DNA of 64,000 nt from Tropicimonas sediminicola (GTDB taxonomy: Bacteria; Pseudomonadota; Alphaproteobacteria; Rhodobacterales; Rhodobacteraceae): assembly GCF_900188335.1 (NCBI RefSeq), contig NZ_FZOY01000005.1, forward strand, positions 1 to 64,000. Reading direction: 5' to 3'. The notes beneath the pieces were generated by a model, which saw only the letters and a list, made by a program, of their open reading frames with translations, searched no databases and had not been told where the DNA came from. The position numbers and the translations under genes are program-made. This document shows, one piece after another, positions 1 to 64,000 of this stretch. The first letter of the stretch is position 1. Each line of letters starts with the position of its first letter.

Positions 1-586
1 CTATACGAGGAGCACGTTTGCCAAGGCGACGGTCATGCCCAGACTGGCCGACTTTTGCTCCGCCCAGTGGTCGGTTTTTGCGCCGCCGTTGACACTATCG
101 TCGCTCAAACTTCGAGCGGCGCTTCCGAGTACCGGTCAGTTAAATCCTGAAAGCGAACTCGAGAAGCAGTCATTGAGTACCTTGAGCTGAACGATCACTT
201 TGTCCACTGACTCGTCCTTAATGTGAGACGCCGCGAACGTTTGCTTCAACTCCACGCTGACGGCTGACGAACCAGCAAGGCAGGGAATGACTGCAAGATC
301 GGCAAACCCGACCTTGGTCGCTACCAACTCTCGAGTTGACTACCTTACGCATTTTCGCGGCAGTTAATCTTGAATGTGAACCTCGGTCCAATGGTGCCCG
401 CTGGTCTTTTGGATTCATTTTTCGCTCCGAGAGAATGAAGCCTCCCCCGCCGGTCCCTATGCTATCCGAAATAGTTTCGGACCCACCCCCCATCTTCCTG
501 AAGCACTTTGGCGATCGGAGTTGCGGACGGAGAGCACAGACGGGGTCGGTATCTGATCAAGCGTTCGTGGGAGATAATCCTTGAAG
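1..586. other. No confident gene; possible interrupted small reading frame on the minus strand
   Basis: No recognisable gene lies here. On the minus strand one frame runs from a TTG at 327 for 63 codons to a TGA at 136-138. The same frame then continues without interruption for about 43 further codons to a TAG at 1-3. The composition of both parts looks protein-like (for example GSSAVSVELKQTF in the first and DHWAEQKSASLGMTVALAN in the second). This could be a small gene broken by a nonsense codon or chance. No similarity is recognised and no good ribosome binding site precedes the TTG. Confidence 0.25.
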
Positions 587-1066
587 TCAGTGGTTGCGGC
601 GCCAAGTCCATGGCATCTCGAACGAAGCTTGCCAGATGCCCAGCTTCTCCTTCTCCGCCAGCCGCTGTTCGTCAACATAGTCAAGGCTGTAGTTGGTGTA
701 GGCCAATGCCCAGCCGTTTCGTACAAGCCATCCGTTGATGTCATGGTTGTTCTTCCTGCAAACGGCTACGAGACGCCCGTAACGATCGACGTCACGGACG
801 TCGCAATCGATCGGTGAACTGGCAATGAAATCCGCCAAGGCGAAAGCTGAGTCCTTTCCGCAGCGCCAGGCGCTTCCATCATGTCGCTTGCAAGTCTGAC
901 GGCTCTCGATCGCGTCGACACCGAAAAGTCGAATGCGCTGGCCATGTATCTCAATCGTATCGGCGTCGATGACAGACTCCACGCCGGAAATGCTCGAAGG
1001 CTCCGCGGATAGACATGCCGCAACCATCGTGACAACTGAAGCAAGGACGCCTTTTCTCAGTAACAT
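587..1066 (-). CDS. Thermonuclease (staphylococcal nuclease-like), secreted
   Basis: The 159-residue product is an SNase-fold (TNase) nuclease that would cut DNA or RNA outside the cytoplasm. The N-terminus is a hydrophobic export signal with a Cys near residue 18 (AACLSAEP), so it may be a lipoprotein. The body shows the family's VIDADTIEIHGQRIRLFGVD strand pattern, with Asp and Arg residues matching the usual calcium and catalytic positions. It then has DRYGRLVAVC and a C-terminal NGWALAY segment. Length fits a single-domain SNase. The ATG at 1066 is preceded by GGAAGG eight bases upstream. It follows the Excalibur-domain gene by 25 bases on the same strand, so the two are probably cotranscribed. 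Confidence 0.85.
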   Translation of the reverse strand: MLLRKGVLASVVTMVAACLSAEPSSISGVESVIDADTIEIHGQRIRLFGVDAIESRQTCKRHDGSAWRCGKDSAFALADFIASSPIDCDVRDVDRYGRLVAVCRKNNHDINGWLVRNGWALAYTNYSLDYVDEQRLAEKEKLGIWQASFEMPWTWRRNH

Positions 1067-1091
1067 ACTCTAGAGCCTTCCTTCCGATAGT

Positions 1092-1355
1092 TCAGCCACC
1101 CGAACAAAGGTTCTCACATGTAACGCCGTCGTTGTCTCTGTCCAAGGATCGACCCCAGGAGCAGTTCCGAAAGAGCCAGTAGGCGTCTTGGCAACTGAAG
1201 ATCGATTTCGAGCAGTATCGGCGGGGTGAGCAGCTTATCGACTGTGAAAGATGCAGCAGTCGATTTTGGGGCGTTGGTGATGTGTGGGGTAAGGACACTT
1301 GGTTTCCTGCCGCAAATACAGCCTGCCAAGCGACCAAAAGAAGCGTGTGTTGCAT
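1092..1355 (-). CDS. Small secreted Excalibur calcium-binding domain protein
   Basis: The 87-residue protein has a short hydrophobic export signal followed by a Ser/Pro-rich linker. Its C-terminus, SCQDAYWLFRNCSWGRSLDRD then NDGVTCENLC, matches the Excalibur domain: conserved cysteines and a DxDxDGxxCE calcium-binding loop (DRDNDGVTCE). Excalibur domains are known fused to or beside thermonuclease domains in extracellular proteins, and here the nuclease is the next gene downstream. The start at 1355 is supported by GGAGG eight bases upstream. A role in anchoring or activating the nuclease with calcium is inference. Confidence 0.75.
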   Translation of the reverse strand: MQHTLLLVAWQAVFAAGNQVSLPHTSPTPQNRLLHLSQSISCSPRRYCSKSIFSCQDAYWLFRNCSWGRSLDRDNDGVTCENLCSGG

Positions 1356-1484
1356 GGTATGAGCCTCCGGCTGTGCTTTAGTCTGGCAATTCGGCGGAAC
1401 TTTGGCGGCAGGAGCGCGATTGGGTCAGGAGCGTCAGGAGGGCGGTCCCGGGTGTGTTCTTCTTGGAGAGCGAGGCTTCACCGT

Positions 1485-1808
1485 TCAACGCCCTCGCTTG
1501 CCAGCGAGAACAAGCAGGAGGGCGCGTTGCTCGGCCGCCGCCCTCTCCAATCCACCGTCGAACTCCATTATCGCAGCGCGTTCTTCGAAGATGTCTTGTT
1601 CTTGCTTGGTCAGGTGGGAGGTCAGACGTACCGCTTGCGAATCCTGCGAATGTTGCGAATTGACAGAACTCGATGCGGGCTTCTCCCAGGGAAAAGTGAT
1701 TTCTTCAGCATTTCTGAAAGCCTCGCGTATGGCTTCAAGCGGATCCGAGGACTGCACAACAGCACTAGCCCCGCACAACTTGGTAAGCGCGGCGCGATTT
1801 CCTGCCAC
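1485..1808 (-). CDS. Small hypothetical protein of mobile elements
   Basis: The 107-residue product starts at a GTG inside the end of the DUF3987 gene, overlapping it by 44 bases. It has no signal peptide or membrane segment. The C-terminal half contains ERAAIMEFDGGLERAAAEQ, a short sequence pattern I associate with small proteins of alphaproteobacterial plasmids and islands, often beside replication or helicase-type genes. The function is unknown. The overlap suggests coexpression with DUF3987. The ribosome binding site is weak, so the exact start is uncertain. Confidence 0.55.
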   Translation of the reverse strand: MAGNRAALTKLCGASAVVQSSDPLEAIREAFRNAEEITFPWEKPASSSVNSQHSQDSQAVRLTSHLTKQEQDIFEERAAIMEFDGGLERAAAEQRALLLVLAGKRGR

Positions 1809-3210
1809 TTATGATATGGCTGCCCTCGACTTTTCGAAGCCAGCCATACTCCTTGAGGACCGCGAATAGCTGTTTGACCCGGTCGGCGGAGCGAAGGGCG
1901 TTTGGTCCACGTTGAGCCACAGCGCTCACGTCGACGAACTCCTCTTCCCACATGTCTCTCAGCCAGACGCGAAGTCGTTCCGCTTCCTGCATGTGCTTCG
2001 GGACCGTTCCCGCCGCGAATACCCTCAGCGCTTCCTCAAGGTAGAAGTTCGTAAGGTTGATCGCGATACTCATGTGGCGTCGCGAAACGCAGGTCGCCTT
2101 CTGGTCCTCGAACAGGGTGAGTACGCCGGCGATGCGAGCGGCCTGCTCTGCGGCTTTGGAGGCGTGGGCGCGAACCTCGGCGTAGCGCAAGCCCTCGGCG
2201 TGGGCCTCCTCAGTTACATTGAAGAACTCAACCAGGTCCAGGATTGCCTCGTCTTCCAGTTCTAGCGTTCTGGGCGCGAGTTGAAGCGGGTCCCTGTCGG
2301 TCGTTGGGAGCTTCAGGTTAAGTAGGTCACGCAGCCGTTTCTTGAATGTAGTTAAAGTCGCTTGAGCTTCTTGCCTTGCCACGATTGTCGCCTGATCCAT
2401 GCGGATGAATCGTTTTCCTTGGTTCGTGTCTGGGAACGCCATCAGGAACCTCGCAAAGAGGCCCTGATCCCTCAACGTTTGGTCAGAAAGCGTCTCCAGT
2501 GCGATGGCTGGTTGTACTGCGATGTGTGCGGAAACACGCCTGTTGGGAAGGAAGACGGCCTGACCCCCGGCGGTGTTCTTCATGATCGGTTTCCCATCCC
2601 AGAACTTCGACAAGAGTGCGGCAGTCTTCTCGCGGTTTGAAGAACTCATGGAGTAGCCGCCGAGAATGATCCCGCCTTCATCCGTGAAGATCCCGGTCGA
2701 AGGGCGTCCGTTCTCGAAGTGGCGGAGTTTGCCTTCTACTGTCAGATCCTCGAAGAGAATCTGTGGGCTAGTGGGCGGGGTGGTATCCAGTGGAGGTTCT
2801 TCGCGATCACTACTTGGATCGTCAATGAGGCCTATAGAAAATGTGGAGGCGCGTCCGGAGTTCTTCTGTTCCTCGAACCTCTGTAGGTCTTTACGGAACC
2901 TGTCGAGGAGCGGTGCTTCGAACTCCCTGATGGCCGAGGTGGCGAGGCGATCGACTTGCGTCTTTCGTTCTCCTGAAGCCGCAATGCTGAAGCAGAACAA
3001 GCTGGTGGGAGCGCAGTCCCCGGAAAGCGTCTGTACGTTTGCATGCCCCTGTACGGCAACGGCGATCGACGCAAGTACGGCATTCAGGATTAGCGCTGTT
3101 GGCGCTTGCGTGAGTGTTTCGATCGCTCTGACCGGTTCAATGAGCGGTCCAAGGTCTGCAAGCGGAAGCTCAGTTGCCCGTGGGAGCGGTTTCACTAGAG
3201 GCGTCGGCAT
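1765..3210 (-). CDS. DUF3987 (YfjI-like) protein
   Basis: The 481-residue protein belongs to the DUF3987 family typical of prophages and integrative elements, where members resemble the helicase part of plasmid or phage primase-helicases. Visible marks are a P-loop-like SGERKT around residues 79-84, an acidic hydrophobic FTDEGGIILGG around residue 175 compatible with a Walker B region, and the SRREKTAALLSKFWDG-like segment shortly after (here SSSNREKTAALLSKFWDG). The C-terminal ~90 residues look like a winged-helix domain (VSAVAQRGPNALRSADRVKQ). The start at 3210 is preceded by GAGGAC. An AlpA-type HTH gene lies upstream on the same strand. A role in element replication is inference; the biochemical activity of the family is poorly defined. 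Confidence 0.8.
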   Translation of the reverse strand: MPTPLVKPLPRATELPLADLGPLIEPVRAIETLTQAPTALILNAVLASIAVAVQGHANVQTLSGDCAPTSLFCFSIAASGERKTQVDRLATSAIREFEAPLLDRFRKDLQRFEEQKNSGRASTFSIGLIDDPSSDREEPPLDTTPPTSPQILFEDLTVEGKLRHFENGRPSTGIFTDEGGIILGGYSMSSSNREKTAALLSKFWDGKPIMKNTAGGQAVFLPNRRVSAHIAVQPAIALETLSDQTLRDQGLFARFLMAFPDTNQGKRFIRMDQATIVARQEAQATLTTFKKRLRDLLNLKLPTTDRDPLQLAPRTLELEDEAILDLVEFFNVTEEAHAEGLRYAEVRAHASKAAEQAARIAGVLTLFEDQKATCVSRRHMSIAINLTNFYLEEALRVFAAGTVPKHMQEAERLRVWLRDMWEEEFVDVSAVAQRGPNALRSADRVKQLFAVLKEYGWLRKVEGSHIISGRKSRRAYQVVRG

Positions 3211-3227
3211 AAGAAGTCCTCTCGCCC

Positions 3228-3262
3228 GGACATAACTGTCCCATTGCCAGTTTCGGAAACTG
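3228..3262. promoter_or_regulatory. Two adjacent palindromes, candidate operator upstream of the DUF3987 gene
   Basis: GGACATAACTGTCC (3228-3241) and CAGTTTCGGAAACTG (3248-3262) are both inverted repeats, 5+4+5 and 7+1+7. On the minus strand both contain the element GACAGTT. They lie 18-52 bases upstream of the DUF3987 start and downstream of the AlpA-like HTH gene. This position suits binding of that small HTH protein or of a host repressor, but no regulator assignment can be made from sequence alone. Confidence 0.4.
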
Positions 3263-3347
3263 TCATTCGTATACTCCGGAGATTTGGAGAAGCAGTACGC
3301 AATGAACGGCTGTGCAGCGTATCAAGAGCGCACAGTGGGCCCCGCGG

Positions 3348-3560
3348 TTAGCCTTGAACCAGATGTTGGTTGAGCCACTCGTCCAGGTCTTCGCGTCGAT
3401 ATAGGACGCAGCCTGCGAGCTTTACGAAGGCCGGGCCGTTGGCACGATTATGCCGAAGCCGAAGCTTGGCGAGTTTCGAGGTCGAGATTCCAAGGTATTG
3501 CGCGGCGACGGCGGGACGCAGATAAGTCGGCATCGCGGGGAAGTGCTGTTGTTCTGACAC
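3348..3560 (-). CDS. AlpA-like / excisionase-family helix-turn-helix protein
   Basis: The 70-residue protein is a compact MerR-type (HTH_17, AlpA-like) DNA-binding domain. The helix-turn-helix is YLRPAVAAQYLGISTSKLAK, followed by a wing region with GPAFVKLAGCVLYRREDLDEW, where the strand ending in YRREDLDEWL is characteristic. Such proteins act in integrative elements as excisionases or activators of the integrase and replication genes. The GTG start at 3560 has AGGAG nine bases upstream. It lies 137 bases before the DUF3987 gene on the same strand with palindromes between. Whether it regulates that gene or directs excision is not decidable here. Confidence 0.8.
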   Translation of the reverse strand: MSEQQHFPAMPTYLRPAVAAQYLGISTSKLAKLRLRHNRANGPAFVKLAGCVLYRREDLDEWLNQHLVQG

Positions 3561-3631
3561 TGTGGATCACTCCTGAGTTGGTGATCTCAGCATGGTCGTT
3601 CCAACAAGCTGGGTCAGGCGGCGCGAATTGG

Positions 3632-4381
3632 TTAACTTTCTTTCTTCGCGCCCCTTGACAGGCTTTTTGTACGTCGCTCATGCGACACCCAGGCGTTTGC
3701 CAACGCTTCATATGACCAACCAGGTGACTCCGCTTTGTCGATGTGAATGAGCAGGTCATTCACGAATCTGGCGAAGGGGCTGTCGCCCTTCTTCGGAGCG
3801 TCGGCTCCTGTATACCGTTTCCAGACTTTGCGAGCTGTCGACATGAACTGCACCTTGGCCGCGCGCTCATTGTTCAGTTCGTGCCTGTTAAGGGCGTGAA
3901 GCTCTTGGAGCTCTGACTTCGCATTGTTGATCATCCCTTGGTCGCGCGACGCGTTCGGCGAGTTCTCGTAGGCAGGAGGGTTACGGCCATGGACTGCTCG
4001 AAAGAGCGCGATCATTTCTACTAAAAAGTTCCGCCGAAACCTTTCGAACTCAGGCTCCCGTGCGGGCTGTGCCTGAAAGCCCAACTCTTCCTGTAAGGGC
4101 ATAGTGGCGATCGTCTTAAGATCTTGCGTCAGAGCGACCCTGGAACGGAAGGATAGCGACGAGTAAGCGTTCCAGACATTGGTCACTGCACCAGCGAACC
4201 TGTCGAGTTTCTCCAGCTCTTCCTTCAGAAAAACCGTTCTTGAGAGGTCCGTAGAAAGCAGAAAATCTTTGGATAGAAAGAACTCGACATCACCATCCCA
4301 AGGGTCCTTATCGGGAAAGTTGTCCTTCAAGATCTTTATCCGTGCACGTTGCTCCGGATCCATTGGCTGTACTTTGGTCAT
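3632..4381 (-). CDS. Hypothetical protein in the island
   Basis: The 249-residue protein has no recognised family. The ATG at 4381 (MTKVQPMDPEQ) was chosen because the upstream extension is Ser/Cys-rich and unlike coding sequence. The protein is soluble, rich in charged residues and probably helical, with segments such as FLKEELEKLDRFAGAVTNVW and RFRRNFLVEMIALFRAVHGR. There is no signal peptide or membrane span. It lies 71 bases upstream of the AlpA-like gene on the same strand. Similar anonymous proteins occur next to AlpA-type genes in integrative elements, but I cannot assign a role. Confidence 0.6.
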   Translation of the reverse strand: MTKVQPMDPEQRARIKILKDNFPDKDPWDGDVEFFLSKDFLLSTDLSRTVFLKEELEKLDRFAGAVTNVWNAYSSLSFRSRVALTQDLKTIATMPLQEELGFQAQPAREPEFERFRRNFLVEMIALFRAVHGRNPPAYENSPNASRDQGMINNAKSELQELHALNRHELNNERAAKVQFMSTARKVWKRYTGADAPKKGDSPFARFVNDLLIHIDKAESPGWSYEALANAWVSHERRTKSLSRGAKKES

Positions 4382-4617
4382 GGATTCTGCTGATAGTGTA
4401 CTGCTATGTATTCTTTGCCGCTGGCCCAAGCTAGCAGCCCAGAACTGTTTTGCAATCGAACAAGGAGATCTAGTGCAAGGGGGTAAGTGCGAGCTCACTG
4501 AACTAGGCGAGGCGATCTTGGATTGCGGCAGTCTGTTAACATAAGGGCGCTTACGAGCAGGGAATGAACGGTTATATTTGACGCCATATTCGGCTGAAAA
4601 CTTGGAGATTTATTTGC

Positions 4618-5367
4618 ATGAGGCTTTTTCGGATTGATGAAAGAGATCAGTCGCTGCTTTTGGGGTTTCCCGAAACTTCTATGGGAATTCAGGTTCTAGC
4701 TGAGCCAGAAACCCCTTTACTTGAATGGTTGATCGTTCTGGGAGGCCAAGTCGCCTTGTTTTCAAGTGATTTGTTCCTGGGAGCGGAGGTCAGCGAGCCT
4801 CTGAGCTACCTGGATGAGCCATGGCTGCGCCGTGACGAAAGAGGGCTCGATTCCGATCGAGAGGCTTTGTTCAGAGAATGGCTGGATATGCTTGAACCGG
4901 TCGAAAATAGTATAGAGGGTCGCCAAATAATTCCTTCCGTACAATTTAGGCAATTCCCGATCGGTCCATTTCCTCAGCCGCCACAACCGAACAGTTGGAC
5001 ATATGGTCATCTACCCTTCATCGGAGTAACTGGCACAGATGACGTTTTCTATCGTTGGGAACCTTGGCCAACTAGCAGACGTATAGACCAGAAAACCGGC
5101 AGAGTGGCCGCGGGTACATTCACGGCGCCAATGTCAGAATTGCAGTTCATGCCAACCGGATTCTCTGCCGTTGCTCGCCTTGCGCTACCCGGATTACTGC
5201 CAGCTTGCTATAGATGGGAACTGCGTCCGCCTTCTTTCACGCATACACGTTGTGGAGCATGCGTTCCTATGTTCGGACAGTCAGGCGGTGGCGTTGAGGT
5301 TGCCTTCCAAAACGGGTTCACGAACGTTGGCCCAGTTGCAAACCCAGTTGTTTTACCAGCGTTGTAA
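4618..5367 (+). CDS. Orphan protein of a possible defence block
   Basis: The 249-residue protein has no family I recognise. It has no clear signal peptide. The middle is rich in Pro, Phe and Trp (FPIGPFPQPPQPNSWTYGH). The C-terminal third is enriched in hydrophobic and Gly residues with two close cysteines (TRCGACVPMFGQSGGG). It is the first of three plus-strand genes (orphan, DUF2971, protease) with low G+C and spacings of about 100 and 60 bases, convergent with the PLD-helicase gene. It may work with those genes, but the evidence is only position and composition. The start is ATG 4618 after an A+T-rich leader. Confidence 0.55.
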   Translation: MRLFRIDERDQSLLLGFPETSMGIQVLAEPETPLLEWLIVLGGQVALFSSDLFLGAEVSEPLSYLDEPWLRRDERGLDSDREALFREWLDMLEPVENSIEGRQIIPSVQFRQFPIGPFPQPPQPNSWTYGHLPFIGVTGTDDVFYRWEPWPTSRRIDQKTGRVAAGTFTAPMSELQFMPTGFSAVARLALPGLLPACYRWELRPPSFTHTRCGACVPMFGQSGGGVEVAFQNGFTNVGPVANPVVLPAL

Positions 5368-5482
5368 AGATGAAGTGGTCAATGCCCGTATATGAAACCG
5401 ACCCGCTACAGTTTGCGGTATTTGCTTCCAGCGTGCGCCCCTGCTTCTCTTGGTCAGTTGATCCGTTTCCAGGTTTGATCTG

Positions 5483-6145
5483 ATGTTAGTCTTTCGATTC
5501 CTCAACGAAAAGTACGCAATCAGAGCTTTGCGTGAGAAACGGCTTCGGATTTCTCGTATTGAGGAGCTGAACGACGAGTTTGAGTTTATTGGATTAGCGC
5601 TCAAAGGGCGGAAAGACAGGAAGGCGCTGCGAGAGATACGCTCACACTTGCACCAAAAGAGCGGAATAATCTGCATGAGCGAGCGGTGGAGCAATCCTTT
5701 ACTTTGGGCTCACTACGCCGACAACCTTCGAGGTATTGCGCTTGCCTTCGAGATTGCGCCAACGAGGTTCCACCAAGTGAAGTATGTTTCAAAACGGCCG
5801 AAGCTTCTGGATCTTGGCCACAGAACCTTGGACGGCATAACCCCAGCAGATATAAAGCAGTTGATGCTAACCAAATTCGATGCATGGGCCTACGAAGAGG
5901 AACGCCGAGGGTTTTTCGAACTCAGGGAAGGTGAGACGATTAGCGGAGGAACCCATTTCTTTGAGCCATTCTCGGATCAGATGGCGCTGCGTCAAGTTAT
6001 CGTCGGACCAAGATGTTCGGTAAAGCGCAGGGAAATCTCCGAAGCGTTAGGTGACCTGTCGGATATCGTTGAAAGTTTTAGAGCAAGGGCCGCATTTCAG
6101 GGTTTTTCTATTGTCCGTAATAGAAATGAAAATATTTGGAAATAG
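5483..6145 (+). CDS. DUF2971 family protein
   Basis: The 220-residue protein fits the DUF2971 family. It has an N-terminal FRFLNEKYAIRALREKRLRI segment followed by the family's FNDxFE-like motif (LNDEFEF). It then has ICMSERWSNPLLWAHYADN and RGIALAF, and later a KFDAWAYEEERRGFFEL stretch matching the usual 'K...WxYExEwR' signature. The function of the family is not established; members are frequent in accessory and defence-rich regions and in some cases are induced or toxic. It is soluble with no signal peptide. It lies between the 4618 orphan and the trypsin-like protease gene, in low-G+C sequence that differs from the chromosome. Confidence 0.8.
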   Translation: MLVFRFLNEKYAIRALREKRLRISRIEELNDEFEFIGLALKGRKDRKALREIRSHLHQKSGIICMSERWSNPLLWAHYADNLRGIALAFEIAPTRFHQVKYVSKRPKLLDLGHRTLDGITPADIKQLMLTKFDAWAYEEERRGFFELREGETISGGTHFFEPFSDQMALRQVIVGPRCSVKRREISEALGDLSDIVESFRARAAFQGFSIVRNRNENIWK

Positions 6146-6206
6146 ACCATTACGATTCAACGGCAAACTAACGAAACGAAACTGTCCAATTGTATGGAAT
6201 TTAAGA

Positions 6207-6983
6207 ATGAACAGAGAGAGTGCAGAGCAAGTCGAGTGGATGAAGAAATGCGACTATGTTGTAAGCAAGATGAACAACTTCGTACGCAGTTGTGTAACTC
6301 CGTTATCTCATGAAAGTGCAGACCGTGTTCGTCTAATCGGGACGGGGTCGTTTATCATTAGATCGGGAATTCATTCGATAATTACGTGCCACCATGTGGG
6401 TGCAGAAGGCGAATGGCAGCTCGACTACCGGCTGAATAGCAGCGACGTCATCCATAGATACTCAATGAGATGGTTAGGCATCCCCGAACCAGTTGATGTC
6501 GCATGTACCAAAGATACTCTAGTCGCCTTGAGCACCGAACAGCCTGCGATACAACCCCACCAGCTAGCATTGAAACACGAGACTTCTCAAAAAGAGGAGT
6601 TGCTGTACTTTTTCGGGTTTTCTGGCGAGAATAGCAATTTCGCTTTTGAAAATCTGGTTTCAAACGGAACTGGATATTTAACGCAGCAAAACCAAGAGGC
6701 AGCCTCGGATGGCGATCTGATTGAGTTGCTGTGGCCCCAGGGAGCGCCAAACTGGAGTTCCGAAACAACAGAATATGCAAAGAAAAACATGAGGTTTAGT
6801 GATCCGAGGGGTTTTAGCGGCTCTCTTGTATGGAATACTCGCTTCCTTGAAGTCGGGGGAAATTTGGATTCTTGGTCACCAAATTATGCGCAAGTCACCG
6901 GAATCTTGAAACGATTTGATCCTGCAAGGAGTGTTCTTCTTGCTACTCCAATAGAAAAATTTGGTCACCATAAACTTGCCTAG
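6207..6983 (+). CDS. Trypsin-like serine protease domain protein
   Basis: The 258-residue protein (from the ATG at 6207) carries a chymotrypsin-fold triad in the right order and spacing. GTGSFI leads to TCHHV with His at 62/63, PVDVAC has Asp97, and DPRGFSGSLVW contains the GxSGS nucleophile motif with Ser204. There is no signal peptide, so it is probably cytoplasmic, as in proteases linked to bacterial immunity rather than DegP-type periplasmic enzymes. In-frame starts at 6126 (overlapping the DUF2971 gene) and 6240 are also possible. It converges on the PLD-helicase gene with 59 bases between. Protease activity is inferred from the triad. The link to defence is context only. Confidence 0.65.
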   Translation: MNRESAEQVEWMKKCDYVVSKMNNFVRSCVTPLSHESADRVRLIGTGSFIIRSGIHSIITCHHVGAEGEWQLDYRLNSSDVIHRYSMRWLGIPEPVDVACTKDTLVALSTEQPAIQPHQLALKHETSQKEELLYFFGFSGENSNFAFENLVSNGTGYLTQQNQEAASDGDLIELLWPQGAPNWSSETTEYAKKNMRFSDPRGFSGSLVWNTRFLEVGGNLDSWSPNYAQVTGILKRFDPARSVLLATPIEKFGHHKLA

Positions 6984-7042
6984 TGGGCCATAGCCCAGCG
7001 TTGTCGAAGTCGACATAATGGACGTCAGGGAGTTCACATTGA

Positions 7043-10000
7043 TCAGTGCTCGCCCGCACCACCCGAGAAAAACACGACCGAAACCCGGCGCCCGATCTCT
7101 GGCTCATGATCCCTGGACACAAGCTCTGCTTCCTCGATCACTTTGGACATCTTTTCGCGGACGTCGTCAGCGCCCGGAAGATCGCTTTCGAGCTTCTCTA
7201 GGATCGCCTGGATCGCGATGTACCCTTTCGGCAGCTCCTCATAGGCAAAGCTGTCCCGCACCTCTTGCTTGGCTTGCTCCCAGTAGGGGTCGAGCAGCCG
7301 ACTCCATGACTCGCAGATCATTTCGATGGCGGGTAGGGACAAGTGCCCGAACATCCCTCGATCATCGTTTTCCACGTCGGACCGTCGGCTCATGAACTCT
7401 GCGCACGCCTTCATCAGACTTTCGACGCGTGCTGGGCGCAGGTCCCATTCTGTAAGCCGTCCAAGCTGGCCAGAGACGGTTTCAAGCGCGCTGGTCAGAT
7501 CCTCCTCGGTCATCCTCGTCTGTTCCAAGCCGAGGCTCTTGGTCCTCTCGTATGCCGTCTCAAGGGTCTTAGCACAGGCCAACTGACCCCGCTCCAACAG
7601 TAGGCCCGTCTCAGAAGGCCGTAGCAGCAGCAAACGCGGAGGTAAGAAATTGGTCGGCTTGTCGACGCCCTTCAGATGTAGGGCGGTGAAGCTCTCTCTG
7701 GCAGACAGAAGCGCCAATTCAGCGCCCCAAGTCCCTTCGATTCTGGCCTTGCTGATGAGACCGTAGCGCTCTGGAGAAATCTTCTCTTTGGTCCGAGCGA
7801 GAACGTCGTGGAAATTGTTGTCTCGCATCCGCCTGGTTGACCCGAGATAGCGCGTGACGCTCTCCAGGATCACCTCGGTGTCCTCGGAGCCAACCTCTTG
7901 CACGGCGTCAATCAGCTCTTCCCCTGCTAGGGTCCGATAGTTCTCGATGCGGTTGGTGACCTTCTCGTCAGATGCAAATTGACCAACGGGAACATCGACG
8001 AGGTGGTAGTTCACAATTCCGAACTGACTATCGATCCGGTCGATACGACCCAATCCTTGAATGAGCTCTTTCAGGTTCGACGTGACCCCGAGGAGAACAA
8101 GCGTGTCGGCGGACTGAAGGTTAATCCCTTCCGCCATCTTGTAGGTGAGGAAGACCGAGGCAGGCCCTTCCGGCGCATTCTTGCCCCCAGGGCGGAAGTA
8201 GGACTCTACCGACTTGCCGTGCGTGATCCGTCGGAAGCCGTCCGGTCCGCTGCCAAAGATGGCCTTCACGGCCCTATCATCACCCTTGGTCTGGTTCCCA
8301 ACGACGAAGTTCGTGTGGTGGCCGCCGCGAGAAAGCGCCTCAGCAAAGATTTCGAGCGTGTCCGTGCGCTCTGCAAGAAAGACAACCCGATCCTTCTGCT
8401 GCTGGATGCGCAGGCAAGCTTCATATCGCTTCTCATCCAAGTCTTGCAGCGGCTGTGAGGCGAGCTTTTTGGCTAGGGCATCGCACTTTTCGGGAGCCGC
8501 CAAAGCATCGATGCCAAGCAGAGCAAACATGTCGACCTGGCCAGGGTGTGGAGCCCTCCGCTTGTTCTTGGAACCTTGTTCAAATTCCCGCAGCCACTTT
8601 CCGATGACGCCCTGGGTCATCTCCCAGGCTGCCTGCGCCGCGCTTACCCGGAGAATATTCAGCAGGTTGCGGATATGGAGCTGATCCTGGGTGCTCTGCT
8701 GTGTCTTGACGTGACCGAAGCGGCTCTTCTCGACAGCCGTGACCCTACCGCCGGGCGCGAGGTCGTTACATAGCGCAACGATTTCGTCGAGACGCGCCCT
8801 TTGGGGCTTCGTGAGCTTCAGCGTACTGGGTCGCCCGTGATTGGATAGCTTCGGGTAGCTGTGTTTGGAGCGATCCTGATCCTCGCCAATGCATCGGCGC
8901 TGACGGCGTGCCAAAAAAGGCGAAATCAGCTCGGAAAGTTCCGTGCGTGCCTGCCTCGACAGAGCGGTTTCTGGTTCGGATAGAACAGCAAGTGGCGCGT
9001 GCTGGTCGAAGATGTCGGGTGAACTTTGCATCTCACGTTCGAACAGCTCGCCCATGGCCTGGATGTAGTCCGGCGTCATGAAGATTGAGGCGCGCTTCTC
9101 CTGCATATGGGCAAGCCAGTCGACGTCGCGATTGCCTAGAAGTGTTGCCGACAAGCAGACGTTCCAGCTGGGTGGTGCGAGCTCGACCGCCGCAGCCATC
9201 TGGGATGCCTGTTCGAAGCCAGGTGTCACCGTATGACTTTCGTCGATAATGAGCACGCCGAACTGATCGAGTCTCAGACCCGACTTGCGATCGTCGCCGG
9301 CCCCTCGCAGGCGCTTCTTTGAAAGACTTGTGTTGGCTATGGCCTCCAGGGAGTTCGTCGAATGCTTTACCCAGCTAGGGATGACCTTGGGCGGCGCTAT
9401 CACCGCCGCGTTCTTTCTGGCGACGCCATGTATGGGGGAGCGCGGAATGACCCGCGAAAAGGTTTCCGAAAGAGCTTCCCCCAAGTGGCATCCGATTTCG
9501 GTTTTACCCGAACCTGTAGGCGCCTCCACGAAGGCGATGCCGTGTTCGTATGTGATGGAGCAGGCCTCGTAGGTCAGCTCCTGTTGGTATTCGTACAGCG
9601 TGTGGCCGGTGATCTCTCGTCGGTCCCCAGTTAGCCATGGCTCGAAGCCTTTTTGCTCCGAGATCATCCGCGCTATGGCGTCTTCTGCCGTGGCAGGCTT
9701 TATCAACCTATCGAGGATTTCGAGCGCTTCTTCTGTCCAGTCAGCCGAAACGTCCCAAATCTGTTCAGCCGCTTGGGTGCGCTCAAGTTGCAGCTCGTGC
9801 GAACCAGCATCGAGCCCATCCGCGTACTCAATATTGCTGTAGAGCCCGGAGCGCGAAAAGTTCGCCGAGCCTGCCACCGCGCCCACCCGCGAACTCACGA
9901 TCTTGGAATGCATCCGACGATCACCGCTGATCCCCAGGCGGGTCTGGGCCAGTACGGGATCAAACACACGAAGCTCTATCTTGCGTGTTTGTATCGCCCG

Positions 10001-10411
10001 CTTTGCCAGCACCGCCAGCAGATCGTCGTCATCCTCGACCTGCAGGCCGGACTTCTCCAGCCAATAAAGCTTCATCTCTTCGGTCACCGGCCTCGGCTTT
10101 GCCAACCGTCGAGAGTTTGCCGTATCGATACCGAACGATATCCGAATATGGATGTCAGGGTCTGCGTCAGGGTCTTTGAGCTCCTTGACCTCTCTCATCA
10201 AAACGGCGAGCGACGACAGGAAGTCTTGATAGCCGGTCACGATGAGACAGTCGCCAGACGTGATGTGTGGTCGATAGAGGTCGATGACAGGGCGGTCGAT
10301 ATTGGTTCCGACCTTCGGCCCAGCCTCAAGGGCCGTTTCGGCCAACCCAGTGGCCTTGGGCTCTTCAATGGTCTGTGGCTTCGAGCGGAGCCAATTCGGG
10401 AGCGAAAACAA
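7043..10411 (-). CDS. PLD-like nuclease domain fused to SF2 helicase
   Basis: The 1122-residue protein combines two enzymatic modules. Residues ~45-240 form a phospholipase-D-like nuclease domain with MHSK (His168, Lys170), GSANFSRSG at 181-189 and NIE at 193-195. The Asp expected seven residues after the His is Arg175. Residues ~270-810 are an SF2 DNA/RNA helicase: a Q-like YEYQQ, Walker A APTGSGKT (297-304), DESH (390-393), LSAT (420-423), motif V TYKMAEGINLQSAD and motif VI QGLGRIDR (785-792). The last 300 residues are helical and unassigned. PLD-helicase pairs are known in anti-phage systems such as DISARM, but this single-chain form is not clearly a member. It sits alone on the minus strand, convergent with the protease gene. 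Confidence 0.8.
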   Translation of the reverse strand: MFSLPNWLRSKPQTIEEPKATGLAETALEAGPKVGTNIDRPVIDLYRPHITSGDCLIVTGYQDFLSSLAVLMREVKELKDPDADPDIHIRISFGIDTANSRRLAKPRPVTEEMKLYWLEKSGLQVEDDDDLLAVLAKRAIQTRKIELRVFDPVLAQTRLGISGDRRMHSKIVSSRVGAVAGSANFSRSGLYSNIEYADGLDAGSHELQLERTQAAEQIWDVSADWTEEALEILDRLIKPATAEDAIARMISEQKGFEPWLTGDRREITGHTLYEYQQELTYEACSITYEHGIAFVEAPTGSGKTEIGCHLGEALSETFSRVIPRSPIHGVARKNAAVIAPPKVIPSWVKHSTNSLEAIANTSLSKKRLRGAGDDRKSGLRLDQFGVLIIDESHTVTPGFEQASQMAAAVELAPPSWNVCLSATLLGNRDVDWLAHMQEKRASIFMTPDYIQAMGELFEREMQSSPDIFDQHAPLAVLSEPETALSRQARTELSELISPFLARRQRRCIGEDQDRSKHSYPKLSNHGRPSTLKLTKPQRARLDEIVALCNDLAPGGRVTAVEKSRFGHVKTQQSTQDQLHIRNLLNILRVSAAQAAWEMTQGVIGKWLREFEQGSKNKRRAPHPGQVDMFALLGIDALAAPEKCDALAKKLASQPLQDLDEKRYEACLRIQQQKDRVVFLAERTDTLEIFAEALSRGGHHTNFVVGNQTKGDDRAVKAIFGSGPDGFRRITHGKSVESYFRPGGKNAPEGPASVFLTYKMAEGINLQSADTLVLLGVTSNLKELIQGLGRIDRIDSQFGIVNYHLVDVPVGQFASDEKVTNRIENYRTLAGEELIDAVQEVGSEDTEVILESVTRYLGSTRRMRDNNFHDVLARTKEKISPERYGLISKARIEGTWGAELALLSARESFTALHLKGVDKPTNFLPPRLLLLRPSETGLLLERGQLACAKTLETAYERTKSLGLEQTRMTEEDLTSALETVSGQLGRLTEWDLRPARVESLMKACAEFMSRRSDVENDDRGMFGHLSLPAIEMICESWSRLLDPYWEQAKQEVRDSFAYEELPKGYIAIQAILEKLESDLPGADDVREKMSKVIEEAELVSRDHEPEIGRRVSVVFFSGGAGEH

Positions 10412-10711
10412 TAGCTAATACCAGCGGTGTCGAGATTCTCGGAGTATGACTGATGCTTTTATCCCAGGGCAATGAGGCTTTTTACTGGCGTAGCGCCCGT
10501 CTACCGATTTTCGTCTCCCCTGGGTGCAAGATAGCAAGAGGGAGAGGGTGGACTGGGAGCGCCTTACCGCCTTCCTACGGCGAAACCCGTGCTTGGGGCG
10601 GGGTGTGCCGGGTACGACGGTATTGGGTTGGCGGTCAGTATGGGATCACGGAAAATACTGATGGCCTCAACACACATTCAGCAAGCAGTCATCAATAAGC
10701 ATCTTTTGGAG
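10412..10711. other. Intergenic region between the helicase and wHTH genes
   Basis: No protein-coding gene with convincing composition is visible in these 300 bases, and I see no strong hairpin or iteron series. It must contain the promoter of the PLD-helicase gene (start at 10411) and the end of the wHTH transcript. Confidence 0.5.
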
Positions 10712-11401
10712 CTATTCATCAGGAAAGCTCCCTTCATGAATAAGGCGACGCCCACGGTTGCCCATATGACGGTTGGTATCAAGATGTGCGAGGCGATAGG
10801 CATTCGAAACACCGTACTCACTACTCCAACTTGGAACATGCTCCACATGTACAAGGTTGTTGACTGCGAGTAGCGACAGAGCGCTCTTGATCTTGTTTCG
10901 CGGAATACCTGCGTACTCCTCGATCGTCTCATAGTTCATTCGGGCAAGATTGGTGTCGTTGTCCCGACGGGCAACGACGGCGTAGTAGAATTTTAATGCA
11001 TCGAGTTCGGTAGCACGTCTAAGGTGAAATTCGTAGAAGGCTGGAATAGCCTGCTGCCGGTAGAGACCGCGGGCAGGTAGTTTGCCCCAGCCACGAGCCG
11101 GGTCAAAATTAGTAATCCGATAGGCGCTTTGTGCTCCCAAGCGCTCGACTAGACCGCGGTCAACAAGGGCGCTCAAACCCTGCGAGATCTTCGTGCGGCT
11201 CAAATCCGTCGCAGCCTGGAGTTGATCATAGGTTAGTTGGGCAACACCATGCTCATCGTCGGAATGGTGAGCAATCACGGTTAACAACATTAGCCCAGCT
11301 AAGTTCGCCGATCCTTCACCCTGCTTCCATCGGAAGTCTTTCAGTCCTCCTGCTTCGATCCATCCAGTAGGAAGTTTCACCCACGTCTTCATAACGTTCA
11401 C
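10712..11401 (-). CDS. Double winged-helix DNA-binding protein of the island
   Basis: The 229-residue protein appears to hold two winged-helix domains. Residues ~50-95 (LTYDQLQAATDLSRTKISQG then ALVDRGLVERL) form a MarR/replication-initiator-like wHTH. Residues ~155-200 (NYETIEEYAGIPRNKIKSAL then NNLVHVEHV) form a second. The architecture resembles plasmid replication initiators or HTH regulators found in integrative elements, but no specific family is assigned. The start is GTG 11401, which overlaps the stop codon of the upstream membrane peptide gene (GTGA), or the ATG at 11392. Translational coupling to that peptide is therefore likely. It is on the minus strand, between the PLD-helicase and the integrase. 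Confidence 0.65.
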   Translation of the reverse strand: MNVMKTWVKLPTGWIEAGGLKDFRWKQGEGSANLAGLMLLTVIAHHSDDEHGVAQLTYDQLQAATDLSRTKISQGLSALVDRGLVERLGAQSAYRITNFDPARGWGKLPARGLYRQQAIPAFYEFHLRRATELDALKFYYAVVARRDNDTNLARMNYETIEEYAGIPRNKIKSALSLLAVNNLVHVEHVPSWSSEYGVSNAYRLAHLDTNRHMGNRGRRLIHEGSFPDE

Positions 11402-11544
11402 CGACGGTTTTGGCGGTTATGGGCGGCATGAACTGCCCAAATGGCGAAGCCGGCCAGACCGATGGCTGCGAGACCGAGGATAAGAGCCAACACTTGCGGC
11501 GAAGCCGCAAAGAGTAGTGAGACAAGTTCGAATGCATGTTCCAT
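11398..11544 (-). CDS. Small single-span membrane protein
   Basis: The 48-residue peptide starts at ATG 11544 with a perfect GGAGG six bases upstream, which favours it over an upstream in-frame ATG. Nearly the whole length is one hydrophobic segment (ALILGLAAIGLAGFAIWAV), ending in a basic tail (HAAHNRQNRR), so the tail is predicted to be cytoplasmic. Its stop codon overlaps the GTG start of the winged-helix gene, implying translational coupling. Small membrane peptides coupled to DNA-binding proteins can be holin-like, toxin-like or signalling partners; nothing here decides between these. Confidence 0.6.
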   Translation of the reverse strand: MEHAFELVSLLFAASPQVLALILGLAAIGLAGFAIWAVHAAHNRQNRR

Positions 11545-11780
11545 GAGCGCCTCCGATTTTTCGAGCATGCGGAAAATTTGGCGCTGACGCACGATCTATT
11601 CTAGAAACAGTCGCCGTGCATTGATGAGGCAAATTCAACAATTACATCGCAAAAACAATAACTTGATGCCATAAGGATCAGTAATTATAGGTTTCTGAAG
11701 TAGTTCACGAAACTCGCTCTGCGAACTAGATTATGGTTCCTGGCGACAAAATAGCGCTTAGCGACAGGAGAACTGTACCG

Positions 11781-12413
11781 ATGGAATCATCTGACGACCA
11801 GGCAATTAGGTCGGCATCTGCAGCCGCCGGGCGCCTGTTTCGCACATACGAACGGCATTGCATCGGACCCAGTTCAGACACCCTCTTTGACCTATTGACT
11901 GCAATGCATAGCCTAAATGACCGCCTGCAGAGGGCGGTCGGCAAGGATTTCCACCACGTCGAAGAGTTCGTTGCACTTAAGGCGATCCGGAACCTGGCAC
12001 ATCACCAGGAGGAGTTGCGCTCCAATGTTCGCGTCATCCCGGCACCTGCCTACAGTGATCTCGCTATCATGTGCATCCTAAGACGAGACCAAGTCGAACG
12101 CGCGATTGAGAACTCTCAAGAACGTTGGCGGAACGAGATACGTGCGGCGTGCGAGGCTGTTTTTCACTGGTACGGACAGGCTGTGAACATTAACCCATGC
12201 GTCTTTAACTTCATGGTGAAGGCCTACGAAGAGATATCAGAGGTCGGAGTGCGACCTGCTGAAGAGGATATCGCTTCCTTCGAGAACTCGTATCGCAACG
12301 AGGAGGCACACGGTCATTCGCATTTCGTGGAAGGTATCCTTCGCGCACCTGCGGCAGAAATCACCGGGTTGCTAGCGAGTGTAGCCGATGAGATGCCCTC
12401 CGCAGGTGCATAG
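11781..12413 (+). CDS. Hypothetical protein with a HEPN-like Rx4H motif
   Basis: The 210-residue protein (from ATG 11781, with AGGAG ten bases upstream; an ATG at 11733 is also in frame) is soluble and predicted to be mainly helical. Residues 70-75 are RNLAHH, which fits the R-x4-6-H active-site pattern of HEPN ribonucleases. The motif lies after two helical segments (LFDLLTAMHSLNDRLQ, VEEFVALKAI), the expected place in a HEPN fold. The rest of the sequence gives no recognised family. It stands alone, divergent from the small membrane peptide gene and convergent with the integrase. HEPN proteins are common toxins in accessory regions, but a single short motif is weak evidence. Confidence 0.5.
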   Translation: MESSDDQAIRSASAAAGRLFRTYERHCIGPSSDTLFDLLTAMHSLNDRLQRAVGKDFHHVEEFVALKAIRNLAHHQEELRSNVRVIPAPAYSDLAIMCILRRDQVERAIENSQERWRNEIRAACEAVFHWYGQAVNINPCVFNFMVKAYEEISEVGVRPAEEDIASFENSYRNEEAHGHSHFVEGILRAPAAEITGLLASVADEMPSAGA

Positions 12414-12937
12414 CATCACGACAATCCAGACTCATCCCGTCACCTGTAGTTATGGAGGCCTGTCAGGACAAACGGCTTCTGAATTTGCTGCATTGGTGGC
12501 AGCCCGACTGGTCCGACCGTCGCTAGCGCTTGGCGTCTTTTAGTAGGGGATTAGTAGGGAATGTACGTCAAAAGTTCTCTGACTTGGTCCGGCACCGTCC
12601 AAGAGCGCCATTCAGAATAACATATTAATCATAAGTGGTTATCCGACTTCAGACCGTTCTGTCGGGTTACGTCCAACGCATGGACGGCAAAATTCGTAAT
12701 GAGCGGGTCGCAGTCCGTTGAGCTGGAGAACCATCATACGCTCAATGGCGGCACCAGATATCACGCGCTATTCGCTCTCCGACAGATTGTTCTCCGCCTG
12801 CCAGTGCCTTAACCTCCGTTTGACTGGTGTATCTTTCTTTTAGACACTCGGGAATGCTTCTATCAGAAGAGTAGAGTAGTTTTCGGATTAGGGCCCTTGG
12901 CGTGAGGTTCAGCTAGGGCCTGAACTGTGAAAAGGCA
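12414..12937. other. Noncoding region between the 11781 gene and the integrase
   Basis: No gene is supported in these 524 bases. The stretch is A+T-rich around 12600-12650 and holds a short direct repeat at 12540-12560. It lies between two convergent genes and probably contains their transcription ends, but I see no clear intrinsic terminator. Confidence 0.5.
12540..12560. repeat. Short direct repeat, TTAGTAGGG twice
   Basis: TTAGTAGGGG and ATTAGTAGGGA follow each other directly at 12540-12560. Two tandem 9-base copies this close, downstream of the integrase gene, could be recombinase or accessory-factor binding sites. Chance cannot be excluded for so short a repeat. Confidence 0.35.
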
Positions 12938-14011
12938 TCACTGCGTGCGTCGCTGCAGTTCCTTGCAGGCGGCTTCCATCGCCGGACGCAATGCATCCAA
13001 TGATGGCTTGGCATACCTTTGCCCGGTGATCGAGAGTGGCGTGTGGTTGAGCAGCCGGCCGACGATCTCCTCGAGTACGCCGGCCTCCATTGCTACGGTG
13101 GCGAAGGTCCGTCGGTGTGCGTGCGGGCTCCAACGCATCCGCGTCGGGGCTGTCAGCCGACCATCTGGACCCTTCGGAGACGGGAAAACCCACTTGCGGT
13201 GCAGGCCGCGGACCGGCGCCAGGATCTCGTGATGGATCTGCAGGATCGGCAGGTCGAAGCTGCGGCCGTTCTTGGTCATCGGCAGATGGATGTGGTCTTC
13301 GCGGACATGCTTCCACTCAAGCGTCAGAGCCTCGCTCTTGCGGAACCCGGTAAAGAGAAGCAGCTCGTAGAAGACCGTGTGTATCGGATTGTGGAGGCCG
13401 TCGATGGTGGATCGCCACAGTTTCAGATCCTCGATGATCTCGCCCTTCGGCTGCTCCGGGTACCACTCGATCGCCATCGTCGGGCATTCGGGCAGATCAT
13501 GGGTCCGACGGGCGTGGTTCCAGACCGTGCGGAAGTACTTGAGGGTATGGTTTGCCGTTGAGGGGGTGGCTGCAAGCGAGCGGTGCCTGTCAACAACCTG
13601 CGACTTGGAGATCTCGTCGAGCGGAAGCCGCATCCAGTCCTTCAGATGGTTCTCGAACTGTTGCCGCAGGCCGGACCTGTGTGCCTCTGAGCGCAGCCTT
13701 GGCCGCGCGAGGTAGGCTTCCATCGCTTCCTCGAGGGTAGGGGCCCCGATCTGGATCTGCTTCCCCGCGCCGCGGCCCCACTCCAGCGCGAAACCGAGTG
13801 CGGTCTGGCGAGCGGCCTGCGCCGAGATCACCGGGAAGCGACCGATCAGCACCCGCCGTGTCTGACCGCCCACGTCTTTCTGGAAGTACCAGGTCTTGGA
13901 TCGCTTGCCGACGAAGAGCACGAGACCCTTCACCTCGCTGTCCCAGTGCTTCTCGGTGTCGGATTTTGCAGGTGGCAGCTTCTTGGCGAAGGTCTCGGTG
14001 AGCTTTGGCAT
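12938..14011 (-). CDS. Site-specific tyrosine recombinase (integrase)
   Basis: The 357-residue protein is a phage/island-type integrase. The N-terminal ~90 residues resemble the arm-binding domain of DUF4102-type integrases (KLPPAKSDTEKHWD, LVLFVGKRSKTWYF). A core-binding SAM-like domain covers ~95-170. The catalytic domain shows the full set: Arg224 (TGFRKSEAL), Lys247 (MTKNG), HxxR at 297-300 (HAHRR), His323 (LLNHTP) and the nucleophile Tyr333 (GQRYAKPS). It faces away from the tRNA-Gly fragment, 127 bases from it, the usual arrangement for an element inserted in a tRNA. It should catalyse insertion and, with the AlpA-like protein, possibly excision. Nothing suggests it is inactive. Confidence 0.95.
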   Translation of the reverse strand: MPKLTETFAKKLPPAKSDTEKHWDSEVKGLVLFVGKRSKTWYFQKDVGGQTRRVLIGRFPVISAQAARQTALGFALEWGRGAGKQIQIGAPTLEEAMEAYLARPRLRSEAHRSGLRQQFENHLKDWMRLPLDEISKSQVVDRHRSLAATPSTANHTLKYFRTVWNHARRTHDLPECPTMAIEWYPEQPKGEIIEDLKLWRSTIDGLHNPIHTVFYELLLFTGFRKSEALTLEWKHVREDHIHLPMTKNGRSFDLPILQIHHEILAPVRGLHRKWVFPSPKGPDGRLTAPTRMRWSPHAHRRTFATVAMEAGVLEEIVGRLLNHTPLSITGQRYAKPSLDALRPAMEAACKELQRRTQ

Positions 14012-14028
14012 TTTGTCGGAATTTTGTC
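14010..14028. repeat. Direct repeat ATTTTGTC, candidate integrase arm-type sites
   Basis: ATTTTGTC occurs at 14010-14017 and 14021-14028, one helical turn apart. The first copy overlaps the integrase start codon. Paired short direct repeats between the integrase gene and the attachment site are typical of arm-type binding sites. Such sites also allow autoregulation of the integrase gene. Assignment is by position and spacing only. Confidence 0.4.
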
Positions 14029-14137
14029 TGTATCGGCATCCAAGAGTGTACCCCTGCAGGAACCGAGAGGAAAGGCCAAAGCATTGAAAAAGAAACAGTT
14101 TGAACGGAGATGAAACGACAGGAAAGGTGGATCACTT

Positions 14138-14176
14138 GCTTGGAAGGCTAAGGTCTTACCACTACACAACGCCCGC
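14138..14176 (-). tRNA. Truncated tRNA-Gly(UCC): 5' half only, at the island junction
   Basis: Read on the minus strand from 14176, the sequence begins GCGGGCG (acceptor stem), then a D-arm with AGTGGTAAGAC, then an anticodon arm with TTAGC and loop CTTCCAA (anticodon TCC), ending at GC (14138). After that the similarity to tRNA-Gly is lost: the 3' side of the anticodon stem reads GCAAG where GCTAA is needed. There is no GTTCRA T-loop or matching CGCCCGC acceptor strand within the next 40 bases. The 39-base remnant therefore cannot make a tRNA on its own. It marks the island boundary. A complete copy is expected at the other island end. Confidence 0.7.
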
Positions 14177-14188
14177 TCAGCAGATTAC

Positions 14189-14217
14189 CACCTAAGTCAT
14201 GGCCGTTCCGGGGTCAA
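14189..14217 (-). promoter_or_regulatory. Promoter of the tRNA-Gly fragment
   Basis: On the minus strand TTGACC (14212-14217) and TAGGTG (14189-14194) are separated by 17 bases. The TAGGTG box ends 12 bases before the tRNA 5' end. This is the geometry of a normal sigma-70-type tRNA promoter. It shows that the promoter and 5' half belong to the host side of the junction. Confidence 0.55.
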
Positions 14218-14243
14218 GCATTGGCTGAGGTAAGCAACTGAAG

Positions 14244-15440
14244 ATGACACGCGCGCGACTCGACAACCAATTGGCGCGCCGCCTGTTTCTGGACCGTCAC
14301 CTGCTGTTGCGACCCGGACCGGGTTCCGGGAAGGAGGAGGACCTCGACCGCGTGCTCCACGGCCTCGGTTTCGTGCAAGTCGACAGCGTCAACACGCTCG
14401 CCCGCGCGCATGACCTGATCCTGTGGTCCCGCCGTGGCCGGTACCGTCCGGAGGCGCTCGAGCGTCTGGTCTCGCATCGGCGGAGCGCGTTCGAACACTG
14501 GACCCACGACGCCGCGGTCATCCCGATGCCATTCTACCCGATGTGGCGGATGAAGTTCGCGCGCGACGAGGCGCGTATGCGGGCGCGCTGGCCGGCGGCG
14601 CGCCGCGAAGGGTGGGAGGCCGAAATCGACACCGTGCTCCGGCATATCGGCGATCATGGTCCGGCATGTTCCAACGATCTCGGCGGCGACGAGAAGAAGG
14701 GCTCGTCGGGATGGTGGGACTGGCATCCGTCCAAGACGGCACTGGAGTTCCTCTGGCGGTCAGGACAGTTGGCGATCTGCCATCGCCGGGGCTTCCGGAA
14801 GTTCTATGACCTGACCGAGCGCGTAATCCCGGCAGGCCACCTCGCTCCACGGCTCGATGCGGACGAGATCGTCGACTGGGCAATGTGGGAAGCGCTTCAA
14901 CGGCTTGGATTTGGCACCAGCGGCGAGTTGGCGGCGTTCTTCGACATCGTGACGCGCGATGAAGCGAAAGCCTGGTGCACGAGAGCGTTGACCGCCGGCC
15001 GGATCATCGAGGCGGATGTCGAGATGGCGGATGGTTCCCGGCGGCGGAGCTTCACCACGGAAGAAATCCTCGACAGCATATCCACGCTGCCCGAACCATC
15101 GTCCCGCGTGCGCCTTCTGTCGCCCTTCGATCCGGCCTTGCGGGACCGGGCACGCGCCGAACGGCTGTTCGGCTTCCATTATCGGATCGAGATCTTCGTC
15201 CCGGAAGCCAGGCGCAGGTACGGGTACTATGTCTTCCCCGTTCTCCAGGGAGACCGCGTGATCGGGCGGATCGACGCCCGGCGCACCGGTGATGCTCTCG
15301 TCGTTCGCGCGTTCTGGCCCGAAGCCGGCGTGCGGACGGGCAAGGGGCGGTTGTCTGGCCTGAAGGCCGAACTCGAACGGATCAGGCCCCTGGCCGGGGT
15401 GGAGGCTGTCCAGTTCTCAAGTGCCTGGTTGCGGGAGTGA
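14244..15440 (+). CDS. AlkZ/YcaQ-family DNA glycosylase (HTH_42 winged-helix protein)
   Basis: The 398-residue protein belongs to the COG3214 / HTH_42 family, whose studied members (E. coli YcaQ, Streptomyces AlkZ) remove alkylated bases and unhook DNA interstrand crosslinks. The catalytic QxQ/QxD motif is present as QVDS with Gln45 and Asp47, giving the YcaQ-type QxD form. Further family marks are DLILWSRRGRY, FEHWTHDAAVIPM and LSPFDPALRDRAR, with GFHYRIEIFVP near the C-terminus. Length matches the family. It is the first intact chromosomal gene beyond the island. It starts 67 bases from the tRNA promoter and is transcribed away from it. Confidence 0.85.
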   Translation: MTRARLDNQLARRLFLDRHLLLRPGPGSGKEEDLDRVLHGLGFVQVDSVNTLARAHDLILWSRRGRYRPEALERLVSHRRSAFEHWTHDAAVIPMPFYPMWRMKFARDEARMRARWPAARREGWEAEIDTVLRHIGDHGPACSNDLGGDEKKGSSGWWDWHPSKTALEFLWRSGQLAICHRRGFRKFYDLTERVIPAGHLAPRLDADEIVDWAMWEALQRLGFGTSGELAAFFDIVTRDEAKAWCTRALTAGRIIEADVEMADGSRRRSFTTEEILDSISTLPEPSSRVRLLSPFDPALRDRARAERLFGFHYRIEIFVPEARRRYGYYVFPVLQGDRVIGRIDARRTGDALVVRAFWPEAGVRTGKGRLSGLKAELERIRPLAGVEAVQFSSAWLRE

Positions 15441-15651
15441 GGCATGCCGTGGCGACCGCCTGACGCCCTTGATCGGTGTGTCGCAGAATGTACGGCGCGG
15501 GGTGCCAGACCAGGCGCCAGGCAAGGCGGGCGGGACCGCGGCTCCCAAGGCCCGATGGTTTCGCGCATCCTCAGACGCCGCGCCACGTTCCCTTCTGGAA
15601 CAAGTCAGGTCAGCACGCCGGGACGGACGGGGCTCGCGGCACTCGAACGGA

Positions 15652-16368
15652 TCAGCGGCGCACGCTGACGTAGCCTCGCGTCTTGTCGTAGTTGTCACTG
15701 TCGACTGTATTCATCGCGTCGAACAGCGCGGCAGCTTCAACCCAGATCGGCGGGTACTTGTACCGCGACACGTCGAGGATGAGGAACCTGTCCGTATCCG
15801 CATCGTAGGCACCGAGCGGCGAGATGTGACCGCCGGTTTCCTGCTCGATCGCCGACCGCAGGTAGTTCACGAGAATGAAGTGTTCGTCGTCCGCTAGTTG
15901 CGTGATCGCGGTCTGTCGGAACGTGTCGAGGTCGGATTCCGACGCATGAACCACCTCGACAGCGAGGTCATGCGCAGCCAGAACGCCGCCGACCTCGTCG
16001 AGGGTCATTCCGTAGGGCGGATTGACGATCGCCTCGGCAGGCTTCACCGCCTCGGCAGCGGGCGTGAAGATGTTCTCCTGGTCGAACATCCCGAGGCCAA
16101 GGGTCATGTCCGACGCGGGACGCGGAATCTCGAGGGCGTTGAGCACCATCGCAATGGAGGCGGGTCCGCAATATGCGGGGTTGTCCTGCGTGGTGAAGTG
16201 AATGCTGAGCGGGAAGTAATCGGTGCTGGCCTCGGCCTCGATCAGAAGCGCCGCGCCCTCCGGCGTCGACAGGCTGATGATACTTTGGGGCAGCGGCAGG
16301 GTCTCGGCCTGCGCCGTGGAAAGAGCGGCGGCGAACGCGGTCACGGCAATGGCAGTCAGTCGTTTCAT
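15652..16368 (-). CDS. Phytochelatin-synthase-like cysteine peptidase, exported
   Basis: The 238-residue protein has a signal peptide (MKRLTAIAVTAFAAALSTAQ, cut near AQA) followed by a papain-like phytochelatin synthase domain. The Cys of NPAYCGPASIAMVLNAL, the His of GGHISPLGAY and the Asp of RFLILDVSRYKYPP form the catalytic triad. Bacterial short forms such as Nostoc alr0975 hydrolyse glutathione and lack the Cys-rich C-terminal half, as here. A periplasmic glutathione or peptide hydrolase is the likely activity. The start at 16368 was chosen to place the signal peptide at the N-terminus. It lies upstream of nothing on the same strand and downstream of osmC, 113 bases away. Confidence 0.85.
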   Translation of the reverse strand: MKRLTAIAVTAFAAALSTAQAETLPLPQSIISLSTPEGAALLIEAEASTDYFPLSIHFTTQDNPAYCGPASIAMVLNALEIPRPASDMTLGLGMFDQENIFTPAAEAVKPAEAIVNPPYGMTLDEVGGVLAAHDLAVEVVHASESDLDTFRQTAITQLADDEHFILVNYLRSAIEQETGGHISPLGAYDADTDRFLILDVSRYKYPPIWVEAAALFDAMNTVDSDNYDKTRGYVSVRR

Positions 16369-16481
16369 GTAGGGCACCCCCATGGGAAAAGGAGAAAGAC
16401 CAGCACGCTGAAATGCCGGCAGCATAGCACGCCGGAACGATCTTCCCTAACGTAACTTCTGACGGCGCAGCCGCCGCCACG

Positions 16482-16880
16482 TCATTCGGACTCGTCGAGA
16501 TCCAGGGTGATCTCGCAGTTCAGCGTATTGCTGACCGTGCAGATCGATTTGGCGCGCCGAAGCAGTTCGGCCGACCTGTCTGCATCGTCGCTCAGCTTCC
16601 CGACGACGCGAATGCCGATGGACCCAACCCGGTTCGGCAGGTCGGTCGCCTTGGTTCCGGTGACTTCCACCGAGAACGGCGGGAGCGGGCGCTCCTCGGC
16701 AACGATCTCGAGCGACTTCGCGATGCAGGCCCCGACGGATGCCAGGAGCAGCTCGACCGGTGTTCCTTGTGGCGGCGCGGCAGAGAACTCTCCGCCCTGT
16801 CCCGCGTAGGTCAGAGCCCCATCCATATCGAAACGGACAGAGATCGGGCCGAAGGTCTTCGCTTTGATCCTGATCCCCAT
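16482..16880 (-). CDS. OsmC-family peroxiredoxin-like protein
   Basis: The 132-residue protein is an OsmC/Ohr-fold protein, a thiol peroxidase family that reduces organic hydroperoxides. Both redox cysteines are present: one in VGACIAKSLEIV and one in KSICTVSNTL. The PVELLLASVGACIA helix is the family hallmark. It lacks Ohr-specific features, so YhfA/OsmC-type is more likely. It precedes the phytochelatin-synthase-like gene on the same strand, which would fit a thiol/stress theme, but the genes are 113 bases apart and may be separate transcripts. Confidence 0.85.
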   Translation of the reverse strand: MGIRIKAKTFGPISVRFDMDGALTYAGQGGEFSAAPPQGTPVELLLASVGACIAKSLEIVAEERPLPPFSVEVTGTKATDLPNRVGSIGIRVVGKLSDDADRSAELLRRAKSICTVSNTLNCEITLDLDESE

Positions 16881-17144
16881 GCACGGACCTCCCTAGGCAA
16901 GCAAACGCGTTGGTCCATATGCTGCGCCGGGGTCTCGATCGTCAATCGAATGCCGCTTGGCGTCGAGCCCGCAGTTGCACGGGTTTCCATCCGGGGACGA
17001 CCCGAGACGCCCACCCTCCGGTCGCTTGCCCCCGATTGCGCTTTCGCATAGGCCGCAGCGCGACTAAAATCTTCCGCAAGCCAACAACCGGGCAACGATC
17101 CGGAAATTCCCAACAGACAGGACTGAGGTCCAGGAGGTCACAAG

Positions 17145-18146
17145 ATGAAACACCTGATCGGTAGCCTTGCCACGGTGGCTGCTCTTTCCGCGTCGGCAGC
17201 GGTGGCGGAAGAGTGGCGGGTGAACAACTTCCTGCCGGAGACGCGCCCGGAATCGGCGGAACTCGAACGGTTTGTCGAAGAGGCGAACGAGGCCCTGGGC
17301 GGCGCGCACGAGCTGAAGCTCTACAGCGGCGGATCGCTGGGCCTGCCGAACACCGACACCCTGCGCTTCCTGCCCAAGGGGGCCGTCGAGATGAGCCTGA
17401 TGTGGGCGAACTATCTCGGCCGCGACGCGCCGGCGCTTAGCTCTGTCGTGGTTCAGGGCACCATCGGCTCGATCGAGGAATTCGAGAAGGCCATTCCGGT
17501 GGTGCAGGAGATCTACGAGGAGGAATTCGCAGACTGGGGCGTCTCCTCGGTGGGCTATGTCGCGATCCCGATGCTCATGGTTTCGGTCTTCTGCGGCGAG
17601 GAGCCGGTCAACACGCTGGACGACCTGAAGTCCAAGAAGCTCCGCGTCTGGGCGCGCGACCAGGTGGAGACCTTCACCCGGCTCGGCGTTTCGGCCCAGA
17701 TCATCCCGCAGGAAGAACTCTACGTGGCGATGAAGACCGGCGTCGTGGATTGCGCGCTCTACCCGGCGCTTTATGCACACACGATCTCCTTGCAGGAAGT
17801 GTCCAAACACGCGTCCTTCCTCTACCCGATGGCGTCCGGCCCCTATGTACTCGGCGTCGCTACCGACCGCTGGGAGGCCGCCGATCCTGCCTTCAAGGAG
17901 GCGGTGACCAAGGCCGCCGATGACCTGTGGAACCGCACGAACCAGTATGACGACGACCTCGAGCGCGAGATGCAGGCCCGCGAGGACCTGGTGGGGCAGG
18001 GTCTCACCTGGGGCGAGGATTTCCCGGAAGCAGACCGCGCGCTTTTCGTCGAGGCGGTGACGGAAGTCTGGGCCGAGCTGGCGGAAGAGGCCGGCGGCAA
18101 CGCCATGGGCTACCGCGAGCGCGTCCTCGAAGCGCTGGGCCGGTAA
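17145..18146 (+). CDS. TRAP transporter substrate-binding protein (DctP family)
   Basis: The 333-residue periplasmic protein has a signal peptide (cut after AVAEE region, ~residue 21) and the DctP fold. Typical sites are YSGGSLGLPNTDTLRFLPKG, a domain hinge with LDDLKSKKLRVWARD carrying the conserved substrate-binding Arg, and MKTGVVDCALYP. It delivers an organic acid or similar solute to the DctQM membrane complex encoded directly downstream. The substrate cannot be read from sequence. A good GGAGG (AGGAGGTCACAAG) precedes the start. First gene of a three-gene operon. Confidence 0.9.
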   Translation: MKHLIGSLATVAALSASAAVAEEWRVNNFLPETRPESAELERFVEEANEALGGAHELKLYSGGSLGLPNTDTLRFLPKGAVEMSLMWANYLGRDAPALSSVVVQGTIGSIEEFEKAIPVVQEIYEEEFADWGVSSVGYVAIPMLMVSVFCGEEPVNTLDDLKSKKLRVWARDQVETFTRLGVSAQIIPQEELYVAMKTGVVDCALYPALYAHTISLQEVSKHASFLYPMASGPYVLGVATDRWEAADPAFKEAVTKAADDLWNRTNQYDDDLEREMQAREDLVGQGLTWGEDFPEADRALFVEAVTEVWAELAEEAGGNAMGYRERVLEALGR

Positions 18147-18160
18147 GCGGACCCGTTCCG

Positions 18161-18700
18161 ATGGCCCGATCCCCAGCCGCCCTCGTGGCGCAGGCCCTGC
18201 GCGGCCTCGCCCTTGCCTGCGCCATCGCGGCCTCGCTGGGGCTCGCGGCCATCGTCTGCATCATCTCGGCCAGCGTGGTGATGCGAAAGCTCGGCACACC
18301 GCTGCACGTGACCGAGGAGGTCGTGGGCCTGTTGCTCAGCGTCTCGCTGCTGCTCGCCCTGCCCATGGTCACCCTGCGCGCCCAGCATGTCCGCGTGGCC
18401 CTGCTCTACAACGCGACGCGCGGCGCCGGGCGCCGGGCGTTGCAGGTTCTGGGGCTGGTGCTGAGCCTCGTCTTCTTCGGGTGGCTGATGATCGAGATCG
18501 TGCCCTGGTTCGAATTCGCCTTCGACCGCAACCTCAAGACGCAAACCTCGCGCCTGCTGCTCTACCCGTGGATGGCGGTGATGCCCGTGACCGTGGCGCT
18601 GACCATGGCGATCCTGCTGGCCCGGCTGACGGGCCTTTTGCCCGAGCCGCAGCCAGAGGCGCAGCCGGGCTTTACCGACCAAGGCGAGACACCGACCTGA
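18161..18700 (+). CDS. TRAP transporter small permease (DctQ family)
   Basis: The 179-residue protein has four predicted membrane segments, as expected for DctQ. These are ALACAIAASLGLAAIVCIIS, VGLLLSVSLLLALPMV, LQVLGLVLSLVFFGWLMIEI and MPVTVALTMAILLARL. The motif VVMRKLGTPLHVTEEV after the first span matches the family. It bridges the binding protein and the large permease. It starts 14 bases after dctP, and its TGA overlaps the ATG of dctM (TGATG), so translation is coupled. Confidence 0.88.
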   Translation: MARSPAALVAQALRGLALACAIAASLGLAAIVCIISASVVMRKLGTPLHVTEEVVGLLLSVSLLLALPMVTLRAQHVRVALLYNATRGAGRRALQVLGLVLSLVFFGWLMIEIVPWFEFAFDRNLKTQTSRLLLYPWMAVMPVTVALTMAILLARLTGLLPEPQPEAQPGFTDQGETPT

Positions 18701-19989
18701 TGTTCTGGACGACCCTGATTGGCGGCCTCGTTGTCACTGCGGGCACGGGCATGGCGCTCGGTGCAGCGCTCGGCCTGACCGGGCTTGTGATCCTGCATTT
18801 CTTCTCCAATGGCGCGACCTCGCTTGCAGTCGACGCCATCTGGAACGTGTTCAACTCCTTCACGCTCAGCGCCGTGCCGGTGTTCATCCTGCTGGGAGAG
18901 ATCCTGCTGCGCAGCGGGGTCAGCGAACGCGCCTACACGGCTTTCTCGCCGCTGTTCCGGCGCGTGCCTGGCGGATTGCTGCACACCAACATTGCGGTCT
19001 GCACCCTGTTCGGGGCGGTGAGCGGCTCCAGCCTGTCCACGGCGGCGGCAGTGGGCTCGGTCGCCTACCCCGAGATGACCCGGCGTGGCTACAACAAGGA
19101 CATGGTCGTGGGCAGCCTTGCCGGCGGCGGCACGCTCGGCCTGCTGATCCCGCCGAGCCTTTCCTTCCTGATCTACGGCGCGCTGACGGAGACCTCGATC
19201 GGTCGGCTGTTCGCCGCGGGCATCGTCCCGGGGCTGATGGTGGGCGGGCTCTTCATGGCCTACCTGCTGATCCGGTGCGCCCGGAACCCCGCGCTCGCCC
19301 CGCGCGACGCAAGCCAGTCCTCGCTGCTCGAGATCCTTGCCGGGTTCCGCCATATCTGGCCGATCCTCGCGCTGATCGCGGCGGTCATCGGCAGCATCAT
19401 CGGCGGACTCGCGACACCCACGGAATCCGCCGGCCTCGGGGTGATCTTCGCCATCGTGCTCACCTCGATCTGGGGCGACTTCACCTTCCGCAAGCTGCTG
19501 GACGCAATCTACCATTCGGCGCTGCTTTTCGCCTCGGTCGGCTTCCTGGTGCTGGGGGCCACGATCCTTGCGAAATCCGTGAGCATTCTGGGTGTGCCTC
19601 AACAGATCCTCGAAGTCGTCGCAGACAGCGGCCTCGGTGCGAACTCGGTGCTCCTGATCGTCGTGCTGGTCTACCTGCTGTTGGGGTGTTTCTTCGACGG
19701 CCTCTCCCTGATGATCATGACCTTGCCGGTGGTCTTCCCGCTCCTGACGGGGCTCGGCTTCGATCCGATCTGGATCGGCGTGATCATCACCATCGTCATC
19801 GAGATCGGCCAGGTGACGCCCCCGGTGGGTCTGAACCTCTCGGTTCTGACGGCATTGACTAACAACGAAGTGAGCTTCGGCCGCGTGGCAATCGCGACGG
19901 TCCCCTACTGGCTGATCCACCTCTTCGCGATCTTCCTGCTGACCCTGTTCCCGGTCCTCGCGCTGTTTCTGCCCAATCTGCTGTTCTGA
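18700..19989 (+). CDS. TRAP transporter large permease (DctM family)
   Basis: The 429-residue protein is the main channel subunit, with about 12 hydrophobic segments along its length. Family signatures include AVSGSSLSTAAAVGSVAYPEM (the dicarboxylate-transporter GxSGSS region), GGTLGLLIPPSLSFLIYG and the C-terminal VIEIGQVTPPVGLNL. It couples sodium influx to uptake of the substrate bound by DctP. The start overlaps the dctQ stop. A GC-rich stem-loop follows at 19997-20014. Confidence 0.92.
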   Translation: MFWTTLIGGLVVTAGTGMALGAALGLTGLVILHFFSNGATSLAVDAIWNVFNSFTLSAVPVFILLGEILLRSGVSERAYTAFSPLFRRVPGGLLHTNIAVCTLFGAVSGSSLSTAAAVGSVAYPEMTRRGYNKDMVVGSLAGGGTLGLLIPPSLSFLIYGALTETSIGRLFAAGIVPGLMVGGLFMAYLLIRCARNPALAPRDASQSSLLEILAGFRHIWPILALIAAVIGSIIGGLATPTESAGLGVIFAIVLTSIWGDFTFRKLLDAIYHSALLFASVGFLVLGATILAKSVSILGVPQQILEVVADSGLGANSVLLIVVLVYLLLGCFFDGLSLMIMTLPVVFPLLTGLGFDPIWIGVIITIVIEIGQVTPPVGLNLSVLTALTNNEVSFGRVAIATVPYWLIHLFAIFLLTLFPVLALFLPNLLF

Positions 19990-19996
19990 CCGAAGC

Positions 19997-20014
19997 GACC
20001 GCTCGGGAGCGGTC
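19997..20014. terminator. GC-rich stem-loop after the TRAP operon
   Basis: GACCGCT and AGCGGTC form a perfect 7-base stem around CGGG, seven bases after the dctM stop. There is no U-run, so it is not a classical intrinsic terminator. It may end or protect the transcript between two convergent genes. Confidence 0.45.
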
Positions 20015-20027
20015 CCCGACCTGCCCG

Positions 20028-20660
20028 CTATCGCAGGGCGCGGCGGCTGCGCAGAGGTTCTGCCTCGACGGCTTCTCTCTGGACGAACTTCAGATGGCCG
20101 ATCGCGGGGCGGAACGTTGCGTGCCGGTCGTTGTGCTCGAGGTGATCCGCGATCTTGAGAAGATTGATCGGGTGCTTCGCGACGAGGACACGGATCCGTT
20201 CCACCGCATCCTCCACCGGGTAGCTATCGATGAACTGGCAGGCGACCTGCGTCGGCGTCAGCAGGACATAGTCCCGGGACCGGCGTGACAGGTAGCGCGC
20301 GGCGTCGAATGGAGATGCGCCGAGGCTGTGCTGCTTGGGCATCACAACCCGCACATCCGCGGATCGGTTCTCGATGACCGCCCCGGAGACCTGCCGGAAG
20401 CCGAGGGGTTCAAGCCCTCGGACAGCGCGCCGCCGCATCGGGCCGGTCAGCATGTCCAGATCGGCGCGGTCGTATTTCAGGTCGTCGAACACCGAGATCA
20501 GGCGAAGGTCCGGGTCGGCGATCGACAGATAGGGGTCGCGGTCCAGCGCCCGCATCCGGCTGGCCAGCCCCGTGTCGACCTCGTCCTCGCATTCGGCCGA
20601 CGCTCCCTCGGCGCGGGGGAGACCGACCAGACCAAAAAATGCAATCAGGTTTCGGATCAT
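20028..20660 (-). CDS. Exported protein of unknown function
   Basis: The 210-residue product begins with a probable signal peptide (MIRNLIAFFGLVGLPRAEGA). The start at 20660 was chosen because it places this segment at the N-terminus; the frame is open further upstream. I recognise no family. The mature part is mixed alpha/beta, with segments such as VRVVMPKQHSL, YVLLTPTQVACQFIDSYP and VEDAVERIRVLVAKHP. One Cys near the mature N-terminus and one at CQF might form a disulfide. It is convergent with the TRAP operon. Confidence 0.55.
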   Translation of the reverse strand: MIRNLIAFFGLVGLPRAEGASAECEDEVDTGLASRMRALDRDPYLSIADPDLRLISVFDDLKYDRADLDMLTGPMRRRAVRGLEPLGFRQVSGAVIENRSADVRVVMPKQHSLGASPFDAARYLSRRSRDYVLLTPTQVACQFIDSYPVEDAVERIRVLVAKHPINLLKIADHLEHNDRHATFRPAIGHLKFVQREAVEAEPLRSRRALR

Positions 20661-20842
20661 GGGGCGCCCCTCTCGCTCTTCATCCACCTCGATATGCGCC
20701 GATCCTCGGCTTCCCGGCGCTGCCTCGCCATCGAAGCCACCGCCCCTGGCTCGGGCGGCTGCGCCCTGCAAGGACAGATCGTGGAGTCGACACTCTTCAC
20801 CTGTGATCTAGATCGCCTAGAGTAACGGAAAAGAACGGAAGC

Positions 20843-21091
20843 GTGGGCGGCCTGGAGATGCTGGAAGAGAAACGGAAAGATCTCGACACCGAGAAGCAGA
20901 AAGCGCTGCTGCAGCGCATGCTCACAGAGCTGAGCCGAGCGAACCCGGATCTCTATTATCGCTCCACCAGCGAGATTGCTTCGTACATCGAACGCTATGT
21001 GGCCGAGGAGGCCTCCCTGCTCGTCGAAGAGCGTGCCCTTCTCGAGCGTCTCAACCAGCGCGACATCCAGATCCTGCTGAGTTTGAACTAG
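20843..21091 (+). CDS. Small hypothetical protein, helical
   Basis: The 82-residue product begins at a GTG (20843) or at the ATG at 20858. It is highly charged and predicted almost entirely helical (KRKDLDTEKQKALLQRMLTE, YVAEEASLLVEERALLERLN), probably forming a coiled coil. No family is recognised. It stands alone between a minus-strand gene and the DUF1194 gene. Codon use looks normal for the genome, which supports a real gene. Confidence 0.5.
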   Translation: MGGLEMLEEKRKDLDTEKQKALLQRMLTELSRANPDLYYRSTSEIASYIERYVAEEASLLVEERALLERLNQRDIQILLSLN

Positions 21092-21256
21092 ACGCCACAG
21101 CCGCGTCGGCCCTTTGAGCGACGAGAATCCGACCCATAGGGCGCACTGTCAGTCCCCAGTTGGAAGCAGGCTGGGGAGAGACCGGCGACGCGGCATCGGT
21201 GGCGAAGGGAGAGGCCACGGTTGATCGAGGGGGGATGCCTGGCGCATCCTTGGACC

Positions 21257-22051
21257 ATGCGCAGACTCGCCGCCCTGTTGTGTGCCGGATTGCTCGCCTC
21301 GCCCGCTGTCGCCGAGGGGGTCGAGGTGGATCTCGAACTGGTGCTGATGGTCGATGTCTCCCGGTCCATGACGGAGAACGAGCTCGAGATTCAGCGCCAG
21401 GGATACGCGGCCGCCCTGCAATCGGACGCGGTCTATGCCGCGGTTCAGTCCGGCCTGCTGCAGCGGGTCGCCCTGAGCTATGTGGAGTGGGCCGGCACGC
21501 AGGAGGTGATCGTCGACTGGCGCCTTCTGGAGACGCGGGAGGATCTAGCCGCCTTCGCAGAGACGCTGAGCGCGCAGTTCAACCCGGCGCTGAGGCGCAC
21601 GTCCATCTCCGAGGCATTGATCTTTGGCGCGGAGATGATCGAGGGGAACGGCTACGAGGGGCTCCGGCGGGTGATCGACATCTCCGGCGATGGTCCCAAC
21701 AACCAGGGGCGCCCGGTGACCCAGGCCCGCGACAGCGTCCTGGCGAAGGGCATCGTCATCAACGGGCTTCCGCTCATGACGCGCGAGGGCCTCGGGAGCG
21801 ACTGGCATCTCGAGGGGCTCGACGTCTATTACGAGACCTGTGTCACCGGCGGCGCGGGTTCCTTCGTGATTCCGGTCGTGGACTGGGCCGATTTCGCCGA
21901 AGCCGTGCGGCGCAAGCTGATCCTGGAGATGGTCGGCGGACCGCCGTCGGAGACGCTGGTTCCGGTGCAGCTGAGCCGCCGGGACCCGACCGATTGCCTG
22001 ATCGGAGAGAAGATCTGGCGGGACCGCCGCTACGACTGGAACGAGCCCTAG
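21257..22051 (+). CDS. DUF1194 domain protein (von Willebrand factor A-like), exported
   Basis: The 264-residue protein has a signal peptide (MRRLAALLCAGLLASPAVAE) and a DUF1194 domain, which adopts a vWA-like fold. The metal-dependent adhesion motif is DVSRSM in LVLMVDVSRSM. RTSISEALIFGAEMI and VIDISGDGPNN match the family's second and third metal-site loops. Such proteins are frequent in Rhodobacterales and Rhizobiales; their role is unknown, perhaps protein-protein binding in the periplasm. ATG 21257 is chosen over an upstream GTG-type start because it begins the signal peptide. Confidence 0.85.
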   Translation: MRRLAALLCAGLLASPAVAEGVEVDLELVLMVDVSRSMTENELEIQRQGYAAALQSDAVYAAVQSGLLQRVALSYVEWAGTQEVIVDWRLLETREDLAAFAETLSAQFNPALRRTSISEALIFGAEMIEGNGYEGLRRVIDISGDGPNNQGRPVTQARDSVLAKGIVINGLPLMTREGLGSDWHLEGLDVYYETCVTGGAGSFVIPVVDWADFAEAVRRKLILEMVGGPPSETLVPVQLSRRDPTDCLIGEKIWRDRRYDWNEP

Positions 22052-22080
22052 GGCGCCGGTCTTCGCGCTGGGCCAGGGGC

Positions 22081-23109
22081 TCACACGTTCTCGGAGGTGT
22101 AGATCTCGAAGCCGAGCGCGACGCGTTGCGCCCCGGCGTCGACGCCGCCCTTCTTTACGCGGATCATCGTGTCGATCGTCTCGCGGGCAAAGCGTTCCAG
22201 AGGATGCGAGATCACCATCTTCAACGTGCCATCGATCAACGCCTCGCGGGTCGCGTCGAACAGCTCGTATCCGACAGCGACGAAGTCCTCCCGCTTGTCC
22301 GCCTCCCGGAGCGCCGCCAGCGCCCCGGTTATGCCGCCGCCCGAGATGAACAGGCCGCACAGGTTCGGATGATCGCGAAACAGGGCTTCGACCATCTCGC
22401 GGGCAACCGCCGCGGATTCGTAAGTCGCGAGCGGTTCGAGAGGGGTGAAGCCGGTGTTGTGCTCGCGGAAATACGAGCGGAAGCCGCTCTCGTTCATCTC
22501 CTGGTTCCGGTACCGGTGGTTGCCGACGAGGATGCCGATCTCTCCCGGCGTCCGGACCATGTTGTCGAAGGCCCAGGCCGCGGTGCGCCCGACCATCCAG
22601 CTGTCGAGCCCGACAAAGCTGACGTTGGCGCGCGCCGAGAGCGGCGCGATCAGCGCGACGACGGGAACGCCGCTGCCCGCCACGGTGTCGATCGCGTCGG
22701 CGACCCGCGGATGCTGCGCCGCCACGAGGGCCACGGCGTCGCATGACGTGCCGAGGTCGATCAGGCGGGCGGCGATGTTGTCGGGCGACAGATCGTCCAG
22801 GTATTCCAGATCGAGCTCGATCTGGTTGTCGGACCGGCGCCGGACCTCCTGTCGCAGGGCGCTGCCGAGGTTGCGATAGAAGGCGCGCCCGCCTTGCTGC
22901 AGCAGAACGCCGAGCCTGTGGGTGTCACGCCCCTTGCGGACCGAGCTTTCGATCGTGCCAAGACCGTAGAAGCCGATCTCCTCGGCCGTGGCGAGGACAT
23001 GCTCGCGCGTGTGCTTGCGAACCGAATCGGGGCGGTTCAGCACGCGGTTGACCGTCGAGACGGACACGTCCGCCGCCTTTGCCAGATCGCTGATCGTCAG
23101 TCGTTTCAC
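22081..23109 (-). CDS. LacI-family transcriptional regulator, paralogue A
   Basis: The 342-residue protein has an N-terminal LacI HTH (TISDLAKAADVSVSTVNRVL) and a periplasmic-binding-protein-like sensor domain. The GTG start at 23109, with AGGGG seven bases upstream, is preferred to an upstream ATG because it aligns with its paralogue at 27944-28972. The two are the same length and about two-thirds identical by eye, sharing for example NQEMNESGFRSYFREHN and VISHPLERFARET. The recognition helices are nearly the same, so their operators should be too. It is divergent from the desaturase/ferredoxin operon and probably controls it, responding to a sugar or cyclitol. Confidence 0.92.
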   Translation of the reverse strand: MKRLTISDLAKAADVSVSTVNRVLNRPDSVRKHTREHVLATAEEIGFYGLGTIESSVRKGRDTHRLGVLLQQGGRAFYRNLGSALRQEVRRRSDNQIELDLEYLDDLSPDNIAARLIDLGTSCDAVALVAAQHPRVADAIDTVAGSGVPVVALIAPLSARANVSFVGLDSWMVGRTAAWAFDNMVRTPGEIGILVGNHRYRNQEMNESGFRSYFREHNTGFTPLEPLATYESAAVAREMVEALFRDHPNLCGLFISGGGITGALAALREADKREDFVAVGYELFDATREALIDGTLKMVISHPLERFARETIDTMIRVKKGGVDAGAQRVALGFEIYTSENV

Positions 23110-23149
23110 TGTCTGCCCCTGCGCCACCTTGGCGCCATGTATCTCATTT

Positions 23150-23167
23150 TGACATATCGAAATGTCA
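23150..23167. promoter_or_regulatory. Candidate LacI-type operator between lacI-A and the hydroxylase operon
   Basis: TGACAT-ATCGAA-ATGTCA is an inverted repeat of 6+6+6, 41 bases upstream of the regulator start and about 100 upstream of the hydroxylase start. A related half, CGAAATGACAT on the minus strand, overlaps the leader of the paralogous regulator near 28972. The position suits autoregulation and control of the divergent operon. The link to either LacI protein is inferred. Confidence 0.35.
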
Positions 23168-23267
23168 TTTTGAAACAAAAAGCGGCGGCGCGTGAGATGA
23201 TGTTGATCGGTTTCCGGTCATGATGCCACAGAAGACGCTATGCATCGGCACCTGGGAGGAGCGATCC

Positions 23268-24293
23268 ATGGACGATCTCAAGTACGGGACCCGTGACAAG
23301 CGCGGCAACTGGACCCCGCTGAAACCGGCGGAGCCGGCCCCGATCTGGCACTGGCCGTTCAGCCTTTCCAAGGTGCTTTCCTGGATCCCGGAATACCTGT
23401 GGCCGTGGAACGCCTTCCACCTCGCGACCGCGCTTCTCTGGGTGCTGGTCCTGATCCCGAGCTGGGAGAGCCTCGCGACGCTGTCTCTGGCGAACTACGC
23501 CTATCTCTACGCCCTGAATGCGGTGGGGATGTTCGTGTTTCTCGGCAGCTTCGAGTTCGTCTATTACATCAAGCGCAAGCAGGAGAACCGTTTCAAGTAC
23601 AACGGGAAATTCCCTGCCGACCATCCGTCCGACGTGTTCTGGTTCAAGAGCCAGAACCTCGACAACTTCCTGCGGTCCTTCCTGATCACCATCCCGCTCT
23701 GGACCGTCGTCGAGATCGTGCTGCTCTGGGCCTATGCCAACAGCTGGGCCGTCTGGCTGCCCTGGACCACCCATTGGCTCTGGCTGAGCTTCGTGGTCCT
23801 GATGGCGCCGGCCGTGCACGAGGTCTATTTCTTCTTCCTGCACCGGGCCATCCACTGGCCGCCGCTCTACAAGCATATCCACTCCGTGCACCACAACTCG
23901 ATCAACCCGAGCCCGTGGTCGTCGCTGAGCATGCATCCGGGCGAGGGCTTTCCCTACATGGCAGAGGCCTGGCTGCACCTGCTGATCCCGTCGAACCCGA
24001 TCTGTGCCTATTTCACGCTGCACTCGGTGGGATTTGGCGCGGTGAACGGGCACCTGGGCTTCGAGAAGTTCGAACTGACCGAGAACCGGACGCTCGATAG
24101 CCACGCCTATGTCCATTACCTGCACCACAAGTATTTCGAGGTGAACTACGGCGGCGACGGGCTGGTCCCCCTCGATAAGCTCTTCGGCACCTGGCACGAC
24201 GGTTCGAAGGAATCCGACGAACGGATGAAGGAACGCTTCCGCAAGAAGAAGGATCGCCTGAAGGCCAAGCAGGCCGCCACCCCGGCGGAATAG
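23268..24293 (+). CDS. Sterol desaturase / fatty acid hydroxylase superfamily di-iron oxygenase (MocD-like role)
   Basis: The 341-residue integral membrane protein is of the PF04116 family. Hydrophobic segments lie around residues 45-60, 75-95, 135-155 and 165-185. The histidine clusters that bind two irons are complete: HRAIH (HxxxH), HSVHH (HxxHH) and HYLHH (HxxHH), plus HAYVH just before the last. These enzymes insert oxygen using electrons from a ferredoxin. The Rieske ferredoxin and FAD reductase that could supply them are the next two genes. In the rhizobial rhizopine system MocD is the oxygenase of an analogous set; equivalence here is by context. The start has GGGAGGAG upstream. Confidence 0.85.
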   Translation: MDDLKYGTRDKRGNWTPLKPAEPAPIWHWPFSLSKVLSWIPEYLWPWNAFHLATALLWVLVLIPSWESLATLSLANYAYLYALNAVGMFVFLGSFEFVYYIKRKQENRFKYNGKFPADHPSDVFWFKSQNLDNFLRSFLITIPLWTVVEIVLLWAYANSWAVWLPWTTHWLWLSFVVLMAPAVHEVYFFFLHRAIHWPPLYKHIHSVHHNSINPSPWSSLSMHPGEGFPYMAEAWLHLLIPSNPICAYFTLHSVGFGAVNGHLGFEKFELTENRTLDSHAYVHYLHHKYFEVNYGGDGLVPLDKLFGTWHDGSKESDERMKERFRKKKDRLKAKQAATPAE

Positions 24294-24466
24294 GCCGCAG
24301 GTGACCGGGCCGGCGGCGGCGGCCCTCCCCCGCCGCCGTTGCGCCCATTCACGAACACCGAAGTCCCGGCTTCCTGCCCCGTCTCCGGCGGGCGCAACCG
24401 GATATCGCACATCGAGATCACGAGCCCCGTCAGTGCGGGCGCCCTTGGAACCAGGAGGAGAGAGAC

Positions 24467-24778
24467 ATGGCCGAGTGGATTGATGCCTGCGCCGCAGGCG
24501 ACATCGAGGAAGAGGACGTGATCCGCTTCGATCACGGAGCGCGAACCTTCATCATCGTGCGGGACCACGAGGACAACTACTACTGCACGGACGGTCTCTG
24601 CACCCATGAGGAGGTGCATCTGTCGGACGGGCTGGTCGTCGAGGCGACGATCGAATGCCCGAAACACGCCTCGATCTTCGACGTCCGCAACGGCGAGGTC
24701 GAAACCCCGCCCGCCTGCGAGAACCTCAACACCTATCCGACCAAGGTCGAAGGTGGCCGCGTTTTCGTGGAGATCTGA
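24467..24778 (+). CDS. mocE: MocE-type Rieske [2Fe-2S] ferredoxin
   Basis: The 103-residue protein is a Rieske-type ferredoxin. The cluster ligands are in CTHEEVH (Cys-x-His) and CPKHAS (Cys-x2-His), separated by 15 residues as usual. Its closest remembered match is MocE of rhizopine catabolism (pattern VIRFDHGARTFIIVRD, NLNTYPTKVEGGRVFVEI). It would pass electrons from the reductase at 24861 to the di-iron oxygenase at 23268. A strong GGAGGAGAGA precedes the ATG. The gene lies 173 bases after the oxygenase and 82 before the reductase, all in one direction. Confidence 0.88.
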   Translation: MAEWIDACAAGDIEEEDVIRFDHGARTFIIVRDHEDNYYCTDGLCTHEEVHLSDGLVVEATIECPKHASIFDVRNGEVETPPACENLNTYPTKVEGGRVFVEI

Positions 24779-24860
24779 CATGGACGAGAGACAGGCCAGC
24801 CCGCGTGCGCACGCCCGAGGCGCGCGCAATCCCGCCCACCACGCTTTCCCGGGGTGACAT

Positions 24861-26051
24861 ATGGCGGAGATGGTCATCATCGGCGCTGGGGAATGCGGCG
24901 TGCGCGCGGCTTTCAGCTTGCGGGAGCACGGGCACGCCGGGCGCATCACCCTGATCGGGGCCGAAAGCAGCCTGCCCTATGAGCGCCCGCCTCTTTCGAA
25001 GGGCATGGGCGCGGCAAAGCCGATCCGCCCGGAAGAGGCCTATGACGAGGCCGGTATCTCGCTGATGCGGGGCGCGGAGGTGTCGCGGATCGACCGCGAT
25101 GCACAGCGCGTCCGCCTCGGCAACGGCGAGAGCCTGCCCTACGACAGGTTGCTGCTGGCAACAGGTGCCCGGGCGCGGCTGTTTCCGTCCCTTCAAGGCT
25201 GCCTCACCCTGCGGACGGACAGGGACGCCGCGGCGCTCCTGCCGCGCCTGACGCCCGATGCCCGTATCGGCATCATCGGCGGCGGCTTCATCGGGCTGGA
25301 ACTCGCGGCAACGGCCCGCTCCCTTGGGGCAAGGGTGACCGTGATCGAGGCCGCGCCGCGCTTGTTGGCCCGTGCGGTGCCTGCGGAGATCGCCGCGGTC
25401 GTCGAGGCCCGGCATCGTGCGGAGGGTGTGGACCTGCGCATCGGCACCGGTGTGGCAAACGCGACCGGCGAGACCATCACCCTTGCCGATGGCGCCACCC
25501 ACGCCTTCGACGCCGTGATCGCGGGCGTGGGCTCCGTGCCGAACACGGAGCTGGCGGAGCAGGCGGGGCTGACGGTCGAGAACGGCGTCCGCGTGGACAG
25601 TCGCTTCCGCACCCCCGACCCGGCGATCTTCGCCGCCGGCGATTGCTGCAGTTTCGAGTGGCGGGGCGCGCGCCTGCGTCTCGAAAGCTGGAAGGCCGCG
25701 CAGGATCAGGGCGCGTTCGCGACCGCCTGCATGCTCGGGTGCGAAGGCGAAGAAACCTACGGAAGCGTGCCCTGGTTCTGGTCCGATCAATACGACCTGA
25801 CCCTCCAGGTGGCTGGTCTGTTCGACCCTGCCCGCCCGGTGCACCAGCGGAGCACGGGCGACGGCCAATGCGTCGTGTTTCAGTGTGACCCAGGCAATGC
25901 CCCCGCCGCCGCCGCCGGGATCGGCCCGGGCAACGCTGTGGCAAGGGACATCCGCATTTTCGAGAAACTGATAGAGCGCGGCGTGCCCGTGGAACCCGAC
26001 GTGCTCGCCGACCCCTCCCAGAACCTCAAACGGCTCCTCCGGGCAGCCTGA
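24861..26051 (+). CDS. FAD-dependent ferredoxin reductase (MocF-like)
   Basis: The 396-residue flavoprotein belongs to the class that reduces 2Fe-2S ferredoxins for oxygenases (rhodocoxin/putidaredoxin reductase type). Visible sites are the FAD-binding IIGAGECGVRAAFSLREHG, LLLATGARARLFP, the NADH-binding IGIIGGGFIGLELAATARS and AIFAAGDCCSF, where FAD is closed off. Here the NAD-site GGGFIG is intact. It follows the MocE-type ferredoxin and is 17 bases upstream of the PanB-like gene. With the di-iron oxygenase it gives a complete three-component electron chain, matching mocDEF of rhizobia, thought to demethylate 3-O-methyl-scyllo-inosamine. Confidence 0.88.
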   Translation: MAEMVIIGAGECGVRAAFSLREHGHAGRITLIGAESSLPYERPPLSKGMGAAKPIRPEEAYDEAGISLMRGAEVSRIDRDAQRVRLGNGESLPYDRLLLATGARARLFPSLQGCLTLRTDRDAAALLPRLTPDARIGIIGGGFIGLELAATARSLGARVTVIEAAPRLLARAVPAEIAAVVEARHRAEGVDLRIGTGVANATGETITLADGATHAFDAVIAGVGSVPNTELAEQAGLTVENGVRVDSRFRTPDPAIFAAGDCCSFEWRGARLRLESWKAAQDQGAFATACMLGCEGEETYGSVPWFWSDQYDLTLQVAGLFDPARPVHQRSTGDGQCVVFQCDPGNAPAAAAGIGPGNAVARDIRIFEKLIERGVPVEPDVLADPSQNLKRLLRAA

Positions 26052-26068
26052 CCGGAAAGGACGACCCG

Positions 26069-26887
26069 ATGTATCACAATCGACCCCACGTCGAAGACAT
26101 CCGCGCCATGAAGAAGCGCGGCGAGAAGATCTCGATGCTGTTCGTGACCACGCCCGAGGAGGCCGCCGCTGCCGCGGCTGCGGGTATCCACATGCTGTCG
26201 ATCGAGGGGCGTTTCTTCGATGCCGAGATGCGCGAGGCCGCGGGCGACTGCTTCGTGCAGGTGGGGCTGCCCTACGGCGGCTGGGGCCGGTTCGAAGGGC
26301 GCCCGATCGCGACGGCCGAGGATTACCTGCGCGCCGCCTTCCACTATGCGGGGATCGGGGGCGACGCCTATTACTGCGCCGCCTCCTATGACATCCAGAA
26401 GGTGCTCTGCGACAATCACCTGCCGGTGGTCGGCCATATCGGCCTGATCCCGAGCTACATCACCTGGACCGGCTGGCGTGCCGTGGGCAAGACGGCGGGC
26501 GAGGCCGAAGCGCTCTGGCGGCACACCCGGAAGCTGGAGGAGATCGGCGTTTTCGGGGCGGAACTGGAGGTCGTGCCGGACCGGGTGGCGAAGTTCCTGA
26601 CCGAGAATTCCTCGCTCGTCATGCTGGGCATGGGAGCGGGCAGGTATGCCGACGCCCAGTATCTCTTTACCGAGGATGTCTGCGGCTATGGCCGGAACCA
26701 CAAGCCGCGCCACGGCAAGGTCTACCGCAACTTCGCGCCCGAACTGGAGCGGCTGCAGGCCGAGCGGATCGCGGCATTCAGGGAGTTCAAAGCGGATGTG
26801 GAATCCGGCGGGTACCCGGGGCCGGAACATACCGTCCCGATCCGCGACGACGAGTTCGATGCCTTCCTCAACTCCGTGAAGGGCTGA
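26069..26887 (+). CDS. Divergent PanB-like (ketopantoate hydroxymethyltransferase superfamily) protein
   Basis: The 272-residue protein has the overall PanB pattern. HIGLIPSYITWTGWRAVGKT corresponds to PanB's HLGLTPQSV...GGYKVQGK. LEVVP (Glu167) matches LECVP, and the C-terminal VESGGYPGPEH matches VESGVYPGEEH. The metal ligands of E. coli PanB (Asp45, Asp84, Glu114) and its Lys112 align by eye to Glu46, Gly66, Ala104 and Tyr102, so the usual Mg site is missing. PanB transfers a one-carbon unit from methylene-tetrahydrofolate. Here the neighbours suggest O-demethylation, so a role with the released C1 unit or in C-C cleavage is possible. It is 17 bases after the reductase and 3 before the dehydrogenase. 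Confidence 0.7.
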   Translation: MYHNRPHVEDIRAMKKRGEKISMLFVTTPEEAAAAAAAGIHMLSIEGRFFDAEMREAAGDCFVQVGLPYGGWGRFEGRPIATAEDYLRAAFHYAGIGGDAYYCAASYDIQKVLCDNHLPVVGHIGLIPSYITWTGWRAVGKTAGEAEALWRHTRKLEEIGVFGAELEVVPDRVAKFLTENSSLVMLGMGAGRYADAQYLFTEDVCGYGRNHKPRHGKVYRNFAPELERLQAERIAAFREFKADVESGGYPGPEHTVPIRDDEFDAFLNSVKG

Positions 26888-26890
26888 GCG

Positions 26891-27919
26891 ATGCTGCGGA
26901 TCGGCGTGGTTGGCTACGGGACGGGCGGGCAGCATTTCCACACGCCCTTCATCGCGGCGGCCGAGGGCTGCAGGCTGACGGGCATCGTGGCGCGGGCGGA
27001 GCGGACGGTGGCGAAAGCGCGGGCTGACTGGCCCGGCGTGCCGGTCTTCGCCAGCCTGACCGCGATGATCGAGGCCGGTGCTTGCGACGCTGTGACCATC
27101 ACCACGCCGCCCCAAACCCGCAGGGCACTGGTGCTGGAGGCCGTCGCCGCGGGGCTCCATGTCATCGCCGACAAGCCCTTCGCCCCGAATTACGAGGGCG
27201 CGATGGCGCTGGACGCAGCGGCGAGCGCCAGGGGCGTGACCCTCGGCGTCTACCAGAACCGCCGTTTCGACGCGGACCTCCAGACCCTCCGCAAGGTCAT
27301 CGCGGATGGACGCATCGGCAAGGTCTGGCGGGTTCATTCCCGCATGGATCAGGACAGCCCCCAGACCCTCGAGGCCGGTCCGACCGGCGGCCTGCTGCGC
27401 GATCTCGGCTCCCACGTGGTCGACCAGATGATCTACCTTCTGGGGCCGGTCGCGGCGGCTACGGCGACGATGGACATGGTGGACCTGCCCGAGGGGCCGA
27501 CGGATGCCTGTTTCACCCTGACGCTCCGGCACGAGACCGGGGCGCACAGCCACCTGTCGGCGTCCAAGCTCAACCATGTCGACGCGCGCGAGCTGCGCGC
27601 CTATGGCGACAAGGGGTGCTACCTCTCCCGCACCACCGATGTGCAGGCGCAGGACATCTTTGCCGGAAAACGCCCGGCGGATGATCCCGCCGCCTGGGGA
27701 TACGAGCCCGAGGCCAACTGGGGCACGCTCTTCACCGCCGCCGGAGCCGAAACCATCCCCTCCGAACAGGGGCGGTATCACGATTACTACGAAGCCTTTG
27801 CGCGGGCCGTCCGTGAAGGTGCGCCGCCACCGGTCACCGCAGAGGTCGGCGCGCGGACCCTGGCGATCCTCGATGCCGCCCGGCAGAGCGCGGCGGAAGG
27901 GAGAACCGTTCCGGTGTGA
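26891..27919 (+). CDS. Gfo/Idh/MocA-family NAD(P)-dependent dehydrogenase
   Basis: The 342-residue protein has an N-terminal Rossmann fold (GVVGYGTGGQHFHTPF) and the family's catalytic Lys in ADKPFAP. The C-terminal domain contains the GSHVVDQMIY signature (His, Asp). It resembles MocA-type enzymes that oxidise cyclitols or sugars. It is the last gene of the oxygenase operon, three bases after the PanB-like gene. Its likely task is oxidation of the demethylated product to a keto compound (inosose-like), by analogy to MocA. The exact substrate is not readable from sequence. Confidence 0.85.
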   Translation: MLRIGVVGYGTGGQHFHTPFIAAAEGCRLTGIVARAERTVAKARADWPGVPVFASLTAMIEAGACDAVTITTPPQTRRALVLEAVAAGLHVIADKPFAPNYEGAMALDAAASARGVTLGVYQNRRFDADLQTLRKVIADGRIGKVWRVHSRMDQDSPQTLEAGPTGGLLRDLGSHVVDQMIYLLGPVAAATATMDMVDLPEGPTDACFTLTLRHETGAHSHLSASKLNHVDARELRAYGDKGCYLSRTTDVQAQDIFAGKRPADDPAAWGYEPEANWGTLFTAAGAETIPSEQGRYHDYYEAFARAVREGAPPPVTAEVGARTLAILDAARQSAAEGRTVPV

Positions 27920-27943
27920 GCGCCGCCGTGCCGCGACGGTGGG

Positions 27944-28972
27944 TCAGACGCTTTCCGGCGTGTGGATATCGAAATCGAAGGTGACCCGTCGGGCGCCGCC
28001 GTCAGGGCCGGAGGCCTTGGATTTCATCAGGGTCGCCACGGTCTCGCGCGCGAAGCGTTCGAGGGGGTGCGAGATGACCAGCGAGAGCGTGCCGTCGATC
28101 AGCGCGGCGCGCGTGTCGTCAAAGAGCTCATAGCCCACGGTCACGAAGTCGTCCCGCTTGGGCATGGCCCGCAGGGCGGCGATGGCGCCCGTGATGCCGC
28201 CGCCGGACACGTAGAGGCCGCACAGGTCGGGATGCTCGGTCAGCAGCTTCTCCACATGCTCGCGTGCGACCGCCGAGGATTCGTAGGTGGCAAGCGGCTC
28301 GAGCAGGGTGAATTCCGAATTGTGCTCGCGGAAGTAGGACCGGAACCCGCTTTCGTTCATCTCCTGGTTCCGGAGCCGGTGACTGCCGACGAGGATGCCG
28401 ATCTTGCCCGGCTCGCGCACCATCTTGTCGAACGCCCAGGCCGCCGTGCGACCGACCTTCCAGTTGTCGAGCCCGACGAAGCTGATGTTTCCGCGCGCCG
28501 ACAGCGGGCCGATCAGCGAGACGACGGCCACGCCCTTGTCGATCACGGTGTCGATGGCGTCGGCCACCAGCGGGTGCTGCGGCGCGACGATGGCGATCGC
28601 CTCGTTGCGCTCGCCCAGCGACAGGATGTGCGCGGCCACCTTCTCCGGCGCGAGATCGTCGAGGAACTCCATCGTCAGGTCGATGTTGGCGCCGGGATGG
28701 GTCGCGGCGGCGTCGGCGATGGCCTCGCCAAGGATGCGGTAGAACACCCGCACCCCGCGCAGCAGGAGCACCCCGAGCCGGTGCGTGGTCTGAGTCGACC
28801 GGACCGCGTGCTCGATCGTCCCCAATCCGTAGAACCCGATCTCTTCCGCCGCCCGCAGGACGCGCTCCCGCGTCGGCTCCCGCACCGATTCCGCCTGATT
28901 GAGCACGCGGTTGACCGTGGACACGGAGACGCCTGCAGCATCGGCGAGATCGGGGATTGTCGGGCGTTTCAT
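27944..28972 (-). CDS. LacI-family transcriptional regulator, paralogue B
   Basis: This 342-residue regulator matches the one at 22081-23109 in length and most of its sequence. The HTH is TIPDLADAAGVSVSTVNRVL. The sensor domain shares NQEMNESGFRSYFREHN, LEPLATYESSAVARE and SGGGITGAIAAL. The ATG at 28972 is used because the paralogue begins at the same point. It is convergent with the Gfo/Idh gene (24 bases between stops) and divergent from the ABC transporter/iol operon. It is therefore the likely local repressor of inositol-type uptake and catabolism. The two copies could divide control of the two operons. Confidence 0.92.
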   Translation of the reverse strand: MKRPTIPDLADAAGVSVSTVNRVLNQAESVREPTRERVLRAAEEIGFYGLGTIEHAVRSTQTTHRLGVLLLRGVRVFYRILGEAIADAAATHPGANIDLTMEFLDDLAPEKVAAHILSLGERNEAIAIVAPQHPLVADAIDTVIDKGVAVVSLIGPLSARGNISFVGLDNWKVGRTAAWAFDKMVREPGKIGILVGSHRLRNQEMNESGFRSYFREHNSEFTLLEPLATYESSAVAREHVEKLLTEHPDLCGLYVSGGGITGAIAALRAMPKRDDFVTVGYELFDDTRAALIDGTLSLVISHPLERFARETVATLMKSKASGPDGGARRVTFDFDIHTPESV

Positions 28973-29368
28973 GTCATTTCGTTTCAGATTTTGGGACTTT
29001 TGGTATGTTCTGATATGATTTACGGATGATGAAATGATTATTGTTGAGGCGGTCCGTGTCAATAGTGCATCGAGTATGAGCCGATAGCGCTCACGAAAGA
29101 ATCGGGCTTCGGCGACACTGGGGGGAGATCGGATGCTTGTTCTGGAACGGGGTTACAAGAGCCCGCGCTGCACATGGATGCAGGATGCGTGCCTTGGAAT
29201 GGAGCTGTCCGGAACCGGCGTGATCGGCTTTCCCCAAGAACCAGCGACCCGGAGCCTCGGCTGAAGGGTCGCGCCATTCTGCGCCTTGATGCGCGTCACC
29301 GGCCGTCTGGCCGAAGCTGAATATGTCGGGCCGCAGAAACGCGGCCGTACCTAAGGGAGGAGATCGAC
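28973..29368. promoter_or_regulatory. Divergent control region between lacI-B and the ABC/iol operon
   Basis: No gene is supported in these 396 bases. The part next to the regulator (28973-29060) is A+T-rich. TGAGC-CGATAGC-GCTCA at 29077-29093 is a 5+7+5 inverted repeat that could be an operator half-site pair. The substrate-binding gene has GGGAGGAG shortly before its ATG. Promoters for both directions must lie here, but I cannot place boxes with confidence. Confidence 0.45.
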
Positions 29369-30328
29369 ATGACTTTCAACAAGACCCTGGCAGCAACCGC
29401 TGTTGCGACCCTCATGGCATCCGGCGCAATGGCGCAGGACATCGCCGTGATCGGCGGGTCGGCCCAGGACGGCTTCTGGAACCTGATCAAGAAGGGCGTG
29501 GACGACGCCACGCTGGTCGTCGAAGCCAACGGTGGCACGGTCAACTACCTGCTGACGCAGAACTACGACAACTTCGGCCCCGACCTCGTGACCCTGATCG
29601 AACAGGCCGTGGCACAGGGCGTCGACGGCATCGCCATCCCGAACTGGCTGCCCGAGTCCGAAACCCCGGCGCTGATCGCCGCCGCGGAAGGCGGCGTCGT
29701 CATCACCTCCTACAACGCCGGTCAGAGCGAGATGGAGAAGTACGGTGCACTGAACTACTTCGGCTCGGACGAGTATCTCGCCGGTGTGGCGGGCGGCAAG
29801 TACCTGGCCGAGCAGGGCGCCAAGAAGATCCTGTGCCACATCCAGATCCCCGGCGCGATCAACCTTGAAACCCGCTGCGAAGGCGTCACCGACGGCGCGA
29901 AGGAAGCGGGCGCCGAGACCTATATCGTGCGTGTCCCCGCCAACCTCGACGGCGACATGGTCGGCACCTCGGAAGCCATCAAGGCCGAGCTGATCGCCGA
30001 CGACTCGATCGACGCCGTGATCAACCTGGCCGCCTGGGCCGCTGACGCCTCGGCCTCGGCCATCGAGCAGCTGGGCAAGACCGACAGTGTCATGCTGGGC
30101 ACCTTCGACATGTCCGCATCGGTCCTGAACCGCATCGAAGCCGGAACCCAGACCATGGCCATCGACCAGCAGCCCTACCTGCAGGGCTTCCTCGCCACCT
30201 CGATGCTGTTCGCCAACCTGAAGTTCGGCACCGAGCTCGCGACGCAGCCGGTTCTGACCGGTCCGGCGATCGTCGATGCGTCCAACGTGGCATCGGCAAT
30301 CGAGGGCGTGAAACTCGGCGCACGCTGA
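29369..30328 (+). CDS. Sugar/cyclitol ABC transporter substrate-binding protein
   Basis: The 319-residue periplasmic protein has a signal peptide ending at AMAQ and a type-I (LacI/ribose-like) binding fold, seen in DIAVIGGSAQDGFWNLIKKG, VDGIAIPNWLP and GTFDMSASVLNRIEAGT. It should capture a pentose, hexose or inositol-like solute and deliver it to the permease at 30426. IbpA/InoB-type inositol binders are in the same family. Location at the head of an iol operon supports a cyclitol substrate, which is inference. A hairpin at 30347-30371 separates it from the permease, typical for raising binding-protein dose. Confidence 0.9.
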   Translation: MTFNKTLAATAVATLMASGAMAQDIAVIGGSAQDGFWNLIKKGVDDATLVVEANGGTVNYLLTQNYDNFGPDLVTLIEQAVAQGVDGIAIPNWLPESETPALIAAAEGGVVITSYNAGQSEMEKYGALNYFGSDEYLAGVAGGKYLAEQGAKKILCHIQIPGAINLETRCEGVTDGAKEAGAETYIVRVPANLDGDMVGTSEAIKAELIADDSIDAVINLAAWAADASASAIEQLGKTDSVMLGTFDMSASVLNRIEAGTQTMAIDQQPYLQGFLATSMLFANLKFGTELATQPVLTGPAIVDASNVASAIEGVKLGAR

Positions 30329-30346
30329 GTGGCACCCATCGAAAGA

Positions 30347-30371
30347 AGGTTCGGCCGTTTCGGCCGAACCT
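30347..30371 (+). terminator. Intercistronic hairpin after the substrate-binding gene
   Basis: AGGTTCGGCCG and CGGCCGAACCT form a perfect 11-base stem with loop TTT, 18 bases after the stop. No U-run follows, so it is probably a partial terminator or a 3' end stabiliser. It would let the binding protein be made in excess over the permease and ATPase. Confidence 0.65.
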
Positions 30372-30425
30372 GATCCTCGCAGTCATGTTTCAAAGCTGCT
30401 CGCAGTATCTCGGGAGATGGTCCAG

Positions 30426-31481
30426 ATGACCGACACGACATCAATCAGCAATTCCGAACCTGCACCAAAGCCGGCTCCCGCATCCGGCGGGTTCTCCTTC
30501 GGAGCGTTCTTTCGCAGCCCGGCGGCCGGGGCGTTCATGGGCTTTGTCGTCGTTTTCGTGGTCTTTGCGATTTTCGGTTTCAGCAGGAATTTCCTTTCGA
30601 TCCCGGGCATTACCACCTGGGTGAACTTCGCCTCCCTCGTCGGGATCATCGCCATTCCCGTCGGCTTCCTGATGATCGCGGGAGAGCTCGACATCTCGAC
30701 CGGCGCCGTGCTTCCGGCAGGAGCAATGACGGTCGCGATCCTGTCCGGTCACTACGAACTGCCGGTCCTGGTCGGAATCCTCGGGGCCCTGTGCGTCGGC
30801 GCGATCGTGGGCTTCATCAACGGCTTCATCGTCACCCGGACACAGGTGCCGTCCTTCATCGTCACCCTCGCCACGCTCTTCGCGGTCGCGGGTCTGACGC
30901 TCTACCTGTCGATCCTGTTCATCAACAACACCAACTCCTTCTACCACGCCCCGGACTGGGCCAAGACGCTCTTCGGCGGCAAGGTCTTCGGCTTCAACTC
31001 GTCGGTGTTCTGGTGGATCGGCCTGGTGGCGGCGTTCTACTTCTTCCTGCACAAGTCCCCCAAGGGCGCCTGGGTCTTCGCGCTCGGCGGTGACCAGGAA
31101 AGCGCCCGCAACGCCGGTATCCCGGTGAACCGCCTGAAGATCGGCCTGTTCATGCTGTGCTCGACCTGTGCGGCCTTTGCCGGCGCGCTCCAGGTGATCA
31201 CCTTCAACTCGGCCACCAGCCAGGCCAACTTCGGCCTGATCTTCAACACCATCATCTCGGTCGTGGTCGGCGGCGTGCTGCTGACCGGTGGCTTCGGAAC
31301 GGTCATGGGCATCGTCTTCGGCGTGCTGACCCTCGCCATCGTCACCCAGGCCATCGGTTTCACCGAGATCGACCGGAACCTGTCGTTCCTCATCATCGGT
31401 GTGATGCTTCTCATCGCCGTTCTCATGAACGACACCTTCCGCAACATCGCGACCAGCTGGTCGACATCCAAGAAGAAGTAA
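30426..31481 (+). CDS. Sugar ABC transporter permease
   Basis: The 351-residue membrane protein is a BPD_transp_2-type permease with about 8-10 hydrophobic segments after a ~35-residue Ser/Pro-rich cytoplasmic N-terminus. Family features include ISTGAVLPAGAMTV, IVGFINGFIVTRTQVPSFIV and the C-terminal GGVLLTGGFGTVMGIVFG. The start ATG 30426, nine bases after GGGAG, is favoured over ATG 30417, which would touch that site. It forms the channel for the solute bound by the 29369 protein. It is followed 10 bases later by the ATPase gene. Confidence 0.88.
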   Translation: MTDTTSISNSEPAPKPAPASGGFSFGAFFRSPAAGAFMGFVVVFVVFAIFGFSRNFLSIPGITTWVNFASLVGIIAIPVGFLMIAGELDISTGAVLPAGAMTVAILSGHYELPVLVGILGALCVGAIVGFINGFIVTRTQVPSFIVTLATLFAVAGLTLYLSILFINNTNSFYHAPDWAKTLFGGKVFGFNSSVFWWIGLVAAFYFFLHKSPKGAWVFALGGDQESARNAGIPVNRLKIGLFMLCSTCAAFAGALQVITFNSATSQANFGLIFNTIISVVVGGVLLTGGFGTVMGIVFGVLTLAIVTQAIGFTEIDRNLSFLIIGVMLLIAVLMNDTFRNIATSWSTSKKK

Positions 31482-31491
31482 GGAGAACCTC

Positions 31492-32316
31492 ATGTCGGAC
31501 AAGCAACCCGTTCTCGAACTTCGCAATGTCGACAAGTCCTTTGGTCCGATCGACGTGCTTCACGAAATCAGCCTGAAGGTGGGCGAGGGCGAAGTGCTCT
31601 GCCTGCTGGGCGACAACGGCGCGGGCAAGTCCACCCTGATCAAGACCCTCGCCGGCGTGCACCAGCCCACCAACGGCGAGATCTTCATGGATGGCGAGCT
31701 GACGACGTTCTCCAGCCCGCGCGAGGCACAGGAGCGTGGGATCGCGACGGTGCACCAGTTCGGCGGCACCTATCCGCTGATGTCGGTCGGTCACAACTTC
31801 TTCATGGGCATGGAGCCGACCAAGGGGTTCTGGCCCTTCAAGGTCTACGACCGCGAGAAGGCCAACAGGATCGCGGTGGAAGAGGTCCAGAAGATGGGCA
31901 TCACCCGGATCACCGACGGCGACCGGCTGGTCGGCGGGCTGTCGGGCGGCGAGCGCCAGTCACTGGCCATTGCCCGCGCAGTGTATTTTGGCGCCCGTGT
32001 CCTGATCCTCGATGAGCCGACCGCGGCGCTCGGCGTGAAGCAGGCCGCCCACGTGCTGCGCATCGTGAACGAGGCCAAGAAGCGCGGGCTGGCGGTGATC
32101 TTCATCACCCACCAGGTCATGCACGCGATGGCCGTCGGCGATCACTTCGCGGTGCTGATCCGCGGCGCGATCGCGGCCGACTTCCGCAAGGGCGACAAGA
32201 CCCGCGAGGAGATCGCGGACCTGATGGCGGGGGGCGAGTCCATGGCGGACCTCGAGGCGAATATCGAGGGCTACATGGAAACCCACGAAGGCCACGTGCC
32301 GCCGCCGGCCCACTGA
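31492..32316 (+). CDS. Sugar ABC transporter ATP-binding protein, single domain
   Basis: The 274-residue ATPase carries one nucleotide-binding domain. Walker A is GDNGAGKST, the signature motif is LSGGERQ, Walker B is LILDEPTAAL and the switch His is in FITHQ. Many ribose-type importers use a double ATPase (RbsA-like), so a single-domain form (as in FrcA-type systems) would work as a dimer. The C-terminal ~35 residues are acidic and Pro/His-containing, lacking a regulatory domain. AGGAGAACCTC precedes the ATG. It completes the ABC importer. A hairpin at 32321-32342 follows. Confidence 0.92.
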   Translation: MSDKQPVLELRNVDKSFGPIDVLHEISLKVGEGEVLCLLGDNGAGKSTLIKTLAGVHQPTNGEIFMDGELTTFSSPREAQERGIATVHQFGGTYPLMSVGHNFFMGMEPTKGFWPFKVYDREKANRIAVEEVQKMGITRITDGDRLVGGLSGGERQSLAIARAVYFGARVLILDEPTAALGVKQAAHVLRIVNEAKKRGLAVIFITHQVMHAMAVGDHFAVLIRGAIAADFRKGDKTREEIADLMAGGESMADLEANIEGYMETHEGHVPPPAH

Positions 32317-32320
32317 CGGC

Positions 32321-32342
32321 CCGGCGGGCAAGGTCCCGCCGG
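32321..32342 (+). terminator. GC-rich hairpin between the ABC transporter and the dehydrogenase gene
   Basis: CCGGCGGG and CCCGCCGG pair around CAAGGT, five bases after the ATPase stop. No U-run follows. It probably weakens readthrough or stabilises the transporter mRNA rather than fully separating the catabolic genes, which show no obvious new promoter. Confidence 0.5.
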
Positions 32343-32409
32343 CGCGTTCCAGCATCTTTTGAACGAACTCGGTCGCCCGACGGCGGACCGCAAGAGGGAG
32401 AGTGTCACG

Positions 32410-33432
32410 ATGACACGTGTGGCCATCATCGGCGCGGGGCTCATGGGGGAGGACCACGCCAGAATCGTTGCCGAGGATCTCCCCGGGGCGACGCTGCAGG
32501 TCGTCTGCGACATGAACCGGGAGCGTGCGGCGGCGGTGGCCGACAGCTGCGGCGCACAGGACGCTGCGAGCGATCCGGAAGCGGTGATCCGGCGCGATGA
32601 CGTCGACGCCGTGATCGTGGCCTCGCCCGATTTCACGCACGCGCCGCTCTCGATGGCCTGCATCGCCGCCGGCAAGCGCGTGTTGTGCGAGAAGCCTCTG
32701 TCGCAATCCCCTGCGGAATGTATCGAGGTGATGAAGGCGGAACAGGTGGCGGGCGAGCGTTTCGTGATGCTGGGTTTCATGCGCCGGTTCGATCAATCCT
32801 ACGTGGAGATGCGGCAGGCGCTGGCCGAAGGCCGGCTCGGGCGCGCGCTGATGATGCACAACTTCCACCGCAACGTGGAAACCCCGGCAGCGGACTTCAC
32901 CGGCGCCATGGCGATCACCAATTCCGCACCGCACGAGTTCGACGTGGTGCGTCACGTACTGGACACCGAGTTCACCTCGGTGACCGCGCTCCAGCCGCGC
33001 CGCTCGGATGACCGCGTTGCGCCGGTGGTGATGGTGCTGGAAACCGGCGACGGCCAGCTCGTCACCATTGAGATCAACAACAACGCCGATTACGGCTACG
33101 ACGTGCGCGCGGAACTGGTTGGCGAAGCCGGCTCCATCGCGATGAACAACGTGGCCTATACCCGGACAGACATGAAGCTCGCCGCCGCCACCCGCTACGA
33201 CGCGGACTGGCGCGGGCGCTATCGCGAGGCCTACGTGCGCCAGAACCGGGCGTTCCTGCACTTCGTCGAGACCGGCCGCTTCCCCGGCATCGCGTCGGAT
33301 TGCTGGGACGGCTATTGCGCGGCCGTCGTGGCCCAGGCGGGGGCGAGGGCGCTGGCAACCGGCCAAAAGCAGCCGGTCGAGATGATGGACAAGCCCGAGT
33401 TCTACCGCGGGCAACGGGGGGTGGCGGCATGA
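32410..33432 (+). CDS. Gfo/Idh-family inositol 2-dehydrogenase-like protein
   Basis: The 340-residue enzyme has the Rossmann motif AIIGAGLMGEDHARI, catalytic CEKPLSQSP, and GFMRRFDQSYVEM, a signature shared with inositol 2-dehydrogenase IolG. The HEFDVVRHV segment supplies the His/Asp of the active site. It would oxidise myo-inositol or a stereoisomer to an inosose with NAD. It is a second dehydrogenase in the region, besides those at 26891 and 35186, so isomer specificity probably differs. Its stop overlaps the start of the 33429 gene (ATGA). Confidence 0.85.
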   Translation: MTRVAIIGAGLMGEDHARIVAEDLPGATLQVVCDMNRERAAAVADSCGAQDAASDPEAVIRRDDVDAVIVASPDFTHAPLSMACIAAGKRVLCEKPLSQSPAECIEVMKAEQVAGERFVMLGFMRRFDQSYVEMRQALAEGRLGRALMMHNFHRNVETPAADFTGAMAITNSAPHEFDVVRHVLDTEFTSVTALQPRRSDDRVAPVVMVLETGDGQLVTIEINNNADYGYDVRAELVGEAGSIAMNNVAYTRTDMKLAAATRYDADWRGRYREAYVRQNRAFLHFVETGRFPGIASDCWDGYCAAVVAQAGARALATGQKQPVEMMDKPEFYRGQRGVAA

Positions 33433-34388
33433 AGCTCGGGTTCGTATCCGACAGCCTCGGCGGCATGAGCTTCGAGGCGATGCTCGACGCAGCCGTGCGG
33501 ATGGAGGTCAGCGGGGTCGAGGTGAACACCTGCGGCTGGTCCACGGCGCCGCATTTCGACCTGGCGGCGATGCTCGGCGACGCGGGCGCGCGCAAGGCGT
33601 TCCGGGCTGCCTTTGCGGAGCGCGGGCTCGAAATCATCTCGCTCAACGCCAACGGAAACCCGCTGCATCCCACCGACCCGGCGCAGGGCGAGGGATTGAA
33701 GGACACGATCCGCGTGGCCGGGGAACTGGGCATCACGACGGTCTGCACCATGTCCGGCCTGCCGGCCGGCACCGCCACCGACACAATGCCGAACTGGGTC
33801 GTGTCTTCCTGGCCACCGGAGACGCAGGAGATCCTGCGCTACCAGTGGGAAGAGAAACTCGTCCCGTTCTGGACAGAGATCGCGGGGCTGGCCCGCGACA
33901 ACGGCGTCGAGCGCATCGCGCTCGAACTGCACGGTAACCAGTGCGTCTATAATGTACCCTCCCTGAAGAAACTGCGCGACGCGGTCGGGCCCGTCATCGG
34001 GGCAAACCTCGACCCGTCGCACCTTTTCTGGATGGGCGCCGACCCGCTGGTGGCGGCCGAGGCGCTGGGCGACGCGGTCTACCATGTTCATGCCAAGGAC
34101 ACGATGCTGAACGCCCCGGTGCAGGCAACCACGAGCCTGCTGGAAAATGGCTCGCTGATGGATATCCCGGCGCGGAGCTGGTCCTACATCACGCTCGGTT
34201 TCGGTCACGGCGAGGAATGGTGGCGGCAATTCTGCTACCGTCTCAAGATGGCCGGCTATGACGGCTGGCTGTCGATCGAGCACGAGGACGTGCTCCTGAA
34301 CTCTCTTGAAGGGCTCGAGAAATCCGTGGCCCTGCTGCAGGGCGTGATGCCCGTTGCCCCTTCCGACTTCAAACCACAGGACATCTGA
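33429..34388 (+). CDS. Sugar phosphate isomerase/epimerase (YcjR-like TIM barrel)
   Basis: The 319-residue protein is a xylose-isomerase-like TIM barrel. Metal-site and active-site strands appear in ERIALELHGNQCVY, IGANLDPSHLFWMGADP, AVYHVHAKDT and DGWLSIEHEDV, containing the usual Glu, Asp/His, His and Glu ligands. The LDPSHLFWMGADP form is typical of the YcjR group, epimerases that act on 3-keto sugars together with Gfo/Idh dehydrogenases. Here the partner would be one of the adjacent dehydrogenases, so the substrate may be an inosose. It overlaps the 32410 stop and ends one base before the next gene. Confidence 0.78.
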   Translation: MKLGFVSDSLGGMSFEAMLDAAVRMEVSGVEVNTCGWSTAPHFDLAAMLGDAGARKAFRAAFAERGLEIISLNANGNPLHPTDPAQGEGLKDTIRVAGELGITTVCTMSGLPAGTATDTMPNWVVSSWPPETQEILRYQWEEKLVPFWTEIAGLARDNGVERIALELHGNQCVYNVPSLKKLRDAVGPVIGANLDPSHLFWMGADPLVAAEALGDAVYHVHAKDTMLNAPVQATTSLLENGSLMDIPARSWSYITLGFGHGEEWWRQFCYRLKMAGYDGWLSIEHEDVLLNSLEGLEKSVALLQGVMPVAPSDFKPQDI

Positions 34389-34389
34389 G

Positions 34390-35163
34390 ATGGGCTTTCA
34401 ACTCGCGGCCTGCGCCGAAATGCTCTGGCAGGACAAACCGATCGCATGGCGCGCGGCGCGCCTGCACGAGATGGGCTTCGGCGTCGGGCTCTGGAACTGG
34501 CCCGCGTGGGATCTCGACGCGCTGGAGAAGACCGGCGCCACCTTCACCATCATGAACGGCTATCTCGAAGGCCGGCTCGCCGATGCCGAGGGCGCCGAGA
34601 TGCTTCTGAAGTCCGCCCGCGAGACCGCGCAGGTCGGCAAGCGACTCGGCGTGCAGCGGCTCAACCTGCATGGCACGGGGCTCGGCGATCAGGGCCTGCC
34701 GATCCAGCAGCTCGCCCATGTGGCGCCGGGCATGTGGCTGCGGGCCCGCGACACGCTTCACCGGATCTGCGACATGGCCGAGGGAGAGGGCGTGACCTTC
34801 ACGCTGGAGAACCTCAACCTGCGCGAGCATCCCGGTTGCCCGTTCAACTCGACGGCGGACGTGCTGTCGCTGGTCGCCGCCGTCGACAGGCCGCAACTGC
34901 GCATCAACCTCGATCTCTACCACACGCAGATCGGCGAGGGGGACGTGATCCGCCATGCCGAGGCCTGTCTGCCCTGGATCGGCGAGGTGCAGGTTGCCGA
35001 CAACCCGGGGCGTTGCGAGCCGGGCACCGGAGAGATGAACTGGCCGATGATTGCGCGGGCGCTGGATGATATGGGTTATGCCGGTCCGGTCGGCATGGAA
35101 GCCTATGCCAGGAATGACCCGGAAGACGCCCTCGCGGCCTTCCGTGCTGCCTTCACGCTGTAA
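34390..35163 (+). CDS. Hydroxypyruvate-isomerase-like TIM-barrel protein
   Basis: The 257-residue protein resembles Hyi/OtnI-type isomerases. TFTLENLNLREHPGC holds a Glu ligand, INLDLYHTQIGEGD has Asp and His, IGEVQVADNPGRCEPGTGEM is the Hyi-like loop, and AGPVGMEAYA has the last Glu. Members isomerise hydroxypyruvate or small keto-sugars. In this cluster it could act on an inosose or a cleavage product; MocC of rhizopine catabolism is another isomerase-type protein of the same fold. It is placed between the YcjR-like gene and iolG. Start ATG 34390 overlaps nothing and lies one base past the preceding stop. Confidence 0.78.
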   Translation: MGFQLAACAEMLWQDKPIAWRAARLHEMGFGVGLWNWPAWDLDALEKTGATFTIMNGYLEGRLADAEGAEMLLKSARETAQVGKRLGVQRLNLHGTGLGDQGLPIQQLAHVAPGMWLRARDTLHRICDMAEGEGVTFTLENLNLREHPGCPFNSTADVLSLVAAVDRPQLRINLDLYHTQIGEGDVIRHAEACLPWIGEVQVADNPGRCEPGTGEMNWPMIARALDDMGYAGPVGMEAYARNDPEDALAAFRAAFTL

Positions 35164-35185
35164 CACCAACTGAAAGAACGATGAC

Positions 35186-36181
35186 ATGTTGAAAGTGGGT
35201 CTCCTTGGTGCCGGCCGCATCGCCGGCGTTCACGCCACCGCCATCTCCTCCCATCCCGGCAGTACCCTGGCCGCCGTTTCGGATTTCTACCCGGAGAACG
35301 CCGAGAAGCTGGCCGCGCAATACGGCTCGGTCGCCCGCACGACGGAGGAGATCATCGCCGATGACAGCATCGACGCGGTGCTTATCGCGACCTCGACCGA
35401 CACGCATTCCGACCTGATCGAGGCGGCGACGCAGGCCGGCAAGGCGGTGCTCTGCGAGAAGCCGGTGGACCTCAGCCTCGAACGTGCGCGGGCCTGCCAG
35501 ACGGCGACCGCGACGACCGGCAAGCCGGTGATGATCGGCTTCAACCGCCGCTTCGATCCCAACTTCGGGGCGATGAAGGCGGCGCTCAAGGCCGGCGATA
35601 TCGGCAAGCCGGAACTGCTGTCGATCACCTCCTTCGACCCGGCGCCGCCGCCGGTGGCCTACGTCAAGGTGTCCGGCGGGTTGTTCCGCGACATGATGAT
35701 CCACGATTTCGACATGGCCAATTTCATGATGGGCGAACCGCCGGTCTGGGTCATGGCGGCCGGGTCCTCGATCGTGGATCCCGAGATCGGCGCTGCGGGC
35801 GACGTCGACACCGCGGTGGTGACGATGACCTATGCCGACGGTCGGATCGCGGTGATCAAGAACTCCCGACGGGCGGTCTATGGCTATGACCAGCGGGTCG
35901 AGTTGCTCGGCTCCGAGGGGCTTCTGCAGGCGCAGAACATGCTGGAAAACACCGTGGTCAAATCGACCACCGCGGGCGTGACCGGGGCGAAGCCCACCTA
36001 TTTCTTCCTCGAGCGATACATGCCGTCCTATGCCGCCGAATGGGCTGCCTTCATGGAGGCGATCAGCGGTGGCGGCGCGCTTCCGGTGACGCTCGACGAC
36101 GGCATCGCGGCGCTGGCCATGGCCGAGGCCGCAACCCAATCGCGCAAGACGGGCGCGCCCGTGCGACTGGCCGACGTCTGA
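35186..36181 (+). CDS. iolG: Inositol 2-dehydrogenase (IolG-like)
   Basis: The 331-residue enzyme has GLLGAGRIAGVHATAI (NAD-binding), CEKPVDLS (catalytic Lys), MIGFNRRFDPNF and GGLFRDMMIHDFDMANF, all characteristic of IolG. It oxidises myo-inositol to 2-keto-myo-inositol (2-inosose), the first step before IolE. Its position directly before iolC-iolD-iolE supports this. The paralogue at 32410 may act on other stereoisomers such as scyllo-inositol. The gene starts 22 bases after the Hyi-like gene. Confidence 0.85.
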   Translation: MLKVGLLGAGRIAGVHATAISSHPGSTLAAVSDFYPENAEKLAAQYGSVARTTEEIIADDSIDAVLIATSTDTHSDLIEAATQAGKAVLCEKPVDLSLERARACQTATATTGKPVMIGFNRRFDPNFGAMKAALKAGDIGKPELLSITSFDPAPPPVAYVKVSGGLFRDMMIHDFDMANFMMGEPPVWVMAAGSSIVDPEIGAAGDVDTAVVTMTYADGRIAVIKNSRRAVYGYDQRVELLGSEGLLQAQNMLENTVVKSTTAGVTGAKPTYFFLERYMPSYAAEWAAFMEAISGGGALPVTLDDGIAALAMAEAATQSRKTGAPVRLADV

Positions 36182-36265
36182 GGCGCGGGCCATGGCGGGG
36201 GCATGCGAACCCCTCGCCATGGCGCGGCCGCACGGCCGGACGATCATGCAGGTAGGAGAGGACGC

Positions 36266-38173
36266 ATGAAGGATTTGGACCTGATCACCATCGGGCGCTC
36301 GTCGGTCGATCTCTACGGCGCCCAGATCGGCGGGCGGCTGGAGGACATGGGGTCGTTCGACAAGTACATCGGCGGCTCGCCCACCAATATCGCCTGCGGC
36401 ACCGCGCGGCTCGGGCTGAAATCGGCGGTCATCACCGGCGTCGGCGACGAGCACATGGGGCGGTTCATCCGCGAGCAGCTGGCCCGCGAGGGGGTGAACA
36501 CCGATGGCGTCAAGACCGACCCGGAGCGCCTGACCGCGCTGGTTCTGCTCGGTATCCGCGACCAGGAGCAGTTCCCGCTGATCTTCTATCGCGAGCACTG
36601 CGCCGACATGGGGCTGACGGTGGACGATATCGATCCGGCGTTCATCCGGCGGGCGCGCGCGGTGGTGGCGACGGGCACGCACCTGTCGCATCCCCAGGTC
36701 GAGGCGGCGACGATCAAGGCGCTGGAGATCGCCCGCGAGGCCGGGATGCAGACCGCGCTCGATATCGACTACCGGCCCAACCTCTGGGGCGTGGCAGGCC
36801 ATGGCGAGGGCGAGAGCCGCTTCGTGGAAAGCGACAAGGTCACGGCCAAGCTGCAATCGACGCTGCACCTGTTCGACCTGATCGTCGGCACGGAGGAGGA
36901 GTTCCACATCGCAGGCGGCTCCACCGACACGCTGGAAGCCCTGCGCGCGGTGCGCGCCGTTTCGAAGGCGACGCTGGTCTGCAAGCGCGGCGCATTGGGC
37001 GCGGTGGCCTTCGAGGGCGAGATCCCCGGCTCGCTGGACGACGGCCAGACCGGCCCCGGCTTTCCGATCGAGGTGTTCAACGTGCTCGGCGCCGGCGACG
37101 GATTCATGTCCGGCCTGCTCAAGGGCTGGCTCGACGGCGAGGCTTGGCCGGTGGCGCTGAAATACGCCAATGCCTGCGGCGCCTTTGCGGTCAGCCGCCA
37201 CGGCTGCACGCCGGCCTATCCGAGCTGGGAGGAGCTGCAGTTCTTCTTCGAACGCGGGATCCGGCGGCCGGACCTGCGCCATGATGCCGAGCTGGAGCAG
37301 GTGCACTGGGCCACCAACCGCGCCGGCGACTGGCCGGAGATGCGCGTCTTCGCCTTCGACCATCGCAGCCAGAAGGAGGAGATGGAGGGTGCGACCCCCG
37401 AGAAGATCGGACGGTTCAAGGAACTCTGCCTCGAAGCGGCCCTTCAGGTGCGCAATGGCGCGGACGGTTACGGCATCCTCTGCGACGGCCGGCTCGGGCG
37501 GGACGCGCTCTACAAGGCCGCCGGGACGGGCCTGTGGATCGGGCGGCCCGTGGAATGGCCGGGCTCGCGCCCGCTGACCCTCGAGCCCCAGATCGGGCCG
37601 GATTACGGGAAGCTGAGCGAATGGCCGCGCGACCAGGTCGTAAAATGCCTCTGCTTCTGCCACCCCGATGACGACGCGGACATGTGGGCCGCGCAGGAAC
37701 AGACGGTCCTGCGCCTGTTCAGCGCGGCACGGCGCAACGGGCTGGAGTTCCTGCTCGAGGTGATCCCCTCGAAATGCGGGCCGGTGGATGCACAGACGAC
37801 CCCGCGCGTGATCCAGCGCTTCTACGATCTCGGCATCTATCCCGACTGGTGGAAGCTGGAGCCGTTCAAGACGGAGCAGGCCTGGGCGGCGGCGGTCGAG
37901 GCGATCGAGCGCAACGATCCGCGCACCCGGGGCATCGTGGTGCTGGGGCTCGACGCACCGCAAAGCGAGCTGGCCGAAAGCTTCGCGCTGGCCGCGCGCC
38001 AACCGCTGGTCAAGGGCTTCGCGGTGGGCCGCACCATCTTTGGCAACGCGGCCCGCAACTGGATGGCGGGCAACATCTCCGACGGCGAGGCCGTGGCCGA
38101 GATGGCGGAAAGGTATCAACAGCTTTGCGGCGTCTGGGACGCGGCGAGACAGGGCACGAGGGCAGTGGCATGA
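36266..38173 (+). CDS. iolC: IolC-DUF2090 fusion: 5-dehydro-2-deoxygluconokinase with C-terminal aldolase-like domain
   Basis: The 635-residue protein has two parts. Residues 1-~320 are a PfkB kinase: IGRSSVDLYG at the N-terminus, the sugar loop GGSPTNIACGTARLG and the ATP/catalytic motif NVLGAGDGFMSGLL with the base Asp. Residues ~340-635 are a DUF2090 domain (RVFAFDHRSQ, ILCDGRLGRDAL, EVIPSK), an aldolase-like TIM barrel. It would phosphorylate 2-deoxy-5-keto-gluconate; the second domain probably takes over the IolJ cleavage to DHAP and malonate semialdehyde. No separate iolJ is visible. GGTAGGAGAG precedes ATG 36266. It overlaps iolD by ATGA. Confidence 0.9.
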   Translation: MKDLDLITIGRSSVDLYGAQIGGRLEDMGSFDKYIGGSPTNIACGTARLGLKSAVITGVGDEHMGRFIREQLAREGVNTDGVKTDPERLTALVLLGIRDQEQFPLIFYREHCADMGLTVDDIDPAFIRRARAVVATGTHLSHPQVEAATIKALEIAREAGMQTALDIDYRPNLWGVAGHGEGESRFVESDKVTAKLQSTLHLFDLIVGTEEEFHIAGGSTDTLEALRAVRAVSKATLVCKRGALGAVAFEGEIPGSLDDGQTGPGFPIEVFNVLGAGDGFMSGLLKGWLDGEAWPVALKYANACGAFAVSRHGCTPAYPSWEELQFFFERGIRRPDLRHDAELEQVHWATNRAGDWPEMRVFAFDHRSQKEEMEGATPEKIGRFKELCLEAALQVRNGADGYGILCDGRLGRDALYKAAGTGLWIGRPVEWPGSRPLTLEPQIGPDYGKLSEWPRDQVVKCLCFCHPDDDADMWAAQEQTVLRLFSAARRNGLEFLLEVIPSKCGPVDAQTTPRVIQRFYDLGIYPDWWKLEPFKTEQAWAAAVEAIERNDPRTRGIVVLGLDAPQSELAESFALAARQPLVKGFAVGRTIFGNAARNWMAGNISDGEAVAEMAERYQQLCGVWDAARQGTRAVA

Positions 38174-39999
38174 GCAGAACACTTCGGCTGACCGCGGCGC
38201 AGGCGCTGGTCCGCTATCTCGGGGCGCAGATGACCGATGAAGGCGAGCCGTTCATTGCCGGTTGCTGGGCGATCTTCGGCCACGGCAACGTGGCGGGACT
38301 CGGCGAGGCGCTCTATCACGCGCAGGACTATCTGCCGACCTTTCGCGGTCACAACGAGCAGACGATGGCCCACGCGGCGATCGCCTATGCCAAGCAGCTG
38401 CGCCGCGGGCGGGCGATGGCGGTGACCTCCTCCATCGGACCGGGGGCCACGAACATGGTCACGGCGGCCGCGCTTGCCCATGTGAACCGCCTGCCGGTGC
38501 TGCTGCTGCCCGGCGATGTCTTTGCCAACCGTGGGCCGGACCCCGTCCTGCAGCAGATCGAGGATTTCGGCGACGGGACGGTTTCGGCCAACGATTGCTT
38601 CAAGCCGGTCAGCCGCTATTTCGACCGTATCACCCGCCCCGAGCAACTGCTGACCGCCCTGCCGCGCGCCTTCCGCACCATGACCGACCCGGCCGAGTGC
38701 GGCCCGGTGACCCTGGCCTTCTGCCAGGACGTGCAGGCCGAGGCGTTCGACTATCCCGAGAGCTTCTTCGAGCCGAAGGTCTGGCATCGCCGCCGCATCC
38801 GTCCCGACGCGGGCGAACTCGCGCGTGTCGCAGAGCTGTGCCGGGCGGCGCGGCGCCCGGTGATCGTGGCGGGGGGCGGTGTGCATTACGCTGCTGCGAC
38901 CGAGGCCCTGAGGGCCTTCGCGGAGGCGCACAACATCCCCGTGGCCGAGACGCAGGCCGGCAAGTCGGCGCTGCCCTGGGATCATCCGCTCAACCTCGGC
39001 CCCATCGGGGTGACGGGCGGGGAGCCCGCCAACGACGTCTGCGCCGAAGCCGATCTCGTGCTGGGTGTCGGCACGCGGTTCCAGGATTTCACGACCGGCT
39101 CCTGGGGGCTCTTTGCCAACCCCGAGCGCCGCATCGTCAGCCTCAACGTCGCGGCCTACGACGCGGCGAAGCACGGGGCGATGCCGCTGCAGGCGGATGC
39201 GCTGGTCGGGCTCGAGGAACTGGGCGCGGCGCTCGGTGGCTACCGGGCGGAGGGCTCGGCCGAAGCGCTCAAGTCGGGCTGGTTCGCCAAGGTCGACCCG
39301 CTGACCGACGCGCCCGAGGGCAACGCCCTGCCGACGGACATGCAGGTGATCGGCGCCGTGCAGCGCGCGGCCAACGAGAATACCGTGGCGATGTGCGCCG
39401 CCGGCACCATGCCGGGCGAGCTGCACAAGCTCTGGAAGGCGGGGCGGCCCGGCTCCTACCATATGGAATACGGGTTCTCCTGCATGGGCTACGAGATCGC
39501 CGGCGCCATGGGGATCAAGATGGCGGAGCCGGAGCGGGACGTGATCTGCTTCACCGGAGACGGCACCTACATGATGGCCAATTCCGAGATGGCGACCGCC
39601 GCGATGATGGGGATCTCCTTCACCGTCGTCGTGACCGACAACCGCGGATATGGCTGCATCAACCGGCTGCAGATGGGCTGCGGCGGGGCGGAGTTCAACA
39701 ACCTGCTCGACCACACGATCCACGAGACAGCCTCGGCCATCGACTTCGCCAAACATGCCGAGGCGATGGGGGCGACGAGCGTCAAGGTCGGCTCGATCGC
39801 CGAGCTGGAGGAGGCGCTGGCAAGGCGCGGCGGCGTGAAAGGCCCATACGTGATCGTCATCGACACCGATCCCTACCCTTCAACCCCGCATGGCGGAACC
39901 TGGTGGGACGTGGGCGTGCCGGAGGTCTCCGAGCGGGCCGAGGTCAACGCGGCGCGAGCCGGCTATGTCGAGAACAGGAAAACCCAGAGGGCAGATTGA
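38170..39999 (+). CDS. iolD: 3D-(3,5/4)-trihydroxycyclohexane-1,2-dione acylhydrolase
   Basis: The 609-residue thiamine-diphosphate enzyme opens the ring of the IolE product to 5-deoxy-glucuronate. GHNEQTMAHAA holds the conserved Glu that activates the cofactor. The metal-binding motif is GDGTYMMANSEMATAAMMGI, continuing to VVVTDNRGYGCINRLQ, and GVGTRFQDFTTGSWG is in the middle domain. Length matches IolD from other bacteria. Start ATG 38170 overlaps the iolC stop and its own stop TGA overlaps the iolE ATG, so the three genes are translationally coupled. Confidence 0.93.
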   Translation: MSRTLRLTAAQALVRYLGAQMTDEGEPFIAGCWAIFGHGNVAGLGEALYHAQDYLPTFRGHNEQTMAHAAIAYAKQLRRGRAMAVTSSIGPGATNMVTAAALAHVNRLPVLLLPGDVFANRGPDPVLQQIEDFGDGTVSANDCFKPVSRYFDRITRPEQLLTALPRAFRTMTDPAECGPVTLAFCQDVQAEAFDYPESFFEPKVWHRRRIRPDAGELARVAELCRAARRPVIVAGGGVHYAAATEALRAFAEAHNIPVAETQAGKSALPWDHPLNLGPIGVTGGEPANDVCAEADLVLGVGTRFQDFTTGSWGLFANPERRIVSLNVAAYDAAKHGAMPLQADALVGLEELGAALGGYRAEGSAEALKSGWFAKVDPLTDAPEGNALPTDMQVIGAVQRAANENTVAMCAAGTMPGELHKLWKAGRPGSYHMEYGFSCMGYEIAGAMGIKMAEPERDVICFTGDGTYMMANSEMATAAMMGISFTVVVTDNRGYGCINRLQMGCGGAEFNNLLDHTIHETASAIDFAKHAEAMGATSVKVGSIAELEEALARRGGVKGPYVIVIDTDPYPSTPHGGTWWDVGVPEVSERAEVNAARAGYVENRKTQRAD

Positions 40000-40904
40000 T
40001 GGCTGTGAAGATCGGGATATCGCTCATCGCCTGGCAGAACGACGACCTGCCGGAACTGACCGCGGCCTTCACCACCGAAGGCGCGATGGAGGACGCCGGG
40101 CGCATCGGCTACCAGGGCGTCGAACGCGGCCGCCGGATGCCGGCGGATACCGAAGGGCTGCGCGCCTATCTCGACCGTTACGGCGTCGCGCTCTGCGGCG
40201 GCTGGTGCTCGGGCAACCTGATGCAGGCGTCTGTGGCCGAGGAGAAGGAGGCGATCCGCCAGCAGGTCGAGCAATTCGCGGCGCTCGATGCCCCCTGCAT
40301 CGTCTATGCCGAATGCTCCAACACGGTGCAGGGCGAGATCGGCACCCCGGTCAGCCAGCGGCCCAAGCTCGGCCGGGACGACGTGCTGGCCTATGCCGCG
40401 AAGCTCTCGGAACTGGCCAGATGGTCCGCCGATCAGGGCGTGGTGCTGAGCTATCATCACCACATGGGCAGCATGATCGAGGACGCGGAGGATATCGACT
40501 GGCTGATGGAGGGGAGCGATCCGGCACTGACGCTGCTCTATGACACCGGGCACCTGCATTTCGCCGGCGCGGACCCGCTGGCGGTGCTCGACAAGTGGGG
40601 CGACCGCATCCACCACGTCCATTTCAAGGACGTGCGCCAGCCGGTGATCGACCGCATCCGCGCCGAGGATCGCAGCTTCCTCGATGCGGTGGCGGGCGGG
40701 GCCTTTACCGTACCGGGGGATCCCGAGGGCAGCATCGACTTCCAGGCGGTGACCGACCGGCTCAAGGCGATGGACTACGCCGGCTGGATCGTCGTCGAGG
40801 CCGAGCAGGACCCTGCCAAGGCGCCGCCCTTCGACTACTCGAAATTGGGCTACGAGCACATCGTCTCGATCTGCGGCAGGTCCGGATTGCAGATCGAAGG
40901 CTGA
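39999..40904 (+). CDS. iolE: Myo-inosose-2 dehydratase
   Basis: The 301-residue TIM barrel removes water from 2-keto-myo-inositol to give 3D-(3,5/4)-trihydroxycyclohexane-1,2-dione. Sequence marks are GISLIAWQNDDLPEL at the N-terminus, LSYHHHMGSMIEDAEDIDWL, LLYDTGHLHFAGADP, and HHVHFKDVR, which provide the Glu/Asp/His metal site. The start overlaps the iolD stop (TGATG). The next gene, a dioxygenase-like protein, begins 53 bases later with its own strong ribosome binding site. Confidence 0.9.
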   Translation: MAVKIGISLIAWQNDDLPELTAAFTTEGAMEDAGRIGYQGVERGRRMPADTEGLRAYLDRYGVALCGGWCSGNLMQASVAEEKEAIRQQVEQFAALDAPCIVYAECSNTVQGEIGTPVSQRPKLGRDDVLAYAAKLSELARWSADQGVVLSYHHHMGSMIEDAEDIDWLMEGSDPALTLLYDTGHLHFAGADPLAVLDKWGDRIHHVHFKDVRQPVIDRIRAEDRSFLDAVAGGAFTVPGDPEGSIDFQAVTDRLKAMDYAGWIVVEAEQDPAKAPPFDYSKLGYEHIVSICGRSGLQIEG

Positions 40905-40957
40905 TTTCGCCGGTCCCGTTCGGGGCCAAAACGCAAGCCATGGCAATGGAGGTTTTC

Positions 40958-42139
40958 ATGGTGGATCGTCCTCTTGGATTTATCGGGTACTTCGGTCGCG
41001 AGTCCTGCGATCTTGATGAGTTCAAGGTGCTGACCTCCCAGAACCTCCAGGCCGACGCGGTGCCCCATGCCGCGGCGGTCGAAAAGAACGTGCCGATCTA
41101 CGACATGGCGCACCTCGCCCCGGTGCTGGAGAACCCGGAGAAACGCCGGGCCCTGCAGGCGGAATGGGCCTGGGTGCTGCGCAGTTCCGCGGGCGTCATC
41201 GCGCTCAAGGGCGCCTATGCTGACACCGCGCCGATCGACCGCGCTTCGGACGTGTTCCGGCAGATCATCTCGGACGAGAAGGCGTCCAACGCCGGCAAGG
41301 GTGATCACTTTGCCGCCTCGGGGGCCAACGACCGCATCTGGAACTCGTTGCAGAAGCACTGCCTGCGCGATCCGGAGGGGTTCGCGCTCTACTTCGGCAA
41401 CATTGCCATCGCGGCGGCGGCCGAGGCCTGGCTCGGCCCGAACTACCAGATGACCGCGCAGGTCAACCAGGTGCGGCCCGGCGGCAAGGCGCAGCAGGCG
41501 CACCGCGACTACCACCTCGGTTTCCAGAGCGCCGAAAGCGCCGCGCGCTACCCGGCGCATGCCCACGAGGTCACCGCGACGCTGACCCTGCAGGGCGCGG
41601 TGGCCCATTGTGACATGCCGATCGAGAGCGGGCCGACCAAGCTCCTGCCGTTCTCGCAGCTCTACGGCCCGGGATACCTCGCCTTCCACGAGGCGGACCA
41701 CGCGGCCTGGTTCGAGGAAGCCTGTATCCAGCTTCCGCTCTCCAAGGGTGACGCGGTGTTCTTCAACCCGGCGCTGTTCCACGCCGCGGGCGAGAACCGA
41801 AGCGCCGACATCGAACGGATGGTCAACCTGCTGCAGGTGTCTTCCGCCTTCGGCCGCGCGATGGAAAGCGTCGACCGCGCAGCCATGTCGACGGCCCTGC
41901 TGCCGGTGCTCATCTCGCTCAAACAGGCGGGCCGGCTCTCGGACGGCGAGGTGCAGGCCGCCATCGCCGCGACAGCGGAGGGCTACCCCTTCCCGACCAA
42001 CCTCGACACGGACCCGCCCATCGGTGGCAACGCACCGGTGAGCCAGGCCGAGCTGCTGGCGCAGGCCGTTGCCGAGGGAAGCACCGCCGAGGCATTCGCC
42101 GGCGTGCTGGCCGCCCAGAAAACCCGACAGGCCGCGTGA
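40958..42139 (+). CDS. Phytanoyl-CoA dioxygenase (PhyH) family protein within the iol operon
   Basis: The 393-residue protein has a double-stranded beta-helix with a facial triad. QAHRDYHLGF gives His-x-Asp and FFNPALFHAAGENRS gives the distal His, followed by an Arg suited to 2-oxoglutarate. This indicates an Fe(II)/2-oxoglutarate-dependent hydroxylase. ATG 40958 was chosen over 40940 and 40946 because GGAGG lies five bases before it. No oxygenase is needed in the standard inositol route. It might hydroxylate or demethylate a modified inositol, or serve another role. The substrate is unknown. Confidence 0.75.
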   Translation: MVDRPLGFIGYFGRESCDLDEFKVLTSQNLQADAVPHAAAVEKNVPIYDMAHLAPVLENPEKRRALQAEWAWVLRSSAGVIALKGAYADTAPIDRASDVFRQIISDEKASNAGKGDHFAASGANDRIWNSLQKHCLRDPEGFALYFGNIAIAAAAEAWLGPNYQMTAQVNQVRPGGKAQQAHRDYHLGFQSAESAARYPAHAHEVTATLTLQGAVAHCDMPIESGPTKLLPFSQLYGPGYLAFHEADHAAWFEEACIQLPLSKGDAVFFNPALFHAAGENRSADIERMVNLLQVSSAFGRAMESVDRAAMSTALLPVLISLKQAGRLSDGEVQAAIAATAEGYPFPTNLDTDPPIGGNAPVSQAELLAQAVAEGSTAEAFAGVLAAQKTRQAA

Positions 42140-42166
42140 CGCGGCGGGTCGCAACTCCAGCTCCGG

Positions 42167-42183
42167 CCGGCCATTTTGGCCGG
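42167..42183 (+). terminator. Hairpin between the PhyH-like gene and iolB
   Basis: CCGGCCA and TGGCCGG pair around TTT, 28 bases after the stop. There is no U-run beyond it. It may tune expression of iolB relative to upstream genes. Confidence 0.4.
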
Positions 42184-42203
42184 TCGGAATGAAAGGACAT
42201 CAG

Positions 42204-43010
42204 ATGCCCGATCTCCTCAGAAAACCGTTTGGGTCCCGTGGCAAGGTGCACCAGATCACGCCCGACAGCGCCGGCTGGCGCTATGTCGGCTTCTCGCTCT
42301 ACCGCCTGAAGGCCGGCGACACGGCGCGCGAGGCGACCGGGGAGCGCGAGGTCATCCTGGTGATGGTCGAGGGCAAGGCCCGGATCCGCGGCGCGGGGCA
42401 GGACTGGGGCACCCTCGGCGAGCGGATGAACGTCTTCGAGAAGACCCCGCCGCATTGCCTCTACCTGCCCAACGGCACCGATTGGGAGGCCGAGGCGGAA
42501 ACCGACTGCGTCCTCGCGGTCTGTTCCGCGCCCGGGATGGGCGGCCACGACGCGCGGCGGATCGGCCCGGACGGCATCACCCTGACCGAGCGCGGCAAGG
42601 GAACGAACACCCGGTTCATCAACAACATCGCGATGGAGAACGAGGACTATGCCGACAGCCTGCTGGTGACGGAGGTCTTCACCCCGGCGGGCCATTGGTC
42701 GTCCTACCCGAGCCACCGCCACGACGAGGACGATTTTCCCCGGATCACCTATCTGGAGGAAACCTATTACCATCGCCTGAACCCGGCCGACGGCTTCGGC
42801 ATCCAGCGTGTCTACACAGACGACGGCCAGCTCGACGAAACCATGGCCGTGTCGGATGGCGACGTGGTGCTCGTGCCGCGCGGGCACCACCCCTGCGGCG
42901 CACCCTATGGCTTCGAGATGTACTACCTCAACGTGATGGCGGGCCCGCTGCGCAAATGGCGCTTCGTCCCCGCGCCGCCGGTCGAGTGGATCATGGAGCG
43001 CGACGCCTGA
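42204..43010 (+). CDS. iolB: 5-deoxy-glucuronate isomerase
   Basis: The 268-residue cupin converts 5-deoxy-D-glucuronate to 2-deoxy-5-keto-D-gluconate, the IolC substrate. The metal-binding motif is SSYPSHRHDEDDFPRITYLEE, with His and Glu ligands, followed by VLVPRGHHPCGAPYGFEMYYLN holding the last His. AAAGGA lies eight bases before ATG 42204. It is the last gene of the inositol operon and is followed by a strong terminator at 43039. Confidence 0.93.
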   Translation: MPDLLRKPFGSRGKVHQITPDSAGWRYVGFSLYRLKAGDTAREATGEREVILVMVEGKARIRGAGQDWGTLGERMNVFEKTPPHCLYLPNGTDWEAEAETDCVLAVCSAPGMGGHDARRIGPDGITLTERGKGTNTRFINNIAMENEDYADSLLVTEVFTPAGHWSSYPSHRHDEDDFPRITYLEETYYHRLNPADGFGIQRVYTDDGQLDETMAVSDGDVVLVPRGHHPCGAPYGFEMYYLNVMAGPLRKWRFVPAPPVEWIMERDA

Positions 43011-43038
43011 CGGGGGCGCTCTCACCCGACGAAACGAT

Positions 43039-43066
43039 AAAGGGGCAGACCGATGTCTGCCCCTTT
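43039..43066. terminator. Bidirectional intrinsic terminator
   Basis: AAAGGGGCAGAC and GTCTGCCCCTTT form a perfect 12-base stem with loop CGAT. The A-run on one side and T-run on the other let it work in both directions. It lies between convergent iolB and the TRAP dctP gene and separates the inositol from the hexonate module. Confidence 0.85.
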
Positions 43067-43091
43067 GCGTGTTTCGGGATCGGGTGTCGGG

Positions 43092-44069
43092 TTACTTCGA
43101 CGCCTCGAGGATGGCGTTGACCAGCGCGTCGCCGTTCTCGTCGATGAAGTTCTGCCACACCGGCTTCACGGCTTCCTGGAAGGCGGCGCTGTCGACGTCG
43201 CGGTTCACCTTCATGCCCTCGGCTTCCAGCTCGGCGATCATCTCCTCTTCCTTCTCGATGGACAGCTCGCGCTGCATCGCGACGGCTTCGGCGGCGACCT
43301 CGGTGATGATCTTCTGCTCGTCCTCGGAGAGGCCGTTGAACTTGTCGAGGTTCATCACCAGCGCCAGCGGGGCGTAGGCGTGCTGGGTCAGGGTCAGGTA
43401 GTCCTGCACCTCGTAGAACTTGAACGACAGCACGACGCCGATCGGGTGATCCTGCGCGTCGACCACGCCGGTCTCCAGCGCGGTGTAGAGCTCGGCCACC
43501 GGGATCTGCTGCGGGTTTGCGCCGAGCAGGTCGAACATGTCGTTCAGGGCCTTGGAGTTGTTGACCCGCATCCGCACGCCGTCGAGATCGGCCGGGGTCG
43601 TCACCGGGCCGCGGTTGTTGGAGACGTTGCGGTAGCCGTTCTCGGGGTAGCCGAGTCCCTTGAGGCCGAACTGCTCCATGCTGGCCGAGACGCCTTGCCC
43701 GACCTCGCCGTCGAGCACCTTGTAGGCGGTCTCGCGGTCCGGGAACATGAAGGGCAGGGTGAAGGCGCCGGCTTCGGGAAGCATGCCGGTGAAGTTGTTC
43801 AGGCCGGACATCGCGATGTCGATGATGCCGGACCGGGCACCGTCGATCATCTGGCTGTCGGAGCCGAGCTGGCCATGCGGGAAGATGTTGACCTTGAGCT
43901 CGCCGTTGCTGCGGGCCTCGACCTGCTCCTTGAAGAACACCGACAGCGTCTGCTGAAGGTCGGATTCCGGCGCGGCGTGGGCCAGTTTCAGCGTCGTCGC
44001 CGCCTGAGCCGTGACGGCCGAGAAGAGAACGGCGGTTGCGAGGCCGGTCGCTGCGAGAAGTCGTTTCAT
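43092..44069 (-). CDS. TRAP transporter substrate-binding protein (DctP family), hexonate module
   Basis: The 325-residue periplasmic protein has a signal peptide ending near AQA and a DctP fold. Features are LKLAHAAPESDLQQTLSVFF, IFPHGQLGSDSQMIDGARSG, LDGVRMRVNNSKALNDMFDL with the conserved substrate Arg, and ALETGVVDAQDHPIG. It probably binds a sugar acid (gluconate, idonate or a uronate), by association with the idn-type genes and by class. It is last in a dctQ-dctM-dctP operon on the minus strand, with 18 bases after dctM. Confidence 0.9.
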   Translation of the reverse strand: MKRLLAATGLATAVLFSAVTAQAATTLKLAHAAPESDLQQTLSVFFKEQVEARSNGELKVNIFPHGQLGSDSQMIDGARSGIIDIAMSGLNNFTGMLPEAGAFTLPFMFPDRETAYKVLDGEVGQGVSASMEQFGLKGLGYPENGYRNVSNNRGPVTTPADLDGVRMRVNNSKALNDMFDLLGANPQQIPVAELYTALETGVVDAQDHPIGVVLSFKFYEVQDYLTLTQHAYAPLALVMNLDKFNGLSEDEQKIITEVAAEAVAMQRELSIEKEEEMIAELEAEGMKVNRDVDSAAFQEAVKPVWQNFIDENGDALVNAILEASK

Positions 44070-44087
44070 TGGGTTTCCTCCGGTTGA

Positions 44088-45368
44088 TTATCCAATAAGC
44101 AGGTTCATCGGAACGATGATGATGCTCGGGAAGGCGACGAACAGCGCCAGGAGCAGCAGGTAGACGAGCAGGAAGGGCAGCAGGCCCTTAACGGCGTGGC
44201 TCATCGGCACCTTTCCAACGCCGCAGACCACGTTCAGAACGGTGCCCACGGGCGGCGTGATGAGGCCGATCGACGTGTTGATCACGAAGACGAGGCCGAA
44301 GTAGACGGGGTCGATGCCGGCCATCTTCACGATCGGCATGAACAGTGGCACGAGGATCAGGATCGTCGGGCTCAGGTCCATGACCATGCCGACCAGCAGC
44401 ACGATGATCATGATGGTCGCCATCAGCAGCTTGGGATGGTCGATCAGCGGGCCAAGCATCTCGGCGAGCTGTTGCGGAAGCTGCGCCACGGTGATCAGCC
44501 AGGCGGCGACCATGGCCGAGCCCACGAGGAACATCACCATCGAGGTGGAACGCGCGGCGCTTACCAGCACCTGGTAGAACTTGGCCAGCGTCAGCTCGCG
44601 GTAGACCAGCGTCGAGACGGCGATGGCGTAGACCGCGGCGACCACGGCGGCCTCGGTCGGGGTAAAGATCCCGAAGCGGATGCCCCCGATGATGATGATC
44701 GGCAGGAACAGCGCCCAGATCCCGTCGCGGAAGGCGGCGCGGCGCTCGGCCTTGTCGGCCTTCTTGAACACCTGCACGTCCTCCTTGCGGATGACGATCG
44801 ACCAGACGATGACCAGCGCCATGCCCATCATCAGGCCGGGCACGATGCCGCCGATGAACAGCTTGGCGATGGAGATGTTGCCGGCAACACCCATGATGAT
44901 CAGCGGCAGCGACGGCGGGATGACCGGGGCGATGATGCCGCCCGAGGCCATCAGGCCCATCGAGGGCGCCTCGGGATAGCCGGCCTTCTTCATCATCGGG
45001 TAGAGGATCGAGACCAGCGCCGCCGCATCCGCGACCGCCGAGCCGGACAGGCCGGCGAGCAGGACCGAGGTGAAGATCGCCACGTAGCCGAGCCCGCCGC
45101 GGCGGTGCCCGAGCAGGGCCGAGGCCAGCCGGACGATCCGGGTGGACAGACCGCCCACGGACATCACCTCCCCGGCGACCAGGAAGAACGGAATGGCGAG
45201 CAGCGGGAAGCTGTCGACCCCGTTCAGCAGGGACTGCGCGAGGATGTTGGCGCTGAACATGTCCATCTGCACCATGAGCGCCATGGCGCTCAGCAGCAGG
45301 GCAAATGCGACCGGAAGCCCGAGCAGGATGCTCCCGAGCAGGACGGTGAGGAACAGGATGAGGGTCAT
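44088..45368 (-). CDS. TRAP transporter large permease (DctM family)
   Basis: The 426-residue membrane protein has about 12 hydrophobic stretches and DctM signatures: LLAGLSGSAVADAAALVSIL, GGIIAPVIPPSLPLIIMG and NTSIGLITPPVGTVLNV. It should form the sodium-coupled uptake channel. The start at 45368 overlaps the dctQ stop (ATGA), giving translational coupling. It works with the DctQ and DctP proteins encoded on either side. Confidence 0.92.
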   Translation of the reverse strand: MTLILFLTVLLGSILLGLPVAFALLLSAMALMVQMDMFSANILAQSLLNGVDSFPLLAIPFFLVAGEVMSVGGLSTRIVRLASALLGHRRGGLGYVAIFTSVLLAGLSGSAVADAAALVSILYPMMKKAGYPEAPSMGLMASGGIIAPVIPPSLPLIIMGVAGNISIAKLFIGGIVPGLMMGMALVIVWSIVIRKEDVQVFKKADKAERRAAFRDGIWALFLPIIIIGGIRFGIFTPTEAAVVAAVYAIAVSTLVYRELTLAKFYQVLVSAARSTSMVMFLVGSAMVAAWLITVAQLPQQLAEMLGPLIDHPKLLMATIMIIVLLVGMVMDLSPTILILVPLFMPIVKMAGIDPVYFGLVFVINTSIGLITPPVGTVLNVVCGVGKVPMSHAVKGLLPFLLVYLLLLALFVAFPSIIIVPMNLLIG

Positions 45369-45901
45369 TGTTTGTCCTCGCCTTCCGAAACGGGCGCGTC
45401 ACGCACGACGTGCTCCAGCGGTCCGAAGATATGGGCGACCGCGACGATGGCCATGAGCGCACCGGAGATGACCCCGGCCAGGTAGAGCAGGCCGGTCGGC
45501 AGGCCGGTGAGCTGCGAGATGTTGTGCCAGTTGGCGATGGTCTGCTGGACCGATCCCCAGAACAGCATCCCCGCCGAGACCAGCACGATCAGCCAGATCA
45601 CCTTGCGGATGTAGGGGACGAGGGCGGGGAACAGGACCTCGGAGAACTCCGACACGGCCAGGTGCTCGCCGCGCCGCAGGACGCCGACGGAGCCGAGCAT
45701 CACCACCCAGACGAAGCCGAGCCGCGACAGCTCGACCGAGGGGCGCAGGCCCGAGTGGAAGCCGTAGCGCAACACCACGTTGATGAAGACCAGCGCGATC
45801 ATTGCGGCCATGAGGACCGCCATCACGGTGTCGATGGCCTTCCAGAAGGTTTCGATGAATTTACCCAACGGTCCTCCTCCGTCTTGGATGAGCGATGTCA
45901 T
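45365..45901 (-). CDS. TRAP transporter small permease (DctQ family)
   Basis: The 178-residue protein (start ATG 45901) has four hydrophobic spans, including IDTVMAVLMAAMIALVFINV, VVMLGSVGVLRRGEHLAV and VIWLIVLVSAGMLFWGS. VVLRYGFHSGLRPSVELSRL matches the DctQ pattern. It is the first gene of the TRAP operon and is preceded by a promoter with an embedded palindromic operator at 45964-45992. An upstream in-frame start is possible but would overlap the promoter. Confidence 0.88.
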   Translation of the reverse strand: MTSLIQDGGGPLGKFIETFWKAIDTVMAVLMAAMIALVFINVVLRYGFHSGLRPSVELSRLGFVWVVMLGSVGVLRRGEHLAVSEFSEVLFPALVPYIRKVIWLIVLVSAGMLFWGSVQQTIANWHNISQLTGLPTGLLYLAGVISGALMAIVAVAHIFGPLEHVVRDAPVSEGEDKQ

Positions 45902-45963
45902 CCGGCCGTCGCGCTGTCCGGGAGGGGGTGCACGGCTGGCCCGCGATTCTCGCTGTATGGTTG

Positions 45964-45992
45964 ATGGTATCGATACCAAATCAACCCGTCAA
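45964..45992 (-). promoter_or_regulatory. Promoter with embedded palindromic operator for the TRAP operon
   Basis: On the minus strand TTGACG (45987-45992) and TACCAT (45964-45969) are 17 bases apart. The perfect palindrome TGGTATCGATACCA (45965-45978) covers the end of the spacer and the -10 box. The same palindrome lies in the idnO promoter at 48203-48231. A protein bound here would block RNA polymerase. The LacI-family regulator at 50394 is the obvious candidate, as palindromic operators with central CG are normal for that family. Confidence 0.75.
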
Positions 45993-46197
45993 TATCGCTG
46001 TTTCCGGTATCGGCCATGCGGTGAGCGACTGACTGTAACCTGGACAAATAGTGACAACCCATTGAACATAAATTGACAATTGATGCTCGGCCCACGGAGA
46101 GACCGATACCTCTCCGGGTGCGTCAAATCATGGCGGTCGGGTTGTATGGAACGCGTGTTCCGACGGCTATGCACCGCCGGAACATTGCGCGTTGGGC

Positions 46198-47229
46198 TCA
46201 GGAGAAGGCGATCTGAGCCTTCATTGCGCAATTTCGGTCGGAGGCGACCTTGAAGGCCTCCTCCGCCGCGTCGAGCCCCACGGTGTGGGTGATCAGCGGT
46301 TTCACGTCGATCAGACCGGCCTGCATCAGCTTCACGCCGGTGAAGAACTCGGCATGGAAGCGGAACGAGCCGCGCAGTTCCAGCTCCTTGGCGGTGATCG
46401 CCATCATGGGCAGAGACATGTCGCCGCCCAGCCCGAGCTGTGCGATGATCCCGCCCGGGCGCAGCGCCGCGATCCCGGCCGCCAGCGCCGGCGCGGCGCC
46501 GGAGCATTCGAACAGCACGTCGAAATAGCCCTTGCCAGCCATGTAGGGCGCAAGCCCGTCCGGATCGGTGCCGGTGTTGACTGTGATGTCCACGCCGTTC
46601 TTGCGCGCCATCTCCAACGTGAAATCCGACAGGTCGGTCGCCACGATCTCGGCCGCGCCCGCGCGTCGCGCCGACAGGGCGCAGAGCGTCCCGATCGGGC
46701 CGCAGCCGGTGATCAGCACCCGCTTGCCCAGCATCTCGCCGCAGCGGCGCGTGGCGTGCAGCGTCACCGCCAGCGGTTCGGCCATCGCCGCCTCGCCGGG
46801 GGTCAGCCCGTCGGCCGGAGCGCATTGCCGGGCATCGGCCACCAGCACCTCGCGGAAGGCGCCCTGGATGTGCGGGAAGGGCATGGCGGAGCCGTAGAAC
46901 CGCATGTTCTCGCATCGGTTGTGCTGCCCCTCGAGACAGTACTGACAGTGATAGCAGGGCCGCGACGGCGACACGGCGACGAGCTGCCCGACGCGCAGCC
47001 CTTCGACCCCCTCGCCGAGCGCGGTGACATGCCCCGCGACCTCGTGGCCGAGGATCATCGGCTCCTTCAGGCGGATCGCGCCGAAGCCGCCGTGGTTGTA
47101 GTAATGCAGGTCGGAGCCGCAGACCCCGCCGGCTGCGAGCCGCACCTGGACCTCACCCGGACCGGGGGTGTCGCTGTCGCGTTCCTCGATCCGCAGGTCT
47201 TTCGCGGCGTGGATGACGATGGATTTCAT
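46198..47229 (-). CDS. idnD: L-idonate 5-dehydrogenase (zinc-dependent)
   Basis: The 343-residue protein is a zinc alcohol dehydrogenase. GGVCGSDLHYYNHGG binds catalytic zinc, GHEVAGHV follows, and CYHCQYCLEGQHNRC is the four-Cys structural zinc site. The NAD site is VLITGCGPIGTLCAL. CGSDLHYYNHGGFG is typical of L-idonate 5-dehydrogenase, which oxidises L-idonate to 5-keto-gluconate. It is encoded nine bases after the 2-hydroxyacid dehydrogenase gene on the same strand. Together with IdnO it would join idonate and gluconate through 5-ketogluconate. Confidence 0.88.
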   Translation of the reverse strand: MKSIVIHAAKDLRIEERDSDTPGPGEVQVRLAAGGVCGSDLHYYNHGGFGAIRLKEPMILGHEVAGHVTALGEGVEGLRVGQLVAVSPSRPCYHCQYCLEGQHNRCENMRFYGSAMPFPHIQGAFREVLVADARQCAPADGLTPGEAAMAEPLAVTLHATRRCGEMLGKRVLITGCGPIGTLCALSARRAGAAEIVATDLSDFTLEMARKNGVDITVNTGTDPDGLAPYMAGKGYFDVLFECSGAAPALAAGIAALRPGGIIAQLGLGGDMSLPMMAITAKELELRGSFRFHAEFFTGVKLMQAGLIDVKPLITHTVGLDAAEEAFKVASDRNCAMKAQIAFS

Positions 47230-47237
47230 GGCGTGCC

Positions 47238-48185
47238 TCAGAGAACCGGGGTGAGCAGGTCGCGACCTGCGAAATGGGCCGACAGGTTGTCGCGCACGAG
47301 CTGGCCCATCGCCTTGCGGGTCTCGACCGTGCCCGAGGCGTGGTGCGGCTGCAGCAGGACGTTGTCGAGCGCCAGGAACCGCGGGTTCAGCGCCGGCTCG
47401 CCCTCGAAAACATCGAGCGCGGCCGAGCCGAGCTTGCCGCTTTCCAGCGCGTCCAGCAGGGCCTCCTCGTCGATGTTGGAGGCGCGGGAGATGTTGATGA
47501 CCATCCCCTCCGGCCCGAGCGCCTCGATCACCTCGCGCGAGACGATGTGCCGCGTCTCGGCCGAGGCCGCCAGCGTCACGAACAGGTAGTCGGAGCGCGC
47601 GGCCAGCGCCACCGGATCGGCGATGAACTCCCAGTCCGGCGCATAGTCCTTGGCCGCCACGTCGCTGTAGGCGATCTGCATGTCGAAGCCCGCAAGCCGC
47701 CGGGCGACCTCGAAGCCGATCCGGCCAAGGCCCAGCACGCCCGCCCGCATCCCGTGGACGCGGCGGCGCAGCGGGTAGAGCCCCTTGGAGGCCCAGCTTC
47801 CGTCGCGCACCCAGGCCTCGGCCCCGACCATGCCGCGCGCCTGGCACAGCATCATCGCAACGCCGAGGTCGGCGACGTCGCGGGTCAGGACGTCGGGGGT
47901 ATTGGTCACGCGGATTCCGCGCTCCCGGCAGGCGGCCAGGTCGACCGCGTCGTACCCCACGCCGTAGACCGAGATCACCTCGAGGTTCGGGCAGGCCGCG
48001 ATCATGGCGCGGTCCGCGCCCAGCTCGCCGCGGGTCGCGATGCCGCGAATCGCCGGCCCGACCTCCTCGAGCAGCGCCGCCTTGTCCGGCGCATCGAAGT
48101 ACCGATGCACGGTAAAGGCCTCGTTCAACGGGATTTCGTCCCATTCCGGATAGGGGCCAACTTGCAGGATTGCCGGGCTTCCCAT
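47238..48185 (-). CDS. D-isomer-specific 2-hydroxyacid dehydrogenase
   Basis: The 315-residue enzyme has the D-2-hydroxyacid dehydrogenase layout. The NAD-binding motif is GVLGLGRIGFEVARRL, the active-site Arg is in NISRASNIDEEALL, Glu in DVFEGEPALNPRF and His in LLQPHHASGTV. The GVGYDAVDLAACRERGIRVT pattern is normal for the group that includes GhrB (2-ketogluconate/hydroxypyruvate reductase). A role in 2-ketogluconate interconversion fits the module. It starts 28 bases from the palindromic operator and is followed by idnD. Confidence 0.85.
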   Translation of the reverse strand: MGSPAILQVGPYPEWDEIPLNEAFTVHRYFDAPDKAALLEEVGPAIRGIATRGELGADRAMIAACPNLEVISVYGVGYDAVDLAACRERGIRVTNTPDVLTRDVADLGVAMMLCQARGMVGAEAWVRDGSWASKGLYPLRRRVHGMRAGVLGLGRIGFEVARRLAGFDMQIAYSDVAAKDYAPDWEFIADPVALAARSDYLFVTLAASAETRHIVSREVIEALGPEGMVINISRASNIDEEALLDALESGKLGSAALDVFEGEPALNPRFLALDNVLLQPHHASGTVETRKAMGQLVRDNLSAHFAGRDLLTPVL

Positions 48186-48202
48186 GATCAGATCTCCAAG
48201 CC

Positions 48203-48231
48203 TTGACATTGAATGGTATCGATACCATAAA
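48203..48231. promoter_or_regulatory. Divergent promoter region with palindromic operator for the idn genes
   Basis: On the plus strand TTGACA (48203-48208) and CATAAA (48226-48231) are 17 bases apart, with the 16-base perfect palindrome ATGGTATCGATACCAT (48213-48228) in the spacer. On the minus strand a weaker pair, TCGACA and TATGGT, would serve the 2-hydroxyacid dehydrogenase-idnD operon, with the same palindrome on its -10. One operator could therefore repress both directions. It is the same sequence as at 45965-45978. Confidence 0.78.
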
Positions 48232-48275
48232 CAGACCGCGACGGATTTGTCGAGCCACAAACGGGAGCGAGCGTC

Positions 48276-49049
48276 ATGGCGACTGGAACCGAACTCTTTG
48301 ATCTCAGCGGAAAGACGGCGATGGTGACCGGTTCGTCGCAGGGCATCGGACTCGCGCTCGCCAGGGGGCTGGCGGAGGCCGGAGCCGCCGTGGTGCTGAA
48401 CGGTCGCGACGTGGCCAAGCTCGCCCGCGCCGCCCAGGACCTGCGCGCCGTCGGCGCCAAGGTCTACGAGCTGCCCTTCGACGCCACCGACCATGCCGCG
48501 GTGCGCGCCGCCGTCGACAAGTTCGAGGCCGAGACCGGCCCGATCGACATCCTCGTGAACAACGCCGGGATGCAACACCGCACCGAGCTCGAGAACTTCC
48601 CCGAGGACGCTTTCCAGCGGCTGCTGCAGACCAACATCGCCAGCGTCTTCAACGTCGGTCAGGCCGTCGCCCGCCACATGATCGCGCGCGGCCACGGCAA
48701 GATCATCAACATCGCCTCGGTGCAGACCGCGCTCGCGCGGCCCGGCATCGCCCCCTACACCGCCACCAAGGGCGCGGTGGGCAACCTGACCAAGGGGATG
48801 GCGACCGATTGGGCGAGGCACGGGCTCCAGTGCAACGCCATCGCGCCGGGCTATTTCGACACGCCGCTGAACGCCGCGCTGGTGGCCGATGCCGATTTCA
48901 GCGCCTGGCTGGCCAAGCGCACCCCGGCAGGCCGTTGGGGCGAGGTCGAGGAGTTGGTGGGCGCCTGCATCTTCCTTTCCAGCCCCGCGTCGAGTTTCGT
49001 CAACGGACACACGCTGTTTGTCGACGGCGGCATCACCGCGTCGCTGTGA
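48276..49049 (+). CDS. idnO: Gluconate 5-dehydrogenase (SDR family)
   Basis: The 257-residue short-chain dehydrogenase has TGSSQGIGLALARGLAEAG (cofactor site), NNAGMQHR, the catalytic Ser in IASVQTALARPG, and YTATKGAVGNL with Tyr and Lys. MATGTELFDLSGKTAMVTGS and NAIAPGYFDTPLN are typical of IdnO/gluconate 5-dehydrogenase, which reduces 5-ketogluconate to gluconate. It is divergent from the 2-hydroxyacid dehydrogenase/idnD pair across the shared operator. It leads a small operon with the GarR-like gene and a small protein. Confidence 0.9.
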   Translation: MATGTELFDLSGKTAMVTGSSQGIGLALARGLAEAGAAVVLNGRDVAKLARAAQDLRAVGAKVYELPFDATDHAAVRAAVDKFEAETGPIDILVNNAGMQHRTELENFPEDAFQRLLQTNIASVFNVGQAVARHMIARGHGKIINIASVQTALARPGIAPYTATKGAVGNLTKGMATDWARHGLQCNAIAPGYFDTPLNAALVADADFSAWLAKRTPAGRWGEVEELVGACIFLSSPASSFVNGHTLFVDGGITASL

Positions 49050-49086
49050 CCGCGCGGTTCCGGAACAGAACAAGGAGGAGACAGCG

Positions 49087-49974
49087 ATGACCCTGAACGT
49101 TGCCCTGATCGGCGCCGGCGCCATGGGAGGCGCCATCGGCACGCGGCTGGTGGAAACCGGCTGCACCCTGACCGTTTTCGATCTCGACCCCGAGAAGGTC
49201 GCCGCGCTGACCGACAAGGGCGCCCGCGCCGCCGGATCGGCGGCCGAGGCCGCGGCGGCGAGCGACTATGTCATCACCAGCCTGAACTCGGCCCGGATCG
49301 TGGAGCTTGCCGTCTTCGGCGCAGGCGGTGCGGCCGAGGGCGCGAAGCCCGGCGCGCTGATCATCGACATGTCGTCGATCGACCCCGAGTCGACCAAGGC
49401 GCTGGCCGCCCGCGCCGCCGAGGCCGGCCTGCGGTGGGTCGACAGCCCGCTCTCCGGCGGCGCTCCCAAGGCGCTGATCGGCGAGCTGACCCTGATGGCC
49501 GGCGGCGAGGCGGAGGACGTCGCCGACGCCCACGCGGTGCTGAAGCACGTCTCCAGCAACTACACCCACATGGGTCCCTCCGGCGCCGGCCAGACCACCA
49601 AGCTGATCAATCAGGTGCTCTGCGGGCTCGGCTTCCTCGCCATCGCCGAGGCGACCCAGCTCGCCCAGGACGCCGGCGTCGATGCCGAAAAGATCCCGCA
49701 GGCGCTCAAGGGCGGCCGTGCCGACAGCGCGCTGCTGCAGGAATACATGCCGCGGTTCGCCACCCGCGACTACCGGCGCACCGGGCGCATCGACAACATG
49801 GTCAAGGATCTCAACGGCGCGCAGGATCTCGCCCGCCTGACCAACACCTCGATGCCGCTCACCGCCGTCTGCGCCGAGGTGCACCGGATGCTCACCGCCG
49901 CCGGGCTGGGCGGCGAGGATCAGGCCGCGCTTATGGAGTATTTCAAGGGCCCGGACAGGGGGAAACTCTCGTGA
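49087..49974 (+). CDS. 3-hydroxyisobutyrate dehydrogenase-family (GarR-like) oxidoreductase
   Basis: The 295-residue protein is a beta-hydroxyacid dehydrogenase: LIGAGAMGGAIGTRLVETG (NAD(P) site), DSPLSGGAPKALIGELTLM with the substrate-binding Ser/Gly motif, and TTKLINQVLCGLGFLAIAEA with the catalytic Lys. Members include tartronate semialdehyde reductase, D-threonate/L-threonate dehydrogenase (LtnD) and HIBADH. In this sugar-acid module, a LtnD- or GarR-like activity is likely. AAGGAGGAGACAGCG precedes the ATG. Its stop overlaps the GTG start of the next gene. Confidence 0.85.
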   Translation: MTLNVALIGAGAMGGAIGTRLVETGCTLTVFDLDPEKVAALTDKGARAAGSAAEAAAASDYVITSLNSARIVELAVFGAGGAAEGAKPGALIIDMSSIDPESTKALAARAAEAGLRWVDSPLSGGAPKALIGELTLMAGGEAEDVADAHAVLKHVSSNYTHMGPSGAGQTTKLINQVLCGLGFLAIAEATQLAQDAGVDAEKIPQALKGGRADSALLQEYMPRFATRDYRRTGRIDNMVKDLNGAQDLARLTNTSMPLTAVCAEVHRMLTAAGLGGEDQAALMEYFKGPDRGKLS

Positions 49975-50303
49975 TCACCCGCTACGCATTGTTCGATGGC
50001 ACCATCAAGGACGGCAAGACGGACGCCTTCCGCGCCGCCATCCGCGACCGGCTGGTGCCGGTCCTGCGCACCTTCGACGGGGTGCTGGAAGTCTCCATCG
50101 CGTTCACCGACGAGCGCGACGACGGCGCCCCGGACCTGCCGCTGATCATGGCGGTCAGCTATCCCGATGTCGAAACGATGCAAGCCGCGCTCTCAAGTCC
50201 CAAACGCCAGGCCGCCATCGCAGTCACCGGCGAGATCTTTGCCGAATGTTTCGACGGCCATATCCACCACCACGTCACGCAGCGCACGGCCTTTCCGATC
50301 TGA
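49971..50303 (+). CDS. Small protein, possible ferredoxin-like (EthD/Dabb-type) fold
   Basis: The 110-residue protein starts at GTG 49971, overlapping the preceding stop (GTGA), so it is translationally coupled to the GarR-like gene. VITRYALFDGTIKDGKTDAF, MAVSYPDVETMQAALSSPKR and GEIFAECFDGHIHHHV have a beta-alpha-beta rhythm and resemble EthD/Dabb-type dimeric barrels. No firm family assignment. It may bind a product or act as a mutarotase-like helper. Confidence 0.55.
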   Translation: MITRYALFDGTIKDGKTDAFRAAIRDRLVPVLRTFDGVLEVSIAFTDERDDGAPDLPLIMAVSYPDVETMQAALSSPKRQAAIAVTGEIFAECFDGHIHHHVTQRTAFPI

Positions 50304-50393
50304 TCGCTCGGGAGAGCGGGTGGCCGGGCGCGAAGCTGCCCAAAAGTCGTTCGCTCTCTTGCAGATGGCCGTTTTGACATCCACAAGGAAGTC

Positions 50394-51407
50394 ATGACCC
50401 GCAAAGCGACAATGAAGGACGTAGCCAGGGCCGCGGGCGTCGCGCCCATGACGGTTTCGCGCGCCTTCAAGTCCAACGCCTCCGTGAACGCCGAGACCCG
50501 CGCCAAGGTGATGGAGGCGGCGGAGGCGCTCGGCTATGTCTTCGACAGCGCGGCCTCGAACCTGCGTTCCCGCAAGTCCGGGTTCGTCGCCGCGATCATC
50601 CCCTCGCTGAACAACGCAAACTTCGCCGACACCATCGGTGCGATGTCCAAGGTCCTGGAACGCGAGGGGCTGCAGATCCTGCTGGGCTACACCAGCTACA
50701 GCATCGAGGAAGAGGAGCGGCTTATCGAGAAGCTGCTGCGCCGGAGCCCGGAGGCGATCGTCCTGACCGGCGGGCACCACACGGAGCGCGCACGCAAACT
50801 GCTCGACAAGGCCACCGTTCCGATCGTCGAAACCTGGGACCTGCCCGAACACCCGATCGAACATGTCGTCGGCTTCTCGAACAGCAAGGCCATGAAGGGG
50901 CTGGTGGATCACCTCGTCGACAAGGGCTTCACGAAGATCGCGTTTCTCGGCGGCGACGCTTCCGCCGACCTTCGCGGCCAGGCCCGCCTGATCGGCTTCA
51001 TCGAGGCGCTCGAGCAGCACGGCCTCGACACCTCGCGCCTGATCGCGGCCGGCCCGGCCCCGGTCGCCATGCGCGAAGGCGCCCTCGCGATGGAGCACCT
51101 TCTGAAGGCCTATCCCGACACCGAGGCGGTCGTCTGCGTGTCCGACCTGACCGCCTTCGGTGCGCTGACGGAATGCCAGCGCCGCGGAATCCGGGTGCCG
51201 GAAGACATCTCCATCGCCGGTTTCGGCGCCTATGACATCTCGGCCTTCGCGCATCCCACGATCACCACCATCGAGGCCTTCTCCGCCGAGATCGGGCGCA
51301 AGACCGGCCAGTTGATCGCTCGTCTGCTGCGGGGGGACGACCCGCCCGAGGGGCCGCAATGCGAAGAGATCAGCCCGCAGCTCGTGGTGCGCCAGTCCAC
51401 CCCCTAG
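50394..51407 (+). CDS. LacI-family regulator (GntR-type) of the hexonate module
   Basis: The 337-residue repressor has HTH TMKDVARAAGVAPMTVSRAF followed by hinge ASNLRSRKSG and a type-I sensor domain (GFVAAIIPSLNNANFADTI, VGFSNSKAMKGLVDHLVDKG, SIAGFGAYDISAFAHP). The APMTVSRAFK recognition helix resembles gluconate repressors (GntR of E. coli), which bind palindromes with a central CG. It ends a region where the same palindrome marks two promoters, so it likely represses both until a hexonate or derivative binds. It has no copy of the palindrome in front of itself that I can see. Confidence 0.9.
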   Translation: MTRKATMKDVARAAGVAPMTVSRAFKSNASVNAETRAKVMEAAEALGYVFDSAASNLRSRKSGFVAAIIPSLNNANFADTIGAMSKVLEREGLQILLGYTSYSIEEEERLIEKLLRRSPEAIVLTGGHHTERARKLLDKATVPIVETWDLPEHPIEHVVGFSNSKAMKGLVDHLVDKGFTKIAFLGGDASADLRGQARLIGFIEALEQHGLDTSRLIAAGPAPVAMREGALAMEHLLKAYPDTEAVVCVSDLTAFGALTECQRRGIRVPEDISIAGFGAYDISAFAHPTITTIEAFSAEIGRKTGQLIARLLRGDDPPEGPQCEEISPQLVVRQSTP

Positions 51408-51441
51408 CTGTGGCCGTGCCCGTCAGGCCGCGAACCGCCGG

Positions 51442-52080
51442 TCACAGAGCGGCGACAGCCTCGGCGATGGCGCGGCCCAGCTTCCTGTGCGCCGTGGCGT
51501 CGAAATGGATTCCGTCCACCTCGCTCGACTCGATGACCGTTCCGGCGTCGAGGAAACCGATGCCCCTGGCCCTCGCAAGGGCCTCGTAGAGCGGCGGCAG
51601 CGCCTTCGAAACCTCCGTCGCGCCAAAGAACTCGGCCGCGATCGGGCCGACCTCGCGCACTGGCGGCGGACAGATCAGCAGGATGCGGAACCCGTCGTGG
51701 CGGGTCTGCATCTCCTCGCCGAGGGCGATGTCCAGCAGACCGGCCACGCCGGCGGTGACCTTCGCGGGCGTCGCGCCGAAGCGGGTCTTCACGTCGTTGG
51801 TGCCGAGCATCAGGGTCATCACGTCGATCGGCCCATGGCTCTGCAGCGCGATCCTGAGCCCGGTGCGGCCGTCCATGAAAGCGCCCATCACCGGGTCCTC
51901 GAACTGCGCCGTCCGTCCCGGGAGCCCCTCTTCCACCAGCGTCCAGTCGTCGCCGAGCGCCGCCAGAGCCACTCCCGGCCAGCGGGTCGCCGCGTCGTGC
52001 CGGGCCTGGACGCGGGGCAGGGTGATCGGCGGGGTGCCGTGGGTGTTGCTGTCGCCGAAGCAGAGGAGAGTGCGTGTCAT
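51442..52080 (-). CDS. SGNH/GDSL hydrolase
   Basis: The 212-residue protein has all four blocks of the SGNH fold: FGDSNTHG (Ser nucleophile), GLPGRT (Gly), MLGTNDVK (Asn) and VDGIHFDATAH (Asp-x-x-His). The start at 52080 gives MTRTLLCFGDSNTHG; an ATG at 52089 is equally possible. No signal peptide, so it is cytoplasmic. Related enzymes act as arylesterases or deacylases with broad substrate range. It is convergent with the LacI regulator and seems unrelated to the hexonate set. Confidence 0.85.
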   Translation of the reverse strand: MTRTLLCFGDSNTHGTPPITLPRVQARHDAATRWPGVALAALGDDWTLVEEGLPGRTAQFEDPVMGAFMDGRTGLRIALQSHGPIDVMTLMLGTNDVKTRFGATPAKVTAGVAGLLDIALGEEMQTRHDGFRILLICPPPVREVGPIAAEFFGATEVSKALPPLYEALARARGIGFLDAGTVIESSEVDGIHFDATAHRKLGRAIAEAVAAL

Positions 52081-52310
52081 GTCGGTCATGCCCGTGAGGT
52101 TTCGGGCGCAAGGTGCTGCCGGGCGCGGGGGAAAGCAAGCGGGCATGATATCCGCGCAGCGCGTGGGCATCCGTCATGCGCCATCGCCGGTGACCTTCGG
52201 AACGGCGACAAATCAGTTTACTCATCCGCTGCAGGTTGCTAGCGGTCCCGCCAACGGGCGGCACCGTCAGGCCGGGCTGGCCCTTGCTGACCTGACGAGC
52301 GGAAAGACCC

Positions 52311-52778
52311 ATGACGACCAGGAAACCAAAGTCGATGATCGGTTGGCGGGAGACGGTCTCGCTGCCGGATCTCGGGCTGATGACCTTTCGCGCCAAGATC
52401 GACACCGGCGCGCTGACCACGGCGCTGCACGCCTCCGGGATCTCGCGCATCGAGGTCGGCGGCAAGCCCTGGGTGGAGTTCCTGCCCGACCACGGCAGCC
52501 TGGTCGACACCTCCCTCTGCCGCCTGCCGATCCTGCACAGCCGCAAGATCACCAACACCAGCGGCATTCCGGACGAGCGCTATATCGTGGCCACAACGCT
52601 CCAGATCGGCGAGCATAGGGCGCGAATCGAGGTGTCTCTTGCTGACCGGACCGACATGACATTCCCGATCATCATCGGGCGCAGCGCCATGCGGCTGATG
52701 CGCCTGACGGTGGATCCGGCGCGGTCGTGGCTCCAGTCGCCGCGCATCGCGGATCCAAAGGAAAGACAGGACCAATGA
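52311..52778 (+). CDS. rimB: RimB-like retropepsin-type protease associated with RimK
   Basis: The 155-residue protein belongs to the COG4067 family, annotated as ATP-dependent zinc protease or retropepsin-like RimB. The [12 protein letters not shown] opening, [13 protein letters not shown] (DTG active-site-like motif) and [11 protein letters not shown] match. Where studied in Pseudomonas, RimB trims poly-glutamate tails added by RimK to ribosomal protein S6. Its stop overlaps the rimK ATG, so the two are coupled. Confidence 0.82.
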
Positions 52779-53680
52779 AATTCGCCCTTCTGGCCCAGAA
52801 CCACACGCTCTATTCGCACCAGCGCCTGAAGGAGGCCGCCGAGGCCCGCGGGCACGAGATGCACATGATCAAGACGCTGCGCTGCTACATGAACATCGCG
52901 TCGCGGCGGCCGGAGATCTACTACAACGGCGAGAAGCTTCCGCTCTACGACGCGGTGATCCCGCGGATCGGCGCTTCGGTCACCTTTTACGGGACGGCCG
53001 TTCTGCGGCAGTTCGAGATGCAGGGCGTCTACCCGCTGAACGAGAGCGTCGCCATCGGCCGGTCGCGCGACAAGCTGCGCTCGATGCAGCTCCTCGCGCG
53101 CGACGGCATCGGCCTGCCGGTCACCACCTTCGCCCACGATCCCAAGCAGACCGACGAGGTGCTGGCTTTGGCCGGCGGCGCGCCGGCGGTGATCAAGCTG
53201 CTGGAGGGCACGCAGGGCATCGGCGTGGTTCTGGCCGACACCGACCGCTCCGCCAAGTCGGTGATCGAGGCGTTCCGCGGCGCCAACATCAACATCCTCG
53301 TGCAGGAGTTCATCAAGGAAGCCGGCAGCACCGACATCCGCGCCTTCGTGCTCGGCGGCAAGGTGATCGCGGCGATGATGCGCTCCGGTGCCGAGGGCGA
53401 GTTCCGCTCGAACCTGCACCGCGGCGGCACCGCCAAGGTGGTGAAGCTCTCGCCCGAGGAACGCGCCACCGCCGTGCGCGCGGCCAAGACCATGGGCCTG
53501 CAGGTCTGCGGCGTCGACATGCTGCGCTCCAACCACGGGCCGGTGGTGATGGAGGTCAACTCCTCGCCCGGTCTCGAGGGCATCGAGGAAGCGACCGGCA
53601 AGGACATCGCCGGCATGATGATCGAGTTCCTGGAAAAGAACGCCAAGGTCGGTGACACCAAGACCCGGGGCAAGGGCTGA
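52775..53680 (+). CDS. rimK: RimK-like ATP-grasp ligase
   Basis: The 301-residue ATP-grasp protein resembles RimK, which adds glutamate to ribosomal protein S6. [15 protein letters not shown] is the glycine-rich ATP loop, [19 protein letters not shown] a substrate/ATP region, and [19 protein letters not shown] the Mg-binding C-terminal motif. [18 protein letters not shown] at the N-terminus is typical. It overlaps rimB and the following peptidase gene by a few bases, giving a three-gene coupled operon. Confidence 0.88.
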
Positions 53681-54723
53681 TGCCGAGGCGCGCCGATCTG
53701 GAGATCGGCGGCGAGCGGATCGCGCCGGGCGAGAGGCGCACCGTCGACCTGCCGGTCAGCGTGCTGTCGGACCACACGCCGGTGACGATGTCGGTCCACG
53801 CGATCCACGGCAAGCGCGAGGGTCCGACCGTCTTCGTCAGCGCGGGCGTGCACGGCGACGAGGTGATCGGTGTCGAGATCGTGCGCCGGCTGCTGCGCGC
53901 GCCGGTGTTGTCCTCGCTGCGTGGTACGCTGCTGGCGGTGCCGATCGTCAACACCTTCGGCTTTCTCAGCCATTCGCGCTACCTGCCGGACCGGCGCGAC
54001 CTGAACCGCTGCTTTCCGGGCAGCACCACCGGATCGCTGGCCGCCCGGCTGGCGCGGCTCTTCGTGGACGAGATCCTGAGCCGCAGCGATCTCGGGATCG
54101 ACCTGCACTCCGCCGCGATCCACCGCACCAACCTGCCGCAGATCCGCGTTTCGCCCGACGACACCCGCGCGCGCGAACTGGCGCGGGAATTCGGTGCGCC
54201 GGTGATCCTGACCTCGCCGATCCGCGAGGGCTCGCTGCGCGGTGTCGCGGCCGAACTCGGCGTCAACGTGCTGCTCTACGAGGCGGGCGAGGGGCTGCGG
54301 TTCGACGAGATGGGCGTGCGCGCCGGCGTCTCCGGGATCCTGCGGGTGCTGCGCGAGATGGGGATGCTGCCCGCGGGCCGGGTGCCCCGTCCGCGCGCGA
54401 CGCCGCTCTATTGCGCGCGGAGCAAATGGGTGCGCTCGCCGGCCGGCGGGCTTCTGCGGACCTTCCGGAGCGAGGGCGACGTGGTGACGAAGGACGAGCG
54501 CCTCGGCGCGGTCTCCGACCCGTTCGGCGAGAGCGAGGAGGAGATCTTCGCGCTGATGGACGGCATCATCATCGGCCGCGCCATCATGCCCATCGTCAAC
54601 GAGGGCGACGCGTTGTTCCACATCGCCTCGGTGCGCTCGAACGACGCCGCGGAGACGGCGGTGGACGAGCTGGCCGCCCAGCTCGAGGAAGACCCGCTCT
54701 TCGACGAGGACGAAATCATCTGA
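53680..54723 (+). CDS. Succinylglutamate desuccinylase/aspartoacylase-family (M14) protein
   Basis: The 347-residue protein has the zinc site GVHGDEVIGVE (His and Glu in HGDE) and GIDLHSAAIHR providing the third ligand, as in AstE/AspA. RDLNRCFPG matches the family. The C-terminal ~90 residues look like the beta-rich domain of this group. The start overlaps the rimK stop (TGATG). Similar peptidases are known in rimK operons and may process glutamyl-containing products. The specific substrate is unknown. Confidence 0.82.
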   Translation: MPRRADLEIGGERIAPGERRTVDLPVSVLSDHTPVTMSVHAIHGKREGPTVFVSAGVHGDEVIGVEIVRRLLRAPVLSSLRGTLLAVPIVNTFGFLSHSRYLPDRRDLNRCFPGSTTGSLAARLARLFVDEILSRSDLGIDLHSAAIHRTNLPQIRVSPDDTRARELAREFGAPVILTSPIREGSLRGVAAELGVNVLLYEAGEGLRFDEMGVRAGVSGILRVLREMGMLPAGRVPRPRATPLYCARSKWVRSPAGGLLRTFRSEGDVVTKDERLGAVSDPFGESEEEIFALMDGIIIGRAIMPIVNEGDALFHIASVRSNDAAETAVDELAAQLEEDPLFDEDEII

Positions 54724-54957
54724 TCGCGCGAGGCCCCTGCCTTGGGCGGGCGCTTTGTGCAGCCACGATGAAGATCGCCGTGGCGCCGCGGTCTCGACTC
54801 CCGATCGTGTCCTGAAATCAACATCTTACCTTTTCGCGTTTTTTTTCCGTCTCCCCATCCTCCCTCCACACTCGCCGCCTAGTTTCAGCATCACCGGCAG
54901 CGGCGATCTCTGGATTCGCGCCGCCGGCACGCGAACAACGAATACGGAGGAAGGCTC

Positions 54958-55230
54958 GTGAAGACCCTTACCCAACTTCTTGGCATGCTCGCCCTTGGCG
55001 GGGTGATGCTGGCGACGACGGCCTGGATGGCCTCGGCGCAGGGGCAGCCTCCCGGAGGCGGCAACGGCGCGCCGCCCGAAGCCATCGAGGCCTGCGCCGG
55101 CAAGGCCGTGGGCGATGCCTGCTCCATGACCAACCCGCGCGACAACCGCTCGGCCAAGGGCAGCTGCATTTCGACACCGGAGAAGCAGCTCGCCTGCCTC
55201 CCCGCAGGGGCCCCCGCACCCGGAAACTGA
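54958..55230 (+). CDS. Small exported Cys-containing protein
   Basis: The 90-residue protein has a signal peptide cleaved near ASAQG, then a Gly/Pro-rich spacer and four cysteines in EACAGKAVGDACSM...GSCIST...LACLP. This pattern recurs in small exported proteins of proteobacteria, with no known function. GTG 54958 has GGAGGAAGGCTC upstream. It lies between the M14 peptidase and a two-component system on the opposite strand. Confidence 0.65.
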   Translation: MKTLTQLLGMLALGGVMLATTAWMASAQGQPPGGGNGAPPEAIEACAGKAVGDACSMTNPRDNRSAKGSCISTPEKQLACLPAGAPAPGN

Positions 55231-55431
55231 TCCGAACGCGCTTTTCTACTCTCTCTGCTGTTCCTGGTTGGCCGGTCTGCGCCCCGTCTCTTCCCCACGT
55301 TCAAGGGTGCGCGTGATCTGGCTGACGCCCGGTTCCCGGTTCCGGCCCGCTCTGTCGCCGGTGCATTCCGGGAACCGTGGTAGGCCGGCCTGCGAACCCA
55401 CTCGTTCTCTCGCAGGTCGGCCGCCCTTTTT

Positions 55432-56106
55432 TCAATCGTCCAGCGCGTAGCCAACGCCATAGACCGAGCGGATGAGATCCGCCTCGGGCTCGATGCGTTT
55501 CATCTTGCTGCGGATGTTCTTGATATGGGTGTCGATGGTGCGGTCGATGACATCGGCATCCTCGGGAAAGGCCAGCTCCAGCAGTTGCGCGCGGGAGAAC
55601 ACCCGACCGGGCCGCTTGTGGAGCACCTCCAGCACCTGGAACTCGCGCCGCGTCAATTCCAGCGGCTTGCCGAACAGCGCAGCCCGCCAGGTGGAGGAAT
55701 CCATCGTCAGCGGCGGCGTGCCGGGCTCGCCGGTGGGCATGGTCCGCCGCAGCACCGCCTTGATCCGTGCTACCAGCTCGCGGGGCGAGAAGGGCTTGCA
55801 GAGGTAATCGTCGGCGCCGATCTCGAGCCCGAGCAGGCGGTCGATCTCCTCCGCGCGGGCGGTCTCCAGGATGATCGGGATGTCGCTCTGGGCCCGGATC
55901 TCGCGGCAGATCGCCAGCCCGTCCTTGCCGGGCAGCATGATGTCCAGAACCACCAGGTCCGGCCGGGTGCGCAGGATGGTTTCCACCGCGCCGCGCCCTT
56001 CCAGCAGGATCTCGGCCTCCATCCCCTCGCGGCGGATGTAGTCGCAGATGATCTCGGCCAGGTCGGGCTCGTCCTCGACGATCAGGATGCGCGGGCTTTC
56101 GTTCAT
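55432..56106 (-). CDS. OmpR-family response regulator (BaeR-like)
   Basis: The 224-residue regulator has a receiver domain with VEDEPD acid pocket, phospho-Asp in LVVLDIMLPGKDG, and KPFSP Lys. EIDRLLGLEIGADDY is BaeR-like. A trans_reg_C winged helix follows (LELTRREFQVLEVLHKRPGR, TIDTHIKNIRSKM). It pairs with the histidine kinase gene, whose stop overlaps its start (ATGA). BaeR controls envelope-stress and efflux genes in E. coli; the regulon here is not visible. Confidence 0.9.
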   Translation of the reverse strand: MNESPRILIVEDEPDLAEIICDYIRREGMEAEILLEGRGAVETILRTRPDLVVLDIMLPGKDGLAICREIRAQSDIPIILETARAEEIDRLLGLEIGADDYLCKPFSPRELVARIKAVLRRTMPTGEPGTPPLTMDSSTWRAALFGKPLELTRREFQVLEVLHKRPGRVFSRAQLLELAFPEDADVIDRTIDTHIKNIRSKMKRIEPEADLIRSVYGVGYALDD

Positions 56107-57515
56107 GAGGTTCCTCCGTCAGCGGGCAGCAGGATCTCGATCTGCAGCCCCCCGGATTCGGCTTTCCGGGCGTTGATCTCTCCACCGTGCGCCTCGACGA
56201 TGGCGGCGCAGATCGACAGGCCCAGTCCGGAACCGCCATGCGCCCGCGACCGCGAGGCCTCGGCCCGGAAGAACCGGTCGAACAGATGCGGCATCGCCTC
56301 TTCTGGCGGCGCCGGCGGCGTGTCGGCGACCGTGATCCGGGCCTGCCTCCCGTCTCCCTCGACGATGGCCACCACGCGCCCCGGCGCATCGGTATAGCGC
56401 AGCGCGTTGCCAAGAAGGTTGTCGAAGACCTGGCGGATCCGTTGCGAATTGCAGCGCATCAGCACCCCTTCGCCGGCCTCGATCGACAGCTCCAGCCCGG
56501 CGGCGGCGAAATCCGGCGCGATCACATCCGCCGCCTCGCGCAGGATCAGCCCGAGGTCCTCGGTGGAGCGGGCCTCGGCAAAGCCGGTCTCGTGTCCGTG
56601 GGTCAGGGTACGCAGGTCGCCGATCAGCCGCGTCAGCCGGCCCACGGCGTCGTCCATCGCGCCCAGCGTCCGGGCATCGGCCGTGCGAATACCGTCCTGC
56701 AGCGCCTCGATATTCGCCCTCAGCACCGCCAGCGGCGTCTGCAATTCGTGGCTGGTGTCCGACATCCACTGCCGCTGCGCGATCTCGGTGGCCTCGAGGC
56801 TCTGCGCGAGCTGGTTGTAATGGTCGATCAGCTTGCCCAGTTCGTCGCGCCGGTCATTGGGGATGCGCGAGGCATAGTCGCCGCTGGCAAGCCGCTTGGC
56901 CCCGGTCTCCAGCGCCTGGATCGGCGCGAGGAACTGGCGGGCGACAAGGAGCGCCACCGCCGCCGAGACGGCCAGCGCAACCGAGGCCGCCAGCAGCAGC
57001 GAGGTGATCTGACCGCGCAGGAAGAAGGCGTCGGTCTCGGAAAGCACGCCTCCGGGGGCGGCCAGACGGAGCCAGCCGATCGGGGCGGCATCGGCGTCGG
57101 CGCCCGGCGCCAGGATCGGCAGCAGCTCGACCTGGGCGGCCCCGACCGGCGCGCCAATGATCAACTGTTGCCGGGCATCGAGCAGCGAGAGACGTTCGGC
57201 GAAGGGGGCGGGCGGCCTCGGGCCGCGCGGCGGCGGCTTGGGCATCGCCCGGCCATCCGGGCTGGTCTGGCGCACGACGTAGTCGGTCCAGCGCCGCGGA
57301 TCGCCCTCGAGCTCCGGCCAGCCGCCGGCCCCGGAATCGTAATCGGCGGCCAGGGTCTCGGCCAGCCCGCCCAGCCGGCTCAGCTCGCCCTTCAGCAGGT
57401 AGACCGAGAACCCCTCGCGCATGCCGTAGGCCACCAGCAACGCCATGACCACCACGACCAGCATGGAAGCCAGGCCGATGGCGGCAAAAAGCCTGTAGGT
57501 CAGGGACAATCGCAT
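56103..57515 (-). CDS. Sensor histidine kinase (BaeS-like)
   Basis: The 470-residue membrane kinase has two transmembrane spans (LFAAIGLASMLVVVVMALLV and a second ~residue 175) around a periplasmic Pro-rich domain (PKPPPRGPRPPAPF). A HAMP domain follows, then the H-box SHELQTPLAVLRANIEALQD, N-box NLLGNALRYTD and G-box GGSGLGLSI. The ATP lid lacks the usual DxGxG Asp-Gly pair, reading VADTPPAPPEE, as in BaeS-type kinases (DSAPGV). ATG 57515 is the simplest start; 57524 and 57533 are possible. It overlaps the response regulator gene. Confidence 0.88.
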   Translation of the reverse strand: MRLSLTYRLFAAIGLASMLVVVVMALLVAYGMREGFSVYLLKGELSRLGGLAETLAADYDSGAGGWPELEGDPRRWTDYVVRQTSPDGRAMPKPPPRGPRPPAPFAERLSLLDARQQLIIGAPVGAAQVELLPILAPGADADAAPIGWLRLAAPGGVLSETDAFFLRGQITSLLLAASVALAVSAAVALLVARQFLAPIQALETGAKRLASGDYASRIPNDRRDELGKLIDHYNQLAQSLEATEIAQRQWMSDTSHELQTPLAVLRANIEALQDGIRTADARTLGAMDDAVGRLTRLIGDLRTLTHGHETGFAEARSTEDLGLILREAADVIAPDFAAAGLELSIEAGEGVLMRCNSQRIRQVFDNLLGNALRYTDAPGRVVAIVEGDGRQARITVADTPPAPPEEAMPHLFDRFFRAEASRSRAHGGSGLGLSICAAIVEAHGGEINARKAESGGLQIEILLPADGGTS

Positions 57516-57768
57516 GGGGCCCATATCGCCCATTAGCCCTTTCAATGTGAAGCGAAGATGGAGCGACGGGGAGAAGCCTGCCTTCAACGGTGTGAAATTT
57601 CCGTTGCCGGGCTTCCTTCTCGCCCCACATTTGCCTCCCATCCTCCCCTCGGAGAGGGCCCCCGAGGGTGCGCCCGACGCAGAAGAGACCTCGCCGGGGC
57701 AGGGCAGGCGGCGCCGACCGGATGGCGTCGCGGTCGCCGGACCGGCACGCAACCGGGATGACGTGCAG

Positions 57769-58908
57769 ATGACCGACACACCCTTGATCCGCCTCGGGCC
57801 TGGACGCCGGCAGGTGCTGGCCGGGCTCGCCGGGCTCTGGCTCGCGGGCTGCGCCCAGCCGACCCGCACCGAGCTTTCGACGCGTTCCTTCAACGAGGCC
57901 GACCCGCTGTCCGGCTGGCGTGTGCCCGCGAATGCCGGCGCTTCCGTCTGGTCCGAACACCTGCCCGCAGAGACGCTTGCCAGCGGGCCGATGACGCTGG
58001 CGATCTCCGGCGGCGGGGAAGACGGCGCCTTCGGGGCCGGCGCGCTCGTGGGATGGTCGCGGACCGGGCATCGGCCGGCGTTCGACGTGGTCACCGGCGT
58101 CTCGGTCGGCGCGCTGATCGCGCCTTTCGCCTTTCTCGGCCCGTCCTATGACGACGCACTGCGGCGGATCTTCACCGAGTACGACGCGGACGATTTCATG
58201 GCGTTGTCGATCTCCGACGCGGTCTTCGGTTCGGCGCTCTACGACACGGCGGGGCTGCGGAAACTGCTGGAGACCTTCGTTCCCGACAGCCTGATCGACG
58301 CGGTTGCGCAGCGGCATGCGGATGGCGCGCGGCTCTTTGTCGTCACCTCCTGCCTGGAGACCTCGCGCGGTCATGCCTGGAACATGGGAAGGATCGCGCA
58401 GGCCGGTCACTACGACCTGTTCCGCGGTATCCTGCGGGCCTCCGCCGCGCTGCCGGGCGTGTTTCCGCCCGTCGCGCTGGCAATCCCGGTCGACGGCGGG
58501 ACCCTGACGGAGACCCATGTCGACGGCGGGGTTCAGATGCAGTTCCTGGCGCTGCCGGCCGCCATCGCGCCGGGACGGGGGCAGACCTATGTGCTGATCA
58601 ACAACACGCTCACGCCCGCGGCCACCGACGGGGCGCACAGCGCCTTGGGCGTCTCGCAGCAGGCGCTGACCGCGATGATCCGGGCCAATGCGCTCTCCGC
58701 GGTGCAGGCCGCGGCACGGCGGGCCCGCGCCAACGGCGTGTCCTTCGCGGTGGCTGCCATCGATCCGGCGAGCGGGATCGTCTACGACCCGTCCAACCGG
58801 TTCGACGCGGGTTACATGAACGCGCTTTACCGGCACGGCTACGAGCGCGCGGTCGGGGGCAGCCTGTGGACGCACCCGACCGGCGAGAGCGCGCCCGCGC
58901 CGACCTGA
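57769..58908 (+). CDS. Patatin-like phospholipase, lipoprotein
   Basis: The 379-residue protein has a Tat-like RR and lipobox (LWLAGCAQP) at the N-terminus, so it is probably membrane-anchored. The patatin dyad is present: ISGGGEDGAFGAGAL oxyanion loop, GVSVGAL with the Ser (GxSxG), and HVDGG with the Asp. It would hydrolyse acyl esters of membrane lipids. ATG 57769 is chosen because it starts the signal peptide. It is divergent from the kinase gene. Confidence 0.85.
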   Translation: MTDTPLIRLGPGRRQVLAGLAGLWLAGCAQPTRTELSTRSFNEADPLSGWRVPANAGASVWSEHLPAETLASGPMTLAISGGGEDGAFGAGALVGWSRTGHRPAFDVVTGVSVGALIAPFAFLGPSYDDALRRIFTEYDADDFMALSISDAVFGSALYDTAGLRKLLETFVPDSLIDAVAQRHADGARLFVVTSCLETSRGHAWNMGRIAQAGHYDLFRGILRASAALPGVFPPVALAIPVDGGTLTETHVDGGVQMQFLALPAAIAPGRGQTYVLINNTLTPAATDGAHSALGVSQQALTAMIRANALSAVQAAARRARANGVSFAVAAIDPASGIVYDPSNRFDAGYMNALYRHGYERAVGGSLWTHPTGESAPAPT

Positions 58909-58933
58909 GCCGGCGGGGCGGGCCAGAAGGGCG

Positions 58934-61258
58934 TCAGTCGCGCTTCATCGCATCGAGCAGCGCCGCCCCGAAGGAGCCGGTGCCGCCGTTGCCGGACGTG
59001 GCGCCGCCGGACTTGCCGCGCGGCGCCTGGCCCTTCTGCGGCCGGCCGCGGCCGGAGGGACCGCCGGCGGAGCGCTCGGGCCGGTCGCCGCCGCGCTCCG
59101 GATCCTTTTTCATCGACAGGCCGATGCGCTTGCGCGCCACGTCGACCTCCATCACCCGCACCTTCACCACGTCGCCGGTCTTCACCACCTCGTGGGGGTC
59201 CTTCACGAACCGGTCGGCGAGCTGCGAGATGTGGACAAGACCGTCCTGGTGCACGCCCACATCGACGAAGGCGCCGAAGGCCGCGACGTTGGTCACCGTG
59301 CCCTCCAGCAGCATCCCCGGCTTCAGGTCGGTGATCTGCTCCACCCCGTCGGTGAATTTCGCGGTGACGAACTCTGGGCGCGGGTCGCGGCCGGGCTTGG
59401 CAAGCTCGGAGAGGATGTCGCGCACCGTGGGCAGGCCGAAGGTCTCGTCGACGAAATCCTCGGCGCGGAGCGTCCGGAGCCGCGCCTCGTCGCCCATCAG
59501 GCTGCGCAGGTCGCGCCCGCAGGCGGCGACGATCCGGCGGGTGACCTCGTAGGCCTCGGGGTGCACGGCGGAGGCGTCGAGCGGTTCCTTGCCCTCGCGG
59601 ATCCGCAGGAAGCCCGCGCATTGCTCGAAGGCGCGCGGCCCAAGGCGGGCGACCTTGAGCAGGTCCTTGCGGGTGTCGAAGGGCCCGTTGGCATCGCGAT
59701 GCGCGACGATGGATTCCGCGAGCGTCGGCCCGACGCCGGAAACCCGCGCCAGCAGCGGGGCGGAGGCCATGTTGAGATCGACGCCGACCGCGTTCACCGC
59801 GTCCTCGACAACCGCGTCGAGCGCCTTGGCGAGGCGGAACTGGTCGACATCGTGCTGGTACTGGCCGACCCCGATGGCCTTGGGCTCGATCTTCACAAGC
59901 TCGGCCAGCGGGTCCTGCAGGCGCCGCGCGATGGAGACCGCACCGCGCAGCGACACGTCGAGCCCGGGGAATTCCTTCGCCGCGAGCTCGGAGGCGGAAT
60001 AGACCGAGGCGCCGGCCTCGGAGACCACGACCTTCATCGGCTTGGGCGCCGGCAGGTCGCCGATCAGCTCGGCCACCATGCGCTCGGTCTCGCGGCTGGC
60101 GGTGCCGTTGCCGATGGCGATGAGCTGCACGCCATGCTGGCGGATCAGCCGGGCCAGCGTCGATTGCGCACCGCGCAGGTCGTTCTTGGGCTGAAACGGA
60201 TAGACCGTGTCGGTGTCGAGCAGCTTGCCGGTGGCGTCGACCACGGCGACCTTGACCCCGGTGCGGATGCCCGGATCGAGCCCCATCGTCGCGCGGTTGC
60301 CGGCGGGGGCCGCCAGCAGCAGGTCCTTGAGGTTGCGGGAGAAGACGCGGATCGCCTCCTCCTGCGCCCGCGCGCGCAGCTCACCCTGCAGGTCGAGCAG
60401 CATGGTCAGGCTCAGTTTCACCCGCCAGGCCCAGCTCGCCACGCCGCGCAGCCAGGCATCGCCGGGGCCGTCGCCGCGGGTGTCGAGCGCGGCGCAGACC
60501 ATCGCCTCCACCGCCGGCAGGTCGGCCTCCGGATCGGGCGCGATGTCGAGCCGCAGGATGCCCTCGTTGCTGCCACGGAACATCGCCAGCGCCCGGTGGC
60601 TCGGCACGTCGGCCCAGAGTTCGCGATGGTCGAAATAGTCGGAGAACTTGGCGCCCTTCTCCTCCTCGCCCTCGTTCACGCGGGAGGTCAGGTAGGCCCG
60701 GGCCTGCATGAACTCGCGCAGGCGGCCCAGCAGGTCGGCATTCTCCGCCAGCGTCTCCACGAGGATGTCGCGCGCGCCGTTGAGCGCCTCCTTGGTGTCG
60801 GGCACCTCGTCGGTGATGAAGCCCTGGGCCAGGGTCTCGGGCGGCGTGGCGCGGTCGGCCAGGATGGCGTCGACCAGCCCGCCCAGGCCCCGCTCGCGGG
60901 CGATCATCGCGCGGGTGCGCCGCTTCGGCTTGTAGGGCAGGTAGAGGTCTTCCAGCGCGGCCTTGGTGTCGGCGTCGACGAGCCGCTTCTCCAGATCCTC
61001 GGTCAGCTTGCCCTGCTCGCGGATCGAATCGAGGATCACCTTCCGCCGCGCTTCCATCTCCGTCAGGTAGGCGAACCGCTCCGACAGGTTGCGCAGCTGG
61101 GTGTCGTCCAGCCCGCCGGTGGCCTCCTTGCGGTAGCGCGCGATGAAGGGGACGGTCGCGCCTTCGTTCAGCAACCCGATGGCGGCGGTCACCTGCTCCG
61201 GCCGGGCGCCGATTTCGGTTGCGATGCTGCGGGCGATGCGGGGGGTGTCAGCTGTCAT
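58934..61258 (-). CDS. tex: Tex family transcription accessory protein
   Basis: The 774-residue protein is Tex. It has the N-terminal helical domain ([16 protein letters not shown]), a YqgF-like RNase H fold ([17 protein letters not shown]), helix-hairpin-helix repeats and the S1 RNA-binding domain ([20 protein letters not shown]). The C-terminal ~50 residues are a low-complexity Gly/Arg/Pro tail. Tex binds nucleic acid and affects transcription and stress tolerance. It is convergent with the patatin gene. Confidence 0.93.
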
Positions 61259-61359
61259 GGCGCTCCGGAACTCCGTTGGGAAGCCCGGTTTACAGCCCCC
61301 GCCGGACTCGGCCAAGCCCAAACCGGAAGGCTCGGCTCATCCCCGCCCGGCCGTCGCGG

Positions 61360-62337
61360 TCAGTAAAGCCCCGCCGACCGCGCCCTGAGCTGCACCAGCG
61401 CCAGGATCGTGTCGATCATCGGCGTCGGCAGGTCCACCAGCCGCCCCAGCTCCTGCACCGAGGCGACCAGCGCGTCGATCTCCATCGGCCGGCCGAGTTC
61501 CAGGTCCTGCAGCATGGAGGTGCGATGCGCGCCGACCTCGGCGCCCGCGTCGATGCGGCGGTCGACCTCGATCGGGAAGCGCACGCCGAGCGCCTCGCCG
61601 ATGGCCTGCGCCTCGACCATCATCTCGCGCACCAGCGGCCGGCAGCCGGGATCGGTGCAGAGCACGTCGAGCGTGGCATGGGTCAGCGCCGAGATCGGGT
61701 TGAACGAGAGGTTGCCCCAGAGCTTGATCCAGATCTCCTCGCGGATGCGCGGCCGCACCGGCGCCCGCAGGCCCGCCTCGCCCATCAGCTTCGACAGCGC
61801 CTGCGCCCGGTCGGATTTCGACCCGTCCGGCTCGCCCAGCGAAAAGCGGTTGCCCTCGACATGGCGTACCACGCCCGGCTTCGGCATCTCGGCCGCCGGG
61901 TAGACCACGCAGCCGAGGATCCGCTCCGGGCCGATGCCGTCCCACTGTACGTCGCCCGGATCCACCGTGGCGAGCCGGGTGCCTTCGTATGCCCCGCCGA
62001 CCTGGTGGAAATACCACCAGGGCAAGCCGTTGACGCCCCAGACGACCGTGGTCTCGGGCCCGAGAAGCGGCTGCATCCGGTCGACCACCCCGGGCACCGA
62101 ATGCGCCTTGAGCGTCACGATCACGTAGTCCTGCGGGCCGAGGTCGGAGGGGTCGTCGGAGGCCCGGAGCCGCGCCGTTTCGGGCTCGGCGCCCTCTTCC
62201 AGCAGGGTCAGCCCGTTGGTCCGGATCGCCTCCAGGTTGGGGCCGCGCGCCACCAGGCTCACATCCGCCCCGGTCCGCGCCAGCCGGGCGCCCATGAAGC
62301 CGCCGATGGCCCCCGCTCCGAATATGCAGATCTTCAT
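61360..62337 (-). CDS. Ketopantoate reductase-family (PanE/ApbA-like) oxidoreductase
   Basis: The 325-residue protein has the NADP-binding ICIFGAGAIGGFMGARLARTG, the catalytic Lys in LWGNLSFNPISALTHATLD (K in IWIKLWGN) and a C-terminal helical ApbA domain with SMLQDLELGRPMEIDAL, all PanE-type. It may reduce ketopantoate or another 2-keto acid. Adjacent to an acyl-CoA ligase with nine bases between, so in this context a role outside pantothenate synthesis is equally likely. Confidence 0.82.
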   Translation of the reverse strand: MKICIFGAGAIGGFMGARLARTGADVSLVARGPNLEAIRTNGLTLLEEGAEPETARLRASDDPSDLGPQDYVIVTLKAHSVPGVVDRMQPLLGPETTVVWGVNGLPWWYFHQVGGAYEGTRLATVDPGDVQWDGIGPERILGCVVYPAAEMPKPGVVRHVEGNRFSLGEPDGSKSDRAQALSKLMGEAGLRAPVRPRIREEIWIKLWGNLSFNPISALTHATLDVLCTDPGCRPLVREMMVEAQAIGEALGVRFPIEVDRRIDAGAEVGAHRTSMLQDLELGRPMEIDALVASVQELGRLVDLPTPMIDTILALVQLRARSAGLY

Positions 62338-62346
62338 CGCCGCCCC

Positions 62347-63888
<1,542 letters not shown>

Positions 63889-63919
63889 CGTCCTGCCCTC
63901 CCGTTGGTGTCCCGCGCGG

Positions 63920-64000
63920 TCAGACGACCGCGACGGACAGCTTGCCAAGACCGGCCACGGAGGCCTCCATCCGGTCGCCGCGCACCACGGGGCCGACGCC
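63920..64000 (-). CDS. Fumarylacetoacetate hydrolase-family protein, C-terminal end (partial)
   Basis: The last 26 codons of a minus-strand gene lie in the window, with TGA at 63920-63922. The tail GPVVRGDRMEASVAGLGKLS is the usual FAH-family ending (G-x-V-x-x-GD-x-(V/M)-E-x-x-(I/V)-x-G-(I/L)-G). The start is outside. It lies 31 bases before the acyl-CoA ligase on the same strand, consistent with one operon for breakdown of a carboxylic acid. Confidence 0.7.
   Translation of the reverse strand, partial: GVGPVVRGDRMEASVAGLGKLSVAVV

Follow-up and report, generated by a model that had tools for sequence, protein, structure and literature searches.

An oxygenase cassette with a PanB-like protein beside the inositol operon of Tropicimonas sediminicola: a possible route for O-methylated inositols

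Gene content of the locus

The window analysed here, a stretch of 64,000 nucleotides from Tropicimonas sediminicola, contains a cassette in which a membrane di-iron hydroxylase, a MocE-family Rieske ferredoxin, an FAD-dependent reductase, a PanB-like protein and a MocA-type dehydrogenase are bracketed by two LacI-family regulators (Table 1). All the named cassette genes are open reading frames at the positions listed, and their Pfam and NCBIfam matches bear out the arrangement described in an earlier note. The two regulators are 67% identical to each other in a pairwise comparison, and the plus-strand unit from the hydroxylase to the dehydrogenase has intergenic gaps of 173, 82, 17 and 3 bases. 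On the 3′ side the cassette is followed by a rhizopine-like ABC transporter and then by iolG-C-D-E-B, all five over their NCBIfam cut-offs, confirming that a full inositol operon adjoins it. A near-palindrome at 23150-23167, TGACATATCGAAATGTCA, was considered as an operator and compared with the relatives' LacI-hydroxylase intergenic regions, 50 in all (that of locus L093 was empty); only L086 (13/18) beat all of its own shuffles by a larger margin, L101 and a few others doing so by one, and the candidate was dropped.

Table 1. Genes of the cassette and of the adjoining transporter and inositol operon, with positions in the window.
Gene or product	Position	Strand	Basis and remarks
LacI-family regulator A	22081..23109	-	PF00356 + PF13407; likely GTG start at 23109
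Membrane di-iron hydroxylase, predicted oxygenase	23268..24293	+	PF04116 FA_hydroxylase, His ladder
MocE-family Rieske ferredoxin	24467..24778	+	TIGR02377 over cut-off
FAD-dependent ferredoxin reductase (MocF-like)	24861..26051	+	Pyr_redox_2 + Reductase_C
PanB-like protein, proposed C1-transfer partner	26069..26887	+	PF02548, far below panB cut-off; PanB fold in model
Gfo/Idh/MocA dehydrogenase	26891..27919	+	GFO_IDH_MocA
LacI-family regulator B	27944..28972	-	LacI family match; paralogue of regulator A
Sugar/cyclitol binding protein, rhizopine-SBP-like	29369..30328	+	NF052284 152.3 bits, cut-off 420
ABC transporter permease	30417..31481	+	PF02653; same place in relatives
ABC transporter ATPase	31492..32316	+	PF00005; same place in relatives
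Gfo/Idh dehydrogenase nearest inositol/D-chiro-inositol dehydrogenase model	32395..33432	+	NF052679 259.7 of 540 bits
Xylose-isomerase-like TIM barrel 1	33426..34388	+	PF01261
Xylose-isomerase-like TIM barrel 2, possible inosose isomerase	34378..35163	+	PF01261
iolG, inositol 2-dehydrogenase	35186..36181	+	TIGR04380 421.9, cut-off 355
iolC kinase/aldolase fusion	36203..38173	+	NF047869 711.5, cut-off 600
iolD, approximate start	38173..39999	+	TIGR04377 909.9, cut-off 715
iolE	39999..40904	+	TIGR04379 371.4, cut-off 290
iolB, true start probably further in	42069..43010	+	TIGR04378 344.7, cut-off 205

The ferredoxin exceeds the cut-off of the MocE family (151.3 bits against 136.15, NCBIfam). The hydroxylase matches PF04116 at 66.9 bits (Pfam cut-off 31), which places it in the sterol-desaturase-type family as previously proposed, and its histidine ladder (HxxxH, HxxHH, HxxHH) is invariant across 37 aligned proteins. 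Searching the PDB with its sequence gave nothing meaningful, and its predicted model (pLDDT 79.3) had no Foldseek match in the PDB at E <= 0.001, a result that says nothing on the novelty of the fold. PF04116 is by name a lipid-hydroxylase family, and about half of the loci described below have no nearby iol gene, as would fit an enzyme whose substrate is a membrane lipid or some other compound that is not a cyclitol, with only incidental linkage to inositol genes. We regard this as very improbable, however, as a sugar-type transporter, and often iolG, lies within the same operon, and a subfamily profile scores 278-583 bits on the cassette hydroxylases versus at most 59 bits, with one exception, on the relatives' other PF04116 proteins. 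The cassette subfamily is thus set apart from most other PF04116 proteins in 30 relatives, the comparison proteins being without named function.

The PanB-like protein

The fourth gene of the plus-strand unit encodes a protein that matches Pantoate_transf (PF02548) at 111.5 bits (cut-off 28.7) but fails the panB equivalog TIGR00222 by a wide margin (78.7 bits, cut-off 207.55), while a separate true PanB, encoded next to panC elsewhere in the same genome, reaches 315.9 bits. The predicted model has the TIM-barrel fold of PanB (Z 25.0 against 3vav, rmsd 2.6 Å over 211 aligned residues), the next folds being isocitrate-lyase-type lyases at Z about 15. Ketopantoate hydroxymethyltransferase and the cassette protein also have in common the C-terminal half and conserved His and Glu positions, E. 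coli H136 and E181 being retained as H123 and E167. In contrast, E. coli D84, K112 and E114, which we take to be metal and ketoacid site residues, are replaced at the aligned positions of the PanB-like family by G, Y and A, and all 45 proteins compared keep G66 and Y102; the comparison covers the alignable positions, which do not include that of D45. Because a true PanB is found elsewhere in the genome and three alignable site residues are replaced, the cassette protein, as judged from its sequence, is not PanB. A by-eye label of aldose epimerase for a gene beside some distant PanB-like genes was discarded, as that gene matched neither Pfam nor NCBIfam models at the thresholds applied.

Recurrence and linkage to folate genes

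Among at least 513 PanB-like loci found, the best 80 were named; they are mutually related and not independent, and the 55 that are untruncated form the basis of the neighbourhood counts that follow. An oxygenase, of the hydroxylase or the MocD type, is present in 52 of these 55, MocE likewise in 52, and both in 50, so that the PanB-like gene, previously regarded as an addition, instead regularly accompanies MocE and the oxygenase. A counterpart of xylose-isomerase-like TIM barrel 2 occurs in 40 of the 55. Viewed by distance, 26 of 41 MocE places have a PanB-like gene within 3 kb and 15 do not, and 17 of 43 PanB-like places are without MocE within 3 kb. As the parts of the cassette stand together in dozens of named loci, and the whole order is repeated in a congener, the arrangement is not due to chance. 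The same arrangement is seen in Tropicimonas marinistellae, of the same genus (contig 1, G296:C1; loci L086 and L249), and the annotated operon of Gemmobacter fulvus comprises a LacI regulator set against a sterol desaturase family protein, a binding protein, a permease, an ATPase, MocE, a TIM-barrel protein, the PanB-like protein and iolG.

Similar gene sets are present in many soil and water bacteria, legume symbionts included. Many hosts are Rhodobacterales, but Mesorhizobium, Rhizobium and Ensifer carry the cassette too, and pSymB of S. meliloti has a version with a MocD-type oxygenase; the earlier remark on a non-symbiont host therefore holds for the present bacterium, which is no obvious symbiont, but not for the cassette. 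Of the 55 untruncated loci (from the best 80 of at least 513), 28 have genes for inositol catabolism no more than about 10 kb away and the other 27 show none, a nearly equal split in place of the "usually away from iol genes" that had been set down as refuting the inositol link. Some relatives have other sugar-type transporters beside them, and the range of the family may therefore extend beyond inositols. A Burkholderia locus has MocD, MocE and the reductase near iolG without a PanB-like gene, which shows that some oxygenases of this kind do without the PanB-like protein.

What does the PanB-like protein do, then? Folate genes near some of the loci offer a hint. Twelve of the 80 named loci (the best 80 of at least 513) have a PurU gene no further than 5 kb away, eight of them with FolD alongside, whereas the other 68 showed none at that distance. 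The number expected by chance, at 20 kb per locus, is 0.38 for 80 loci and 0.20 for 42 loci, based on 57 PurU matches, three of them partial and below the cut-off, in 42 genomes totalling 241.4 Mb; this background sample represents 43 of the named loci, all of the 12 PurU-positive ones among them, less L157. The two PurU proteins tested were over the equivalog cut-off and the two FolD proteins tested over the subfamily cut-off. The taxonomic family of the window supplied 67 genomes with a PanB-like gene; of the 18 PurU copies in these, three have such a gene no more than 10 kb away. The genome of the window itself encodes one FolD some 1.5 kb away from its true panB, and thus a FolD near a PanB-fold gene can be ordinary.

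These data bear on a rival explanation, in which O-demethylation proceeds without folate, formaldehyde is released and detoxified by general enzymes, and the ring product is the substrate of the PanB-like protein, which would be an aldolase, lyase or isomerase belonging to the PEP mutase/isocitrate lyase superfamily. The replaced PanB site residues, the isocitrate-lyase-type lyases as next folds, the many loci without FolD/PurU and the existence of MocD-MocE-reductase sets that do without the PanB-like gene would all suit such an enzyme. However, the FolD/PurU linkage is far over background, and PanB-like genes also accompany oxygenases beside other sugar-type transporters, which makes a step specific to the ring less likely; we consider this explanation unlikely overall.

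Proposed pathway and related systems

We favour, as somewhat probable, the reading that the cassette is a regulated catabolic module for O-methylated inositols of the pinitol or ononitol type, in which the C1 unit passes via the PanB-like protein to tetrahydrofolate. We propose the following course, of which the substrate, the O-demethylation and the folate transfer are the parts that we infer. The methyl-inositol would be imported by the ABC transporter, and NAD(P)H would supply electrons, by way of the FAD reductase and then the MocE ferredoxin, to the di-iron hydroxylase, which would convert the O-methyl group into a hemiacetal (R-O-CH2OH). Tetrahydrofolate would then receive the C1 unit from the PanB-like TIM barrel, with 5,10-methylene-THF and free inositol as the products, and such capture would leave little free formaldehyde; FolD and PurU could carry the methylene-THF carbon on to formate. 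IolG or the Gfo/Idh enzymes would oxidise the freed inositol, probably of the chiro or myo type; isomerisation by the TIM-barrel proteins and breakdown by IolE-D-B-C would follow. Hemiacetals of the O-CH2OH kind decompose unaided, and therefore a catalyst for C1 release is not strictly needed. FolD and PurU are absent from the 64-kb window and from most loci, which, like the 27 of 55 loci without nearby iol genes, speaks against this reading.

The chemistry of PanB suits a carbon-bound hydroxymethyl group next to a carbonyl, and running it backwards would amount to C-demethylation. The marine compounds mytilitol and laminitol are C-methyl inositols; hydroxylation of their methyl group would give CH2OH, the adjacent carbon would be oxidised, and the PanB-like protein could pass the CH2OH to THF in a retro-aldol step. 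PanB's own reaction in reverse, the FolD/PurU linkage and the many Rhodobacterales hosts, several of them presumably marine, are consistent with this idea, but bacteria of legumes and soils, settings rich in O-methyl inositols, commonly carry the cassette, and the PanB site residues are replaced, which makes it distinctly improbable.

The earlier note likened the cassette to the rhizopine pathway, and a specific likeness of this kind is not supported. Rhizopine mocDEF, known from S. meliloti L5-30 and R. leguminosarum (Bahar 1998, as cited in PMC10107442 and PMC5789663), shares with the cassette a MocE-type ferredoxin, a ferredoxin reductase, an oxygenase, a MocA-family dehydrogenase and a link to inositol catabolism. 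In contrast, none of six MocD-type query proteins matched in the window, the relatives' MocD-type proteins being PF00487 FA_desaturase and the cassette oxygenase PF04116; both cassette regulators are LacI and neither is MocR; and the cassette side has the PanB-like protein and, in some relatives, FolD/PurU. Catabolism of rhizopine (3-O-methyl-scyllo-inosamine) or scyllo-inosamine, which the MocE match over cut-off, the MocA-family dehydrogenase and a binding protein distantly like the rhizopine SBP might suggest, is in our view improbable. The binding protein fails the rhizopine SBP model with 152 of 420 bits, and the cassette is spread widely outside rhizobia. Two of 385 genomes of the class have an SBP over that cut-off, and the 20 kb around both contain iolC, iolD and Gfo/Idh matches but no MocD, MocE, hydroxylase or PanB-like match; on a PanB-like partner of rhizopine mocDEF itself these two loci are uninformative. 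The broader suggestion of a route for O-methylated or amino inositols finds partial support on its O-methyl side, with iol genes near 28 of 55 loci, rhizopine being the weaker substrate.

More tentatively, the PanB-fold family may have been recruited by membrane di-iron demethylases as their folate-dependent C1 acceptor, the oxygenase being of either the PF04116 or the MocD type. A single folate-coupled system, widespread in Alphaproteobacteria and represented in Betaproteobacteria as well, would then serve sugars and inositols that bear methyl groups; we hold this joint proposal to be possible, though short of probable. Marine bacteria demethylate 6-O-methyl-galactose with a P450-based system, in which an oxygenase, a ferredoxin and a reductase likewise remove a sugar O-methyl group, although the oxygenase is a P450 and not a di-iron enzyme; we know of no PanB-like partner there. 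In the THF-dependent O-demethylases LigM and DesA the methyl carbon also ends on folate, but by direct methyl transfer without O2 and in another protein family. If our favoured reading is true, bacterial genes for methyl-inositol demethylation are in hand, as is a further, folate-coupled mode of O-methyl removal with little free formaldehyde. It would account for a set of proteins that bear the annotations 3-methyl-2-oxobutanoate hydroxymethyltransferase and sterol or fatty-acid desaturase and are thereby assigned at present to pantothenate synthesis and to sterol or fatty-acid desaturation.

In the open-licence literature we recognised, among the matches listed, no paper tying a PanB-like protein to MocE or to inositol demethylation, and found none naming bacterial methyl-inositol demethylation genes, rhizopine mocDEF aside. 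A related cluster on S. meliloti pSymB (strain ml28; in strain 1021 SMb20817-20820, which a passage of PMC11387232 mentions without giving a substrate) resembles ours in having a LacI regulator set against oxygenase, MocE, reductase and PanB-like genes, and differs in its FA_desaturase (MocD-type) oxygenase and in having no transporter or iol genes annotated beside it. In line with our favoured reading, pinitol is the most concentrated compound in a Mimosa root exudate that induced mocDEF- and mocB-like genes in R. mesoamericanum, an induction for which the authors suggest rhizopine (PMC5789663). Use of pinitol by beetle-associated fungi and bacteria is described in PMC4738288, in passages that name no genes. 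In legume nodules, methylated inositols are both widespread and abundant, pinitol and ononitol among them (PMC8730688).

Gene content of the cassette and its surroundings

ORF and family-model matches bear out the gene content that the earlier note had claimed for the cassette. The Rieske ferredoxin exceeds the curated MocE-family cut-off, and the two LacI regulators have 67% identity to each other. In the operon that follows, iolG, iolC, iolD, iolE and iolB each score above their NCBIfam cut-offs, and the binding protein of the transporter resembles the rhizopine model but falls short of it (152.3 bits, cut-off 420). The arrangement is repeated in Tropicimonas marinistellae (loci L086 and L249), listed under the same genus, whose PanB-like protein (contig G296:C1) is 94% identical to that of the window. 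GC content is 0.50–0.59 at 1-14011 and 0.62–0.72 in the remainder; the low-GC part, which besides a phage-type integrase encodes proteins of DUF3987 and ResIII-domain type, is probably an integrated element with its edge near 14 kb.

Features of the window in and around the cassette
Feature	Position	Strand	Remark
Phage-type integrase	12938-14011		In low-GC part
Phytochelatin synthase family gene	15652-16425	-	
TRAP transporter genes, upstream side	17145-19989	+	DctP, DctM
LacI regulator, first	Opens 22081-28972	-	
Same-direction run	After first LacI		PF04116 hydroxylase, MocE-family Rieske ferredoxin, FAD ferredoxin reductase, PanB-like, Gfo/Idh dehydrogenase
LacI regulator, second	Closes 22081-28972	-	
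Transporter and inositol genes	After second LacI		ABC transporter, second Gfo/Idh enzyme, two xylose-isomerase-like TIM barrels, iolG, iolC, iolD, iolE, iolB
PhyH-family gene	40937-42136	+	Inside inositol operon, iolE-iolB interval
TRAP transporter genes, downstream side	43092-45979	-	DctP, DctM, DctQ
RimK-like ATP-grasp gene, then AstE/AspA-type deacylase	52727-54723	+	

The PanB-like protein and the hydroxylase

The PanB-like protein of the cassette is not the pantothenate enzyme, because a true PanB exists elsewhere in the same genome, on contig C15, where it scores 315.9 bits (cut-off 207.55; cassette protein 78) and adjoins a panC that passes its own model (285.9, cut-off 212.75). The best structural match of its predicted structure (pLDDT 87.5) is PanB (3vav, Z 25.0, rmsd 2.6, 211 aligned; 1m3u, Z 24.3). 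In a profile alignment to E. coli PanB, G, Y and A stand opposite D84, K112 and E114, which we take to be the metal and substrate ligands. G66, Y102, C103, H123 and E167 are invariant in 45 PanB-like proteins, with H123 and E167 at the positions of E. coli H136 and E181, which together suggests that the ketoacid site is lost while the fold and two catalytic positions are kept.

The histidine ladder of the cassette hydroxylase is intact. A profile built from the hydroxylases of the cassette and its relatives scores 278–583 bits on the PanB-linked enzymes that were tested, namely those of the window and Tropicimonas plus seven distant members. Other PF04116 proteins of the relatives reach no more than 59 bits, bar one at 304 bits (L191), with neither MocE nor a PanB-like gene found in the 20 kb around it. 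Judged by this gap in profile scores, the hydroxylase is a subfamily of its own among the PF04116 proteins of the relatives.

Recurrence and operon types

Within the window's family, 67 of 295 genomes have the PanB-like protein in a search that counted all matches at E ≤ 1e-20, distant PanB-like proteins included. A wider genome scan gave at least 513 relatives, and the best 80 form the set of loci analysed here (Rhodobacterales, Mesorhizobium, Rhizobium, Ensifer, Shinella, Labrys, Comamonadaceae, Leptothrix and others); these are mutually close, and counts on them are not independent. An annotated PanB-like frame is present in 79 of the 80 (L165 is without one), and 55 of the 79 are untruncated, with at least 9 kb upstream and at least 3 kb downstream. 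The parts recur together here, with oxygenase and MocE both near the PanB-like gene in 50/55: an oxygenase is found in 52 (hydroxylase 49, MocD type 8, both types 5) and MocE likewise in 52. The oxygenase is missing at L090 and L111, MocE at L141 and L164, and both are missing at L153. LacI is present in 43, transporter parts in 49, the second TIM barrel in 40 and the ferredoxin reductase in 16 of these 55. The association with inositol genes stands only in part, as it holds in the window and in the 28 of 55 loci with any iol gene (at least 60% identity for iolG, at least 40% for the others), but about half have none within reach. Other sugar-type transporters lie beside the cassette in some relatives.

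A second set of 54 hand-picked stretches, which takes in many distant PanB-like proteins, has an annotated PanB-like frame in 52, with an oxygenase in 42, MocE in 33 and both in 27 within 10.5 kb. Counted from the MocE side, a PanB-like gene lies within 3 kb at 26 of 41 places (120 genomes searched, 28 positive); from the PanB-like side, MocE does so at 26 of 43 (genomes G000-G118). Tandem PanB-like pairs, perhaps a heteromeric form, occur in distant relatives near a hydroxylase (L073:9159-10775) and near a MocD-type gene (L072:9224-10791).

As annotated, Gemmobacter fulvus has LacI / sterol desaturase family protein, substrate-binding protein, permease, ATPase, MocE ferredoxin, TIM barrel, PanB-like and iolG; S. 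meliloti ml28 pSymB has LacI / desaturase, MocE, reductase and PanB-like, and the order in Rhizobium sp. N324 is similar to the latter. In S. meliloti 1021, LacI, mocD, mocE and mocF are SMb20817-20820, according to a passage of PMC11387232. Burkholderia cenocepacia carries a MocD-MocE-reductase set near iolG, and no PanB-like gene was found there. Those MocD-type proteins that were tested belong to PF00487 (FA_desaturase). A quick tree was built of 69 PanB-like proteins; across the 53 whose oxygenase is clearly of one type (among them L156, where the contig has little sequence upstream), at least three changes of type are required, and therefore oxygenases seem to have been exchanged around a MocE/PanB-like core.

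Folate genes and a possible substrate

PurU heads the list of the commonest unassigned neighbour clusters and FolD is also among them, both having emerged without being sought. Two representatives of each pass their curated models (PurU 331.7 and 333.0 bits, cut-off 285.95; FolD 472.3 and 459.6, subfamily cut-off 396). In 12 of the best 80 loci (of at least 513), PurU sits no more than 5 kb from the PanB-like gene, on the same strand in 11 and joined by FolD in 8; these loci come from Vannielia, Rhodobacter, Rhizobium, Shinella, Mesorhizobium, Ensifer, a Comamonadaceae MAG and Leptothrix. Since 42 of these genomes (241 Mb) contain 57 PurU matches, PurU within 10 kb would be expected by chance at about 0.4 of 80 loci. 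Three of the 54 stretches have PurU, at distances of 0.8, 1.7 and 8.6 kb; in one it is on the opposite strand, and in one FolD accompanies it. Of the 67 PanB-like-positive family genomes 15 have PurU (18 copies), 3 copies being within 10 kb of the PanB-like gene, one of them with a second FolD copy beside it (genome G034). FolD and PurU are missing from most of the 80 loci and 54 stretches. The window's own genome has PurU three times and FolD twice, always away from the cassette operon. On contig C17 a FolD and a PurU adjoin each other; the second FolD is some 1.5 kb away from the true panB, so FolD beside a PanB-fold gene can be ordinary.

Demethylation releasing one carbon would fit the precedent of MocDEF as well as the link to FolD and PurU, and from its fold, residues and these neighbours we infer that the PanB-like protein would pass the released carbon to folate. 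A free inositol is most likely the product, because the operon combines a cyclitol-type transporter with an inositol 2-dehydrogenase, and pinitol or ononitol are natural guesses for the substrate. Both are, according to PMC8730688, widely produced in legumes and abundant in nodules. Rhizopine, whose rhizobial gene set the earlier note compared with the cassette, now appears less probable as the substrate. The authors of PMC5789663 suggest it to explain why Mimosa root exudate induced mocDEF- and mocB-like genes in Rhizobium mesoamericanum; pinitol, there the most concentrated exudate compound (145 uM), would explain these data too.

The PhyH-family (phytanoyl-CoA dioxygenase-like) gene of the inositol operon may be a further oxygenase that acts on a modified cyclitol; among loci L032-L165 and L226-L229 it has a relative (E ≤ 1e-20) in L089, Vannielia litorea, alone.
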